Source: Earliella scabrosa
Taxonomy: Eukaryota; Basidiomycota; Agaricomycetes; Polyporales; Polyporaceae
Assembly: GCA_022605405.1 (NCBI GenBank)
Contig: JABYQQ010000001.1
Location: 1-64,000, forward strand
Reading direction: 5' to 3'
DNA: 64,000 nucleotides
The stretch's first letter is position 1. Each line of letters begins with the position of its first letter. Below, in pieces: positions 1-64,000 of the stretch. The notes under the pieces were generated by a model. The model worked only from the letters and a program-made list of their open reading frames with translations. It was not told the DNA's origin and ran no database searches. A program made the position numbers and the translations under genes.

Positions 1-505
1 ATGGGCTTGGCCTTACAGCCTCGGTTGGCGCAGTAGAACAGGTGGGTCCGCCGTCGGCCGACGTAGTCGATCTCCACGTCTGGCTTGAAGAAGGCATAGA
101 CGGCGGACTTCCATGAACGCTGCATCCGTTCTGCTGCAAGGTGAGTTCCGTCCGGCCTCTGAGTGAAGACTGTTACTCACCTAATTCCGCTTCGGAAGAC
201 TCTCCAGGCTCCTCCTGAGCGCCGTCGTCCTCAAGACTCCCCTCATCGCTGTCCACGACCACCACACCATCGCGCTCGAGGGCCTCCTCTGCGGTTTGCT
301 TGACCGTCTTCTTTTTCTTCTTTGCAGGCGCCTCGTCCTCGCTTCCGGATGTGTCGACTCTTCTGGACGTCGCCGCCTTCTTTGGCTTCTTGCGGGGTGG
401 AGCTTTAGGCTTCTGAGGCTTCTCAGCCTTCTTCCCCGACGTCGCATTCGTCTTTTCCTTCGCCGTAGATGATTCTCTCTTTCTCTTGCTGGATGAGTTG
501 GCCAT
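1..505 (-). CDS. hAT-like transposase, N-terminal part (truncated by window edge)
   Basis: Exon 1 (505-181) encodes a very basic N-terminus with nuclear-localisation-like KKKKKT, KRKRE and RKKPKK runs, followed by an acidic Ser/Glu stretch. A GT...AG intron (180-134, 47 nt) joins it in phase to exon 2 (133-1), which reads RSWKSAVYAFFKPD, then a YVGRRRTHLFYC segment and CxxxxCK. Basic leader, then 'W-K-S-x-V-Y-x-F-F-x-P' with the first cysteines of a BED-type zinc finger, is how many basidiomycete hAT transposase-like proteins begin. The catalytic RNase H-fold domain would lie outside the window, so it is unknown whether the gene is complete. The start ATG at 505 is the first in frame. Family assignment rests on the BED-like segment only. 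Confidence 0.6.
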
Positions 506-707
506 GTTAGAGGTTTAGAGCAGTTGCGACGGCAGGCAACTTGGTGGGCGGCAGATTGTATTTGAGGGTTGTCAAGAGGGGAACTTAGATAAGCAGCTTT
601 TATCCATATTCAGTCAAAGAAATGTGGAACGTTCGGGACGCCAAGCCTGGATCACGCCATTCTATGTTGGTGCATAGCCGCCGAGAGTCTATCAAGGCGT
701 TCAGTAT

Positions 708-835
708 GATGCGGGTATGCGGGTCGAAGTGTACGGGTACGGGTTCTCACACGGGTCCGATATATCATATCCGTACCCGTACCCGCATAGGTAAGGGTAT
801 TGATACCCCCACGGGATATCCATACCCGTGCCATT
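708..835. repeat. GGGTA-type degenerate inverted repeat array
   Basis: The plus strand carries repeated GCGGGTATGCGGGT and TACGGGTACGGGT units. They are followed, after a short AT-rich middle (gatatatcatatc), by the complementary CCGTACCCGTACCCGC and later CATACCCGTGCC units. The block is therefore a loose palindrome of a 5-6 bp G-rich unit. It lies outside any gene I can support. Confidence 0.6.
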
Positions 836-1483
836 CCCTAGTCGCCGTGACAATACTGACCCACCACATTTATACAGGCCACAGCACCCTCTCTCACCCA
901 CACCGTTACCCTATGAACATTACCTATGGCGTTGCACGATATGTAGCATGTACTACTACGCCACCAGACCCTGCAATGACGCACACAAAGATAAGTGAAA
1001 AACGCCTTCTACCGAACTGCTACAACGATCGTCGAATGACAGCAATCCAATTCAACAACGGGAACAATGCACGGCAAGCCACCTTGCACACAACGCAGCT
1101 GTACACATACACACATATGTACTGGCATAAGTGATTCAGGGAACTCCTGATGCAACAGAACGACGACACAACGCGGATAGCTTACCACGCCCCAAATGGC
1201 CCGAAAATCGCACAGTCGAGAACGGCAAATACGAGAGTACGTGTACCCTATACAAAAATACAAACCGACTGACATCGGCATTGTTGACTCTTGTTCGTGC
1301 ACTGACACGATACATCGCCAAACTCGATATAGGACAGAATGCCGTCGCCGCGCACCGGATGACGGTGTCGATTATGATGCAGACACATCAAGACAGGGGT
1401 ATGTAAGTATATAGACGTACATCAGATAGCAAGTACATATGACATCACGACTACAGATCTACGCCTCTAGCGCCGCCACATCA
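836..1483. other. No gene seen; probable 3' flank of the Helitron
   Basis: Only short overlapping open frames on both strands without recognisable motifs. The stretch lies just beyond the end of the Helitron helicase reading frame, so the element's 3' terminus (hairpin plus CTRR) should be in or near it. I could not identify that terminus convincingly. Confidence 0.4.
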
Positions 1484-2128
1484 TCAGTATCTATGGGTAC
1501 GCTGGAATCGAGAGTACGTTTTACGATCCAGATCTTCCAGACGTTCGAATTCGTCACGAAGCTCCTGTGACGCCCTGGTGCACACCTTCTGAGGTGAGAA
1601 CGGCCTCAGAATCGCAATACCCGAGAGCTTGCGAACCCGCGACAACATGACGTACGCGCCTTGAAGGCTTTGTGCGCTTTCTAAGTCTACAATAGCAGCA
1701 TCAAGGGAACGACCTTGACTCTTATAGTCGGTGTACGCATACGAGGGGAGCAAAGGGAGTTGTTTCCGGTGCACTGTTTTACGTACCGTCGTCTGACCGT
1801 TGGTACACTTGTCGAGAAGTAGGCCATGTCTGGCAGAATACGATTGATGAGTGAGAATATAATTAACAAAAAGCTTACTCTAAGATATCCTGCCAAGTAC
1901 CCATAGATATATTATAGATACAGTGTGCTGGAAGTGGAACCTGTGTAGTTATTAGTTGATAGTAAATAGTTGGCTCAGTTGTAGCCAGATTATTTCCAAA
2001 GCAGTGCCATTGAATAGAGCTGATTTTTCTGGTTTGAATGGTATATCATACTCCATTTATTCATTAGAAACTGGCAGAGATACACATTGAAGTCAGTACT
2101 ACTTACTGTACTAGTCTCTGCAACAGTT

Positions 2129-2480
2129 GTAACTGTTGACAATGTCACTAACTGTAGCCACGGACCGTGTGAACCAAATGGTATACAACACTATGTGTTT
2201 ATAATCAAAACTGTATGCACTAGAATCAAAACAAACTTGCCCAAATTGGGAAAAATAGGCTGTCTTTTGAACTTACAAGCATCTGCACGCCAAATATGGT
2301 ATATTAGGCACCGGCAGCCCCATCAAGCGCCCATGCAGATGCCAAAAGACAGCCCACCTTCCCGATATAGGCAAGTTTATTTCGATCCTAGCACATACAG
2401 TTTTGATTAATAACATATGGTGTTATATCGTTTTTGGTTCCCACGGTCCGTGGCTACAATTTGAGATTGTCAGCAGTCAC
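2129..2480. repeat. Foldback (long imperfect inverted repeat) nested in the insert
   Basis: The left arm (about 2129-2292) and the reverse complement of the right arm (about 2330-2480) share long matches such as GTAGCCACGGACCGTG, AATCAAAACTGTATG and AGGCTGTCTTTTG/GGGCTGTCTTTTG, with scattered substitutions. Each arm is about 150-160 bp around a short centre. No coding content. This is the typical form of a foldback MITE. Confidence 0.75.
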
Positions 2481-2506
2481 ATGACACTGAAGTGTCAATC
2501 ACCATC

Positions 2507-2573
2507 GGCCGAAAATCCGAAGCTGCCCCAGCCTCAGTTGAAGCAAGGCTGGGACAGCTTCGGATTTTCGGCC
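2507..2573. repeat. Strong hairpin, about 27-bp stem with one mismatch
   Basis: GGCCGAAAATCCGAAGCTG and CCCAGCC are mirrored by GGCTGGG and CAGCTTCGGATTTTCGGCC around a 13-nt loop. The near-perfect stem lies within the insert, next to the foldback repeat. Confidence 0.8.
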
Positions 2574-5500
2574 ATTTGGGCGCTTATTTTTGATTTATAC
2601 GGCATACAAGCCCGGTTATAGTCTTTATTACTGTGTCACTGCTAACATACTATGTGTAGAATGCAGAACAAAGCTAGACATAGTGGCAGTGCTGTGGGCG
2701 GCTAACAGGTTCCCGCGCGGCTCAGCCAACCTTAGTCTAGGGTTGGCTCAGTAACAAAGTTTGTTATGAGTGCTTATGTCAGCGCTTACTTTGTTCTTAC
2801 TCAAAGTAATCGGAGTATGAAATATATTCTCACGGGGTCAGGTTCGCGTTACAGAGTTTGGCAGAGAATGTCGCCCTTAAAGGACGATTTCTTCGTTTCA
2901 CTCATCAATCGTAAAATCCAACGGAAGCTTGTACCCGCGGGAAAAATTGGCACAATATCTGTGTCAAGTCCAGGACAGATGGACCCCGCACCAGGGATCC
3001 GAACATGTGCGACCACAGCAATGCGACGGCCTGCCGTATCTTCTCGGTACCGCACGCTGGTGACCACTCCCTCCGCACCATTAACAACACTATTCATGAA
3101 CGCGATGTTCTCCTGGATCATCACCTTCAAACCGATGAACAGCGGAAGGCGACCGGGTGAATCATTGGTTGTTGACGACGCCAGTCTCCAGAGACGATCT
3201 TTGACCTGGTTTGGGGCCGCATCTCCGTCGAACGCATCTTCAGCGTAATATAAGTAGACATCCTGACTGAGGCGCGCAGCATGATGACCAAGAAGACGCG
3301 CATTCAGAAGATCACGGACACGTTTCCGACCGACGATGATCGGCGCGTCTTCAAATTGTGTTGTCTCTGCCGATTCCGTCGCCACCATATAACTGAGCAC
3401 CCTGGATCGCAGAATATCCACGTCGCTAGGAGCATCTCCCATCCTTAACGACCTGCATGTGCCAGCCCGAACACGCTCGAGAAGCTGCCCGTACTGAGGA
3501 TCCGTCGACTGTCGCTGGTTGATACGGAGCATCACTGCAGTATTCACCAGCCGCCACAAATAAGCACCCATCAGAGCGTTCACACCATCTCGGTTTTGAC
3601 ACTCAGCAAGTCCAGGGGACTTGACCAAGCGATGGCAGTAAAGGGAACTCTGTCTGACCGGCCGCAGTTGGCCGAAGTCGCCCGTGAAGATGATGTTGAC
3701 GCCTCCAAATGGTAGCTCCGCCGAAGGTCCGTCGTCGCCTTTAGCTTGTTGTAACCGTTTTGACAGTTGACTGAGGAAGCGCGCCCCAATCATGGACACT
3801 TCGTCGCAGATGAGGTATCGTACACCTCGCCACAGTGCAACGAGCGGGGTAAGATCCTTTCGGCGAGAATCGGGGAGCAAGGTGAGGGAATGGATGGTGT
3901 GTCCACCAATTAAAATGGCAGCGGCGCCCGTTGGTGCCGCGAGCAATATTTCTCGACGGCGACCCAAGAGCTCAAAGAGCCGCAGGATCGCGTTGATCAC
4001 GTATGTCTTTCCTGTGCCCCCCATACCGCCGATATACATTAGCAGTTGATCACCTCCATAGCAAACATGTTCAGCAACCATGCGAAATGCCCGATGCTGC
4101 TCCGGATTGTTTGCCAGCGCTCGCTCTAATATCACTTGTTCGATAGTGAGCGCGATAGCATCTGGATCGGTTATTGGGTGGTACTCCGCCCTCGTTTCTG
4201 TCGAAGGCCCGAGGGCTGCAATTTCTACCCTCGGGTTCCGAACGGGCCGACGCTGCGAAGGGATTCGCAACTCGTTGAAGTCCTCGGGGTCCTCCGTCTC
4301 CGGTCGCCGCCTTTTCTTCAATGCGCGCATCGCGTCCGCCTGGAGCGTAAGCGCCGCAAGTTCCAACGAGTTTGCTGTACTGATGGTCCCGGCAGGAGCG
4401 TCCGCAGGTACCGACCGTCCGTAGCAACGATCTATGGCTACACGAACGCGGATGCCGAACGCGGTGTCTATCGTCTGGCCAACAACATCTACCGGTGTTG
4501 GCACATCTGCGATTGCACCGCCGTGGAAGCTATCTAACTCATCCACCACAGGAGCCTCCAGCTCGCAGCGAGCGTCCGACTGGTCCTCGTCAACGTCCAT
4601 GGCATCACCAGTGTCATTCACCGCGGGGTTCATGTGCACAGCGGCGTGTGCCGAAATTTTCGCCCGTGTCATTTCGGCTCTGGCGTCCCGGCATTCCGAC
4701 AACACCGACATGTTCTGAATGAACCTCGCATGCTCAGGGCAAATCCGACCCGATTGTCGCTCATAAGCTTCCGTCCAAGATTCACGTTCGTACTTGAGAT
4801 CTTTGGGCGTGCGCCAAGGCATGAACAAAATGAGCACCGTCCTGGACCAGCGTTCTCGCTCTTCTTCACCCCGATCAGGGCGGGGCAATGCGTCACCAAG
4901 GATAACCGGTATAACCCAGCACGTCCGCTTTCGCATGATGTGAGTGTCACTTTCCGGATGTTCACGAAGAAGGCAACCTCGGGGTTCCTGCGGCCTTCCC
5001 CTGTGATCGTGAGGAGAGGACCGCATTCGCAGCCTCCTGTCTTCCGTGCTCCGCGCGATTTTCTCCACCAAGCCGACAAACTCGTAGAGACAAAACGATG
5101 GAAAGGGGGGCTGGTACGGTCGATACATATAGTCTTGCTGCTGGGTCACTGCGCTGATGGATCCCGATCCGAGATACAGCATAACAGATTCATCGGCGTT
5201 TGCGTTGCACGAATATTGCGTATCATGCAGTTGCGGCACAGGTATCGATGGCGCCGTCGAATCGTTCACGATTTGAACATGATCGCTGCTCGCCGACGAT
5301 GGGTGTGAGGAAGTAGGGGACCTTGTGCCGTCTCCGATGGTGCCAGTATCCGGATGTGACGATGATGTACTCCACGCACGGACAACTAGCCGTTCAAACG
5401 CTCCAAAGTGTAGCGACCGAAACCGATGACTTCGGTAGTTATCGCCACCACCCACAAGGTAACTCATAACTTGTTGATGAGATATCTCTTGACGCGCCAA

Positions 5501-8395
5501 CATACAGTTGACCGTCGACGCCAAAGCGCTTCGGGCAAACCGGAGAACGTCCGTTGATTCCGTGTTCGACGTCAACTGCTTTCGTTGCGCCTTCTGAATC
5601 GCCGTCAATATCGCGGAAAGGCCAACGTGTGTCGGTACGGATGATTTGGTGACGTAGTCCGTGATGTAGTAAAGCAGAGCTTTCGCCCCCTCTCCCGATC
5701 CTATATGCTTGATGTCCATGTTCGACTTCATAAGGAAAAGCGTGATGTCGTTGTAATTTGCTATACGTGGGTGAAGCCGCCGTAGTAATATTGATCCAGT
5801 TTCTTCATCGATGGTCGTTACCGGCCGCGTGCTTCCATCCATGCGCATACGACAATGAGCGTCGTCTCGTGGTTCACCTGGACGCAAGTACTTCCAGCAG
5901 GTGTCGGTATGAACATGCCACTGATACTCGCGCGCGAGATCGTTCACAAACCGTACAAACTCTTCCTCAAACGCTTCGGCATTCATGCTGTCCACCCGCG
6001 GGGCTGGGAGGACGCCAGCGTGTCGTGTTTCACGGAATTCGTCGACTGGTGCCTGTAACGTAGCCGCAGATAGTTGTCCCGCAATACCTGCGCGGTCTAG
6101 CAGTTCTGACTTGATGATGGATTCCAGCCACTGAAATACCGACCGTTTGTACGCATCGGAGCTCGCCATTGCGTCGCGCATGGCTTGCGGAGAGGGATGT
6201 CCTTTAAGCCATATAAGCATATGACAGTGCAACGTTCCCCTGCCTTGTGCTTCAACGGTTCCGAAATAGGCTTCACATTGACCGAAGATTCCTCGCCTGC
6301 GCCCCCCAAACCGTAGGATGTGCTGGAGAAATGCGGTGATCATCTGATGAAAGGCTAACGCGCATGCAGCAGGTTTATCGGCTACCAGAATAAGCCGTTG
6401 CCATTCAGTAAGCTCGAGTCCCACCGCTGCGTCTTCCAACGAAACATCATGACCAGCATGGAGCCGCACTATCGGGTTATCAACATCCGATGGATTCAAC
6501 GTTATGAAGAGAGCGGGCGTCCCCTTGAAGTAGACCAAACTCCGAATTTCGTTGCGGAGCGACAACTTGTAGGCGGTCGTGCCAGGTAAGTCGCGCCCAA
6601 CCATTCCAACTTGGTTGAGCACGCGAAATATGTGACGCTCCGCGTCCGATTCTGGACGGTAAAGGGGATTGGCCTCGCACTTGCCTAGCAGGTCCTGCAG
6701 TACGTCCCTATCGACGCGAAGCAGATCTCGTATAATCTGCTGTTGCTTTGACGCGTGTACACGGAAGTTCACGGAATTGGCAACCCGGCGCTTCTGGACG
6801 ATGTTGTAAAACACGAACGCGAAATCTGGGTCTTGCTCGAATGGTGACTCGTCAATTCGAAGAAGATACGACAGTTGCTCTTCCATGGTGAGCGAACGAA
6901 CACGGTTAGGCTCGAAAAAGCCACCGATACCCCACGGGTCCAAATGGGGAAACAACCAGCTCAGTAAGCTGGGGTTCTCGAAGTCGGGTACAAATTGATT
7001 ACCGGCTTGAGAATGTATGAATCTGCCGGACGTTAGACAATGCGTCAACGCCCGTACCTTCATTTGGTGGTACGTTGCAGGTGATTCATCTCCCGAGGTG
7101 TACCCGACGTTCTCCAGCAATAGGCCGTCTCCGGGTTGCGGTGCCGACTGGAAGCGGATACGAGGCGCGACGCTTGTTTCGTCGCCATCGGTCGACGGCG
7201 CGCTTGACTTTGGGAGGTACGCTATGGTGATACTGCATGGCACCCCTTCGTCTTGATGTACAGTATTGGCACCAAACAGTTCCGAGAGATTCCGTTCGCT
7301 AAGACCACGAAATCCACTGTCAGGTGCATAGTGGACATTGTGCTCCACGAGAAACTTGATCATACGCCGCACCCTGGATTTCCGAACCAACACCGGACCC
7401 ATCTTCCGTATAGTCTCGGGGGTCGGTGTTGTTTCGCCTACAAAAACCGCACATATAGTGTCTCGGAGGGTATCCGCGTCCGGAGGGAGCACTGCGTTGA
7501 GGTGGGTTGCGTCTTGCGGCATGACCAGGACGTTGCCTTTGATGCACCTTTGAGATATTGGTATAGGGACACGGGGTTTATTTGGGGATGGAAGTTCCGT
7601 GAAGCGGAAGGATATCTTGCTCGCCCGCGCCCGCGCTACCAGAACTCGCTCGCATGGCGTGCTCTTCCGGAAAGCATCGCGATCCTCGCTGTGCAGTTCA
7701 TCGTACCCGTAGTATAGCCAGTTTGCTAGGGCGTACTTGGGAGTACGTCCAAGATTAAGTAGATCCCCGCGACATTCGGAACAGAGCATTACGTCACCGA
7801 TGCCCCATAAGCACTGCAAGCCTTTAGGATGAAGGAGTGCATTGTTATACTCCTCCAAGGCGTACGTAGTCGGGAGCACGTACGGCGGCAGGGCATCATT
7901 GCGAAGAAGTTCGAGATCTATAGACCGGGCGTCGACCGCTTCAATGTGGGTCGCGGGCGTTCGTCGACCACACGAAGCGCAAACTAGCAGGCGCACATTA
8001 TCCGTCGTGAGGTAATCCTGCCATTCCTGGACGATGGAACGACGGAGATGGTCATCGGCTATTTGAAAAAACGAGCCACACTCCGCGTGGGGTACTCCGT
8101 CGATGGAATCGCGGATGCTATCAACTTGTTCGTGCGCTCTTGGACGGGCCAGCCGCCGGAACACAACGACCGAAGTATGACAGGCACCCGTGCATACGTG
8201 ACCGGACAAAGTCCGATACAACGATTCACTGGTGTCTCGAGTCACGAGATCAATACCATGATGCATAGACAGAATCCGAAGGTCGCTTCCGTGCCACATT
8301 ACGAAGGCAGACAACAGACGATGGAGTGGAGTTGTAACCAGCACGTCTTCATGCTGAAGGTCGATGGCGGCGAGCGGGTTCGCTCGGGTCGGCAT

Positions 8396-9358
8396 ACAGA
8401 ATGCGGCGCAGTAGAAGTGCCGGTCTAAGTCAACCTCTTCTAGCGCAATCTGACTTAATCCTATGTTGGCTTCCGCGTCAACACGGACGTGAACTATAAC
8501 AGTCTTGAAGGTGAGACAACAATGAACGTACGCTTATAGCGACACACGTACCACACGACGTTGCATTCGGCTCCTGTATCTCGTCGTAAAACCGTTCCCA
8601 GACTGCTACACGTTGGAATCAGCGCGTACCGCACATCCATTCTGGACGTCCACTCACCATTAGACAACGACCGATCCGACGTCGCAGTTGCCGTTGAACC
8701 ATTGTGATGATCCACTACCGACAATGAGCACAAGTCCAAGCAATGAACATTAACATCAGTACGTACTTGCCAACTCATTCAATATTGCAGCCAGTTGGGC
8801 CACATCCGTCGAGTCTGTTGTCATATCGAGTTGACAGATGTGTATGTTAGGATAAGCAGTAGTGTCAAACAGATTTGGTACAACGCGAGTGAGTGAAAAC
8901 CCCACCATGGAGCCACTAGAGCTTATATCTCGTCCCGCGGACGGAATACAGCCGCCCAAACATCACGGCGCTTGCCACAAGCCATCTAGACCGTTCTTGC
9001 GTCTAGACCGCATTATTTGCAATCACGAATCTAGTAGGACCGGTTCGGCATTCGGGGTCACTCCACAAACACGAACAGGGCAACGGCAATCGTGCAGAGA
9101 ACGTTTTGAGGCGACAGGCGGCGAGTACACTCTTTCAGGGAGCCCCTCAACGCAAATCAATACGCCATCCAAACATCTATCAGGGTGAACGCGTGTCTCG
9201 TGTGCCACACCGCACTTCGCTGGGGAGGGGGGGTAGGCATTCTGCTGCTACGGACGGTCTAGGCACAGCACGGCGGATCCTCTGGCTTTAGTTGAATCGC
9301 ATAGACGGACGGTTATAAGTTGACACAAGTCGATCACAGAACATAACGTGTAGGCACG
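8396..9358. other. Helitron 5' flank and RNR2 upstream region
   Basis: About 960 bp. The Helitron frame remains open on the minus strand to about 8505 (VHVRVDAEANIGLSQ is readable) without an ATG, suggesting an upstream exon. A short minus-strand frame near 8850-8760 (MTTDSTDVAQLAAILNELA) ends at a GTACGT that could be a donor. I cannot join these confidently. The plus-strand part just before 9359 should hold the RNR2 promoter; no clear TATA box was seen. Confidence 0.35.
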
Positions 9359-10646
9359 ATGGATCCCATACTCCACCCCGATATCTCTCGGTTTATTCTG
9401 CATCCTATACGATACCCAAAGGTTCGTTCTACGTCACGCATATGGTCTAGAACAAATACTGACCCAGTGCCCTGCAGCTATGGGAGATGTACAAGACCGC
9501 CCAGGCGTCTTTCTGGACTGCTGAAGAAATCGACTTTTCCAACGATGTCGCTCATTGGCGTCGCTTGCGCGCCGAAGAACGCCAGTTCCTATCCTTCATC
9601 ATGGCCTTCTTTGCGGCGTCAGATGGCCTTGTTAACGAGAATCTTGTGGAACGATTCTGCGCAGAAGTGCAAATACCCGAAGCTAGATGCTTCTACGGGT
9701 TTCAAGAAATGATGTGAGCGTTCGCTGACAGTCATCACACAGATATTGTACGCTAACTATGTCCGCATTGCAGGGAAAACGTACACGCGGAGACGTATGC
9801 CTCAATGCTCCTCTCTCTCGTCACTTCACCCGCAGAGAGAGAGACACTCTTTGGCGCGTTAGAGTGTATGCCAGCGATTAGCGCGAAAGGAGACTGGGCA
9901 TTGCGTTGGACTACCGACGTAACTGCGTCTTTCGCCAAGCGACTGGTGGCGTTTGCGGCAGTGGAGGGCATAATGTTCTCATCCTCGTTCGCAGCTATAT
10001 TTTGGCTGCGTAGTCGCGGTATGCTACCCGGGGTTTGTCACTCCAACGAGCTTATCGCTCGTGACGAAGGCTTGCACACCCGGTTCGCCTGTACGTTGCA
10101 TCAGCATTTGCAAGAACAGATATCCGAATATGATGCACGAGAGATCATCATGGAAGCAGTTGCACTAGAGAAGTCATTCTTCAAAGGTACGTCCGCTCCC
10201 GCAAACGTTCATCACACCCAAAATCTCAACCGAGATGTTTAGAGGCACTCCGATGGCGACTAGACGGTATCAACTGCGAACTGATGTTTGATTATATCGA
10301 GCATGTTGCCGACGGTCTTCTGGAGATGTTAGGGTTCACTGCACTCTACCACAAAGATAACCCAGTAAGTCCCACACCGGCGTGCACCGAACTTGAACGT
10401 CGCTCATCATAAGCAACATAGTTCCCATTCATGGATATGATAGGACTGGAAGGACGCACAAACTTCTTCGAACGACGAGTATCTGAATATAAACTTGCAC
10501 AAGTACAACTCCATCCTGACTCTGTGCAGCAACGGACGCAACATTCCAGCAATATACAATGCGACCTGTGAGTGCTGCAGAAACTTTAATGCAAAGCAGA
10601 CCTAGAGTATAGGACACACAGGTTGCCCGAAGCCAATGATTTCTGA
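9359..10646 (+). CDS. RNR2: Ribonucleotide reductase small subunit (class I R2)
   Basis: R2 houses the di-iron/tyrosyl radical needed by the large subunit to make dNTPs. Six exons (9359-9421, 9478-9713, 9774-10186, 10243-10364, 10422-10567, 10622-10646) join in phase to 334 aa. All metal ligands are present with canonical spacing: D70 (FFAASDG), E101 and H104 (MENVHAETY), E164 (VEGIMF), E198 and H201 (DEGLHTRF). The radical tyrosine is Y108. The tiny last exon supplies an acidic C-terminus ending EANDF, matching the R1-docking tail of eukaryotic R2, so the protein looks functional. It is shorter than most fungal R2 proteins (about 400 aa) because it lacks the N-terminal extension, starting directly at [11 protein letters not shown]. 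It is probably a second, divergent copy rather than the housekeeping one. It lies divergent from the Helitron. Confidence 0.93.
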
Positions 10647-10927
10647 GAGGTAAGCGAACAACGGCATCACAAGACACACCTCCTGGCGAGGCCGCCGTTA
10701 AGCGCAGCAGATGTGACCATATGCAACGCCGATCCTCCGCTGCTGGAACCCCAAGTGCCTGTATATACCTGTATACTCACCGACGGTGTTCTGTAATAGT
10801 ATACGTAGTCCTACATGTCCATCAAAATCCCTTTGTACTGTTTGAAGTCCACGCCATCTAAAACCGGCCAACATGCTACCAGATTGCTCATCGCGTCGCT
10901 GCCAAACCTGGGAACAAAAACGGAGGT
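10647..10927. other. Intergenic, convergent 3' ends of RNR2 and the RING gene
   Basis: Nothing recognisable. Minus-strand open frames here may include a last exon of the RING gene, but no motif supports one. Confidence 0.4.
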
Positions 10928-12303
10928 TCAATCCATGTGCATACAGACAAACAGACCAAGAACGGGGACATACCGTTTCCGACGTTCCCAGTCTGTAACA
11001 GCCGGAGCGCCTGACCCCCATTCCGCGATACGTTCATCGACGATTCCGACCCAACGCGACCCGGCTGTATGGCCGCACACACGATCACCAACAGCACCGG
11101 CCTGAGCTGCGCCCCTCACGATGTCAACGAGGTGGATGATGGTACCATCGGCAAGACGGTTCGGTATGAAGGGGAAGCTGAAAACATCCCGAGGTGTCTC
11201 CTGCGGTACCGGCGGCACGTCCTGTCTACAAATAGGGCATCGAAGAAGCCCGTGCCAGTACCCACAGCAATCAGCGACGTTCGTAAACGCCCATCGAACG
11301 ACGCATCCCGCACAAAATGAATGGCCGCACAAGGCGTTGTTGAACGACCACGGATATGACCTATACATCAGTTTCAATACAACGCGCCATAACGATCAAT
11401 TAGGCAACAGTACCCACATTATACCAAAACACCTACAACGGATGACGATCAATCGTCAGCGTGCGCGGTTTCCATCACAGGTTGTCACTTACAAAGGACA
11501 CGTATACTGATCCTCCAGGGTTGTTATCGCCCACTGTACATCAACCCCCGACGCATCCGTCCACGCGACAGCTTGCGCATTTTCGAGAAGCAACACGTCG
11601 TCTCGGGCGTTGGACCACATGGTCTTGTACAGGTCTCGGGATGCCCTCAGAGCAACAACGTCTTCTTCCAGTTCCGCCACACGATGTTGTACTTCCACTA
11701 ACACCGCCTGTGTCGTTTGTGTCGACCCAACACCGCGTTCATCGTCTTCAGCCGGACGATCTGGAAGTTCCGCCATTGCATTCTCGCGAGCCACGAGCGA
11801 CCGCTCCCGGGCATCGAGCATGTTCTGTCTGGCATCAAGCTCCGCCATACGGGCCTCGAATGACGGCCAATCCGGCTTCGACCTTTTCTTCATTCGCCTG
11901 CGGTCTTCACCGCTGTCATCGAGCGCGTCGCGTTTCCGGGACGCACCAGAGGGGGGTCGGTCCGTAGTCGACGCAGCAGTCGATATTGATCCTGTCATAA
12001 CCACCGCCGTAGGCGCGTCACTATGGTCGCCTCCGCCCAACCCCACGGCATTGTCACCTGTGCGTATAGTGCGTACAACAACTGTTGTTAGCACCACCTT
12101 TTTGAGTGGGCCCGCGCATGCCGAAGACACATCGTATGGAATATATCAGGGAAAACAACAAGCATACCTCGTAGAACACGGCCACTCGCCATCTCCTCCC
12201 GAGCACGTCGAATAGCTGCGCGAGTGTTCATGCCGAGAACGCTAGACGTAAGCTTTGGGGTAAGCGACAGACGGCTACTCTCGCTCTCCAACTCGCTCAT
12301 CAA
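10928..12303 (-). CDS. Coiled-coil protein with C-terminal RING-like zinc finger (putative E3 ubiquitin ligase)
   Basis: Exon 1 (12303-12168) starts MMSELESESSRLSLTPK. A 70-nt GT...AG intron (12167-12098) leads to exon 2, which encodes a basic patch (KKRSKPD) and a long heptad-rich coiled coil (ARMAELDARQNMLDARERSL and VAELEEDVVALRASRDLY). It ends in YTCPL at a GTAAGT donor near 11491. After an intron (acceptor probably near 11351), the frame continues with LCGHSFCAGCVVRWAF, then a Cys pair and LRCPICRQ. This spacing is that of a C3HC4 RING, which recruits E2 enzymes for ubiquitination. With the acceptor that keeps the frame, the first C-x2-C reads CPLS, so the second cysteine is missing or the splice site is another one. 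The 3' end is uncertain. Confidence 0.6.
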
Positions 12304-12793
12304 CAGACCCTACTGCTTCTCACGGATGCACATGACCATACAATCCCAACCATGGTGACGTATACCACTGCCTTCAGCTATCAACGTAGACGAATTTGTA
12401 CACGTCTTCTCATCAACACACAGAACGAACCTGTCACGCGTAATCCTCACATATACCACCTTCGCAGACATACCCCATGTGGTTACCGGACCCCCGCCTG
12501 AACGGGACCAACTTACAAGCATGCGTTACATCATTCAGCGACACAAGATAGTAGAATTGACCACTACAAAACAACGTCCAACGCGACCGACCCTCAGTAA
12601 AGTGCATGTTCCATAACTGCCCAACGCGCTAGATGCATTTAGTCGGTCACTTTGAACACCGAGAATCATTAGTGAACACGAACTCACTTTACCGTACTCC
12701 ACTTCCGACTTCCAGCTTGCAATCCATACCCGCGCAATCACGTAGCCTTAGCCATTGATGGGGGAGCTCGTCGTCGCGCAAGTTCGTAACGAC
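12304..12793. other. No gene seen between RING and F-box genes
   Basis: Short open frames only, and the plus strand is C/A-rich. It may contain the F-box gene's 3' UTR and the RING gene's promoter. Confidence 0.4.
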
Positions 12794-13888
12794 TCACACC
12801 CTGCGAATGGAATAACACTCCCGGAATATGCATGTGAACACGCCCGTACGTTTCTGGTCCGTGTCTCGAACCGCTCGGAAGCGAACGCTCTTCAGAGCAG
12901 CGCACGCCCGCAAGATCCCGAGGAGGTCGAGATTCGGTATTCCAGCGACGCCTCCAACGTCGAAGTAGACAATGTCGCAGAGGTGGTGAGGGGAAAGCAT
13001 ACCATGAATGATGTCCAGGTACGACGGGATGCGGCCCCCTTCCGAATCGGTAAACTCCAACGAGCATGTCCTAGGCGCCGACATGAACTCTTTCAGAAAG
13101 AGAGATCCGGTGTGACTACCCGACCGCACGCGGTCCAGGTTGGGCAACGTTATGCGGGGGGGAGGAGGGTCACTGTGGCGTCGGCCCTTTCCGGCTAGGA
13201 GGTGCAGACTCTTGAGCGACCGGCATTGTCCAAGAGATGCCCAGAATGTCGCCGACCAGGGGGTCATGCAGATCGTAAGATGTTGGAGAAGTGGAAGAGA
13301 CACCGTGTTGATCCGGACAGCGAGGGGCATTGACACGACTTCCAAGCAGCGACTTTCCAAGGCGATCGCAGGTGGGAGGGCACCCGCATACGTCCACGGA
13401 TGGAATTGCGCCGACGGAAACGGATAGACCCGTAGTTCCTCCAAACGATGACCGCGGGCCATCGGAACCCGCATCCTCTCAATGAGCGGTTCCGTGTCAC
13501 TATGCCAGCACCAGATAGTGAGCCCCCGTAACCTAACTGCTTGAGCAAACAGCACATCAATGCACGGATGGTCGACCAACCCTTCCGACAGCTGAACGAT
13601 TACGGTGATTGGGAGAGTCTTCGACCGCACCAGCCATTCTGCTACTGCGTCTGCCGTCGTGACCCACCCCATTCCATTGCCTCCCCGCCCGCACAATGTC
13701 CTACCTTCTGGCATAACCTTGAAAGTCGTCCACAATTTCGCGTAGCCTAAAGCCGCAGCTCTCCAAGGCCGAGAGATCGCTGAAACACGGTTCAAGGTCG
13801 AATAGTAGAGCCGATCGTCAGCTACTGCCATTCCAACGATATGTTGAATGATCTCTGCAGGAACTGTCGCCGTAGATGCATGGTTCAA
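12794..13888 (-). CDS. F-box protein with leucine-rich repeats
   Basis: Single-exon 364-aa protein. Residues 1-50 (VPAEIIQHIVGMAVADD, then LNRVSAISRPWRAAALGYAKLWTTF) match the F-box motif with the Pro-x-Glu-I/L start and the C/S-x-x-W-R-x-x-A signature seen in agaricomycete F-box proteins. The rest contains irregular leucine-rich segments such as VRLRGLTIWCW, HRLEELRVYPFP, LPLLQHLTICM, CRSLKSLHLLAGKG and CAALKSVRFRAV. F-box proteins link substrates to the Skp1-Cullin-F-box ubiquitin ligase; the LRR part would bind the substrate, which cannot be predicted. Such genes are strongly expanded in mushrooms. The ATG at 13888 is the only good start before the motif. The reading frame is intact. Confidence 0.88.
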   Translation of the reverse strand: MNHASTATVPAEIIQHIVGMAVADDRLYYSTLNRVSAISRPWRAAALGYAKLWTTFKVMPEGRTLCGRGGNGMGWVTTADAVAEWLVRSKTLPITVIVQLSEGLVDHPCIDVLFAQAVRLRGLTIWCWHSDTEPLIERMRVPMARGHRLEELRVYPFPSAQFHPWTYAGALPPAIALESRCLEVVSMPLAVRINTVSLPLLQHLTICMTPWSATFWASLGQCRSLKSLHLLAGKGRRHSDPPPPRITLPNLDRVRSGSHTGSLFLKEFMSAPRTCSLEFTDSEGGRIPSYLDIIHGMLSPHHLCDIVYFDVGGVAGIPNLDLLGILRACAALKSVRFRAVRDTDQKRTGVFTCIFRECYSIRRV

Positions 13889-16800
13889 TGCCGCATTCTA
13901 GGCGCAGCGTAATTACGGTAAACGCTACCTCGATGTGCCCTGTGTTCCCCTTGTCAATTTGGATACAGCCGTTGTAAAGGATCACGTTAGATAACATACA
14001 TACGATCCACAATATCTGAGTGGGTAGCGTTCGCGACGATGAAAGGAAGGACTGGAGATCATACAAGATGTAGCACGACCTCCACATACACCAGCTGTAG
14101 GACAGTCGCTGCGGTCTTCAATCTCCGACTGAACATGCTCCCCGCGTTTCATTCTCCGACACTGAAGGCGACCGTAACGCGTCCCGAACACTCATCTATC
14201 TGTTGACCCCACCACAACCAGTAGCATACGATCACAAGCCACAAACCTCGAGCATGCAACCCCTTTCACGAACATAACGCGTATTCCGCGAGCAATTCCG
14301 ATCAACCTACCCCTGTCGGATCACGCGTCCATCACCACGTCTTCCACGACCAACCGCAAACCACGAAACATACTGCAACATGTATATACACACCCATACA
14401 CACACGGGACCAGCAATTGTGTCTTAGAAATGCCTCCCGACGGACTGTTCAGAGCAAATATGAAATCTATGCAGCGACCACAGGCGAACAAACAACCGTA
14501 ATTACTGGCACCCTGACCACGTACATCCGTTCGCCCGTACAGAACTCGATCTCAGATACCACTCACGCCTAACGCATACAACTCTATAGAACGAACGGGA
14601 AATCGTCCGAGGGATCCAGTCCGCTCGTACTATACTGAGGCCGGCCTATCAAACGAGCCATCGATATAACTTCAAATCCGGCACCACCAACCTCCGAAAT
14701 CAGACCGCACAGACCAACTCGCTTCCTAACCAGGTGACACTCCACCAACACTATATCGTCGCGCACAACAGAGGAGACCGGTACGCGCTTCATCGCATGC
14801 AATGACTTGTACTCCGCAGTTGCATCAAATACCCCATAGAACGGCTGTCCGGTGCATCAACAATCGGCATAGAACAGTACGTCATACTGACTCACCGACG
14901 CACGTGGCCCACAGTCAACATTATGAACAGCTTCAAACGTACGCCCGTCGTTACCTGTACGCTCATATCAGTCATATGCGCCAACGACAGTCACCCACAG
15001 CACATACCGCATGGCGTCCCATACACGAGCCCACACGCAGCTAGACCACTTACGTCTGCCGGACGGAGAAGCTCCAACGACACTGTAAGGTCCGGCATCA
15101 CTGCACTCTCTCGCACTTGCCACACAAGTTGTCGCACGTATCCAACCGCCCAAACACGCAACGGCCGGTTCCACCAACACACCGTATCAGTGAAATCGTG
15201 TTTCGGCGTGCGCGGACCCCAACATACTTCCGGCGGAATATGTGCCAACGCCGCAATAGCGCATGGCCGGTTCTGAAAGTCCAGAAATCCCGCCACGCGC
15301 CTTCAGAAGCTACTCAGCATCAACATAGCGCCGACATACAACCATCACATACCTCACATCCCCATCAGTAAGCCACCGACGTCTCGTACAAATATTTTCC
15401 CGTTCGCTGTTCTCGTCGGCACTATAATCTCACACAAATTTTCACAGGCATCAGTATCCCGCTCAACGCAGACAACGTCAGCACTCACGAAGGACTGGTA
15501 TTCTCGTCGGTTTGGTCCCTGCTCCTCATCCTTAAAGTGAACCGTTCACCTGAGCCCTGACCACACACCGTACGTCTATACTCACCGCAGCCGGTTCTGT
15601 GATCGAGGGCGAACCATTCAAAACAGTCGGTATCAACTGGACCGATACGATCAAGGCACGTTTCCTGTTTCAGTCCACAGGCCGTACTTATACCAGCAGA
15701 GACGCCATACGAACTTCGAGACTATCTGTTTTTTGTACCCTCAACCGTTGCAACCCCACGATATTCAATAATCCCCCACACGACAATCCCCTCGTCCACG
15801 CCCAGACCGCCACGCATGCCCCCTAGAACGGTCGCACAGCCTCTGCGCGCTTAATCCAGGACGCGGTCCAGACACGCCCTCGGACCGAAACTCGCCTCCA
15901 AGCTCCATATCCAATCATCATTAAAGCGCATATATCCTGATGACACCGGGACCCCCGCGCGAACCTCACAACAGCCCTCGCGACAACAGCTCGTACAGCG
16001 TCCATATTATCTACTCACTACGCTAACCGAACCTCTCCGCACCCATACCACCCATCACCCATCCCACGTTCGCCACCCTAGCACACACAGCAAATACCGC
16101 CGGGCCATGTTATACGACGACAATGATGTAAGCACCCCATACACATATCATCGTTCGCTCCCTCGTACTCACCATAATCCATCCCCTGTCCGTATACCCC
16201 AATCCACGTCCCATTCTTGTTCAAAGGCGGCTGATGCAGACAGCCCGATCGTCGAACACGCCGGCGCACCCGCAGCCAACTTGTGTCCGTACGTAGTACC
16301 AAACCCGCACCAAGCTCTAGCACATGATACAAACCCGGCCTACACTCAGCACTGCAGTACACCTCCTCTGCGTCACGCACTGATGCTGGTGCTCCCATCC
16401 CACACCAGTAAGTATTCAACGATGAATTGCCATCGCCATAGCCACTAAGTTGACCACCAGATAAACCGCATCTGACACATATCCGCTGCCACACCAACCC
16501 CGTGAACCCATGGGCGCATTGCCGAATCCCTGACCTTACCATGTATTTCCCCCAAGGAAGTGCATCCGTTGTCATTCACCACGGGCACGACGCTACACCC
16601 CTTTACGCACCTCTACAAGTCCATTACTGCCCGGCCTCGCTGTACATGCCCGACACGAACTCCTCCATCATTGCACTCACCGGACAAACCCAGGGTCGAT
16701 TTGCAACGACGGCAGGTTGTGTCGTTGTTATGAAGTACGCTAATGCACTCTGCAACTCATACACAGACATCACGGAGCACGACGTAGATCACATACGGGC

Positions 16801-17420
16801 ATTCTTCAGCACCGCGCCGTAACTGTGTGCGCACAGAACGTTCCGCGTATACAACCACCATGATCAGTACACACATACGACCACCAATACGGAGACGATA
16901 CGTAGAACATATACACGCACCAGTATGTCACGATATGTAGAAAAGCACGATGAATTCCGATCACAATCATTTCGAACCCACACCCTACTAGTCCGTCCGA
17001 CAGAGGAGTACAGAGACGACATCTGCCATGATATAAACAGTTCATCGAATGTCCCTCGTTAATAACATGGCCACCGCACCAGCACACCGCCCTTGAAATC
17101 ACTACACTTTCTGTAGCATGTCACATCACCGTCAATGCATAACGCTCTCGGGCTGTACATGTCCGATCGCGTACTGTCGGCATTATCACATCCTACAACA
17201 CTCGCCCACTATTCATAACCGTTCGCATACTCAGCATCCATCGGCAGTACCAGTTCGCATACATATCGACAATACCGGTTCATATACATACGGGCTCGTC
17301 TACGCGTACGCTCAATCAACTCGCCGTCCGTTCCGTCCGCACTTCCAGGGCACAAATACAGCGTAATCGAAGGCTTCTCGCGATACAGTCGGATCGATGC
17401 CACATGCCCACACGTACCTC
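13889..17420. other. 3.5-kb stretch with few open frames and strong C/A strand bias
   Basis: No supported gene. The plus strand from about 14,190 to 17,400 is visibly rich in C and A and poor in G (CCACAACCAG, ACACCCATACACACACGGG), producing only short open frames. I see no tandem repeat or terminal repeat. It may be a decayed element or transcribed non-coding DNA. Confidence 0.4.
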
Positions 17421-18341
17421 TCATCCGCAAGACGTTCGCCGCGACGCCACCTGATCCAAGGCTTCCTTGACAACACGCATCTGAATCTCAGTGAGCACGC
17501 CTTTGGCGCACAACTCGATCAACCAACCGTCCCGCGTTGACATGCGTGCAAAGACACGCAGGTACGCCTCATCCCTGATTCCCGACTGACGGAAGAGCTC
17601 GGCAAGCCGGTGAGCATCATCCCGAGGCAGACCCACCGTAAGCAATGTCTTCAGCATCGGGTGCTCAGGAGAACAAGCAACGTCGGCCTTTTCCCGGGAC
17701 CGGCCCCCTCCGTCGGAACACCCGGACGGCGAGTGCGATCGCATTCCTGCCCTTCCAGGAATCGCCACGTACGCATTGTTTGACCCGGTCTTGAAACCCG
17801 GGGAGTTTCCGCGTTTGCTTCGCTCCCGCACTTTACCCGAAGGACCCGCACCTCGCAAAGGCGGTGAAGAGGAGCGCTGCGTGTTCAGTCAAGCAATGGA
17901 CGAAAGGCGCAAGTTAACGTATACCACACCTGCCGCCCAACACGGGCATCGACCCGCACGGCATGGGAAAGATGACACTTCAGCTGCATCTTCAAATACG
18001 AGGTGACCGGCCACGCGCCTTCAAACTGGATGAGGAACGACAGTTTCTTGAAGACCTAAACACAAACTGTCCAGCATTCGCTAGTAGACAACAATACAGG
18101 TACTCACGTCGTCCTTCACAGCCTTAAGCTTGGCAGGACTTTGCTTCCTATACGCGACATTCGAATTGATCCCTCGAGCCGCACACGACTCACGAATCGC
18201 CACCTGCACGACCAGTTATCAATAGTACCTTAAAGACTGCATGCGAATCAATGCACTCACCAGCATCGCCTGAAAGCTGTCACCACAGCGCTCCATACCC
18301 ATCTGCTCCTGCAACGAATTACCATCCGCCGGGTCCGCCAT
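17421..18341 (-). CDS. Orphan agaricomycete protein with helical C-terminal domain
   Basis: Four exons (18341-18261, 18203-18108, 18055-17930, 17876-17421), all with GT...AG borders and matching phases, give 252 aa. It starts MADPADGNSLQEQMG. The middle contains a Trp-Pro-Val motif (FEGAWPVTSYLKM) typical of an agaricomycete-restricted family I know only as hypothetical. A low-complexity basic linker (KVRERSKRG) precedes a C-terminal all-helical segment (LLTVGLPRDDAHRLAEL, ...RVVKEALDQV) that resembles a SAM-like helix bundle. The exact exon fit and absence of stops argue for a real gene. Function unknown. No mobile-element terminus is visible next to it. Confidence 0.65.
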
Positions 18342-19575
18342 ATGGATACGTCGTGGCATACGCCGCGGTTCTGCAACGAGGTCTGCGCAACGGACGCGGG
18401 TCAACAATCCCACAACACGGTAGAATCACAGAACGCACCCAGCATCTGAGCGAACACGAAGGGGCGTACGAGACCACAGTGGAGGTAGTGGACGAAGCGA
18501 GAGCTAAGACGCAAACGCCTAGAGCACGCCCAGGCAGCACCCGTTCAGGTCTGGTCACATGACCTGGCCCCCCCTCCCGAGCACGGACCACCAAAAACGG
18601 TAACCCTCAACCCCATTGACGTCATATACACGTGCTAACCCGGGGCCAGACCTCGGTAGCGCCCACAACTCATCGTCCGGCCATCGGACGAGTCGCCCGA
18701 TCCCATCATTTCCAGGGGGGACTGCCCCAAAAGGCAAGTCAAGCCGCTACCTAATACAGTAGTTTCTACCCCAATTGGACTAGCACGGAGGCGGTGCACC
18801 AGATTTGATGCAAAGATTCGTCATTACTCGTCTGAAGACCTGTCCACTGATCGTGTCCAGGAATAGACTCTATTTCGGTCTTCGCGTACCGACGGAGAAC
18901 GGATTCAGATCATTCAGAAGAAGTCAACCTACGTAGAATTTCCAAGTGTAATATTAGAGAACTGGCTGGCGGCCCGCGAGACTAAGTATAACATGGATGG
19001 GGAATACAGAGAAAGGCTTGAGGGCCATGATGCTTGAGTTCCAATACTGAGCGCACACTGATATACGGTCCGTATTGTTTCAAACGATGCGCATATAGCC
19101 GCACACAGCATAAGACATGTAAGTGGTCGAGTCACAACCGTGCCTGTCCTGGTAATTGACGTCCCCACACATGGACGAAGGAATATTCGGGTCTGGGATT
19201 GAAGACGTAATAGACGTTCACGTAGATGGGCACTTCACAGCCTTCCCAACGCCGAGCGCGCGAGGCGTAGAAGACGCTTGCACTCCTGTCTATGTAGGAC
19301 CGCCCTTCGGATCAGCCGAGGATCCCATCAGGCGTCCTTTTTTTTATTTTTTGGCGGAGCGCAGATTGCCCACACCCGCAGTCGTCCCGAGGGCACATCA
19401 TGCAGGTGGTGGGCGCGCTGACACCTGGCCATACGCTTGCACGTCGGCTAGGATGTTATAGGATTCGAGATCGTTCAAAGCACGTTACCGTTCGCCGCGA
19501 GGAAATGCCTTTACGCACTTCTGTGTGGGACTCGTTTGGGGGAAAGATCACACAGGCACGCCCGAGGGCCGCCCA
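18342..19575. other. Intergenic, no supported gene
   Basis: Contains a T-run (19338-19352) and short open frames on both strands without motifs. The region just before 19576 is downstream of the LINE fragment and may be its 3' UTR. Confidence 0.4.
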
Positions 19576-20214
19576 TCACCTCCCCCTTTTAATACCCACT
19601 AAAACCCCGCTGTCCAACACCCACTCCGGTGGGAGGTCATTGGTATCCAGCACTGGTGCCCACACCGCTGCCACTCGGTCGGCATCCAGAGCCCCAGCCC
19701 CCAGCCATTTAGCTGCGGACCGTCTGTCCAGATCAAGTCTACGGTCCATGGCGGCATACCATCGGTTTGTGACCTCCGCCTCCGTAAACTCCGTCCCTTC
19801 GTTCTGGATCACCCGAGTGCACCGCAACTTCCAGATCAAGTGCAGGGATTCGGTGCATAGGATCGACCAGAGCTCTTCCGCAAGCGGGTTCCGAGCGTTA
19901 CCCCGCTCTCTCCGTATAACCACGCATTGCGCGCCGAAAGTTGTTCCCCACATCGCTCCCTTCCATTCGAAGCCTGCGGACTCCCAGGTCTGTTTCAGCA
20001 GGGACCAGACCAGCTCCTGCCCTACGCATTCGCAGTCGAAGAAGATGTGGGTCGGGGACTCGACATCCCCGCAAGTCGCACATTGTGCTCTCGCCTTGAG
20101 TTCGTCTGACATTTTTTCAATTAGCCACCTCGCGCCGACCATGTATCCGTCGTGTATCATCAGCCAGAGGAACTGCCTGCCGTCCTTGAAGGCGGTATCT
20201 TCCACTTGCAGCAC
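19576..20214 (-). pseudogene. LINE-type reverse transcriptase C-terminus (zinc-binding domain), 5'-truncated
   Basis: The 212-aa frame has the layout of the domain at the end of many non-LTR reverse transcriptases in mushrooms. FLWLMIHDGYMVGARW is followed by a CCHC-type knuckle: AQCATCGDVESPTHIFFDC contains C-x2-C, then H and C. A conserved Trp-rich helix (HLIWKLRCTRVIQNEG) and RNRW-like NRWYAAMDRRLDLDR follow, and the end is VLDSGVLVGIK, a typical last motif. The reverse transcriptase and endonuclease domains are not found upstream, where the frame breaks after about 20,214-20,380, so this is a 5'-truncated copy. Confidence 0.75.
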
Positions 20215-22680
20215 GAGACTGGCTGCTATTCCTTCCGAGCTGCACCGGGGCCCTCTTAGAGCGGGCGATGGCGGCGACCAGCTTCACATTGATACCGGTT
20301 ATGCTTGTGCGTGTGCCGTGTATGCGAACGACGTCTGGGAGGTCGCTGGGGTAGATGTATGTCAGAGCAGAGTCTTGCAATACGACGCACCTTCTGACTT
20401 ACAACAGACTGACTCGACCCTTGAAGCGTCATCCCGGTACGTGGACATGCGCGCGTCCAGCACGTTCATGTTCAGTTTATCCCCTGGTACGCGCAACAAG
20501 CATGTCAGCAAACATGTCCTGTGCCATCGAGGAGTCGGTGCAGAGGAATGACGTTGACAAGTCAGATGCAGAGGAGAAAGAGTGAAGTCGAGACTCGGAT
20601 CGCACTGTGTAGCTCATGATGGGAGATCATGCGTGTGCATGCTTTACTTCGTCCGAGTAATGCTGATGCCCGCCTCAAATCTCGTCTGGCTTGTACAGCC
20701 AGCCGCCGACATCCGACAGCCATGGATGCGTGACATACATCTCCCGTGGACCGGCCTCGCGCGCACCAGCAAAGACAGACGTCCCCGCCTCCGAGCTTCT
20801 CAGGGTCAATCAGAATCATCGAGCGTACGGCCGTGATGCAGAACTCGACGTCGGGCGCCAGCTTGTGGCATGTCATTGTGGGAGTCTGACGTGCGAGCTT
20901 GCGTGGAGGTGAGCGGGTACACATTGTGGGACGGGCTCGAGTACGAGGAATGGAGTGGGCCGTCCGGGAAGGAGACATGTGAGACGAGTGCGGAGAGGTT
21001 GAGGGCGAGAGGTGACGCGTACGCGCCAAACGAAGGGTTGCTACGCCAGGAGCGCGTTCAGGCGAGCGCGATTGATGCGGGGATGCCGATGCTCAGGCGG
21101 GTGCCCGACGAGAAGGAGGTCTGATGTGCTGATTGAAATCGCACTCGTATCTGTGCGGGATGACGTCGACAGTAAACAGAACATACCTGCGCGCACACAC
21201 TCTGGCACGTACTGCTCGCCCAAGAAGGCGGAGAGCCCGTTTCTGGAGGCTCGATTGCGCTGTTTCGCGCCTCGTTCGGGTTGAACTACCTGCAGAGAGC
21301 ATGACGATCGTGATAGACGGGGATATCGGTCGACGGCGTGACTAATACATCGTTCTCCTCCGTAGATCCCGGCGCGGGGCGCGATGTTTTGCTTGAGATA
21401 CGCAACGTCAGTCAGCTGGCTCTACGTCTTCAATCCGTGGCGCGTCTACTTCATGCTCATACATAGCGTCTAGACAGGAGGACGCATCAGGACTACCGAT
21501 TCGTGAAGTCCAGCAACTCCTGCCTGCAAGTCGAGGTCAGCACATCCCTAAGCGGAACGGGGTGCGACAAACCTAGTCCACCCGCCGTGCCGTTCGGGTA
21601 CTGTCCGCAAGAAAACACCGTCGAGTACACTCGCCACACCTGTTGCAAGTTCTGCATTGCTGCCCGAGGAGGTAGAGGAACACGAGCGGAAATCATGCCG
21701 AGTTTGCAGCTGATCATGTTTGGTATGTGGCGTCTATCGCGAGAGCATCACGTCAGAACCCGAACTTCAGAGCCTCGCGCTGTAGCACAGGGTTAGGGAA
21801 GAGCGAGATTGACGGACGGACAGAGACAAACTCACCGCGGCCTGTACTCCGCTTGTTACATGAACGGTACGCGTGCGATCCTGACGCAGTACTGCGTAGG
21901 CGGCGAGCATGATCGCCGGGAAGGGAGGGCTGAGTTTGAGGTGGCACAGAAGGCAGCCGGAGATCGACCACCACAGAGCAAACGTCTGCCATCCATCGGC
22001 CGTTGGCGGACGGCACAACGGAGGAGAGAGAAGTGTGGTCGAAAACTGGAGGACCCACCGCGTTGATCATCCTCACGGCCTTCATAGACATCCTTCATGT
22101 AGCATCATTGCAACAGCACGTATCGGCCATTCCGATCCCGGGGGTCTCTCAAGTCCAGGAATTCCTGCGACCAAGTCGATGTCAGCACATCTCCAATGAG
22201 ACCTCAGCACCACGCACACGAACCTGGTCCGCCCGCCGCTCCGTCCTGGTACTGCCTGCTAGTGCAAGCACGACCACGAGGTACACCTACTCGAAACTGT
22301 CGTCCAGGAGTTTCAGTTCCCGAGTTCGAACTCTTTCATGTATTGATGATGCAGACTTCCGCCAGGTCGCAACTCCGCCCGATGATCTCGCTCTCCGCAA
22401 TCAAGTTCTGCCGTCATCACTCATCAAATTCTACAGTAGTCATACCACAATCTACTCTGTGCCACCCCGAGCCCCCTCTTCACTGTCATTCATGGCAAAC
22501 TCTACAAGCAATACATGAGCACGTACCCCATCTCACAATCATCCCTCTCTCAAGTGAATGCGCAACTTCCCCAGCCGGGCGTCAGGATGCCATCACTCCG
22601 TAGTACTACGCGATCCCAGAGCGCCCGTCGCCACCGAACCTCCTAACTTCCACCACACGGAGGACCAAACTCTTCATGGC
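20215..22680. other. No supported gene; contains a diverged internal duplication
   Basis: Many short overlapping frames. A segment near 21,498-21,640 (AAGTCCAGCAACTCCTGCCTG, then AAGTCGAGGTCAGCACATC and CGTTCGGGTACTGTC) recurs diverged near 22,146-22,300 (AAGTCCAGGAATTCCTGCGAC, AAGTCGATGTCAGCACATC, CGTCCTGGTACTGCC). The copies could be remnants of a duplicated minus-strand gene, but no motif identifies it. Confidence 0.4.
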
Positions 22681-22957
22681 ATGGCCCAAGTCGTGATCCG
22701 AAGGCGCCAGTCCTCGGCGGGCGCAAGTCGAGATCGGCGGGCGCAAGTCGTGATGGGCGGGCGGAAGTCCCAACGAGCGGGCGCAACTCGAGATTGGCGG
22801 GCGCAAGTCGTGATGGGCGGGCGCAAGTCGTGATGGGCGGGCGGAAGTCATGATGGGCGGGCGCAAGTCGTGATGGGCGGGCGCAAGTCGTGATGGGCGG
22901 GCGGAAGTCATGATGGGCGGGCGCAAGTCGTGATGGGCGGGCCCAAGTCGTGATGGA
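22681..22957. repeat. 20-bp minisatellite, about 14 units, with 60-bp higher-order period
   Basis: The unit is GCGCAAGTCGTGATGGGCGG with a recurrent variant GCGGAAGTCATGATGGGCGG every third copy, giving a 60-bp higher-order repeat from 22,801 onward. The first units (22,681-22,800) are more diverged. Open frames of 120-122 aa on the minus strand (repeating PSRLAPAHHDLRPP) are by-products of the 60-bp periodicity. Confidence 0.9.
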
Positions 22958-24092
22958 TGGCAGTGCACCTCTTTCGTCGAGTTGTCGATATGTCGAGGAT
23001 CCTCTCACCACACAGCCACCCGAAGGCTATCAGTGCGCCGAGTCCCTACGACGTCATCCGTTCCCAACGCTCCATAGCTAGTAACTTGCCGAGCCATGGC
23101 GAACCCCTTCCCTCCTGCACAACACTTTTGCACTGTCGTCCCCCCGAGCACTCACCTCCATCCCCAATCTCACGATACGCACGTGCGCCTGCAGCCAGCA
23201 TCTTCTACCATCACAAGCCAGAGAGACTCAGAGCACTACTCGTCCCGTCCGAGTCAGCGCATTAACCTGTCTAGGTATTGCACTCCAATTCCCGAACACC
23301 CCTTCGACTACACAGAAACAACACATCCACGGCGTTTATCCCAACTTTCTGATCTTCCGATATTAACCATAGTCTATCCATTCACGATGTTTCCCTCCCC
23401 GCGTCGCCAAACGTATATATCTCGCACAGAGCTACATCGATGTGGGCACGCACGGAGATGCCTCGCGTTATGAACCACATTGACTACGCACCACCGCCGG
23501 CGGCAAGGCCCACGCACACGATCATGTTCCACATGACTGCTAGCTCGACCCGCATACCTCTAGTATCTGTGCAATAATCTTCACTTGAAGTGTCCATTTC
23601 CCCTTCAGGTTATAATATTCACTCGAACGGTTGGCACACTTGTTATGGACTTGGGCTCCAACTTAATGATAGGTCCCCACCACGCATTCCCTACTCCCTT
23701 CCAACAGTTGGGCAACACACGTTTATTCAGGTCAATCGCGGTCTTGTCCAAGCCGCCAGAGCAACTCCTCCCGCCTACCACTTTCCTAACCCGATCACTG
23801 CGCGCATACCCCAGATTTTCCACTCTTGATACACAGCTCTCACATCGACCTCAACACAGTCGATCACGTCTGTCACTTTAACATCCCATTGAACCCACCC
23901 CAGTACGCGCCTCAGGTGACAAGTTCCATCCTCCTCGCAGAGTTCGTAGACCACAACACCGACATCATCTCCCCGTAACTCTCAATATAGATCTCCTCCA
24001 CTCATAATATTCTCCCCTCTGACCAGATCTACTCCGCCTCTCCCGACTCTGCTATTCCCTCGCATGCATGTACGTGCTCCCTGTCTCCCTCT
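22958..24092. other. No supported gene
   Basis: C/T- and A-rich plus strand with short open frames lacking motifs. Lies beyond the 3' end of the small minus-strand gene. Confidence 0.4.
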
Positions 24093-24383
24093 CTAAAGGT
24101 TAGCTTTCAGTCGTCGAGCTCCTGCAAGCCACAACATGCTATCAATCCATCGGGTCGCGTCAGGCTTCAAAACGTTGCGCGTACCGGGACGGGTTTGTCC
24201 AATCTTCCGGGCTCTAGCCCTCTCCTCCATTATGAGTCGCAGTTCCTCCTCGATAAGGCGTTTTTGTATCATCTGCCGCAGCCGAATCAAGGTCTTAATC
24301 TCTACTCTCGCGGGCTGGGTTACCTCTCGCTCAGAACACTCTGAAGTTCAACATCAACGCTTACCTGTAGCGAACATCTTCAT
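24093..24383 (-). CDS. Small basic helical protein (putative)
   Basis: ATG at 24383 (MKMFAT), a GTAAGC...GAG-AG intron and an exon reading to 24093 give a protein of about 72 aa (VEIKTLIRLRQMIQKRLIEE, then LRLIMEERARARK and TRWIDSMLWLAGARR). It is strongly helical and basic. I do not recognise it. It lies about 200 bp downstream of the H3-tail/PHD gene on the same strand and could be a separate small gene or a decayed exon. The open frame and fitting intron are the only support. Confidence 0.35.
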
Positions 24384-24584
24384 GTCTTGCAAATGGTTGG
24401 ACCTCATACTTGTCGTCCAGTGCTAGGAGTTACGACAATCAGGCAGGGTACGGGCACGCAGTGTTCTAGCTCCCAAGCCGCGCTCCCTTCCTTTAAGCTC
24501 TTCGTGCTCCTCATGGCGCTAGAATGACGAATTGGCATTGCATGATTCCACGACGGCTACACGACATATCACCAACCCGACGTA

Positions 24585-26487
24585 TCACGACCCTACAACT
24601 CGAGCCAGCCAATGTCCGACCTCCCCATGCTTCACCACTCTGACATCAGCTGGTTTGGGATAGATGCGACGTTCCTCGCACCGTGTGTTCATGCACGTAG
24701 TCGCGATGGTCCCCTTGTCAAGCTGCTTGCATCGCAGGGAAGCCAAGGCCCCACATCCAGGGCACTGTAGCGGCAGGTGTGAGCCCCAAGGCCGAATCGT
24801 CGGGTGAGACCACGTGTACGACACGCAGCGATAGGATGACTTCTCCCCCAGCGGCTCTCCTGATCTGTTCATCATGAACACGGGCGTGTGTCGCGCCACA
24901 TACAGCGCGCTCGAGAGCATATCGCCGATGTGCGACTCATCGAGCGTCACCCCCTCGATGTACGCCTTGTGCACGTACGCCACGAAAAAAGGAGTCGTCA
25001 GAACCGCCTGCACCGCAGTCGCTCCGAACGCTAGCAAGGTTTTCGCATTCATTCTGGGTAATCACCGGGTCAGCGGGCTTCATACTACTGAGGGTCCCAA
25101 ACTCACCGTGCTGCGCACACTTTCAACCGATCAAACTTGTCCTTATTCGCCAGGAGGCCTCCGCAGCAGACGAGAGCGAGGGTCACCTCATGGTTGCGCC
25201 CAGCCCCGATCAACCTGTCCGCCATCACATCATTCCACCACTGCACGGCGTCAGTGCCTCTATCGTCTACGTGTCCCAACTCATCACTCACCTCGTTGAT
25301 GTCGCACGATGACATTTGGTGAGCGTAAAACAGATCTCCCGAGCCGGCCTCCGTGTGGGTATATATGAACACGAGGACGCGCGCCCGCGCAAACCTGGGC
25401 ATGATGAGTAAAGATCGACATTCACTCATGTTACTCACCTGTCCAGGACTCGCAGAGCATTGTCGACCGCCGCCTTGTAATCCCTAGATGCTTCGCGAGA
25501 GGTGATGTTGTATGGCGCGTCCACCATTACAAGGTCACCGCCCCGAGGCCCAACGTAGTACCCCTCGAGCGTCGAGTGTACTACGAGCGCAGGCGTGCCG
25601 GCTTCGTTCAACGAAGCCAGGCGAACGTGCACGATGACCACGGGGGATGTGTTCACTCGCGCGTGGTTCGGCCGGGAACCCTCGCATTCGACCGTCACCC
25701 CTTCCGGAAACAAGGGCACTCTCTGGCCAGAGGCCAGAGAGTATAATCCCTATCCCCGACGTTAGTGTCTCTCATCACACATATGCCGGCACTCACATGA
25801 TACGGACGCGGGCCTGCACTGCGTCTATCCTCCCGGATATGACATGACGGACAGAGGAATTCCAGGGACGCCAAAGTCTCGGCGCTCAGGGTGCGCACCA
25901 CGGGAATGTGTTCGTAGCACACCACCCGCGGACAAAAGTCGCATGCGATGGTGTCACCACCGTTCTGGCACTGGTAGCAGAACTTTCCCGACGTCAGCTA
26001 TGGCGGTCATCAGTTGCGCGAGGATGCGACGTCACACACCTCGTCGCTCGCGTCTGCCGGCACATAGGTCCCATTCGCCCGATCCACTACGCTCACTGCC
26101 GCACCCCCCTTGCTGCTGGTCTTGCGCGCTGGAGGCATTGACTTGCGTTCGTCCCGCCGCTTGGCTACACATTCAGTGAGCCGCTGAGTGAGCGATGACA
26201 CAGCGGTCCCTCGACAGCCCGTACACACCTCGTGCGCCCGATTTGGCACCTGTCTCCGACGGCGGCGCGCCGGCCTTCACGCGCTTGACCGACTTAGGAA
26301 ACTTGTCGGCTAGCGGCTCGTCGTCTGAGCTCTGGGGGTCTGCAGGGGGAGGAACGGCCCTGGAAGTCGTCGATCCTGTATGCTAGCCGTCAGTCAACGT
26401 CTATTTGGCAGGCAATCACGCACCAAGTGTGGCTCGAGGGGCCGCCTCGCCAGTAGACTGCCGCGCAGTTTGCTTGGTGCGCGCCAT
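24585..26487 (-). CDS. Histone H3-tail mimic / PHD finger / caspase-like protein
   Basis: Eight exons (26487-26424, 26375-26229, 26164-26040, 25997-25797, 25722-25439, 25394-25292, 25240-25107, 25053-24585) with GT...AG borders and matching phases give an intact 508-aa frame. Residues 2-13 are ARTKQTARQSTG, the histone H3 N-terminus except K9 to Q; G13E, K14A, K18A and Q19T also differ, while A15, P16, R17 and L20 match. A Ser/Pro and Lys-rich linker follows. Residues 113-165 form a canonical C4HC3 PHD finger (C119, C122, C131, C134, C139, H142, C161, C164) with the GGDxIxCDxCPR signature of PHDs that read unmodified H3K4. Residues about 190-385 resemble a caspase/CHAT fold: strand VLVFIYTH (H287) and strand LALVCCGG (C333/C334). 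The C-terminus has a CPGC...CMNTRC ribbon. It sits directly downstream of the KDZ transposase on the same strand. The peptidase assignment is inference. Confidence 0.8.
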
Positions 26488-27186
26488 CCAAGGGCGCGGA
26501 CGAGGAAGAACGGGTGTCGAAGGTGCCTACTGGCTGGCGGAAGATCGGAGGCGCTCTCTCGCCCTCCGGTCGAGCGTTGATATATATGCGGAGCCGCCCC
26601 AGCCGCCGGTTCGAAACCCGGCCCAGCCGACCGGTGCGCGGCTCCCTCTTTCCTCATTCAGGGCCACCCACCTCAAGCTAGCGCGCACTCAGGCTGGTGC
26701 AATTGTTAGTCAGTTCCAGTACCACGTACACCCTGCCCCGAGCGATGCGAAATGTCTACGATGTGACTATTTTTCCCGTGATGGCGCTGTCTCTGATGCT
26801 ATTCCCCTCGCCTGGCCGCAGCATACGTCAACGTTGCCACCCGGGCTTCGTATACTTTGGACTCACCTCATGAATGTCTGCTGGAAAAATACTTTGGGCT
26901 GCGTCGAACAGACGAATCCAGCGATGGGCTTGTCTGTCGCGTGCTCTTCATCAATCGCTGCACCATCAGCTTGCAAGAGTACGCACCTCAAGGCAAATAC
27001 AGTGGCTCCCATCCTGCCCCCGGTCTTCTCCACCGCCGCCCGAGCCTGCCAGACTCTCGCATTGTTCATGAAGAACAGCAGGGTACTGAACATTTCCTCC
27101 CTCTTCAGATATACCTCCTCCTTCCAGCGTGCCGCGGCGGCACTGCATCTAAACCAGTGCGCTCGAGAATCTGGAGCTCGCGTCGG
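26488..27186. other. Intergenic between KDZ transposase and H3-mimic gene
   Basis: About 700 bp that should hold the promoter of the minus-strand H3-mimic gene. A GC-rich inverted repeat lies at about 26,590-26,648 (GGAGCCGC ... GCGGCTCC around AGCCGCCGGTTCGAAACCC). No terminal repeats that would delimit a KDZ element were found. Confidence 0.4.
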
Positions 27187-30100
27187 TTAGGTCGTATCCT
27201 TCTCCCGCTCAGCCCACCTACGTTTGATCATGTATCCTTTCACGCCGGACTCCATGTCTTTACTAAGGACTGACAAGTCCGCCCACAACCAACTCCTTTG
27301 CGTCCGACTCTCACCGCGCTTGCGATTTTCGCCCATGGTTTTGCAGTCATCATCTGTGAGTTCTCGCAATTTGGGGTCGTCGGTTCCCAGCCCAAGCAGC
27401 AACAGGATGTCTCGCAGGCGGCGATATTCGTCTCGGGCTTTGTTCGCCGCCTTCTGATACGTCTCGTCCAACTCTCTGATCCGCTTGCCGTGGGCTTGAC
27501 CCGCTCCTTGCTCGTCCAAGTCCTTCACGCTGTAGCGCGCCATAATCTGTAGTCGTAGGTCGTCCAACGCGTCGTGTGCCTGGCCTTCCCTTAGCCTGCG
27601 TTCGATGAGGACCAGGGGAGTCATCGCCGTATGCCGTCTTATCAGAGAATGGTAGAGGGAAGGTAGGTAGATGTCGACCTCATTGACCTCTGCGACCAGT
27701 GCCAGGAGCATAGTATCTCTCAGGACTGGACGAACGGGCGCTGCACGCGCTGTGACACCGCATCGTGCATCGTCAGCCGGCTCTCGCCATGGCAGACACG
27801 TCGGCACCGCCGAGACTGGCCCCGAGTCTCGGACGTCAGCCCTGCATGAGGCTCCCGGCTGGGCTGCTCTGTCTGGCCCGTGGTCCTCAGGCTACGTCAT
27901 TGCATGAAGACTCAGCGCTGACCGGATGTCGCGGCGACGTATTCTGACTCACCGGCGTCGCTTGCACCGCAGAGCTGGCTGCTACATTGTGATACGCCTG
28001 CGTGACGATCGGGTTCACATAGCGCCCGTAGATGTCGTGGCAGATCTCCGCTTTGCTCACGAATGCAGCTACGCGCGCGGCCATGGCGGAACACTGCCTC
28101 GCCTTCGTGGGGTCGGTTAAGTATATCTTGTCGAGCAGGTTGAAGCTAGTCATGAGGGTCACAACGTCAGGACGGCACTCAGGTCTCAGAGGTGTCGTAC
28201 ACACCGTTCTCGCTCAAGATCCATCATTCCTTCAATCGCACCGACTAGCTCCAAGCTGTAACCACCTATCTCTTGTCCATGCGGGGTTTTCAGCACATCA
28301 CTCGTCGCCATTTTCGACAGCACTGTTGATCCTGGTTCACAGTCCGCGCGCTAACAGAGATCATACGCAACGCACCGCTATCCTTTGGTGTGACGAACGG
28401 ATTGTCAAGGGTTTTATGAGTCTTGATGTCAACTACCTTGGAGAGCCACTCAGCCTCCTCGCGCCGCCATTCACATAGCACTTGAAGGGGGATGCCTTCT
28501 TCGATGCTGTTCAAATATTCCTGCGCCAACGTCCACTGCTTCGTCGCTTCCTCGTGTTTATGTACGAGAGTCTGGGCTGCATTGTGAGGTCAAGCAGGAG
28601 TCACCGCGTGAGTCACCAGCACGTTGTCGTTACCCACCCATATTGTGCACGTTCCGCACATTCAGGTCGGACAGCAAGTCATTCAGGAAATCGTGTCGCG
28701 CCCCCGACGACATCTCTCGGGAGCGCAGCGCGGCGCGGTTCGTCTGGTTCCATTTGCGTTCGTTGGTCTCTCCGTCGTATTTACCACTGCCCGGTAAACA
28801 ATTCGGCGATTGAAACGATTGGCATTGCTCGCGATGCGCATACTGGTGGAACGCAGGCACGGCTCCTTGAATCTCCGGCAGGTCGACGGTGTGAATAGAC
28901 GTCATGTTGACAAGATGCTGGTCCATATGTTTCATGCGGAGCGGGAAGCGAACCATGTACTGACAGTTGACGTCGTAATACTGCTTGAACAAGGTGAGGC
29001 GGATGTAGGGCTGAGTTCCGGAGACCACGGCAAAGTCGACAATGTATGCTCTATGCCACTACCATTCAGACAGATCTCGCTCGCTTTTGAGTGGGCTACG
29101 TACTTCTCGTTGCTCACCAGGTCGATGATGGATTGCGGGATAATCAATTCATGACGACACGATAGCGCGAGGATGCCGCTGACGGGATGTGTGTAACCTC
29201 CAGGTCCGATCGCCCCGAACTTGTTGCAGGTTGACTCCTACGACCCACCCCCAGGTTCGGTTCAGCCACGGGATGTATCCATGATGTATCGTCATAAAAT
29301 TCAAATAGCACACCTCCGGAGGCACCTCTCCCATGGCGCTGACGTACTTGTGGAAGTCCAGCTCGTTGGCAAAGTACGCGGCACCCAAGCTCAGCGCAAA
29401 GTCGTTGGGGTCCATCCGCTTTTTCCGCTGATGTTGGTGATAATTACCATCTATGGCGTAAAACAGCGCGTCGAGATACCTTCGCCACCCATCGTTAGAC
29501 AGGGTGACCTTTTGGCTGAAAGGAGTACGCACGCGTATTGGCGGTCCCGACGCTCCCATCCCGGACGCATGTTCATTCCCGGCTGGGGGCACGCTGGACA
29601 AAGCACCGCCAAGCTGCGAGAGGGCATGGTCCGGCTCGGCACCTGTCCGCCGCGTTTGCAGGCACGCAGGAAGGAGAATTCTCGCATGGAAGCCATGAAC
29701 TCTCGATATCGATCCTGTTCGGTGAACGCTTAGTTGAGATACGTCGTTCCATGCACTACCACAGATGTACGCACTGGCACGTGTGAACTGTCTATGTTGT
29801 CGGTGCAGCGGGTTAGATACGTGTGGAAATCTTGCGCGCTCACGTTCGCTTGCAACGAGAGGAGATGATAGTCCTTCATCACGTTCAAAGTAAACGCAGT
29901 CCTCGGGGACGTCCAAGTGCCGGGATACAGGCCCAGACGTAAGAGCTGAATGGGCTCGGGCGTTTGCAGTGTGGTCGTCCATCGGTGTTGGCTGTTCGAA
30001 GGAGTGGCCGTGGCGCGCAATTCGCTATGGTCCCCCACCGACGCCGCGGAGAGCGGCGTTATGCACTCGCAGAAACTCACGGGGATTTTGTGGATTCCGT

Positions 30101-30259
30101 GCTCGTGAACGATGACCATCCGGCGTGGCGCGCGGGAGATATGTGGGCAGCGGTTCCCCTGGTGACCCGTGTACAGACGTAGTCCCACCGCCTCCGCGTC
30201 CACCTTTTGCCAGAAACCGTGTTGATGGTCCCATAACAGTATGCGATGGAATGGTACAA

Positions 30260-30266
30260 GGGCGTG
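30260..30266. repeat. Target-site duplication, left copy (GGGCGTG)
   Basis: GGGCGTG here and at 33177-33183 flank the palindromic element exactly. Keeping one copy restores the KDZ reading frame. Confidence 0.9.
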
Positions 30267-33176
30267 CACCAGTAGTTTCCACTTTTGTATTACAAAACAC
30301 CAGTACCCTGGCGCAATAATTATTAATTCTGTGGTGCATTGTAAAACCATCCTGTACTACAATGAGCTATTGTAGTACAACCCTCCAAGCATTATAAAAC
30401 CCACAGGGGGCCAGGGGATATATTACAGCCTCTCCATTATAAAACCCCCTTGTTTGTTGTTATATAATGTACTCATTGTATAATGACCTCTCAGTGGTTA
30501 TAAAACTCCGCATTTATAATGAGAGGACACATATTATAAAACCCCTGGGTGATTAAATCGTTGTCGAACCATTATAAAACACCCCTAGAGCATCCAGATT
30601 AGATGATTGTAAAACTGTTATAAAACTTGCTATCATATCAGGCTGATTAGATGCTTGTATATCCATTGTAAAACTATGATCTAGATCATATGACTGATGG
30701 CACAGAAGCTTATCTAACGATCTGGGCGCTTTTTTGACGCCCAAATGCGGTAATGGCTGGTATGGGGGGGTTACTGACCTGCCCTATAACTCCCTCAATA
30801 CTGCACCTATTCCCATGGATGTGGGTGCAATAGATTCGCATTTTTATACCCTATCAGATGGTGCAATGCTGGGAATGATTGATGGACTAATGGGGCAGCT
30901 ATGCCCTGAATACTCTAGCAGCCCCCTAGCCAGGGGTATCTCTTGCCCTGCTTTAGGGTACCCAGGGCATCTATGCTCATGAGCAAAATGCCATCTCATA
31001 GGGATACCCAAGGGCTACTGAACGCATTTTTGTTCAGTGTGATACATGCAGTATTGATGGAGATATGATGTATTTCATTTTCGCAAAAAGTGGCCACTTT
31101 GTTTGGTCCATTACTCGGGTACCCCTGGGTACCACACGACGCCGTTACCATCATTGGGTAGGGATTACGGAGGGCGTTCGAACGGTATATTATACACCCC
31201 AAACCGTCCACCTCCACCCACCCTCTCCTCCTGACCCCCTTCCCATCAATCCCCTCATATATCCCTTTAGGGGCATCGGATCAGCTCGCAGTTTTAGATG
31301 TATATACTAGACATATATTACAGTCTGTTCTGATAATATGACATGCCACAATTATCTACACCTTCCCAGTCATAGCAAACAATTTCTAGCATGCACATTA
31401 CATGTTCCCTCTATATCTCGGGAACCATATCACCAATTGGCAAGCGGTCTTTTTCAGTCTGTCATTATATAGTAGAGCTACTTCTGTATCAATTTTTATC
31501 CCCCAGGGATATGTGGATCTGTCTGCATAATCCTATCAGTGGTGAACAAAGATAACCACTTGGTATTAGATCTAGTGTGATGTACACCTTCATATGTTCA
31601 GATAGAGACCTCCTAAGTGGTCTGTACTGGATGCAAAAGGAATTATGGGAATTGGTGGGGTACTTGTGGTGATATGGCAAAAGAGGTGCTGGATGGCCAT
31701 TTGTGAACTCTGCACAGCACATGCAGCTGCACTATTTACACAACTGCCTCCCAGCACATCTTTTAGCATATCGCCACAGGTACTCAACCAATTCCCATGA
31801 TTCCTTTTGCATCCAGTACAGACCACTTAGGAGGTCTCTATCTGAACATATGAAGGTGTACATCACACTAGATCTAATACCAAGTGGTTATCTTTGTTCA
31901 CCACTGATAGGATTATGCAGACAGATCCACATATCCCTGGGGGATAAAAATTGATACAGAAGTAGCTCTACTATATAATGACAGACTGAAAAAGACCGCT
32001 TGCCAATTGGTGATATGGTTCCCGAGATATAGAGGGAACATGTAATGTGCATGCTAGAAATTGTTTGCTATGACTGGGAAGGTGTAGATAATTGTGGCAT
32101 GTCATATTATCAGAACAGACTGTAATATATGTCTAGTATATACATCTAAAACTGCGAGCTGATCCGATGCCCCTAAAGGGATATATGAGGGGATTGATGG
32201 GAAGGGGGTCAGGAGGAGAGGGTGGGTGGAGGTGGACGGTTTGGGGTGTATAATATACCGTTCGAACGCCCTCCGTAATCCCTACCCAATGATGGTAACG
32301 GCGTCGTGTGGTACCCAGGGGTACCCGAGTAATGGACCAAACAAAGTGGCCACTTTTTGCGAAAATGAAATACATCATATCTCCATCAATACTGCATGTA
32401 TCACACTGAACAAAAATGCGTTCAGTAGCCCTTGGGTATCCCTATGAGATGGCATTTTGCTCATGAGCATAGATGCCCTGGGTACCCTAAAGCAGGGCAA
32501 GAGATACCCCTGGCTAGGGGGCTGCTAGAGTATTCAGGGCATAGCTGCCCCATTAGTCCATCAATCATTCCCAGCATTGCACCATCTGATAGGGTATAAA
32601 AATGCGAATCTATTGCACCCACATCCATGGGAATAGGTGCAGTATTGAGGGAGTTATAGGGCAGGTCAGTAACCCCCCCATACCAGCCATTACCGCATTT
32701 GGGCGTCAAAAAAGCGCCCAGATCGTTAGATAAGCTTCTGTGCCATCAGTCATATGATCTAGATCATAGTTTTACAATGGATATACAAGCATCTAATCAG
32801 CCTGATATGATAGCAAGTTTTATAACAGTTTTACAATCATCTAATCTGGATGCTCTAGGGGTGTTTTATAATGGTTCGACAACGATCTAATCACCCAGGG
32901 GTTTTATAATATGTGTCCTCTCATTATAAATGCGGAGTTTTATAACCACTGAGAGGTCATTATACAATGAGTACATTATATAACAACAAACAAGGGGGTT
33001 TTATAATGGAGAGGCTATAATATATCCCCTGGCCCCCTGTGGGTTTTATAATGCTTGGAGGGTTGTATTACAATGGATTATTATAGTACAGGACTGTTTT
33101 ACAATGCACCACAGAATTAACAATTATTGCACCAGGGTACTGGTGTTTTGTATTACAAAAGTGGAAACTACTGGTG
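30267..33176. mobile_element. 2.91-kb near-perfect palindromic (foldback) element
   Basis: The segment is one inverted repeat. Every landmark on the left arm recurs reverse-complemented so that positions sum to 63,443, placing the centre between 31721 and 31722 with essentially no spacer. Outer ends read CACCAGTAGTTTCCAC and GTGGAAACTACTGGTG. The arms are about 1.45 kb and nearly identical; visible differences are mainly near the outer ATTGTA/TTATAA region and in the central about 60 bp. The outer 400 bp of each arm carry many copies of ATTATAAAAC or ATTGTAAAAC, likely subterminal transposase-binding repeats. No protein is supported; mirrored small frames on both arms are incidental. It is inserted in the KDZ zinc-cluster exon with a 7-bp target duplication. 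Confidence 0.93.
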
Positions 33177-33183
33177 GGGCGTG
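33177..33183. repeat. Target-site duplication, right copy (GGGCGTG)
   Basis: Second copy of the 7-bp duplication, immediately after the right end of the palindrome. Confidence 0.9.
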
Positions 33184-33923
33184 GACCCTGAGAACGCAGG
33201 CGTGGCATAGGTGAGGCATGCTGAAGCAATCCGAGCAGCGCCATCGCCGGTGCGCTGCCTCTGTCGACCCTCTGGGCACTGGCAATTCGTCGTTGCAGAA
33301 TCTACATCGGTCCCCGCCTACCGGAGGCAGTTCATGATTCAGGAGCTCCGCGAGCGCCGCATGGGCATGCTTGTCCATGAACTCAGCATTGCGCACGGAG
33401 GGAGGCTTGGAGGGTTCGAAGTTAGCCAGGTGGTAGGTACGCGGGTACTTCTCGCAGCACTCACGATCGTGTTGTTAACTTTGGGACGGCGCTCGCCATC
33501 TTCGGTCGACGGCATCGTTGCGTCTGGGCCGCTCGTCGTGGCTGATGCTTGCACACCTTGGTTCGGCTCACGATCTGCTCCTTCGTGGCAGTCACATGCC
33601 CCCGATATCGTGTTGGACATGCCAACGCTGAGCGCGGGAGAACTCCTCCCTTGTTCCCCGCCATCGCCCAAGGTGTGTGGTTTGAGAACTTCGGGTGCAG
33701 TCGCATTCGCGGCAGCTCGGTCCTGTGAAAACTCGCCCGCCCCCACTGCTCCTCGATTTACTTGGGGAGGTTGCGGAGGTCATCTCGCCATCTGCGTCGA
33801 AATCAGCCGGCTTCGCTTGCGCGCATTCATTGTAGGCCCGGTGCCTAGAACGTCTTCCAGTGAGAAGTTCCCCGGAGTCTGCCTCTTCCGCTTCCTAGGC
33901 GAAACGGTATTCGAACTTCGCAT

Positions 33924-34430
33924 GCTGTGAGTAGAGTGAGGGGTGTTCGCCGCGTCTGTGACACGAGATCCCAGTCAGCTGCTTTGTTCGGGACAAACAT
34001 CAGCCTTGCTTACTTTGTAGTTGCGCGGTGCCGGGGCCGCTGCGTGTTGCACTTCGAACTTCGAACGTTCAGACCGACCCGTTCGGGAAATGCCAAGGAC
34101 GTGCGTCACCACGTGGCTCTGAGGTGCGGGCGTTAATCTCGTCGTGGTTGGTTTCGGTCTCCTCCTCCATCAATATTGTCACAAGCAGGTCGTACACCAG
34201 ACATCCCTCGCAAATCTCGATCCTACCGGGCCGTCAACCCAATCCGCCCAGTCGACGCCCCTCTCAATCACGCAAGTTCATTACGCGCTCGCCAATAACT
34301 ACTTATAGGAATGGTGCTCGCCCACGCAGGCAGACGTCGTCGTCAAACCCCTGCTGTGCACTACGTGGGTGCGTCCGTGTATACTGACCTACCAACCGTT
34401 GCTGAACAGTCTATCAGGCAGTACCACGCC
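33924..34430. other. Divergent intergenic region between KDZ and the 122-aa gene
   Basis: About 500 bp between two divergently oriented starts. No gene seen and no terminal inverted repeat recognised. Confidence 0.4.
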
Positions 34431-34851
34431 ATGGCTTCAGATCGTCACCTCTCGCCCCTGTTTCACGAACATCTGGTAATGCCTCTGACGGACGACCCCC
34501 AGGGCAATGCGGTATGTCTCCACAACTTCCGACCGCACGCAATCGGGTGCTCACTGTTTACAGCGCTATCTCAATGCCACCGTGGCTTTCTTGCGTGTTG
34601 GGGCCGCTTTCTGTGTGCACCTACGCTGGGACGCACTCTCTATCCCCAGCCATCCTGGGTCACGGCGACCAGTCCCCACCCCTTATTCGTTCACGAGGCC
34701 AGGAATCATGATTTGGGTTCCCGCGAACCCGCTCCAAGTGCCGATCGTATTTATTGCGCAGCGCCTAGATGGCGTTGCCCTCGGTGTGAGTCTTCCTCAC
34801 GCTGTCCCTCCGCAAGTCGCACATGAACTCACTACGACGCTCTTCGGCTAG
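34431..34851 (+). CDS. Small orphan protein, 122 aa
   Basis: Two exons (34431-34511 and 34564-34851) joined by a 52-nt GTATGT...TTTACAG intron give an intact 122-aa protein. It starts MASDRHLSPLFHEHLVMPL, an alternating hydrophobic core follows (VAFLRVGAAFCVHL, IMIWVPANPLQVPIVFI), and it ends ELTTTLFG. It belongs to a short agaricomycete-specific family with no known function. No signal peptide or transmembrane helix is evident. It is the first of a run of plus-strand orphan genes. Confidence 0.6.
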
Positions 34852-35760
34852 CGTCGTTTGCTTGTCGTGGTCACGTTCTACCCTGCCGAACGCTCTCGTG
34901 TACTGGCAATCGAGGCTCAGATAGAGGTACAGTGGCTCGCCCCCCCACACATGCTCACAGCTCGCGTCCCTACATCCCCCGAGCTCTCATCCGAAGGCTC
35001 CACTCCGGCTCCGTCGGGGGACCACCGCTCACGCAGCGCCACATGAGGAGAAACTGTTGATACACCTCTGTTTGTTGTATGCTCCCGCCTCCGCTGGATT
35101 TTTCCCGCGGTATTCCCATCAATCTTGATTTCGGGCGCCGGTCGTTAGGCGCGCGGCATCTAGGGCCCCCACCCTCGCGTTGCCTCTTTCTCTTTCCCCA
35201 CCTTGTGCCCTGACCGTGCATTCCAACCTGGCACTATCGAAGCTGCCGTTGAAGAGTCCCCTCCAAGTCAAGAATACCAGGATTCGCGTATTGTGTGAGC
35301 AAGGTGGAAAGGAATCGTCTGCCCCCTTGCCATTCCTTGACTAAGGCGACGAGTACAGATACAATCTGACTCACAATCCAACCCCCTTCCATTCAGTTGT
35401 CGTCAGACTCGCTGGCCCTTCTTTCTGTCTGCCCCTCCGCGTTACATGTCCTCTCACCGTTCTTCTGCCATGACATGTCTGTGAGTTCATTGCCATGTCC
35501 TCCGGGTTGGCCTCGCCATTGAGACGTATCCAGCGAACCTGCTCGCCTGCCTCCACATGCTTTCGATCAACCTGCGCGCCCAGCGAGGCAGTCTAGAACT
35601 GCATCCCAACGTCCGTCGCTTCCACTTCCAATGCCACGTCCCCCGCAGGTCGTTGCGCCACTACGCCCTTGGAGTCGTACAGCGACGCCTCCCGTCGGTC
35701 CTGAGACACTTGCCTGCACCGAGCGTACACCTGGTAAGCGTCCTCCCCTAACAGTCCTGC
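34852..35760. other. Intergenic or upstream exons of the 691-aa gene
   Basis: Pyrimidine-rich plus strand. A frame at about 35557-35735 could be an upstream exon of the next gene, but the available splice sites would give an intron of only about 21 nt, so it was not joined. Confidence 0.35.
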
Positions 35761-37836
35761 GTGTCGGGCATTGATTGGCCCGCAGTCCCGCTTCACTGTT
35801 CGCCAACCGATGGCCGAGTCGCCGCTTGGAGCGGCGACAACCATCATGTCATCACTACGCCGAATCAAGACTGGATCCCGCGTTGTCCGCTCCCAAGTGA
35901 CCCAATCCGGGCCTATACCGACGGCACGTGGGGGTTGCACGAGTATTCCCGATGGCCCCAGTTTCTAGCCCCCGACATGTGGCACGCTGCTTGCATACCA
36001 CGTCGCCCTGCCGAACCTCACCTCGCACGAATTTTGTGGGTTTTGCTGGACCCCGAGCGTGACTGGATTGACGCGCGGACGAAGGGATTTGGAAGGGTCG
36101 GTTTTCTGTCTGACACGGTGCAGGAACAGTTGGTGCGCGCCGCGCGACACGCGCTTGCGTGCACGGATGCTATACGGGACGTGCCATCACACCACCGCGC
36201 CTACCTTCGCGAGCTATCGCTCGTGCTCTATCAATGCATCGAGCGCATGCGTCGCCTCCCCGCGCCCTCTGCCACCGCCGTGTCTCTGGGCGCACACATT
36301 CAAAGACTCTGTCTGGAGCTGCTCGGCCTACATACTTTCCTCACAGTAGTCCTACCTCGCTTGCAAGCGCAAACCGACTGCACGTGCGAAATGTTGCCCG
36401 TCATCGGGGTTTTCGTTAGGTGCGCGGCCGACGCGCAGACATTCGCGCGCGTCGGGGTGCCCACATGGCTGCGACAGCCTCTCGGTGCCTGCCCTCGTAT
36501 ATGGCGGGTGGTGCCGATGTGCTCTCCGACCGCATTCAGCCTCGATGGATCACCACGCATTCTAAGACCTATTGGCCAGATAGGTAATCCGCAGCAGGAC
36601 TGGGTTGGCTCGATGGTATTTGCTATCAGTCGCCAGCTATGCGACTCGCACTACCCGCGCCTCCCCTCACTTTGTACGGATCCAGACTTCAAGCGCGCCA
36701 AGATGATGATCATCACTCCGACCCTGGTATTGCCCTCGCAACTACCTCGGGCCTCCCGACAATCTGCATCCGCTACTCTCCCCTCGTCCTCGGCCGCCCA
36801 CAATCCCTCCACTCGGCGCGATGATCCCGTCCTCGTCGGCCCGCCCACCATGCATCCGTCTCGTGAACACGTGGCGTCTCCTTTCTACCGCGTACCTGTG
36901 GTATGGGCTAGTGCGCTGCGCTCGTTAGGTCGCCTTCCAACCCCGCGACACTCCGTCGCGTACTTCTATCCCCCCCCATTTCTCCTAGACACCGTATGCT
37001 CCGCGGCTCCACTTCCCGTTCAGTGGGACCACGACAGCTCGCCGCGAGAAGACGACAAGGTCCCACGTTATCTACACAATCTAACGCGCATTCGAGACTA
37101 TTGTCGAATACGCTTATTGGACTCGAGCTTCGCCGGCCGCCCACTGACAATTGCCGAATGGAGGGCGGCTCTTTGGGGCGACTACTGCGACAAACCCGAA
37201 CCATTGGTGCGCGGATCAGCAGGAGAACAACGCCGCGCGAAGCGCAAGCATCACGAGAAGTCAGCGATCGGACGCCTCTTCGGCGAGGATGCGTCTTTGG
37301 ACTCTTACAGTGTGTCCGACATCGCGACCATGGACAGTAGACCAGTCACGGCGGACATGGCGGCCACCAGTCCCTGGGTGCGCATGCGCCATCTCTGGGA
37401 GTCCCATGAGATCAATTGGCGCTGCGAGGTGATGGCCCTCGACGCCGTCATGGTGCCTCGGGACGACTGGTCAGTCGTCCATAGGTGGGCTCGCGAAGCG
37501 CAGGTCTCGGCAATCTGGGGTCAACCTTCAGCTATGATGAGCGTTCTGCCCATGATACCATCAGAATTGCGGACCTTCGCCTGGCGGAGTCCGCCCGACC
37601 CGAGCTGGACCGAGAGTCGTGCGCGACTGGCCGCCTTCGTCGGCATCATCGCGCGTTGGGAGGGCTGTCCAGTCTATCTGCGCAGAGTCATTGAAAGCGA
37701 CGACGACTGGAGTTCGGAGGAATACGAGACCATTCAGACCTCTGCCGCCACCTTTTACTGTCAAACATTTGTACGCCACTTCCAACGACTTCCAATAGTT
37801 CCCATACAATTTCCCGAGCATCTCCTGTATTCGTAG
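35761..37836 (+). CDS. Large orphan protein (691-aa frame), agaricomycete family
   Basis: One open frame of 691 codons. The first codon in the frame is GTG, so the real start is probably in an upstream exon, perhaps after the CTAACAG acceptor at 35752. Recognisable family landmarks are DGRVAAWSGDNHHVITTP, LRPIGQIGNPQQDW, FYPPPFLLD, RYLHNLTRIRDYCRIRLLD, RPLTIAEWRAALWGDY, LWESHEINWRCEVMALD and a C-terminus around YCQTFVRHFQRLPIVPIQF. The protein is soluble, Trp/Arg-rich, with a Ser/Pro-rich linker near residue 340. I know this family only as hypothetical proteins scattered in agaricomycete genomes, often near mobile elements. Function unknown. Confidence 0.75.
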   Translation: MSGIDWPAVPLHCSPTDGRVAAWSGDNHHVITTPNQDWIPRCPLPSDPIRAYTDGTWGLHEYSRWPQFLAPDMWHAACIPRRPAEPHLARILWVLLDPERDWIDARTKGFGRVGFLSDTVQEQLVRAARHALACTDAIRDVPSHHRAYLRELSLVLYQCIERMRRLPAPSATAVSLGAHIQRLCLELLGLHTFLTVVLPRLQAQTDCTCEMLPVIGVFVRCAADAQTFARVGVPTWLRQPLGACPRIWRVVPMCSPTAFSLDGSPRILRPIGQIGNPQQDWVGSMVFAISRQLCDSHYPRLPSLCTDPDFKRAKMMIITPTLVLPSQLPRASRQSASATLPSSSAAHNPSTRRDDPVLVGPPTMHPSREHVASPFYRVPVVWASALRSLGRLPTPRHSVAYFYPPPFLLDTVCSAAPLPVQWDHDSSPREDDKVPRYLHNLTRIRDYCRIRLLDSSFAGRPLTIAEWRAALWGDYCDKPEPLVRGSAGEQRRAKRKHHEKSAIGRLFGEDASLDSYSVSDIATMDSRPVTADMAATSPWVRMRHLWESHEINWRCEVMALDAVMVPRDDWSVVHRWAREAQVSAIWGQPSAMMSVLPMIPSELRTFAWRSPPDPSWTESRARLAAFVGIIARWEGCPVYLRRVIESDDDWSSEEYETIQTSAATFYCQTFVRHFQRLPIVPIQFPEHLLYS

Positions 37837-38613
37837 GCCCCGCCCTGTTAGACATTGTATTAGGTTGCTATCAACCCTGATTCCCTGCGCGCACTACCCG
37901 CTTTTGGTCAAGCGCATCGCGTCCCAGCCAACACAGGCGGGCCCGCATGAATGATGCGGTCTCAATATTGCGCCCCAATATTTGCAGGCGGGCTCCTTTT
38001 CGGTGTTAGTATTGTGCTGATCGGTGAGGAACATGCGCGTTGAGATAGGTAAGTGTCCGACGAGAGTCGTAGCCGGCAACGGACCAGCGGCAACATGCCG
38101 CCGCCTGGCCAGATGTTTTTTCCTGCGCTCTGTCGGGAGCATAATAAAAGCCGCGCAAGACCGCCGCCCTGCATAACCAGTATTCACGAGTGTGGCGCAC
38201 CCTATGTCTGGAGAATGCAATACTATTTTAGCTCGGAGGAATACATGCAAGTTTCAACGGGGAGAACGTCACTGACGGCGCCACGTCACGTCCGGGGGCG
38301 TGTGGTGCGCTCTCGCGGTGCTGCTGCCATAGGCGGGGTGGCATATGCGACTCAAGTGCTCAACGCGCGACGAGCACTTGTCGGTCGAGGCTGGCTGGTC
38401 CATATTGCAGTGACCGGGAACCTGTTAACCAGGTTAGCGCAATAAATCGGCTTCGCGGAAATGTTTTCACAGATTATGCGTCGGAGTTGATGGCGTTGCT
38501 GCCACAGTTCTCTCTGGCCTGACGCGTCGAACTCTTCGCCTTGCGACCCAGTCTCTGTCTCAGCCTGCCGCTCCTCTTTGCATTCCTGCCCTCTATTTCG
38601 CATCCGCCACGCC
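37837..38613. other. Intergenic, no supported gene
   Basis: Contains only short open frames, and the promoter of the 38614 gene presumably lies here. A short plus-strand frame ending near 38445 has no motif. Confidence 0.4.
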
Positions 38614-41600
38614 ATGGGGCGACAGGACGAGACCTTTTACACAGAGGAGAAGGAGTGGTTGCGCGTTCAGGTGCGCCAGCAGGTAGTTCGAGATGTTCTC
38701 GTTGGTGGCGTGAAAGACAAGTTATCGGTCGCGGCCAACATCATCTGGCCTGCATACCAGGAGGTCTTCCCTCGGCCGTTCCCCGCCGAGACAGAGAAGG
38801 CTTTCCTCACTCGCAGGCGGTATGCGCACGGCGATCGGCGCAATCAACTGTCAAAACGACCGGCGGAGACAGTCGAGGGGGTGGAGAAGAGGATGCGGGA
38901 GAGATTTAGCGTGAGTGGCCTTCCAGCCCCATGCTGCACCTCGTTATAACCTCTCACCTACTCAGCAAATCCGAGAGTGGATTCGTCGCAACTGGAGGAT
39001 TGAGAACGGTCTGGGGTCGAAAGGTCCAACGCTTGGGATCCCTCCTCTCAAAGCTAAGACGCGTCCCAAACGTGTCAGTGCCTTCGACATGTTTCGTAAC
39101 AGCGCTTTGAGGGATGAACTGGTGCCTCAGCCGCTCTACAAGAGTGGTCGCCCCAACATCGGTCTCGGCAACCGTCTTTTGGCTCAGGCATTCGGTCGAT
39201 TGGGCATTGCCAAGAAGGTGCAGTTCCAAGCGGAAGCCGATGAATTGAATGCGCAAGAGGCGCAGGAGGAAAGAGCTCAGTACGCCACCGAAGAAGATTA
39301 CCTGCGGGCGGTGTGAGCATGATTCGCTCGCCACGGCTGCCCCTACTTGCGAAGCTAACCTGCGTCGCTCATAGCAAGGTACCCTCCGTGCAGGAGTGGG
39401 TGCAGTACATCCTTGAACACATCCAATCGGAGGTTGGGTGGATCGGAGGGCTCGTCATCGGAGGCCCTGACGAGCACGGGCAGCTGAGAGTTCGCAGGTC
39501 AGTACACTATCCCAGTCACGCCTCGTTTGTCTGTCGTCTTTATCTGGGAGCGTCAGCGCTACTACCGCGGTGGACAGCCATGGCCGAAATTTCGTCGCAG
39601 CGTTGTGTGAGCGAATCCAATGGTCGCCTGAAGAGTTCAACGTATGGTGCGCGGCTTGGATGTACAATGCGCATCGCAGTGAGTTCCTCCGTCCTATGTT
39701 TCACAGCTGTCCTGACGGGTCGGACGTTGACCCAGCGGCACAAACTCCCGGCGTAAAATTTGGTGACATGAATTATGAACCCGACGCGGTCCGTGCTGAG
39801 CTGTCCACGACCGACCTGGAGGCAGACTACGAGCCAATGAAAGACTACGACGCCGGGGAGCAGAGCGCCCCGCCGTCGGGCTTCGGTTCGTGTTGTTGAA
39901 TTGTCGGGATGGCATCCACTGTGCGCAGAATCTAATAACCTCACTAGCATGTGACGCGCAAGTACCCCGCCCGGAAACAGCCGGTGGACAGCCCCATTTG
40001 GACGAGTTCGATTTAGTGGCGCCCGGGATTACGTCAGGGTCTACGTATCCTCCTGGCGACCACCTCCTCCACGACGGTGCGCATGATTCTTACCGCCTGT
40101 AGAGCCCTGCCTGACCGTCTTCAGGTGGCGATATCGAGCCCTCACTGGGCTCCCTGACCTGGCCATCGCAAGTGGAAGTCCCGTTTGCGGCGCTGGGCGA
40201 CTCCGACCCTTCCATCCACGCTCCCTCGACCGCAACCACTGGATACAGTTCGTGACGTGGCGGGACTTTGCAGAGGTGATATGCTGATGTAGCGTATTAG
40301 GCTGGCCGGTGCCACTGAGCGCGAGCACCGACGAACAGGACGCCTCCACCCCAACTGATCAACATGTCGACATTACCGGTGCGACCGCATACGAGTACAT
40401 CCAGACACACCAACACTCGGGGCATGCGAATCGTTCTGGCGTGGCCCCACTCGACAGCTGCTACGCAGCAGCTGCTCCTCGCGATGCCTACCGCTCAGAC
40501 CCGCCATCTCCGCCATTGGCGAGCGGCTCCGCTGAAGCGTACCAACGTTGGACCCCCGTTCACTTGATCAACCCTGCCTTAGCTGACCAGCGCCACATAG
40601 AATGGACCACCACTGAAGCTCAAGCCGTCATGTATCATCAGCTTGCTGAGGAGCTTGACATGGTCAACGAAGCCATCGAGCGGGGTCATCCGTGCAGCTA
40701 TTCAGAGGGACTGTCGGGCTCAGACGGTAAGCAGCATGACTCTACCAACTCAGCCTCTCACTGACTGCAGCACACAGGGCCACAGATGGCATGGCAAGGT
40801 GTTGGCGACCTGACGAGCATGTCCGCCGAACAAGGTGCGTGCCCGTCCTACGAGTGGGCCCTCATTTGACTCGTATATCCCACTCACAGAACGCGCTGCT
40901 GGTTCGCACGCAGAGCATGAGGCCTGGTTCTGCAGCGATGGCGACCAAATCCATGCGGAAGAGAATCTGGGGTTGCCGTCCGCCATCGCTCCCTCCCTGT
41001 ATGCCTATCCAAGCAACGGCCCGATCGCGCCGGATACTTCTTCACCTGGTAGTTCTCCCAGGTCGCTGCACAGGTGTAGCTGCCACTGATGAGCCGTTTC
41101 AGGCGATCGGACCTATGCATACACCTATGTAACGACAGCAATGTCAGGTTCCCCGGGCGCGGATCACGTAGACCCGTTTGATGCATCGCATTCGCCTGTC
41201 GCTGGGAGAGCCGCACAAAGTACGTGTGCCACAGCTATACCTAATCTCCACTCTCACCCTCGTTCAGTAGATGACGCAAACCATCCCATGCTCACCGCGT
41301 GGGCTGGCAACCACGCATCGTGGTTATATGCGGATTCGAAGGACCAAAGCGACGTCGATCCTCGCGGACGCGAATGGCTTACCGCAGCGCACGTGGACAC
41401 TCCCGCGGACCTCACGAGCGGTTCCCATCTCTCCGAGCAAGCTGCGCTCCCGGCGCGTCGTCGGGACGATGTTCCTGCAGAGTCTGTCTTCCCAACGACG
41501 ACCCGTCATGTCGACGGAGCAGCAGGCTCGCGAGCGCTGCCAGCTCAGTCCGACCACGACCTCCTATCCGGAACATGGGCAAGGTCGGCCACGTCGGCCC

Positions 41601-42873
41601 TTGCGGGTGCTCTAGAGCCCACAAACACTCTGCATGATCACGCGTTGCGCCAGGTCAGCCCTGTGTGTGACTTGGGACCGTTGGGAGGACACGTGGCGAA
41701 GCGGGCAGCTCCCCGCGTGTCTCATTCAAATGATTCCCGCCGGCTCGCTCCTCCACCTATCGCGTTCAGGGCTTCTCCTGAGAGCTCATCCCTCGGACCG
41801 TCACCTGAATGCGCCATGAGTTCAACCGTGGTCAACTTATCACCCGCTCCCGCCGGCGGTGCTGATGCGGCCAGGGCGTCTGGCCCGAGCACTAGTAGGC
41901 AGGCTCTCAGCGACATCGTCCTGCCCAGCAACGCCGTGAGCGTCCTTGACGGGCAACCAGCCACAGCTCATTCGTCGTCTTGGTGGCACGCGCCCGATGG
42001 AGTTATGACTCCGAGGCGGCCTATCTCCACGCCAACCTCATCAAACACTAGCGTCGACGACCCATCTGTAACCACCCCGGTACGCGCGAACGGCCCGCAG
42101 CTCGGACAACTTGTGTATCGTCACACGTTCTCGGATGTCCCTTCGCCGGCGATGTCCACCCCAGGGGACAGTGTAATGCGCACTCCCTCCAAGAGCAAGG
42201 GGTCGTCCTTGTTAGGTTCAGCGTCGTACATCGCGCAGAGGTTCTCCGGGTCGTCGCCACACCAAACACCTCGAGCACGCCGTCAACACGACATCGCTGT
42301 TTCTGACGGCCCGTCGCGGTCACCTCTTCCGTACACCCCGCGAAGTCGACGCGTGGCTGACTTAAGTCAAGGGAACGGGATAATGGACCGAAGCTCCCCC
42401 CCACATGTCCCTCATCCTGGCTCTCCCCACTCACCATTGAGAGCCTCGATACTTGCTGGGACGGAGAGACCTCCGCGCATCGCTCACCCCGGCCCGCCCC
42501 CTCCCGGCCCAAGCGCCCGCGGCGCACCTTCCATCTCCTCCGGCGCACCTCTCACCGGGCCCTCTAAGCGTCAGCCCAAAAAAAACGCTGCGGGCTGATC
42601 AGAGAGATCCGTGCGTTGCATTATGCCGTATGTCTGACGAGCGGGATTGACGCATCACAGGGTCCGCACCATCGCTCAACGCCGAGAAGACGACGATGCC
42701 GTGTCCTTACCGGCGAACGAGGCCGCTGGTGCCAGTACCGACGCAGGCGCAGGAGCCAACAAGAGGGTAAGAGGGGCAGCGAGGTGAGTATCATGTCCCC
42801 TCGTGAGTTCTAATGACGTGATTGAATGTAGAGCACCCAGCCGAGCCGCTGGCAGCAAGAGGCGACGCCTGTG
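38614..42873 (+). CDS. Multi-exon orphan protein with homeodomain-like helix (family B, copy 1)
   Basis: Exons 38614-38910, 38966-39312, 39375-39497 and from 39578 join in phase (MGRQDETFYTEEKEW start). An N-terminal helical region ending MRERFS precedes QIREWIRRNWR, which resembles homeodomain recognition helices. PKRVSAFDMFRNS and GWIGGLVIGGPDEHG follow, then CERIQWSPEEFNVWCAAWM. The same order occurs in the copy at 63118, with an intron at the same place before the W-x-x-x-N-x-x-R helix. The rest (40.0-42.6 kb) is Ser/Pro/His-rich and looks disordered, and ends after a further intron in a basic SKRRRL tail at 42873. Exons between 39.9 and 41.1 kb are only partly resolved, and a run of eight A's at 42579 precedes a stop in one frame, so a frameshift or unrecognised intron is possible there. 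It may bind DNA, but that is inference. Confidence 0.6.
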
Positions 42874-43129
42874 ATCTTCATGGTGGCCACATGTTCCGGC
42901 CCCGGGCTACAGGTGATAGCAACCGTCTCGATTACCGCTTTACGCCGCATGTGTATCTAGATATGTGATAGATTGCATACAGTATGTTTGCGGAGCCGAC
43001 GTGCGAGTAACCACGCCTTGGCATAAAGCCTGGGTTCGCAGCTGACGCGACACCGCTCCCGGCGCCAATCGTGACCTTCGGCATGACATATAAACCATTC
43101 CCTTCATCGGTCCCAGCCCGTGTGCGGCC

Positions 43130-44112
43130 ATGACCTCTCCTGTTCACCCCTCTGAGTCTCTTGCGACCGTGCGCATTCGCGCGCTATACTGGGATAAGGT
43201 GCGCGTTGTTCAGTCATGCCTCTCCGGGATGTTCCCAAGTCGTATGTACCAGGATTTTATGCCGCCACACCAACATTACTACGAGGCGCCGCAAGGCTCG
43301 CACATCTATCTATGGGACAGCGAGTGGCTGAAAACGCGTTGCGGGGACGCCCCGGAAAAACTGGTGGAGATATGGGAGAGAGAAGTGGGGAACTGGCGCA
43401 CCAGCATGGCTCAACACATTGTTGCCATCGCCGACGACCACACGACGACCATCTTCCTGCGCCCACTTGATCGCGCCCCTCTGTGCTTTGGGCTGGGTCA
43501 GGAGATCGCCTTGGTCGAAGAGACGGGCGCACATTCGATGTCGACCGTCACAGGAAAGCAGGACTTGCGCACTGACGAAGTTACGCGTACCATGCGGGTC
43601 TTGGCATGGGGAAAGGTGAGTAGCCCCGTCGCACGCAGCAGGCACAGGTTAACGGTTTGGACGCAGGGGCCACAGGACCCATTTATGTACTATATCAGCG
43701 CCGACTGCCAGGTGGACATCAACCTGACCGCATACCCAGCGATCGTCCAGCATGTGCTGGGCGTTGGTCACCCAGCGAATTCCCAGCTGGAGATATGGAA
43801 TGCGGAGGTGGAAGCCTGGCGAGTGCAGGACACCCGCTTGCCGGTCAATGTCGACAGGCATCGTTCTATGCTGCTCCTGCGCTATCCCGCCAACGGCGCA
43901 ATTCGTGGGGCCGGTCGAAGGATCGCGGCCTTGCAACGCGAGTCGTTCAGCAAATGGCTTTTGCAGCGACTTGATGAGTACGTCGACGGAGACGCCGATG
44001 AGGTGCGTTGGCTTCAAACGCATTCCGTGCCTGGGAAACTCCCGCCTGACATCGAGGCTTGCGTTGCAGGCGGAGAAGGCTGCCGACAGATCGGCGAAGC
44101 GCGCGCGCGTTT
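43130..44112 (+). CDS. Orphan protein family C, copy 1
   Basis: Starts MTSPVHPSESLATVRIRALYW. Introns fit at GTGCGC...TACCAG after YWDK, at 43616-43666 (51 nt, read-through frame) and before the final exon, which ends KRARV-stop at 44112. Core landmarks are QHYYEAPQGSHIYLWDSEW, LVEIWEREVGNWR, FGLGQEIALVEE, YPAIVQHVLG and IAALQRESFSKWL. The same order, spacing and intron positions recur in the minus-strand gene at 51453-50618, so this is a conserved family and not a chance frame. No known domain is recognised. The basic tail could be a nuclear signal. Confidence 0.65.
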
Positions 44113-44411
44113 GATAGGGTAACCCTGAGATAGCTGGGAGAGGGTTAGTTGGGGCGCTTGATCGCTGGTGGAATACACTAGACAGTATGCGGCCATGTCC
44201 TGTGGCCCTTGCGCCGACCGAGCGACTGCGTGCGGCAATCACACCATAACCGTAATGATGGTGATGTCGCGGACAACGGGTGACCGCTGGGGACACCGCG
44301 ACTTGTAACTATAAAAACCGAAGTGGTCGTGGGTAGTGCGTAGTGCTCTAGCCGCGTGCGACCCTGCCCCTCAGCGACCTTGACGGTTCACGCCAGGCGA
44401 GAACCCCGGAC

Positions 44412-45073
44412 ATGTCTATCCGGCGGGACTACTTTCGCTACGGGGAAGCCGGCGCGCGCCCAGTTACTTCCAAGGAGCTCACAGGTATACCCTCGAGGAC
44501 TTACCCAAAAGCACTGAAACAAGCCTGCTGCAAAGGGAGCCGCGATCGTCTGCCTGATTCCCCCAAGCGATGTCCTATATGCGACATAAGCACGGACTTT
44601 TGGGCGCAGTTATGCTATATGGAAGGCGTTGCTGGGGCGTACGTGTTGATCGTGAGTCTTTCTGCATTGGCTATTTTCTTCCCTATTGTGAACCGAAGCG
44701 TGTACAGGGAATCAGATGCTCGCACCGTCACTGGCCGGTGCAATCAGGACCTTCGGAGTGCGAACTAGAGGAAATCGAGGAAGAACGCGCGCGGATGGAC
44801 AGCCCTCAGCCCCGACGTGGGACTGGGAGCAGACGCGTATTGCTGGTGAGGCAAGGAGGGAACCACGTGGCCCCAAAGAAGTCGACCAAAAAGGCGCGTG
44901 CACGTGGGAAACATGTGGCAGCCCAGGCAGGTGCATCTTCGCGCAAACAACTCTGCTTCGCTGACTCCAGTCACCATCTTGCACGCAGACATCCGATGTG
45001 CCAATCTCTCGAGCGCTGCAGGCAAGTGGCCTCACCGCCCCGTTGCAATGGCAGAGCTGACCTAGGTGCCTGA
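44412..45073 (+). pseudogene. Orphan cysteine-containing protein with apparent frameshift
   Basis: Starts MSIRRDYFRYGEAGARPVTS and reads RCPICDISTDFWAQLCY. The convincing continuation is then in the next frame (GRRCWGVRVDRESFCIGYF, PYCEPKRVQGIRCSHRHW, LEEIEEERARMDSP). The switch near 44,620 has no plausible intron, so a single-base frameshift is likely. C-x2-C, C and C..H spacing suggests a zinc-binding fold of a mushroom-specific family. A basic tail (KKSTKKARARGK) follows. Function unknown. Confidence 0.45.
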
Positions 45074-45167
45074 TCTAGAGTGTGGCGAATGACGGTCGTT
45101 TGTCCCCGGTATGTACCAATTATCTGCCACACATAGAATTCCCCGTTTGAACACCCTTGGGCAGTCT

Positions 45168-46367
45168 ATGGCCTGCTCGTCGGGGCAAGCAACCTCGGAG
45201 AATGATGCAGAGACCGCGCAGGTGAGACCCTGCTTCTTTTGCGCGCCGTGCGATGACCTTAGTCAGGATGCCCGACTGCTAGCATACCCGTGATTGCGCT
45301 GGCCCGTTCTCCGTCAACGTCGTTCTATGGCACGAGGTGCGTGAATGTGTCTATCAAGCTAGTGGGGGGATGCTTACTTTCAAGTGGCAGTCCGAACGCG
45401 AGCCCAAAAGAGGAAAATGCGACGTGGACGGCACGTGTCATGGACACTTCTTCTACGTCGCCTCCAACCGTTGGATCTACTCGCTCGGGCACGATTTTGA
45501 CTATTGGTGCTACGACATTTGCGATTGGCTGCAACTGGATCGCCCGTCTCAAGGGATTGAGCTGCGCAGCGGCTTCAGTACCTGCCTCCTGCGCGTGCGT
45601 GGCATCATATGCGCCGACTTTGGGTCCGTCCTTCAGGGATGGGAGTTGGGGGGTGCCGGGCCCGTGGCCTGGACGCGTACTGCGTCTGCTGTTGGAATGC
45701 CCATTGACGGCTTTGTATGGACTCTGGTTTGGTCACAGGTATGTCGCAGAGCGACGCTTAGAACGAGGTGGCTGACAAGCGCCAGGATCACGCAGGGCCC
45801 GAAATCTTCTGCTTCCCACTGTCCTCCTCGACCATCCTCAGTATCTGCGAAACGGAGGCGTACGCCCGCGGAATCACCGGTCTAGAAGGTTCTCGATGGC
45901 TGGAGTACTGGGACGAGGCTGACGGCGGATGGAGGAGAGTACACCTCCATTCCCTTCTGCGCGTCGCCGACGGAGTGCCCGTCTTGTTGCTGCGCCGCCC
46001 GGACGCCTTCTCTCTCAAGCATCTCGGCGACGCGATCAGATACCTTGAACAGGGGGCACGCAGGCCCTCGGGAGGGGAGCGCGCTGCACACACTCGGCCG
46101 GCGACCGACGCCGAGGTGAGATCTCATAGGGTACGTGCTGACACTTGACCGTCTTGAGTGAGTGCGTTTGACTCACGGAACTATACGTAGGTGCTCACCG
46201 TGGGAAGTGGGCATATGGAGGGCTGTCGCTCAGCCAGGGACGACTCGCTCAGCACCGTCAGTCCATCAGAGGACCTCAAACGCGGGATGTCCCCGGTTCG
46301 CGCGGCATCCGTTGAACTGGTGACTGATGAAGCCGAGATCGCTCGCATTCGCCAAAACTTTGTCTAG
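45168..46367 (+). CDS. Orphan protein, 338 aa
   Basis: Four exons (45168-45221, 45283-45738, 45786-46115, 46191-46367) with GT...AG borders and matching phases give 338 aa. It starts MACSSGQATSEN. The core reads VNVVLWHEVRECVYQASGG, SNRWIYSLGHDFDYWCYD, TCLLRVRGIICADFG, EIFCFPLSSSTILSICETEA and GLEGSRWLEYWDEADGGW. Short beta-strand-like segments alternate with Trp-rich loops. It resembles the neighbouring 43130 family in style (a repeated 'L-x-x-W-D/E' pattern), so the two may be distant relatives. It ends DEAEIARIRQNFV. Intact, function unknown. Confidence 0.65.
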
Positions 46368-46616
46368 CTCTAGCCGTACCCCAATACACGCACTGTGATG
46401 TCGTCGAACGCACGCTGTGATGCGCAACACGCGGAACTTGGATCAAAAAGCGCGTGAGGCTGAACATGCCCAATTGGGGATGTTCAGACGAAGGCGCATA
46501 AGGGTTCGCCAACTGAGGCAGGAAGCGTGCCTGATTGCAGAACAGCCCTTGGCGGCCAAAAGCGAGATAAACCGAGGGCTTCGTGTCGAGCAGCCAACAT
46601 CCATCCGGCCGACACT

Positions 46617-47358
46617 ATGCGTCTGCGCGGCGTTTGGGCCACCCCACCTACCGTCAAGCTTCTACTGCGCAAGGAGCGCGCGGCCGCTGCAGCCGTGCCA
46701 GATGCTGATTATCCGCGAGAGGACGAGGTATTGGTGCTCGTGGTGGCGGGAACCAATGGCCGGGTCAACGTGGAGGTACGTGCATGAAGACGCAGACTAC
46801 GTTACGGCCCCGCGCTGACTGCAGTGCAGAAGGTGGTGCCGACGACCTGGGTCGCGGTGCGGTCGTCCTCGCGCACCGAGTGGCACTCGTTCAAACACCG
46901 CGTTGAGAGCGAAGGTTTGCGGGACGTCCTAAGTGTCTCGCAAACGGACGCCATTGAAGTTCTCTCCCGCCTCATGGAGTTCTTTGCATTTGACGACGGC
47001 CTGGAGGCGGTGTCTCTTTGGCCGCAATTCATCGACCGGCTGCTGGACTACGCGGTATTCTCTCGCGGGAACGACGTGTCGCAATGGCTGGGCAATTTTG
47101 TCCCTTTCGCCCGTGAAATCGCGAAGGTACACATTGCTATGTAAGCGCACGCTGGCGTATGCTGACACCTGTGAACCTCAGATCGACATCCCGGAGTGTG
47201 TCATAGCGCGATGGCCATTGGCCGTCCCATGGAAGCCAATTCTGGAGAGCGAGGTGGAGGCTGAGCAGCGGGGCAGGCTGGAGGGGGAGTTGCCAGGGCC
47301 CACCGGAGGCTTGCTCTATCCATCGGACTCCAGTGACTCAGCGGTAGAGGAGGTCTAA
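46617..47358 (+). CDS. Orphan protein, 210 aa
   Basis: Three exons (46617-46775, 46830-47126, 47182-47358) join in phase to 210 aa starting MRLRGVWATPPTVKLLL. The centre is helical (RDVLSVSQTDAIEVLSRLM, FIDRLLDYAVFSRGND) and the C-terminus is acidic and Ser-rich (SDSSDSAVEEV). No recognised domain. It follows the 338-aa gene by 250 bp on the same strand. Confidence 0.6.
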
Positions 47359-47648
47359 GGAATCCTCAGATGGTATGCCTCCCCAACAACGCGTCCGGAA
47401 TAGACTGGACTGTGAACATAGAAACGAAGATGCGATCGCGCTGCTACATCAGGCTGTCAAGCCAATGCGTCGGCGAGACCCTCCGTTAGACGTCTGAGCG
47501 TCACGATCGCACACGCTTCCATCAATACGCACACCCACAAATGTCATTGAACAACCGGCAAGGTAAGTACATACTACGGGCTAGTGCGACAGAGACTAAT
47601 GGAATAGGCGCCCATGGACATGGTGCGCCGCGCGAGCTGCCGCGTCAG

Positions 47649-48320
47649 ATGAATCGGACACGGACTGCTCGCGCGAAGGCTAAGCGCAATGTCGAAGGGA
47701 AGCAACTCCAGAGGCAACGTGCCATGCCAGGATGAGTCCGACACGGATACGTCGCGTCCGCCTGACGACGGGATAGACGGCTTGGGCAAAGCGGAGTGCC
47801 GCGACCGATGAGTCGGAGACGAACACCTCGCGCCCGCCTGACGACGGGAGGGGAGCCACTCGAGAGATGAGGCGCTGTGTCAGGATGACTCCCACACGGA
47901 CACCTCGGGTGAGCCTCACGGCGAGCTCGCGGGCTACGACAAAGGAAGGCAGAGCGCCGTGAACAATGAGTCGCACACGAACACTTCGCGCTCGCCTGAC
48001 GACGGGGTAGAGTGGAGCCACTCGAGTTGCAAGGCGCCATGCCGGGATGACTTCGACACGGACACCTCGCGTGCGCCTGAGGGCGCGCTCGCGGGCTAGG
48101 TCTTCGGAAGGCAGAGCACCGTGACCAATGACTGGGCCACGGACACCTCGCGCTCGCCTGAGGGCGACATGGAGGAAGCACCGCAAAGCGCGGTGTGCGA
48201 TGACTCGGACACGGACGCCTGGGATCGCCTGAGGGCGAGGACAACGGAGGGGAAGTTGAGCGCGAGGTGCCGCGAGCCATGATTGACACGCAGACACCCC
48301 GCACGGCCTCATGGCCAACT
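47649..48320. repeat. About 79-bp minisatellite, nine units
   Basis: Units begin with GATGA(G/C)TCxGACACGGACAC; ATG positions are 47649, 47732, 47808, 47885, 47966, 48047, 48128, 48200 and 48279, so spacing is 72-83 bp. A conserved core (ATGACTCGGACACGGACACC, then TCGCGCTCGCCTGA) alternates with variable GC-rich filler. On the plus strand the core would encode DDSDTDTSRSP-like peptides, but unit lengths are not multiples of three and stops intervene. The long minus-strand frames over this block are by-products of the repeat. Confidence 0.9.
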
Positions 48321-48680
48321 CAAGCGACTTGCGGGGACTGAGGTTCCACGGGGACTGACGTACCTGGAGCCCTAGATGTCCTCCCATCAACCGTCCTATA
48401 TGCAAACTTCTATGTGTCGCGGTAGGGGATGGCGCCATTGTATGTGAAGGATGGGGAGGAGGTGCAAAGGCTTGCCCGTCACGGCACTCTGACTTATGTA
48501 GTGTTGCCAGAAGCGAGTGCCTAGCGAGGGATGAGATCAATCGGGTACCTGATAGACGTGGGCGCGGCTATGTAGAAGTCCAGCGGCAGACTGGCCGTAG
48601 TGCCGTCGATTGCCGCTTGCCGTGAGTTAGTCTAGTCTGTTCCTTGTGTAATCCCACCTTACTGAAAACGGCCTTGCAGG

Positions 48681-49318
48681 ATGTGTTCTGTGGCCCTATA
48701 CGCGCAACTCACGAGGCGCTCAAGGGTACATCCCACCCCGTCGCTGCACTACGAGGACATGGCTGACCATGACGCGCTGACTGACCGTCAGCTTCGCTCT
48801 CAGGAGACGGGTACGACGGTCGCGTTAGCGAAGGCTCCAGGCGATGGTCGCCTGTACACGGAACTGCCGAGGAAGTCGTATACTTGCCCGCTGTGCGAGT
48901 CGATGGTGGCGATCCGCATATGTGATCGTGAAGGACACATAATGCGGGGATGTCGCTACGTCGAGGTGAGCAGTATGGTTGGAACTACCGATAGCATCCG
49001 CTGACGCTTGTTCAGTGCCAGCATATCGCTACGGCATATGTTGGGTGGCCCAGACAATTCCTATGGGTCACGCATTGGTATACAGCGAGCGATCCTGACG
49101 GCTCAAAAAGTCTGCGATGGCCGGAACGGTGGGACTCCAGCGAGACCTCCGAGCAAGAGGCGGCGAAGCTGAGCCGCCGTGCCAAACCAAGTGAACGAGG
49201 GATCCATCCCGCGAGCGCGATGAAGCCGAGCACGAAGCGACGTGGTTCCAGCAGTTCGGTGGGTTTAGAACGGTATGACGGGGCCCTTCAGAGCGTTGAC
49301 GTGCGAAATTTGTAGCGG
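48681..49318 (+). CDS. Small zinc-binding protein, possible GRF-type finger
   Basis: Two exons: 48681 to the GTGAGC donor near 48966, then from the TTCAG acceptor at about 49016 to the stop at about 49318. The junction completes a cysteine pattern, YTCPLCESMVAIRIC then GCRYVE-CQH, giving C-x2-C...C-x4-C followed by an aromatic FLWVTHWY. That resembles GRF-type zinc fingers, which bind single-stranded nucleic acid. The C-terminus is Ser/Lys-rich (KPSTKRRGSSSS). The first ATG is uncertain; MADHDALTD at about 48759 is a good alternative. Domain naming is inference from spacing only. Confidence 0.5.
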
Positions 49319-49729
49319 TATGTGCGTGCGGCACAAACCTCGTCGCTCGCGCAGAGAACCAAGGAGTCCCCACGAGCTGACGCCTCTCGCCGTGCGCAAC
49401 GACATGTGTCGAAGGGAACACTTATCGATCTCACCGTCGCCGCAGGCAGTACCAGATACGTACCCATTGAGCTGTAGTCACTCTCCGCGCTTCGCGCTGC
49501 TGTGGTCGAGGGACGTACCACAGACAACTATTTGGGATCCGTACTACTAGACAGTTGGTTGAAGCTCATCTGTTACTACCGCCTCATCATCGCGCAAGAC
49601 ACGGAGTCCTGCCATACTATGTACACCGTACCACGAAGAAGGTATGAGGTAGACGGTCGTAGGGCTGCCTGCGCGTGACAATTCGAATGTGAGCCCTTGG
49701 TCCTGCGAACCTGGGGCTTGTGCCTGGTG

Positions 49730-50160
49730 GCGGCTATCAAGAGTTTGGCCCGGAGAGAATATGGGTGCATGAGTACGTGGGATGATATGTCATGCCGAGC
49801 ACAGCAATACATCAACACTTTGGCCCCCGTCCAAAGTCTTGATGGCCGGCAGACGGTGTCAACGTGATGATGTGAGCTCAAGGGTGCGCAGCAATATGTC
49901 CACCGCTTCACATCGGGCCAAACTCTTGATTGCCGGCAGCCCACGCTTTGAGCAACGCGCGTAATGCCTGCACCACCTGATTCGGAGGCGATGAAGACTT
50001 TGGCCTGGTCGGAACTTGGAACACCGGCAGAGCGATGGAGGATCAGGGCTGATGTCTGCAAGTGACGATAGTATTCGCATGCAGAGGCGTAGCAATAGTA
50101 CATACATCAAGAGTTTGGCCGCGGTCCGAACTCTTGATGGGCGGCAGACGCTTGGAGGAT
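49730..50160. repeat. Hairpin-bearing repeat, about five diverged units of 75-120 bp
   Basis: The shared core is CATCAAGAGTTTGGCC, a short spacer, then CCGAACTCTTGATGG and CGGCAGACG; the clearest copies are at 49,811-49,855 and 50,104-50,150. The two halves of the core are complementary, so each unit can form a stem of about 14 bp. Minus-strand frames here repeat a CRPSRxWxxAK peptide and are by-products. Confidence 0.75.
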
Positions 50161-50617
50161 CGCGCCAGATGCATCGAACTGCGCGTGTCCGCATCATAGA
50201 AGAGCCGGGTTAAGTAGTAATGTACGCCAATGTAAATCAGGCCAGCGATCAAGACGACCGTCGGCGGCTGAAGCGGTCGACTACGGTGGCGCCGGCTGCT
50301 GCTGGGAAAACAAAGCCCTGTGGTGCAGCGTCATGGGGTTGCGATGAGGATGTCGCGGAATGGGAATGATGCCCGTGTACCTGACGGAGGGATATGACAC
50401 AATTACGGCCGAGCCAAGAGCGCGGGCGCGGGCTTCGAGGGGCGATAGGCGATGGACGGTGTGCTGGATCAGTCGGTTCAGGAGCAACGGAACGGCCGCG
50501 AGCGCAGATCCAACACAGCGACACATCGTGCGCGGGTCACCATGTGTGTGAGAATGAGGGAACGAAGCCCCTAGGCAATCGAATATGGAAGTACTACTCG
50601 CACATGCATTTCCGACC
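50161..50617. other. Intergenic, no supported gene
   Basis: Short frames only. Contains the 3' flank of the minus-strand family C copy. Confidence 0.4.
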
Positions 50618-51453
50618 TCAATCGTCACTATCCGTGTCGTCCGCAACCTCCCGCACCCACTGTTTGAACGATTGGCGCTGGATAATTGTAATGCGACGCG
50701 CGGCGCCAGGCGTCCTCACGACGCCGCGACGTCGGACGAGGAGTAACCCATACCACGGAGCGATAGCGTAGGGTTCGCCTGGCATATGCGTCTCCCAACG
50801 CTCGAAGGGGCCAGACCAGACCTCCAAGGGCTGGGACGGAGCTTCCTCACCGAGGACATAGTTGATGAGAGCTGGATAATCCGCGAGCACAACCAACGCC
50901 AGTTGCACCATGCGCACGAGGAACAACTTGGGTCGGCCGTCGACCTGCGTGGCGTCAAAAGGCGGCTTGGGTGAGAGGATGGAGATAACTCACCGGGTTC
51001 CATCCAACGATGCGTAGGGTACGAGCGGGTGAAACGTGAGTTCCACGGAGATCGGTGAAGTCGACAATCAACGGAGGATCCAAGCCCGCTGCCTGCTCCA
51101 AAAGACTGAGCTCTTGACCCAGTCCCGCGCAGACCACCGTAGACGCGAGGCGTAGGAGGATCATGGGGCATGATTCGAGGGCGACGGTCGTGAGGGCGTT
51201 GGCCATACATAGTCGCCAGTTGGCGATCGTAGGCTCCCATACTTCGAGGACGCGGTTACCATCGTAGAAGCACAGTCCGCGCATCCACTCGTGGTCCCAG
51301 AGACGAAAGGTCACTCCAGGCTGAACCTCGAAGTATCTTTGCGCGGGGCCCATAAGATCCTCCTGGTGGGAGTGCGGCATCAGCGGGTGTCGAGGGGCAA
51401 CGTAGCAGAGAATGACGACCTACCCTTGCCCAGAACACCGCCCGCACCAACAT
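50618..51453 (-). CDS. Orphan protein family C, copy 2 (inverted paralog)
   Basis: Starts MLVRAVFWAR at 51453, followed by a GTAGGT...CACCAG intron and EDLMGPAQRYFEVQPGVTF. It continues RLWDHEWMRGLCF, VLEVWEPTIANWR, CAGLGQELSLLEQ, then after an intron in the GWNP codons LADYPALINYVLGEE, and ends IIQRQSFKQWV...DDTDSDD. Each block matches the plus-strand gene at 43130 (QHYYEAPQ, LWDSEW, EIWEREVGNWR, GLGQEIALVEE, YPAIVQHVLG, LQRESFSKWL), including the position of the introns. The acidic tail replaces the basic tail of copy 1. Intact as far as I can read; function unknown. Confidence 0.65.
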
Positions 51454-51805
51454 GTCGAAGGATATGCAAGTCCGGGAAAGCAAGACGGGGGATGGACGGC
51501 ACACCAGGGAACCGGCTGTTTATATATGTGCCTCGGCGTACAAGCGACGGAAGGGCCTCAGCCGTTTAGCAGGATGGGGCGTACTGATGCGCTTCGCCTT
51601 GAGGCTCGCTTGCACGGGTATGATCGAGCCCACCGCAGGATGAGAACAGTACCCTCGCCGATTGGTACCGATGTTGAGCGTCGAGGCTGCAGCTCGGTGG
51701 CAGGCACTCGGCAGCCGGAAGGGACAGAACTGCGATACATTGAGAGGGAGCCCAAGGACTATGGTGAGGGGAGCGAGGGGTAAACTAGAGTCGACTCATA
51801 GGGGA

Positions 51806-52200
51806 CTACTGGGGCGAGCGTGGAAGATTCCTTGTCACATCGACGTAGCAGGCTATCTCGGCAGGGATGGGAGGCAGGTAGCTGTGTGGACGATCTGCGA
51901 GGAAGACAGAGTGGAGATGCAGTATGTACTCGGTGAGACGTCGATTGTCATAGTTGAGCTTGAGGATGGTGAAATGGGAAGCCCTGCAAATCGTCAAGGC
52001 GTCCTGGACGTCCTTCGGTACGCGCAGCGAGTCGTTCGCACGAAGGCGGAGGAAAGACAGGGCCTCCGAAGCGGCCCGATCTAAAGCCACCCCGGCTTCT
52101 AAAAAACATCGGTCGACGAAGGTGTGGCGAAATGCAGACGCACTCACCGCGACGTGCTGTTAGAACTTTCATCGCTGCATCCTCTTCAACAACCCGACCA
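51806..52200 (-). CDS. Orphan helical protein, 3' part
   Basis: An upstream exon reading DGNGRVVEEDAAMKVLTARR joins through a GTGAGT...TTTTTTAG intron to EAGVALDRAASEALSFLRLR, then DVQDALTICRASHFTILK, LTEYILHLHSVFLADRP, and ends NLPRSPQ at 51806. The frame is intact over both exons and the protein is almost entirely helical. Exons further upstream, beyond 52,270, were not found, so the start is unknown. Not recognised. Confidence 0.45.
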
Positions 52201-52430
52201 TTGCCATCCACTGGATCGAACGAGATGACCCTGGGCGGAGTAGTTCATCAGCGTCCGGATGAGCTCAGTCGCGGGAGGAACAATATTGTTACCAATGAGA
52301 ATGTTCGGACTGCGTGCAGTTGCACATGGCTACGTAGTTGGGGAAGAGAACAAGGTATGGAGGATGGTTGAAGACGCGACACGAGGACGTTACGTAAGTG
52401 TGATCTATCCAGAAGCGCTCCAAAAAGCAA

Positions 52431-52502
52431 CCTGCCAGAACCAGAATCGAACCCAGGGCGGCTACATCTTACATGTGCGCTATTCCAGCTGCGCCATATT
52501 GT
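52431..52502 (-). tRNA. tRNA-like sequence with A box, B box and Pol III terminator (probably a pseudogene or SINE head)
   Basis: Minus strand: TGGCGCAGCTGG fits the A box and GGTTCGATTCT fits the B box, about 30 nt apart, and TTTTT follows shortly after. A D-arm (GCGC/GCGC) and a short anticodon arm around GTAAG can be drawn. The T-stem and the acceptor stem do not pair well, so a working tRNA is unlikely. A tRNA-derived SINE or decayed tRNA is more plausible. Confidence 0.35.
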
Positions 52503-53001
52503 GCAACAGTCGGTGACTCGTTCAAGCGTATCTCATGCCATCATTCAGTCCCCCAGGATGCAAGCGCTTCGGCGGCATCGCTCAGAGTGACAGAGTCATG
52601 GTTGACTGGCCTTCACCGGGGTTGGCGACTGCCAATACGCAGGGGTGGCCGGGCTATGCCATTGTTGGCTGACAAGCAGGGTGCTGCTGACGCCGATAGT
52701 GAGTGAGCGGGGGCTCACCGAGAACATGATGCCCTTTGCAGGCGAGTGACCTTTACTTAGTGATTTGCCAGCGAAGAATGTTTCTGAACCTAATTCGACC
52801 AGGTTACATCGCTTAATAACCAGGCATGTGAGCTGGATAGGAGTTTGTGACTAGCGAAGAAGTATGATAGGTGCCGATAGAATCACTGATGGCCATCCGG
52901 CCATAAGCTACTACGTGAGGCGAGTTGCAAGGGCGCTGCTTTATCTCCTCCACGGACACCTCCCAGCTTGCCCCGCCGGCCGATCCTACCATCCATCCCT
53001 C

Positions 53002-54699
53002 ATGTCTAGCACTTCAGCTCGTGCGCCGTATGGACCGCCCGCCCTACGGATTTTCACCCAGACCCAGGACCCACAGCCCGATCAGGCTCAGATCGCCGCC
53101 GAACGGTTCCGTCGCCGCTACAACGTTCGGAAGGATAATAACGAGCAATTGCGCTTGGGACGCCAGCTGCATCCAGACTTCTGTCTGTCCAAAACCGACC
53201 GCAACCTGGCCTTCAACGAGGCGATGGGCGACATTGAAGACGCTGTGAGTCGACCTAGTGCACGAATGTGGCAAATTGACCGGGTGACCGCTCTCCTCCG
53301 CGCGCGCAGGTCATAGGGGGTGCGAGGCTCGCCGATGTTCTATTTGTTGGATTTGCCGTGCGGCCGGAATGGGATGCGGGCACCCCGCTCAGTGCCGCCG
53401 GGGTTGAAGTGAAGGTGGTGGCGTCACGCCAATTCCAACAGAACCCAGCATACAGTAGGGTGCTAGACAAGCTCCAATCCATCGTCAGGGAAGAACTCGC
53501 CATACCGCACATTCTGCACTTCCCCGATCGACTGCTGGAGGTCACACCGGGGCCGGGGTACGCATTCGACCAAGCGACCAGGCGAATTATCACCAATCCG
53601 ATCCGATTGGCGACGCCAGGTCCTGCTGGCCGCGCGGATGCGTCACAGACAGTCCCTGGTGAGTACGCGTATCCCGAGAGCAGTGAGTAGAGCTGATTCC
53701 TGGGTCCCAGAGCCAGTGCGACAGACACCTCCTTCGTCGATGGCGCAAGGGTCCCAAGCGGAGCCGGCCGCCTGTCTAGTTCCCAGCTCAGCCTCGTCTG
53801 CCGCTGTAGGTGGGCTCCCCGTGGCCTCAACGTCCAACGAGCGAAGTCGCTCGGTTGTCCCTGTAAGCCACGTAGGGGACCGCGGCCACTCTGGGTGGCA
53901 TACGCCCCTGTCTGACGGTGCGTGTTGGGCCCGAAGACTCAATGACCCACCTCACCAACTGTAGCCGCAACAGCCACCGATCCCCATGAAGCTACTGCGG
54001 GGACATCGTCGATTCGGACGCGAGATCCTCGTCGCGAGGCGGGTGGTCATCCCCGCACAGCGAGGCGACACGTTCGCATTGATCCGACGGCGACTGTGTA
54101 TCTGTTCTCCGATGAGACGACGAGTCCCGAGCAACGGTCGGGTGATCACAACGCGGAGGAACGGAATGGTAGGCCATGATTGGAGTGTGAAGGGCGACGG
54201 CTGACCATGAGACGATGCAGAGCCATCCCGCGAGGTCGAGGCGGAGTGTGACGACGTCGCGACCACAGGCGGGAGCACGGGCGATGAAGATCTGCCTCCG
54301 CCTTACAGCGCGCAGGACGTGACGGGGGAAGAGGAAGAGGAGGAATCCCACTACACCGCCCCGCCCGTGGAATCGTTTGGCTTCAGCGAGCGGGTGTACC
54401 GGCATTTGGCGGAAACGGATGTCACTCCCCGCCAGTGTGCGGAAATCGTGGTCGCCCTCGATTATCATCCTAACGAGTGGGACACCATGTTCCGCGACAT
54501 AGGGCTCAGCGCCGGCAATTCGCATACCCTCCGGTCGTTGATACTGGAGGACGTGTCGGGTGGTTGGCGTGACATGATGAATGCCATCGATCCTATTGAG
54601 GATGATGTAGTCGTGACGGTGATGCGGTCTGACGGGTCGGAGGTGACGGTGCTGGCATGGGAGGAGGCTCTACGAGACCTGAATTTGCAGTACGATTGA
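53002..54699 (+). CDS. Multi-exon orphan protein
   Basis: Exon 1 starts MSSTSARAPYGPPALRIFTQ (53002) and ends at the GTGAGT after GDIEDA. After a GCGCAG acceptor the frame continues VIGGARLADVLFVGFAVRP, VEVKVVASRQFQQNPAYSR, then a Ser/Ala-rich linker. The last exon is acidic (TGEEEEEESHYTAPP) followed by a compact helical domain (FGFSERVYRHLAE, TPRQCAEIVVALDYHPNEW, LILEDVSGGWRDMM) ending ALRDLNLQYD at 54699. The final domain looks like a small death-fold or SAM-like helical bundle, as at the end of the 17421 gene, but that is only an impression. No known function. Confidence 0.55.
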
Positions 54700-54868
54700 A
54701 ACCGAACTTGTAGGCAGGGACTGGAGCCGTTCGATAGACAATATACGCCGGGAACCTCGGTGCTCGCATAGGAGGAGGCTCTGAGACCTGAATTTAGAGC
54801 ACGATCGAACGCGCCCTGGTAGCATGTTGGGACCCGTTCAATACGCAATATACGCGGCCAACTGCAAG
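54649..54868. repeat. 111-bp tandem duplication of the gene's 3' end
   Basis: GTGCTGGCATGGGAGGAGGC...ACCTGAATTTGCAGTACGAT (from 54649) is repeated at 54760 as GTGCTCGCATAGGAGGAGGC...ACCTGAATTTAGAGCACGAT, followed by matching CAATATACGC tracts. The second copy lies after the stop codon and has diverged, so it is non-coding. Confidence 0.8.
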
Positions 54869-55420
54869 AGCCCTGTCATGCCCGGGTTCGACGATTTGCC
54901 CAAGGGTGGTGAGCGACTTTGAGTAGTCTTGACGTTGCTGTAACGAACTCAGACTCGAACGAATCCATGCGGACAGCGTGAGGTGAGCCCGCCGATTGCG
55001 TCATGAAGGCATCTTCCTCGAGTGGGGATGAGAACGACATCTCGCTGCCTGACGAAGGCCGAAGCACGTTCTAGGTGTGAAAACGGCCTTGGTGGCGGCC
55101 AAAGAGCGTGCAAGCGTCCCGGGCATAATGGCGTGACGTTCGCGTACTAAAGCATTGGTAGACATCTGACGACTAGGAGATAGGTGGGACGCCTGAACGT
55201 GACACGGCATTCATTGTTGTGAACCTCCCGTGAAGGCGACGACTCAAGTGTTACGTTGCTAGTGAGAGCCCAAGGGTATGTATGCAGACACAATCTCCAG
55301 GAGACACGCTGATGCGACGACGAACTTGGCATTGGGGTCGGTATGATAATCCGTTCTACACACAACATCTGATCTGACGCTACGAAGGATGGCCAATGTG
55401 TAACACTCCGCGCACCCAAA
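54869..55420. other. Intergenic, no supported gene
   Basis: Short frames without motifs. Confidence 0.4.
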
Positions 55421-56214
55421 CTAATCAATTACCTCCAGCGGATGATCTTGCTCTGAAGCATGTGAGTTCGGGATGTCCTTGATGGCCTGGGGAACCAAGG
55501 TTGAGCCATTGGTGCCTTTGGAAGAGCGGAAGGTAAAGTGACTTACTGCGCTGGCGGACTGAACACGTAAATCGTTCGGCAGGGCATCAGACCGCACGGC
55601 AGAGCTTTGAGGATGCAGGTCGTCTGGGGTCGGGTCTACAGGCAGGACTGGGGCGGGGATCCCGGCGCTGGCAGGCGTCATCGTCCACCACCTCCAATAG
55701 TTATCCCAAGTCTCAGCATCCATGCGCGCGGGTGCTGAGATCTGTGTGGGTTGAACGTGAGTGCGCGGTGCGACGATTGGGAACGATAGAGATTGCCGCG
55801 GAGGTACTCACGGGATAGCGAATGGGGACGTGCTGGCCAGACGGATCGTCCGCAGGGCTAGTATGAGCTGGAGCCACAGGATTCAATATGGCCTGTACGA
55901 GAGGGTCCTACAGGTGTATGAGAGAATGGGTGGGTGAAGCATGTCGTGTGAGAAGTGTTGAAGAAGAAACTTACCTGGATGGCACGCCCAAGCCAGAGTC
56001 GTTCTTCCACCGTGAATGCCTCAGGTGTCTTGTCGGCGGGTCTCGGGTCGTCGCGTTGATACGCTTCGCCAGCAAGATGACGATCGTCAATAGGAAAGTC
56101 TGCCAAGGGGGGAATACAGGTGTCCTCATTGTGTTCAGGGTCGTCGTCGCCGCAAGGGCACGTCGAAGAGGAGGGAGGCGACATGTTGGGCGGAAGGTGC
56201 CTGGGGATGGCCAC
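55421..56214 (-). CDS. Orphan acidic/proline-rich protein
   Basis: Starts MAIPRHLPPNMSPPSSSTCP at 56214 and ends its first exon ERLWLGRAIQ at a GTAAGT. The next exon, after CTGTAG, reads DPLVQAILNPVAPAHTSP...IRYP; a third starts ISAPARMDAETWDNYWRWW and runs to the stop at 55421 (HPLEVID). An acidic DDPEHNED segment and Pro/Ser-rich stretches suggest disorder. No known domain. The exon joins fit in phase, which supports a real gene. Confidence 0.5.
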
Positions 56215-56324
56215 TGGAATTTCGCCCTTTTCGAGGGAAGAGCTTCTGAAGGCGCAAGGTTCGAACGAAAATTTGTCGAGAGGGATGAAGGCGTCGTGCT
56301 CGGAATCGTGCGGTGATGGTGCTA

Positions 56325-56520
56325 TGAAGCGAGATCAAGAGTTCGAACTCGTGAACGCAGATCACGGGTTCAGACTCGCCGATGCAAGCGAGATCAAGAG
56401 TTCGGACTCGCCGATGCAAGCGAGATCAAGAGTTCGGACTCGACGCTGCAAGCGAGATCAAGAGTTCGGACTCGACGCTGCAAGCGAGATCAAGAGTTCG
56501 GACTCGTTTCAAGCGAGATA
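56325..56520. repeat. 32-bp minisatellite, four exact units plus degenerate leader
   Basis: Units GATGCAAGCGAGATCAAGAG + TTCGGACTCGCC start at 56381, 56413, 56445 and 56477 (exact 32-bp period, GAT/GCT variants), followed by a partial copy to about 56520. A diverged copy precedes them from 56325. It lies just upstream of the minus-strand gene at 56214, in its promoter region. Confidence 0.9.
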
Positions 56521-56999
56521 ACGAGGACGGCGTGGCAATCAAGATGGCCAACTCTGGCGGTAACACGACCGTTGGACGTCTGCGAGAGCATCACGTCATG
56601 ATGCTTATCTGTGTGTGGATGGCAGCAGCAATAGAGTAGGGAGAGCGGATGCGATGAAACGCGGCCGAGTAGTCTTCTCGCTGGAGCTCCATCGGTAGGT
56701 ATTCGGTGGAGCGATGTGAAGAACGTTCTCTTGCAGAGACACAAATCGGGATCAGGCGAATATGTATGTGTGCGACCTCAGTTCAGGTGACTGGTTCAAA
56801 TACACATAAACACGGCTGGAAGAAGTGAGGAAGTAAAGGAGATATGACGAAGAGCTCGCCATGCGGAGGACGGCGGGGGAGAAGTAAGTACCAAGACGGC
56901 TATGTGCTCGGCGAAAGATCGTGATCGGAGCTTGGAATGGGCAGATGCAGAGGTGACATGGCGGACGGACCATGGCAGGCTACAGGGGGAGCCTGGTGT

Positions 57000-57870
57000 C
57001 TACTGGGATGTCGATGGCGGCGCGTGGTCGGGTGCGAGTGAAGTGGCGCCAGAAGCGGCGAGCGGCGTGGTGGCGTGCGTCTGCCCGGAACCTTGTCGAG
57101 ATTGAGCTGCCGTGGGGGTTTGGAGAGCATAAGATACAGCAGTCTGAAAACTCGCGTGCAGCGTAGCCGCAGGGCGGCGAGTGGAATCTGTTTGGGTGGT
57201 AGATGACAAGGACTCAGCACGGGGAATGTCCCAAGTCTGCCACGCTTGCATGAATGTCGCTGGGTCCATGGTGGCAGAGTAGTACTGGCAGTACACTATC
57301 AACAAAACATCCACCGAGGAAGAAGAAACGCGGAGAAGGGACTCACCTCTCCCTCTCCGGTGGCCCCGGGAGAATCAGTATTGGTGAACTCAACACGAAC
57401 GTAGGGCCGTTCGGGCTCGGGGGACGGGAATATAGCATATTCGACCTGGCGGCGGAGTGAGAAGTGGTGTATGGAAAACACTGAGTGGTCTGTACCCAGG
57501 CTCCGTCTTGGTATCTCTCAACTTGGTGAGCACCTGCTGAGATATGGGGAGGGCGTGATGGCGGAGATACCAAAAAGCGACGTGTCTCGGATTCGAGTGC
57601 GTCCGAAGACGGAAACTGCATGCTGGAGGGAGAGGGAACTTCGGGGGAGGGACACGGGTCCATGAGCGAAGGCATGGAGGCGTTCGAGATGTCGGAGTCC
57701 GACTCGGAGCTCTCGGGGTCCGGGGTGAGGGAGGGAGTGGCGGCACCATTGCGCCGTGCAGAGTACAGAGGAGGGCCCATTTCGCGCGGTGCAGTATGCT
57801 GCCAGTAGTGGACAGAACGAGTGGGGGGAGGATTGCGTGGAACGAAGTCTGCAAAGCTGTGCTGTCCCAC
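57000..57870 (-). CDS. Orphan Ser/Pro-rich protein
   Basis: Starts MGQHSFADFVPRNPPPTRSV at 57870. The first long exon contains TPSLTPDPESSESDSDISNA and a repeated Pro/Ser pattern and reaches FVLSSPILILPGPPERE at a GTGAGT near 57344. A second exon (MDPATFMQAWQTWDIPRAES frame, about 57270-57000) ends PSTSQ. Composition suggests a disordered protein. The layout, a disordered leader then a Trp-rich short segment, resembles the neighbouring 56214 gene, so the two could be distant relatives. Support is limited to open frames and one splice fit. Confidence 0.4.
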
Positions 57871-57949
57871 GCTTGGAAATTGCTATTTTGGGAAGGTGTG
57901 TGACAACCGACATCTACCCCTGGGCCCAACACCGCCTATCATTGTGACG

Positions 57950-59360
57950 CGTACTTCTGACATGTCCAATCTCTGCATCATCAATACATGAAAGAGTTCG
58001 GCCTCGGAAACTGAAGTCCCTCTGTCGTCCGCGACGCCTTCATCGCCGCCGGAGGAGCTGTCGGGTGGGGAGGTACGAGCAGATCACTCAGCATTTGCAG
58101 CGGAGCGTCCACGGTATGTAGTTCCTGTTGTTGAGCGACGCATCAGGAACAGATCGGTGCATTGTAGCAGAGCGCAAGGACGAGCGAGGTCGACGGACGG
58201 GATAGACGTACCGCAGCCGTACTCTACCTGCCGCATGAAAGGCACGTATACCGGACACGTAGGTGACGATCACAGTCGCATTTTTCGTGTCGCCCTTCGC
58301 GTGCTCGACGCTGACGCGCGAGGGCCACACGAGGGAGGTGAGAATGCCTATGACGCTAATGGTTGTGAGATCAAGCGTTAACGTTCAGACGTAGCAGACG
58401 TACTGGTCGGCTACTAGGGGAGGAGCAGGTCGATCGTGTTCTCCAACCGAAGCAGTGATTCGGCATGAAGGGGGCCACACCAACGTGCGCGCGATCGTCA
58501 CTGCAGCGCGCCGAGAGCGATACTGAATTTACTCGGAGCCGTCCAGAAGCTGGACCTGATCGTGAAGATTCGCTTCTGGTTCAGTTCCACAGGTTGTCTG
58601 GCGCAAAGAACAGTGCGAGCAGCCTCAGCTTGGGAGTCGGTGGCGACTTTATCAGTTATAGCTGGCAGACGGTGTGAATGAAACGCGCATAAGCAGGAGA
58701 CGTTTCGGTTCCGACGTACTGCGCGACTCCCGAGCAACTCCCGAGTGGCTTTCTCACAACGCGGATGTGCTGCTGCGCTAGTGTCATATATAGATGAGCA
58801 CTCGCATCCAAAGCGTTGGATACATCTGAGAACGAACCTGGATGTACGGTGGAACTCTGGAGGCTGGAGCTGCGTGGGCGCTGCCTCTCGTCCTACGCAA
58901 ATATACCCGGTTCCCATGTGTCCGTCCAACCGACTGAACCAGTTCCAACGGCCATAGCTGGACTTGCGCATTCTTCTGTACGCGCGCAGCATATAGCGGG
59001 GTGTCGCACTCGGAGTAACCGGAGACGGATGAACATGCTGTTCGACGGAGTCGGAGGTGAGGAAGAAGAAAGGGAGAAGGATGGAAAGGAGGGGAGCGTC
59101 AGAGGACATACCTCCGGAGCAATCCAAAGTGGGCGTCGTCGACCCGATCTGCAGTCGCGTAGATGTTGCTTGCCGGAGATGCGGGCGGAGGCGCGACTGG
59201 ACGTGTCCCAGAGGCTGAAGCAGCTGAGGAAAAGATGAAGACGTGACGAGCTATCTCCAGCACGTTCAACGCACCTAGCCTACCTAGACCACTGTGCCGG
59301 CTGTCTATGCACCACCCTCCACCCTTCCCCCATCCACATGAGTGACGCAGCCACCTGTAG
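57950..59360. other. Intergenic; no confident gene
   Basis: A 209-codon minus-strand frame (59127-58498) exists but shows no motif and uneven codon pattern, so it is not called. A TGGCAGCAGC-type GC region and short frames fill the rest. Confidence 0.4.
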
Positions 59361-59364
59361 ACAC

Positions 59365-59580
59365 CATTATTGTATAACAATACTCCAGTAACCTGCTCCT
59401 GTTATAATGCTACAGCTGCTCGCCGTTGTATTATATAACTACCTGCTCAGTATTCTACAACAATGTCTGCCCAATATTGTAGAACAGCCCTAGAGCCCAT
59501 TAACAGCGCTCCCACCCATTGTATTACCGCCTCTCCTGTGGAAATACAGTACGTTAGCCATTGTTAAACCGCTGTAACCT
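59365..59580. repeat. AT-rich ATTGTA/TTGTATTA motif array
   Basis: Repeated ATTGTATAACAATA, GTTATAATG, TTGTATTATATAAC, ATTGTAGAACAG and ATTGTATTAC motifs. The same kinds of motif occupy the outer parts of the 30-33 kb palindrome. Confidence 0.6.
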
Positions 59581-60390
59581 GTCATATGACTTGGTAAAAC
59601 AGCTCCCGGCTGTAATTCCGCATCTGTGCGCTTGTTCTGACCATCCGCGTGCCATTCCGCCGCTGTAAAACCCGCCAGGCGCTGTCATACCGTCCTCCCC
59701 GCCCCTGCTGCTGTAATCCGGCATTCGCGCGCCATCCCACCGCTGTAAAACCCGCCAGATGCTGTCATACCGTCCTCCCGCTGTAATTCGGCGTCCGCGC
59801 GCTCGTACAGACCGTCCGTGCGCCATCCAGCCGCTGTAAAACCCGCCAGGCGCTGTCATACCGTCCTCCCGCTGTATTTCGGCGTCCACGCGCTCGTACC
59901 GACCGTCCGCGTGGGATCCCGCCGCTGTAGAACCCGCCAGGCGCTGTCATAGCGTCCTCCCTGCTGTAATTCGGCGTCCGCGCGCTTGTACCGACCGTCC
60001 GCGCGGGATCGCGCTGCTGTAAAACCCTCTGGGCCATCCTCCCCGCCACTTGCTGCTGTACAACCCACCCGCCGCTGTCGCTTGGCGTCCGCGCGCTCAT
60101 TCCGCGTGTCCGCGCGCCATCCCGCTGCTGTAAAACCTGCCAGGCGCTGTCATACCACCCTTCCCGCCACCGGCCGTTGTACATCCCACCCGGCGCTGTC
60201 ATTCAGCCTCCGCACGCTCGTCCCGACCACCCGCGCGCTATCCCGCCGCTCTCAAAACCTCCGGGCGCTGTTATAGCGTCCTCGCCGCCACCTGCTGCTG
60301 AATCCGGCATCTGTGCGCTCGTACCAATCGTTCGCGCGCTATCCCGCTCCTGTCACAACCTCCGGACGCTGTCATTCAGCGTCCGTACAG
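59581..60390. repeat. About 80-110-bp repeat with CTGTAAAACCCGCCAG core, eight or more units
   Basis: The core GCTGTAAAACCCGCCAGGCG, then CTGTCATACCGTCC and GGCGTCCGCGCGCTCGTACC, recurs at about 59663, 59744, 59833, 59925, 60018, 60129, 60257 and 60350 with increasing divergence to the right. Minus-strand open frames through it (MTAPGGFYSGG repeats) are by-products. Confidence 0.85.
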
Positions 60391-60698
60391 CCGTTGCTCT
60401 CCGCGTGCTGCTCCGCGTGCTGATGGCGCCCATTCACGCCTTGATAGGCATCCACCACTTGGCAGCGTGCGTTACAGCAGCAGAGCCTAGATGTCGAAGA
60501 CCGTGCGTCGGAAATCTGAACTTGAAGAATTCCTTGAGCTGGATCTGACACAGGCGGACACTCATTTCAACATTTTAGGACAACATCGTGTATTTGTTGT
60601 CTATTCTAATGACAGTGTAGTGCGCATGTAAAGTATGACATAACCGGCAATTCTAGGCATGAGAAAGGGGAACGAGACAGACAACATACGACAAGAGA
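60391..60698. other. Intergenic
   Basis: Short unique stretch between the repeat array and the 3' end of the 60699-63118 gene; nothing recognised. Confidence 0.4.
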
Positions 60699-63118
60699 TC
60701 ACTCCGACGCCTCGGGCACCATGACCCAATCCTCCTCCAAGTCGACGCCCAACTTGGCCTTCTTGGCAACCGGCCCTTCCTCACGGTCTTCCTCGCCACC
60801 GGTGGAGCGCTTTGTACGGTCGGACTGCTGCCGTTCAGCGTCCTGAAGGTTGCTCTGAGCACGCCTCGTGATTGGGGCAGGGATCGGCGTTGCAAGCAGG
60901 GCGGTGGAGGGAGTAGGGGACGTCGGAGTAGACGGATTAGCGGGCACTGCAGGTGTGACGTTGGACGAGGGAGTGGCCGTCGGCGGGGATGGATCCGGGG
61001 TAGCGGGAGATGTGTCCGATGCCACGGATGCAGGAGATGAGTCGGTGGCAACGGTAGGGGAACTAGCGGACGACGTGTTGGGCGCTAGAGTAGCGCAGAC
61101 CCATGTCACATCCTCGACGGCGGAGCGCAGCTCAGCAACATCGGCACCGTCCTCGAGAGCCTGAAACCACCATGATAGACACATAATGGCCATGAACACG
61201 CCGTTGCAGCCTCCGCGCCTGATCCTGGACCATTCCGTCGCGTCCGTCGGCACAGTACGCTCCAACGGCCAGACAGACTCGTTGGTACGGCGGCAGTCCG
61301 GCTGCAGACGAGCCCACCACTTCCTCCAGGACCCCACGTATACGCTGAGAGACTTGATCTTCGGAGGCTTGTCGTAGTGGCGACCTCGGTTGATCCAGAA
61401 CTTGACCTCCTCTGGACGGTGCTTGGCGTGAAGCCAGTTGGATTGGACCTAGAGGCGCCGAGGACATTAGAACTTAAGGTTTGAACTTTGAGGAGTGTGG
61501 GATAGTGAGTGCGCTCACCTGACCCTCAGGGTACTCGAGGACGCGCTCGAAATGCAACCATGCGGTGACTAACTCCCTCCACCACGGCTGGTCGCTGACG
61601 CTCTCCAAGTGCTTGCGCGCGTCCTCAACCCACACGGGGGTCTCTAGCTCGGCCTTCTCCTTAGTGAGGTCCTTGTCCAAGGTCTTGACGATCTCCTCGT
61701 ACGTCTCTCCGGCGGCCACACGTGCCAAGATGCGCTTGTTCCTCTCGACGTTCTCCCTCACGATCTCGTCATACGACTTCTCGCGGGGCTTTGCCGGCGG
61801 CGTAGCGTTAGACGGAGGGCCAGAGTTGTCTGCGGGAGACGGAGCGAGAGGGTTCGCGGGAGTGACTGCAGTGTCGGACGAGGCAGGAGATGGCGATGGC
61901 GCGGCGGCGGCGGCGGCGGCGGGTGGAACACTTGGGCCTGCAGCGGTTGGGTCGGATTTTCCGGTAGGTACCTCGCCACGATAGAGCTGTTCAAGCTGCT
62001 CTGCGAGGTCGGCCGCTAAACGTGCAGGTAAGCACTGATATACGAGTCATGATGCACACAGAATACTCACGGAAGCAGCGAGCCACATGGGCCTCCCATT
62101 CCTCCTGCACCATCCCGAACTTCTCCGACGTGTCCGGGAACAAGTTGCCCAGATCAATGCTTCGTCCGTTGTGGACGCTGAGTGATGGGTGAGTCAAAGG
62201 GATGGATGTATAGCGGTCAGATGGGGTACGCACGCTAATGTGACCATCCGTCCAGTCTCCGGGTTGGCTCCGCCTAGTAGAAGGCAGCTGACGAATCCCG
62301 TCTGGTCCCCTATGGACTTCAACGCTTCGAGCGCGGTGCGCGGGAGCCGGCTTATCGCTCTAGGTGACGGGATGAGGAAGGGGGTGCATTTCGCAGAAGA
62401 TGACGTGTACGTACTGCTGCAGCGCATGTACCTTCGCTGACGCGGCCTCCACACCGTCCTTCAACAGGTCGTCGATGTTGAGGCTGATGACGTTCGAGGA
62501 GCTGTGTTGAATGTGCGCCTGACGGTACTCCTCGACACGCTCCTTCACCTCGGCCGTCTCCTCCTCGAGCAACCGCGCAGCCTCCGTGCACGCCCAACCC
62601 CACTGTTCGCGTGGCTCGGTGCCAGCCGGAAGACCCTCCACATATGCCCGGTAGTTGTCCTTGATCTGCGCCATGACCCGCTCGCTGTACAGGTGCATGT
62701 ACGCCTGATACGCGAGCAGCGGCTGCGCACGTTTGCGAGTGAGAGCCAGGACAGGGGTCTTGCCTGTGCCCCGCCCGGTCCCGGTGGTCGCGTTAGCGCG
62801 GGTGCGATTACGGAACCACCATTCAACTCGCTGTTGAAGGTACGTCAGTATGTGTTGAAGACGGAGAGCGTACTGATAGACTAGACGTACCCCGCGCAGC
62901 TGAGCGAACTTCGCGGACTTCGCAAGTGCAACGTCGCCGTTCTGCTCGGCGATTTCCGCAGGCGTGGGATCGCCAACTGGCCACTGCTCGACAAAGGCTT
63001 GTGCGGTAGCGTTCAAGAAGGCGCGGGTCGTACCCTCTGCCTGAGCGTCGATGAAGGCCTTCTTGCGCTGGCTGAGCCATACGGCCTGAGGGTCGGTAGT
63101 CCAGGTGGGACGAGGCAT
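60699..63118 (-). CDS. Multi-exon orphan protein with homeodomain-like helix (family B, copy 2)
   Basis: Starts MPRPTWTTDPQAVWLSQRKK at 63118. The N-terminal helical segment (TTRAFLNATAQAFVEQWP) ends FAQLRG. A 60-nt GTACGT...CAACAG intron follows, then RVEWWFRNRTRAN, like a homeodomain third helix. Next come LLAYQAYMHLYSERV, ALKSIGDQTGFVSC with LLLGGANPETG, NGRSIDLGNLFPDTSEKFG, an Ala/Pro-rich linker, SYDEIVRENVERNKRIL, and the C-terminal domain VGSWRKWWARLQPDCRR, GGCNGVFMAIMCLSWWFQAL. It ends in an NLS-like AKKAKLG stretch and DWVMVPEASE. Order and intron position match the gene at 38614. The join near 62,390 is not fully resolved. This is a frequent agaricomycete orphan family; DNA binding is an inference from the helix and the basic stretches. 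Confidence 0.65.
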
Positions 63119-63367
63119 GACAGCAGCAGGGGGCGAACTTTGGACGACAAGAGGGCGGGGTTTGTGAAACCCATGTCCGGTGACTTTATACAAGCACATC
63201 ATGCTTACTGCCGTGCTAAATCTCGGGTGAGTGCTTAGCGTACAACGTGCTCTATCCGTGACCAAGCTTCTAATCGATCACTCTGATGGTTGCAGGCCCT
63301 ATAAACTCCACGACTCGGATACGCACGTCCTCCTCCCTCGTCCTGTCCCGCCTTCCCTCCTGCCACC

Positions 63368-64000
63368 ATGACGGCTGGGCAATACATCCCTGCTCCCTCT
63401 GAACGCCACCCTCACCGCGGCAGCGCTACCGCTGGCATCCATGGTCACAGCAGTGAGTGGACCGATGCTATGTTGAGTCGGTTGTATGCTAATTGAAGCG
63501 ATCAGCGATCGACGCTACCGCTCGTCCGCACGGTGGGAGGACCCTATCGCCTAGTGCAGACGATATTCCCGACCTCTCCCGCCTAACGTTGAGTGATCGC
63601 GACGGCGGCCGCGACTCTAGGGTTAGTACGTCTGGGCAGGGAAGGTTTCAGTCGCCCGAACCCACCGTCCAAACCCTCAACGTCACAGTCCACGCACATG
63701 CGAGCGGTGCGCCGGTTACCGTCAACATCCTGCCCACCGTGCAATCCGAATCGGACGGTCTCAGTCCCCGCCGCATGCGTAGCCAGGTTGTTGCTCCCGC
63801 CGTCGCCTCTCCGGCTCGTTTCCGCCTTGGTCGAACCCTTAGCCGGGCTACGCCGCCCGCTGTCCAGGGTGCTGCCGCGCCTCGCAACCCCGGTCTCATG
63901 AGTCCGCTCCGCACGCCAGCTTCATCGAACAACCTGCCCACAGTCACCCCTACGCCCGTTGCTGTTAGCCCCGCAGCGGCTGCCTCCCCTCTTCTATGGG
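63368..64000 (+). CDS. Orphan Ser/Pro/Ala-rich protein, 5' part (runs off window)
   Basis: Exon 1 (63368-63452) starts MTAGQYIPAPSERHPHRGS. A 53-nt GTGAGT...ATCAG intron leads in phase to an exon open to the window end (TIDATARPHGGRTLSPSADD, VNILPTVQSESDGLSPRRM, ASPARFRLGRTLSRATPP). The protein is low-complexity and likely disordered; no domain is visible yet. It is divergent from the family B gene at 63118 with a 250-bp shared upstream region. Confidence 0.55.

Follow-up and report, generated by a model that had tools for sequence, protein, structure and literature searches.

A putatively KDZ transposon-linked protein family of Earliella scabrosa combining a histone H3-like N terminus, a PHD finger, and a predicted caspase/CHAT-like domain

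A gene on the reverse strand of a 64,000-nucleotide stretch of Earliella scabrosa DNA (the window) encodes, as judged from its sequence and that of its relatives, a protein whose N terminus is a copy of the H3 tail kept by selection and whose PHD finger resembles those that read unmodified H3K4 (K4me0). The protein also holds a conserved His/Cys pair in a predicted caspase-like fold, and some copies of the gene are linked to one subfamily of KDZ transposase genes. Tentatively, and with less than even confidence, we propose that this mimic gene represents an undescribed KDZ transposon-associated family of chromatin-directed caspase/CHAT-like proteins in which the H3 tail serves as ligand or pseudosubstrate of the protein's own PHD finger or protease. 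The initial annotation had described a single gene and suggested that its product binds its own tail or uses it as a decoy; at the sequence level the observation is confirmed and extended to a selected family, and the interpretation is partly supported.

The mimic gene and its family

The ATG at position 26487 of the reverse strand opens MARTKQTARQSTGEAAPRATL (reverse-strand DNA from 26487, ATGGCGCGCACCAAGCAAACTGCGCGG...), and the N terminus of the window protein, ARTKQTARQSTGEAAPRATL, is identical to H3 at 15 of the 20 residues after the Met, a likeness which had been reported for this gene and which proved to be conserved in the family and under selection. Joining of eight exons (Table 1) gave an open frame of 517 aa with GT-AG boundaries at all seven introns, so that the intact eight-exon frame claimed previously was upheld and its length of 508 aa corrected. 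A degenerate DNA pattern for ARTKQTAR matched once in the window and not once in 100 shuffles. Behind the tail, the chain consists of a Lys/Arg-rich linker, a PHD finger, and an alpha/beta domain; since a histone fold is absent there, the window protein is a mimic and not a histone. When a profile of the mimic family was searched, its matches to H3 chains began at position 1 (best E 5e-6), and one search with the whole-family profile retrieved both histone H3 and the PHD fingers discussed below.

Table 1. Coordinates of the mimic gene, its observed and predicted features, and its neighbors in the window
Feature	Position	Strand	Remarks
Whole gene	24585..26487	-	8 exons
Exons 1-4	26487-26424, 26375-26229, 26164-26040, 25997-25797	-	spliced model
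Exons 5-8	25749-25439, 25394-25292, 25240-25107, 25053-24585	-	spliced model
H3-tail mimic, Met + residues 2-21	26425..26487	-	within exon 1 (26424-26487)
PHD finger, residues 119-165	25839..25979	-	C4-C-H-C2, within exon 4
C-terminal half, residues 180-517	24585..25749	-	exons 5-8; predicted caspase/CHAT-like domain
His296	25357-25355	-	within predicted caspase/CHAT-like domain
Cys343	25165-25163	-	within predicted caspase/CHAT-like domain
Zinc-ribbon-like segment, residues 459-487	24678..24764	-	CxxC then two more Cys
KDZ transposase gene	26866..33408	-	directly upstream of mimic gene, same strand
Gene A	35836..37833	+	divergent neighbor of KDZ gene; 694-codon open stretch

Genome matches and spliced models placed the family at 13 loci in the E. 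scabrosa genome (W, the window copy, and C1a, C1b, C2a, C2b, C2c/d, C3, C4, C10, C11, C17, C18, and C27). A full tail was present in nine loci (W, C1b, C2a, C2b, C2d, C4, C10, C11, and C17). The tail of C27 has decayed (MAGTQQTARRSCG), the frame-intact paralog C18 retains ARTK only, a search of C1a, likewise frame-intact, gave no recognizable tail, and the start of C3 was lost at the edge of an insertion. One frame break each was found in the models of C1b, C2b, and C27, and the nearest paralog of the window gene, C1b, is therefore probably damaged. The C2c/d locus is one copy divided by an insertion. At C2:962238-968697, a copy of the C2a mimic gene (99.7-99.9%) is interrupted by inserted DNA whose two 580-bp ends are identical and whose junction shows 5 bp of overlap, as expected of an LTR element.

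Relatives occur in two other genera, namely Dichomitus squalens (P0005) and Ganoderma leucocontextum (P0006), with the tail MARTKQTARQSTG. A database search matched seven proteins, five of them named E. scabrosa (contigs C1, C17, C3, C11, and C4), and the tail was present in six of the seven; the other, P0003 from the C3 contig, begins inside inserted sequence. The window protein was not among these seven matches, and it is thus missing from the database or modeled differently there. A family profile search returned the same seven proteins and no further species. When only the tail was used as protein query (residues 1-40), one match was obtained from five candidates and P0005 and P0006 were missed despite nearly identical tails, making this search uninformative on other lineages. 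As protein searches reach only relatives that share exact words, the species range given here is a minimum.

Conservation of the tail and the PHD finger

Ten distinct full tails were compared (W, C1b, C2a, C2b, C4, C10, C11, C17, P0005, and P0006), with C2d, the same as C2a, and C27, C18, C1a, and C3 omitted. Identity of the mimic tails to H3 ranged over 14-17 of the first 20 residues. A1, R2, T3, K4, Q5, A7, S10, T11, G12, P16, R17, and L20 were found in 10/10 tails, T6 and A15 in 9/10 each, and R8 in 8/10 (K in the rest), while K9, G13, and K14 were each kept in 2/10, Q19 in 1/10, and K18 in 0/10. Replacement of K9, K14, and K18, as described for the window protein, thus extends to the entire comparison for K18, whereas K9 and K14 are still kept in two tails each. 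In pooled pairs from eight genome loci, which are non-independent and do not include C27 and C18, codons 2-8 exhibited a pS of 0.714 and a pN of 0.017 (pN/pS 0.024), and codons 2-18 a pS of 0.773 and a pN of 0.156. By this measure of codon divergence, the copied tail is under purifying selection. The C10/C11 pair is protein-identical over 17 tail codons at a pS of 0.42, with dN/dS values of 0.50 in the linker and 0.11 in the PHD finger plus body; in the decayed C4/C27 pair, tail identity is only 59%. For most other pairs, such ratios are not meaningful because synonymous sites are near saturation. The ARTKQTAR start was conserved in most homologs, but 2 of the 13 loci (C18 and C1a) keep the PHD and peptidase-like parts without the full start, which is the kind of homolog that the initial annotation had named as refuting its reading. 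Some copies can thus do without the tail, although in most of them it is under selection.

An origin of the H3-like start by chance or as an annotation artifact appears extremely improbable. A 23-base pattern for M-ARTKQTA matched the 51.7-Mb genome 11 times as against 0 in the reversed control, three of the matches being histone H3 genes (C4:1663k, C9, and C20) and eight the mimic family; the same start recurs in two other genera, and the pN/pS of codons 2-8 is inconsistent with coincidence. A MARTKQ start does also occur outside the family, at C12:1042408 (MARTKQQNV), a locus that was considered as a second mimic and rejected as not a family member. With regard to exon capture from an H3 gene, inspection by eye found no intron position common to the mimic tails and the H3 genes. 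In 8/8 mimic loci compared, a GT resembling a splice donor stands one base past codon 21 (the aligner picked another donor in C1b, C17, and C2a), and the H3 genes are interrupted, by eye, near codon 13 (C20 and seemingly C7) or near codons 31-33 (C4 and C9). First-intron position thus varies within one genome among the H3 genes C4:1663k, C9:1051k, C20:521k, and C7:675k, and those of C4 and C20 read AAKSQARKTAA, one residue more than usual (by eye).

Within the linker, an SSDxEPL-like acidic motif (window residues 37-43) is present in 8 of 12 loci tabulated, amid fast-evolving sequence. The tail could serve in localization, riding on H3 chaperones or importins or recruiting the KDZ transposase to chosen chromatin, with the caspase-like half having a separate role; we consider this improbable. 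KDZ linkage, the Lys/Arg-rich linker of the window protein, and the occurrence of the acidic motif in 8/12 loci are compatible with such a function. However, H3 chaperones bind the histone fold, which the mimic lacks, and K14 and K18, which are included in the H3 import region, are mostly lost.

The PHD finger has the ligands C119, C122, C131, C134, C139, H142, C161, and C164. Ligands five and six thus form C-x2-H, an unusual order swapped from the usual H-x2-C, and the C4HC3 type assigned previously is to be replaced by C4-C-H-C2. All eight ligand positions, the GG, and the CDxC are invariant in 12/12 aligned sequences; C2b, in which one Cys is lost, lies outside the alignment. PF00628 was matched at E <= 0.1 by 11 of 12 members (best 1.2e-4), and the segment from the window scored 15.3 bits as compared to a cut-off of 24. 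Against solved structures, the PHD profile matched CHD4 (1.5e-9), TRIM66 and TRIM24 (1.5e-6), TRIM33 (1.4e-5), PHF21A (4.6e-5), and AIRE (3.7e-3), with ZMYND11 (5.7e-4) and NSD3 (2e-3) also matching, above AIRE. CHD4, TRIM24, TRIM33, TRIM66, PHF21A, and AIRE are readers of unmodified H3K4. Their PHD fingers have in common with that of the mimic a CxxCxxGG....CDxC core and differ from it in carrying H-x2-C in place of C-x2-H at ligands five and six. The resemblance of the mimic PHD finger to readers of unmodified H3K4, first put forward from the window sequence, is supported by these profile matches. The PHD fingers of the tail-poor C18 (and its twin C3) and C1a read CCLCQNGG, and CYxC occupies that position in the other nine loci tabulated plus both foreign proteins. 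Shared ancestry of the tail-poor loci or co-evolution of tail and PHD finger may account for this pattern.

The tail might alternatively act as a decoy that titrates or recruits host H3K4 enzymes or readers (of the Set1/COMPASS, KDM5, or LSD1 type), with the KDZ element escaping silencing and the protein's own PHD finger not being the main partner, an explanation that we regard as possible but doubtful. Conservation over residues 1-20, S10-G12, P16, R17, and L20 included, with K18 never and K9 and K14 seldom kept, would fit a K4-directed partner that touches much of the tail better than it would fit a PHD finger alone, and the linker between tail and PHD finger evolves fast. In the engineered CHARM system, an H3 tail fused to another protein can recruit and activate a chromatin enzyme via an H3K4me0-reading domain (PMC11875203). 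A pure decoy, however, would have no need of the PHD finger of matching class found in the same chain of the aligned members.

The predicted caspase/CHAT-like half and a proposed mechanism

The C-terminal half is predicted by structural modeling to be a caspase/CHAT-like domain. Two AlphaFold models, each from eight sequences, had mean pLDDT values of 67 and 65. The first ten residues were drawn helical with mean pLDDT values of 35 and 32, and given this very low confidence, the models say nothing for tail binding. Fold matches of the predicted body included SAVED-CHAT, Tce1, caspases, MALT1, and C11 peptidases. The body may resemble these proteins in its predicted fold, and it has a His and a Cys that each end a strand (predicted strands 288-294 and 335-343), as they do. 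It differs from them in an identity of only 4-15% among the matches listed, in low Foldseek TM-scores (0.20-0.26 for SAVED-CHAT), and in the lack of a Pfam peptidase match, scans of whole family proteins having yielded nothing over the cut-off. For the second model, an azoreductase (5.9e-4) ranked above SAVED-CHAT (8.4e-4), and in a viral fold library a pithovirus caspase was best at E 5e-3, with no match at 0.001. His296 and Cys343 are kept in 12/12 loci tabulated and in P0005 and P0006, and we infer that they form a catalytic pair. The QCxxC part of the zinc-ribbon-like segment is also kept in 12/12 loci tabulated; zinc-ribbon matches were obtained in relatives only and under the cut-off.

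According to the mechanism proposed here, removal of the Met would expose the A-R-T-K end for binding by the PHD finger of the protein itself, either in cis or from one molecule to another. The distal tail (S10-L20) would sit in the protease domain or be offered to it, and the enzyme would thereby be kept off, or assembled, awaiting a competitor or a modification of the tail. Release might be brought about by nucleosomal H3 with unmodified K4, or by K4 methylation or T3 phosphorylation of the protein's own tail, and the active protein would then act on chromatin, possibly clipping the H3 tail, with benefit to the KDZ element. Counting against this mechanism, C18 and C1a keep the PHD ligands and the His/Cys pair despite a reduced or absent tail. 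Conservation to L20, moreover, goes beyond the part of the tail that K4me0-reading PHD fingers contact, and the selection may therefore come from a partner other than the protein itself. The conserved length could mean that the distal tail is a pseudosubstrate for the protease, or that an H3 enzyme from outside binds it. The ZMYND11 and NSD3 matches of the PHD profile, the low TM-scores and the azoreductase match, the frame breaks in C1b, C2b, and C27, and the discordance of C27 in the trees (below) also weigh against the proposal. The fuller scenario, in which a transposon lineage evolved a self-referential mimic that bears both an H3-tail pseudosubstrate and the PHD reader of that tail, and the H3K4 methylation state, in chromatin or on the protein's own tail, switches a caspase-like chromatin protease to aid escape from silencing, is in our estimation rather unlikely.

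Linkage to KDZ elements and relation to known systems

The KDZ gene upstream of the window copy matched PF18758 (E 2.2e-21 for two joined pieces) and corresponds block by block to four other loci. In the genome, PF18758 had 123 matches at E 1e-5 or better, with some loci counted repeatedly. The window KDZ query defined a 12-locus subfamily with at least 52% identity in pieces (the next-scoring match being at 41%), and 10 of these 12 loci contain both query parts. Five of the 13 mimic loci (W, C1b, C17, C18, and C1a) lie directly downstream of a subfamily KDZ gene on the same strand, and at the four whose start is known the last KDZ match ends ~0.4-2.1 kb ahead of it; the KDZ element previously noted beside the window gene is thus a recurrent partner of mimic genes. 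Under random placement, at least five such neighbors among 13 would have a p of 8e-14 (12 loci) or 9e-9 (123 matches), clustering ignored. Subfamily KDZ genes are found at a distance from C10, C11, and C27 (21-26 kb) and C3 (66 kb), as are two partial copies on C2 (16-36 kb). The 150 kb around the C4 mimic gene hold no KDZ match, and the contig of KDZ copy C31 was found to lack a mimic gene. Trees of the KDZ copies (10 rows) and of the mimic bodies (13 rows) both pair W with C1b and C10 with C11; several of the deeper forks stay open. The trees disagree on C27, whose KDZ copy is an outlier with C31 and whose mimic gene groups with C4, C17, and C2b.

Gene A stands divergently beside the KDZ gene in 10/10 full loci of this subfamily. 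As it is also next to several further KDZ genes, it may be the standard second gene of these elements. A scan for terminal inverted repeats (TIR) with an 8-bp target site duplication (TSD), comparing 15000-24580 with 37831-52000, gave 0 matches (0, 1, and 0 in three shuffles). Kyakuja elements lack TIRs and have a 7-bp TSD and CA..TG ends (PMC12730594), and the scan is therefore uninformative for ends of that kind. The point where the C18/C3 duplication stops was considered as an element terminus and rejected, an inverted copy having been looked for and none found.

It is also conceivable, although somewhat unlikely in our judgment, that the mimics are a host gene family and not transposon cargo, with KDZ genes nearby through, for example, shared dispensable regions. 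Consistent with this, 8 of 13 loci have no subfamily KDZ gene directly upstream, including the distant C10, C11, C27, and C3 and the isolated C4; the KDZ copy on C31 stands without a mimic gene; the two C27 genes disagree in the trees; and no TIR or TSD was found around the pair by a scan blind to Kyakuja ends. In contrast, all five immediate neighbors come from one 12-locus subfamily and are upstream on the same strand, an arrangement with a very low p even against all 123 matches, two pairs of loci recur in both trees, and Kyakuja elements have no TIRs in any case (PMC12730594).

The proposed KDZ-associated family carrying its own tail ligand may be compared with known systems. To our knowledge, no natural protein has both an N-terminal H3 tail of ~20 residues and a reader domain of the type that recognizes it. 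SNAIL and GFI1 (SNAG domain, LSD1), influenza NS1, and G9a recruit H3 enzymes or readers by short H3-like peptides, some of them internal or C-terminal; the mimic family, by comparison, matches H3 at 14-17 of the first 20 residues. PAF15/PCLAF occurs naturally, is not a histone, and has an H3-like N terminus (PMC7060239), as does the mimic. In PAF15 this end engages H3-handling machinery, with UHRF1 as partner, as it would in the mimic. PAF15 is, however, a small PCNA-binding protein whose H3 likeness is short and partial, and it is not known to contain a reader or protease or to be linked to a transposon. CHARM likewise places an H3 tail at the N terminus of a non-histone protein; this H3 tail-Dnmt3l fusion engages a K4me0-reading domain, residues 1-12 suffice, and a K4-to-Ala tail gives no gain (PMC11875203). 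CHARM is man-made and targets the ADD domain of another protein, whereas the mimic is natural and selected and has a presumed reader and a predicted caspase-like domain in the same chain. Kyakuja KDZ transposons carry TET/JBP dioxygenases, read as anti-silencing (PMC12730594), and so provide a precedent for anti-silencing KDZ cargo. Both cases link a KDZ element to a protein for chromatin or DNA marks; that cargo is a dioxygenase, whereas the present protein is a histone-tail mimic with a PHD finger and a predicted caspase-like domain, and its KDZ ends are not delimited here. The literature matches listed included no paper on the mimic family, on a Zisupton element with a PHD finger, on a fungal CHAT domain with a PHD finger, or on a natural protein joining an N-terminal H3 tail to its reader-class domain. 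Given the transposon link, the mimic is a candidate for a counter-silencing weapon aimed at histones, a parallel to the DNA-acting TET/JBP genes of KDZ elements. What it binds can be tested at once, since H3K4 readers, writers, and erasers are well characterized and peptides are cheap, and the tail-poor paralogs are natural controls.

Several further features of the region were observed. A tRNA scan of 20-40 kb of the window returned none. Tandem repeats at 22683-22956, beyond the mimic gene in the 3' direction, have frames that read a PAHHDLRP-type repeat. The KDZ gene of the window contains a near-perfect palindromic insertion of 2.9 kb (30267-33176; 1431-nt arms, 98%), which has the ends CACCAGTAG...CTACTGGTG and is flanked on both sides by GGGCGTG. 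A stretch 93% similar to this palindrome abuts the break of the C3 mimic gene in exon 2, and the twin C18 is uninterrupted.
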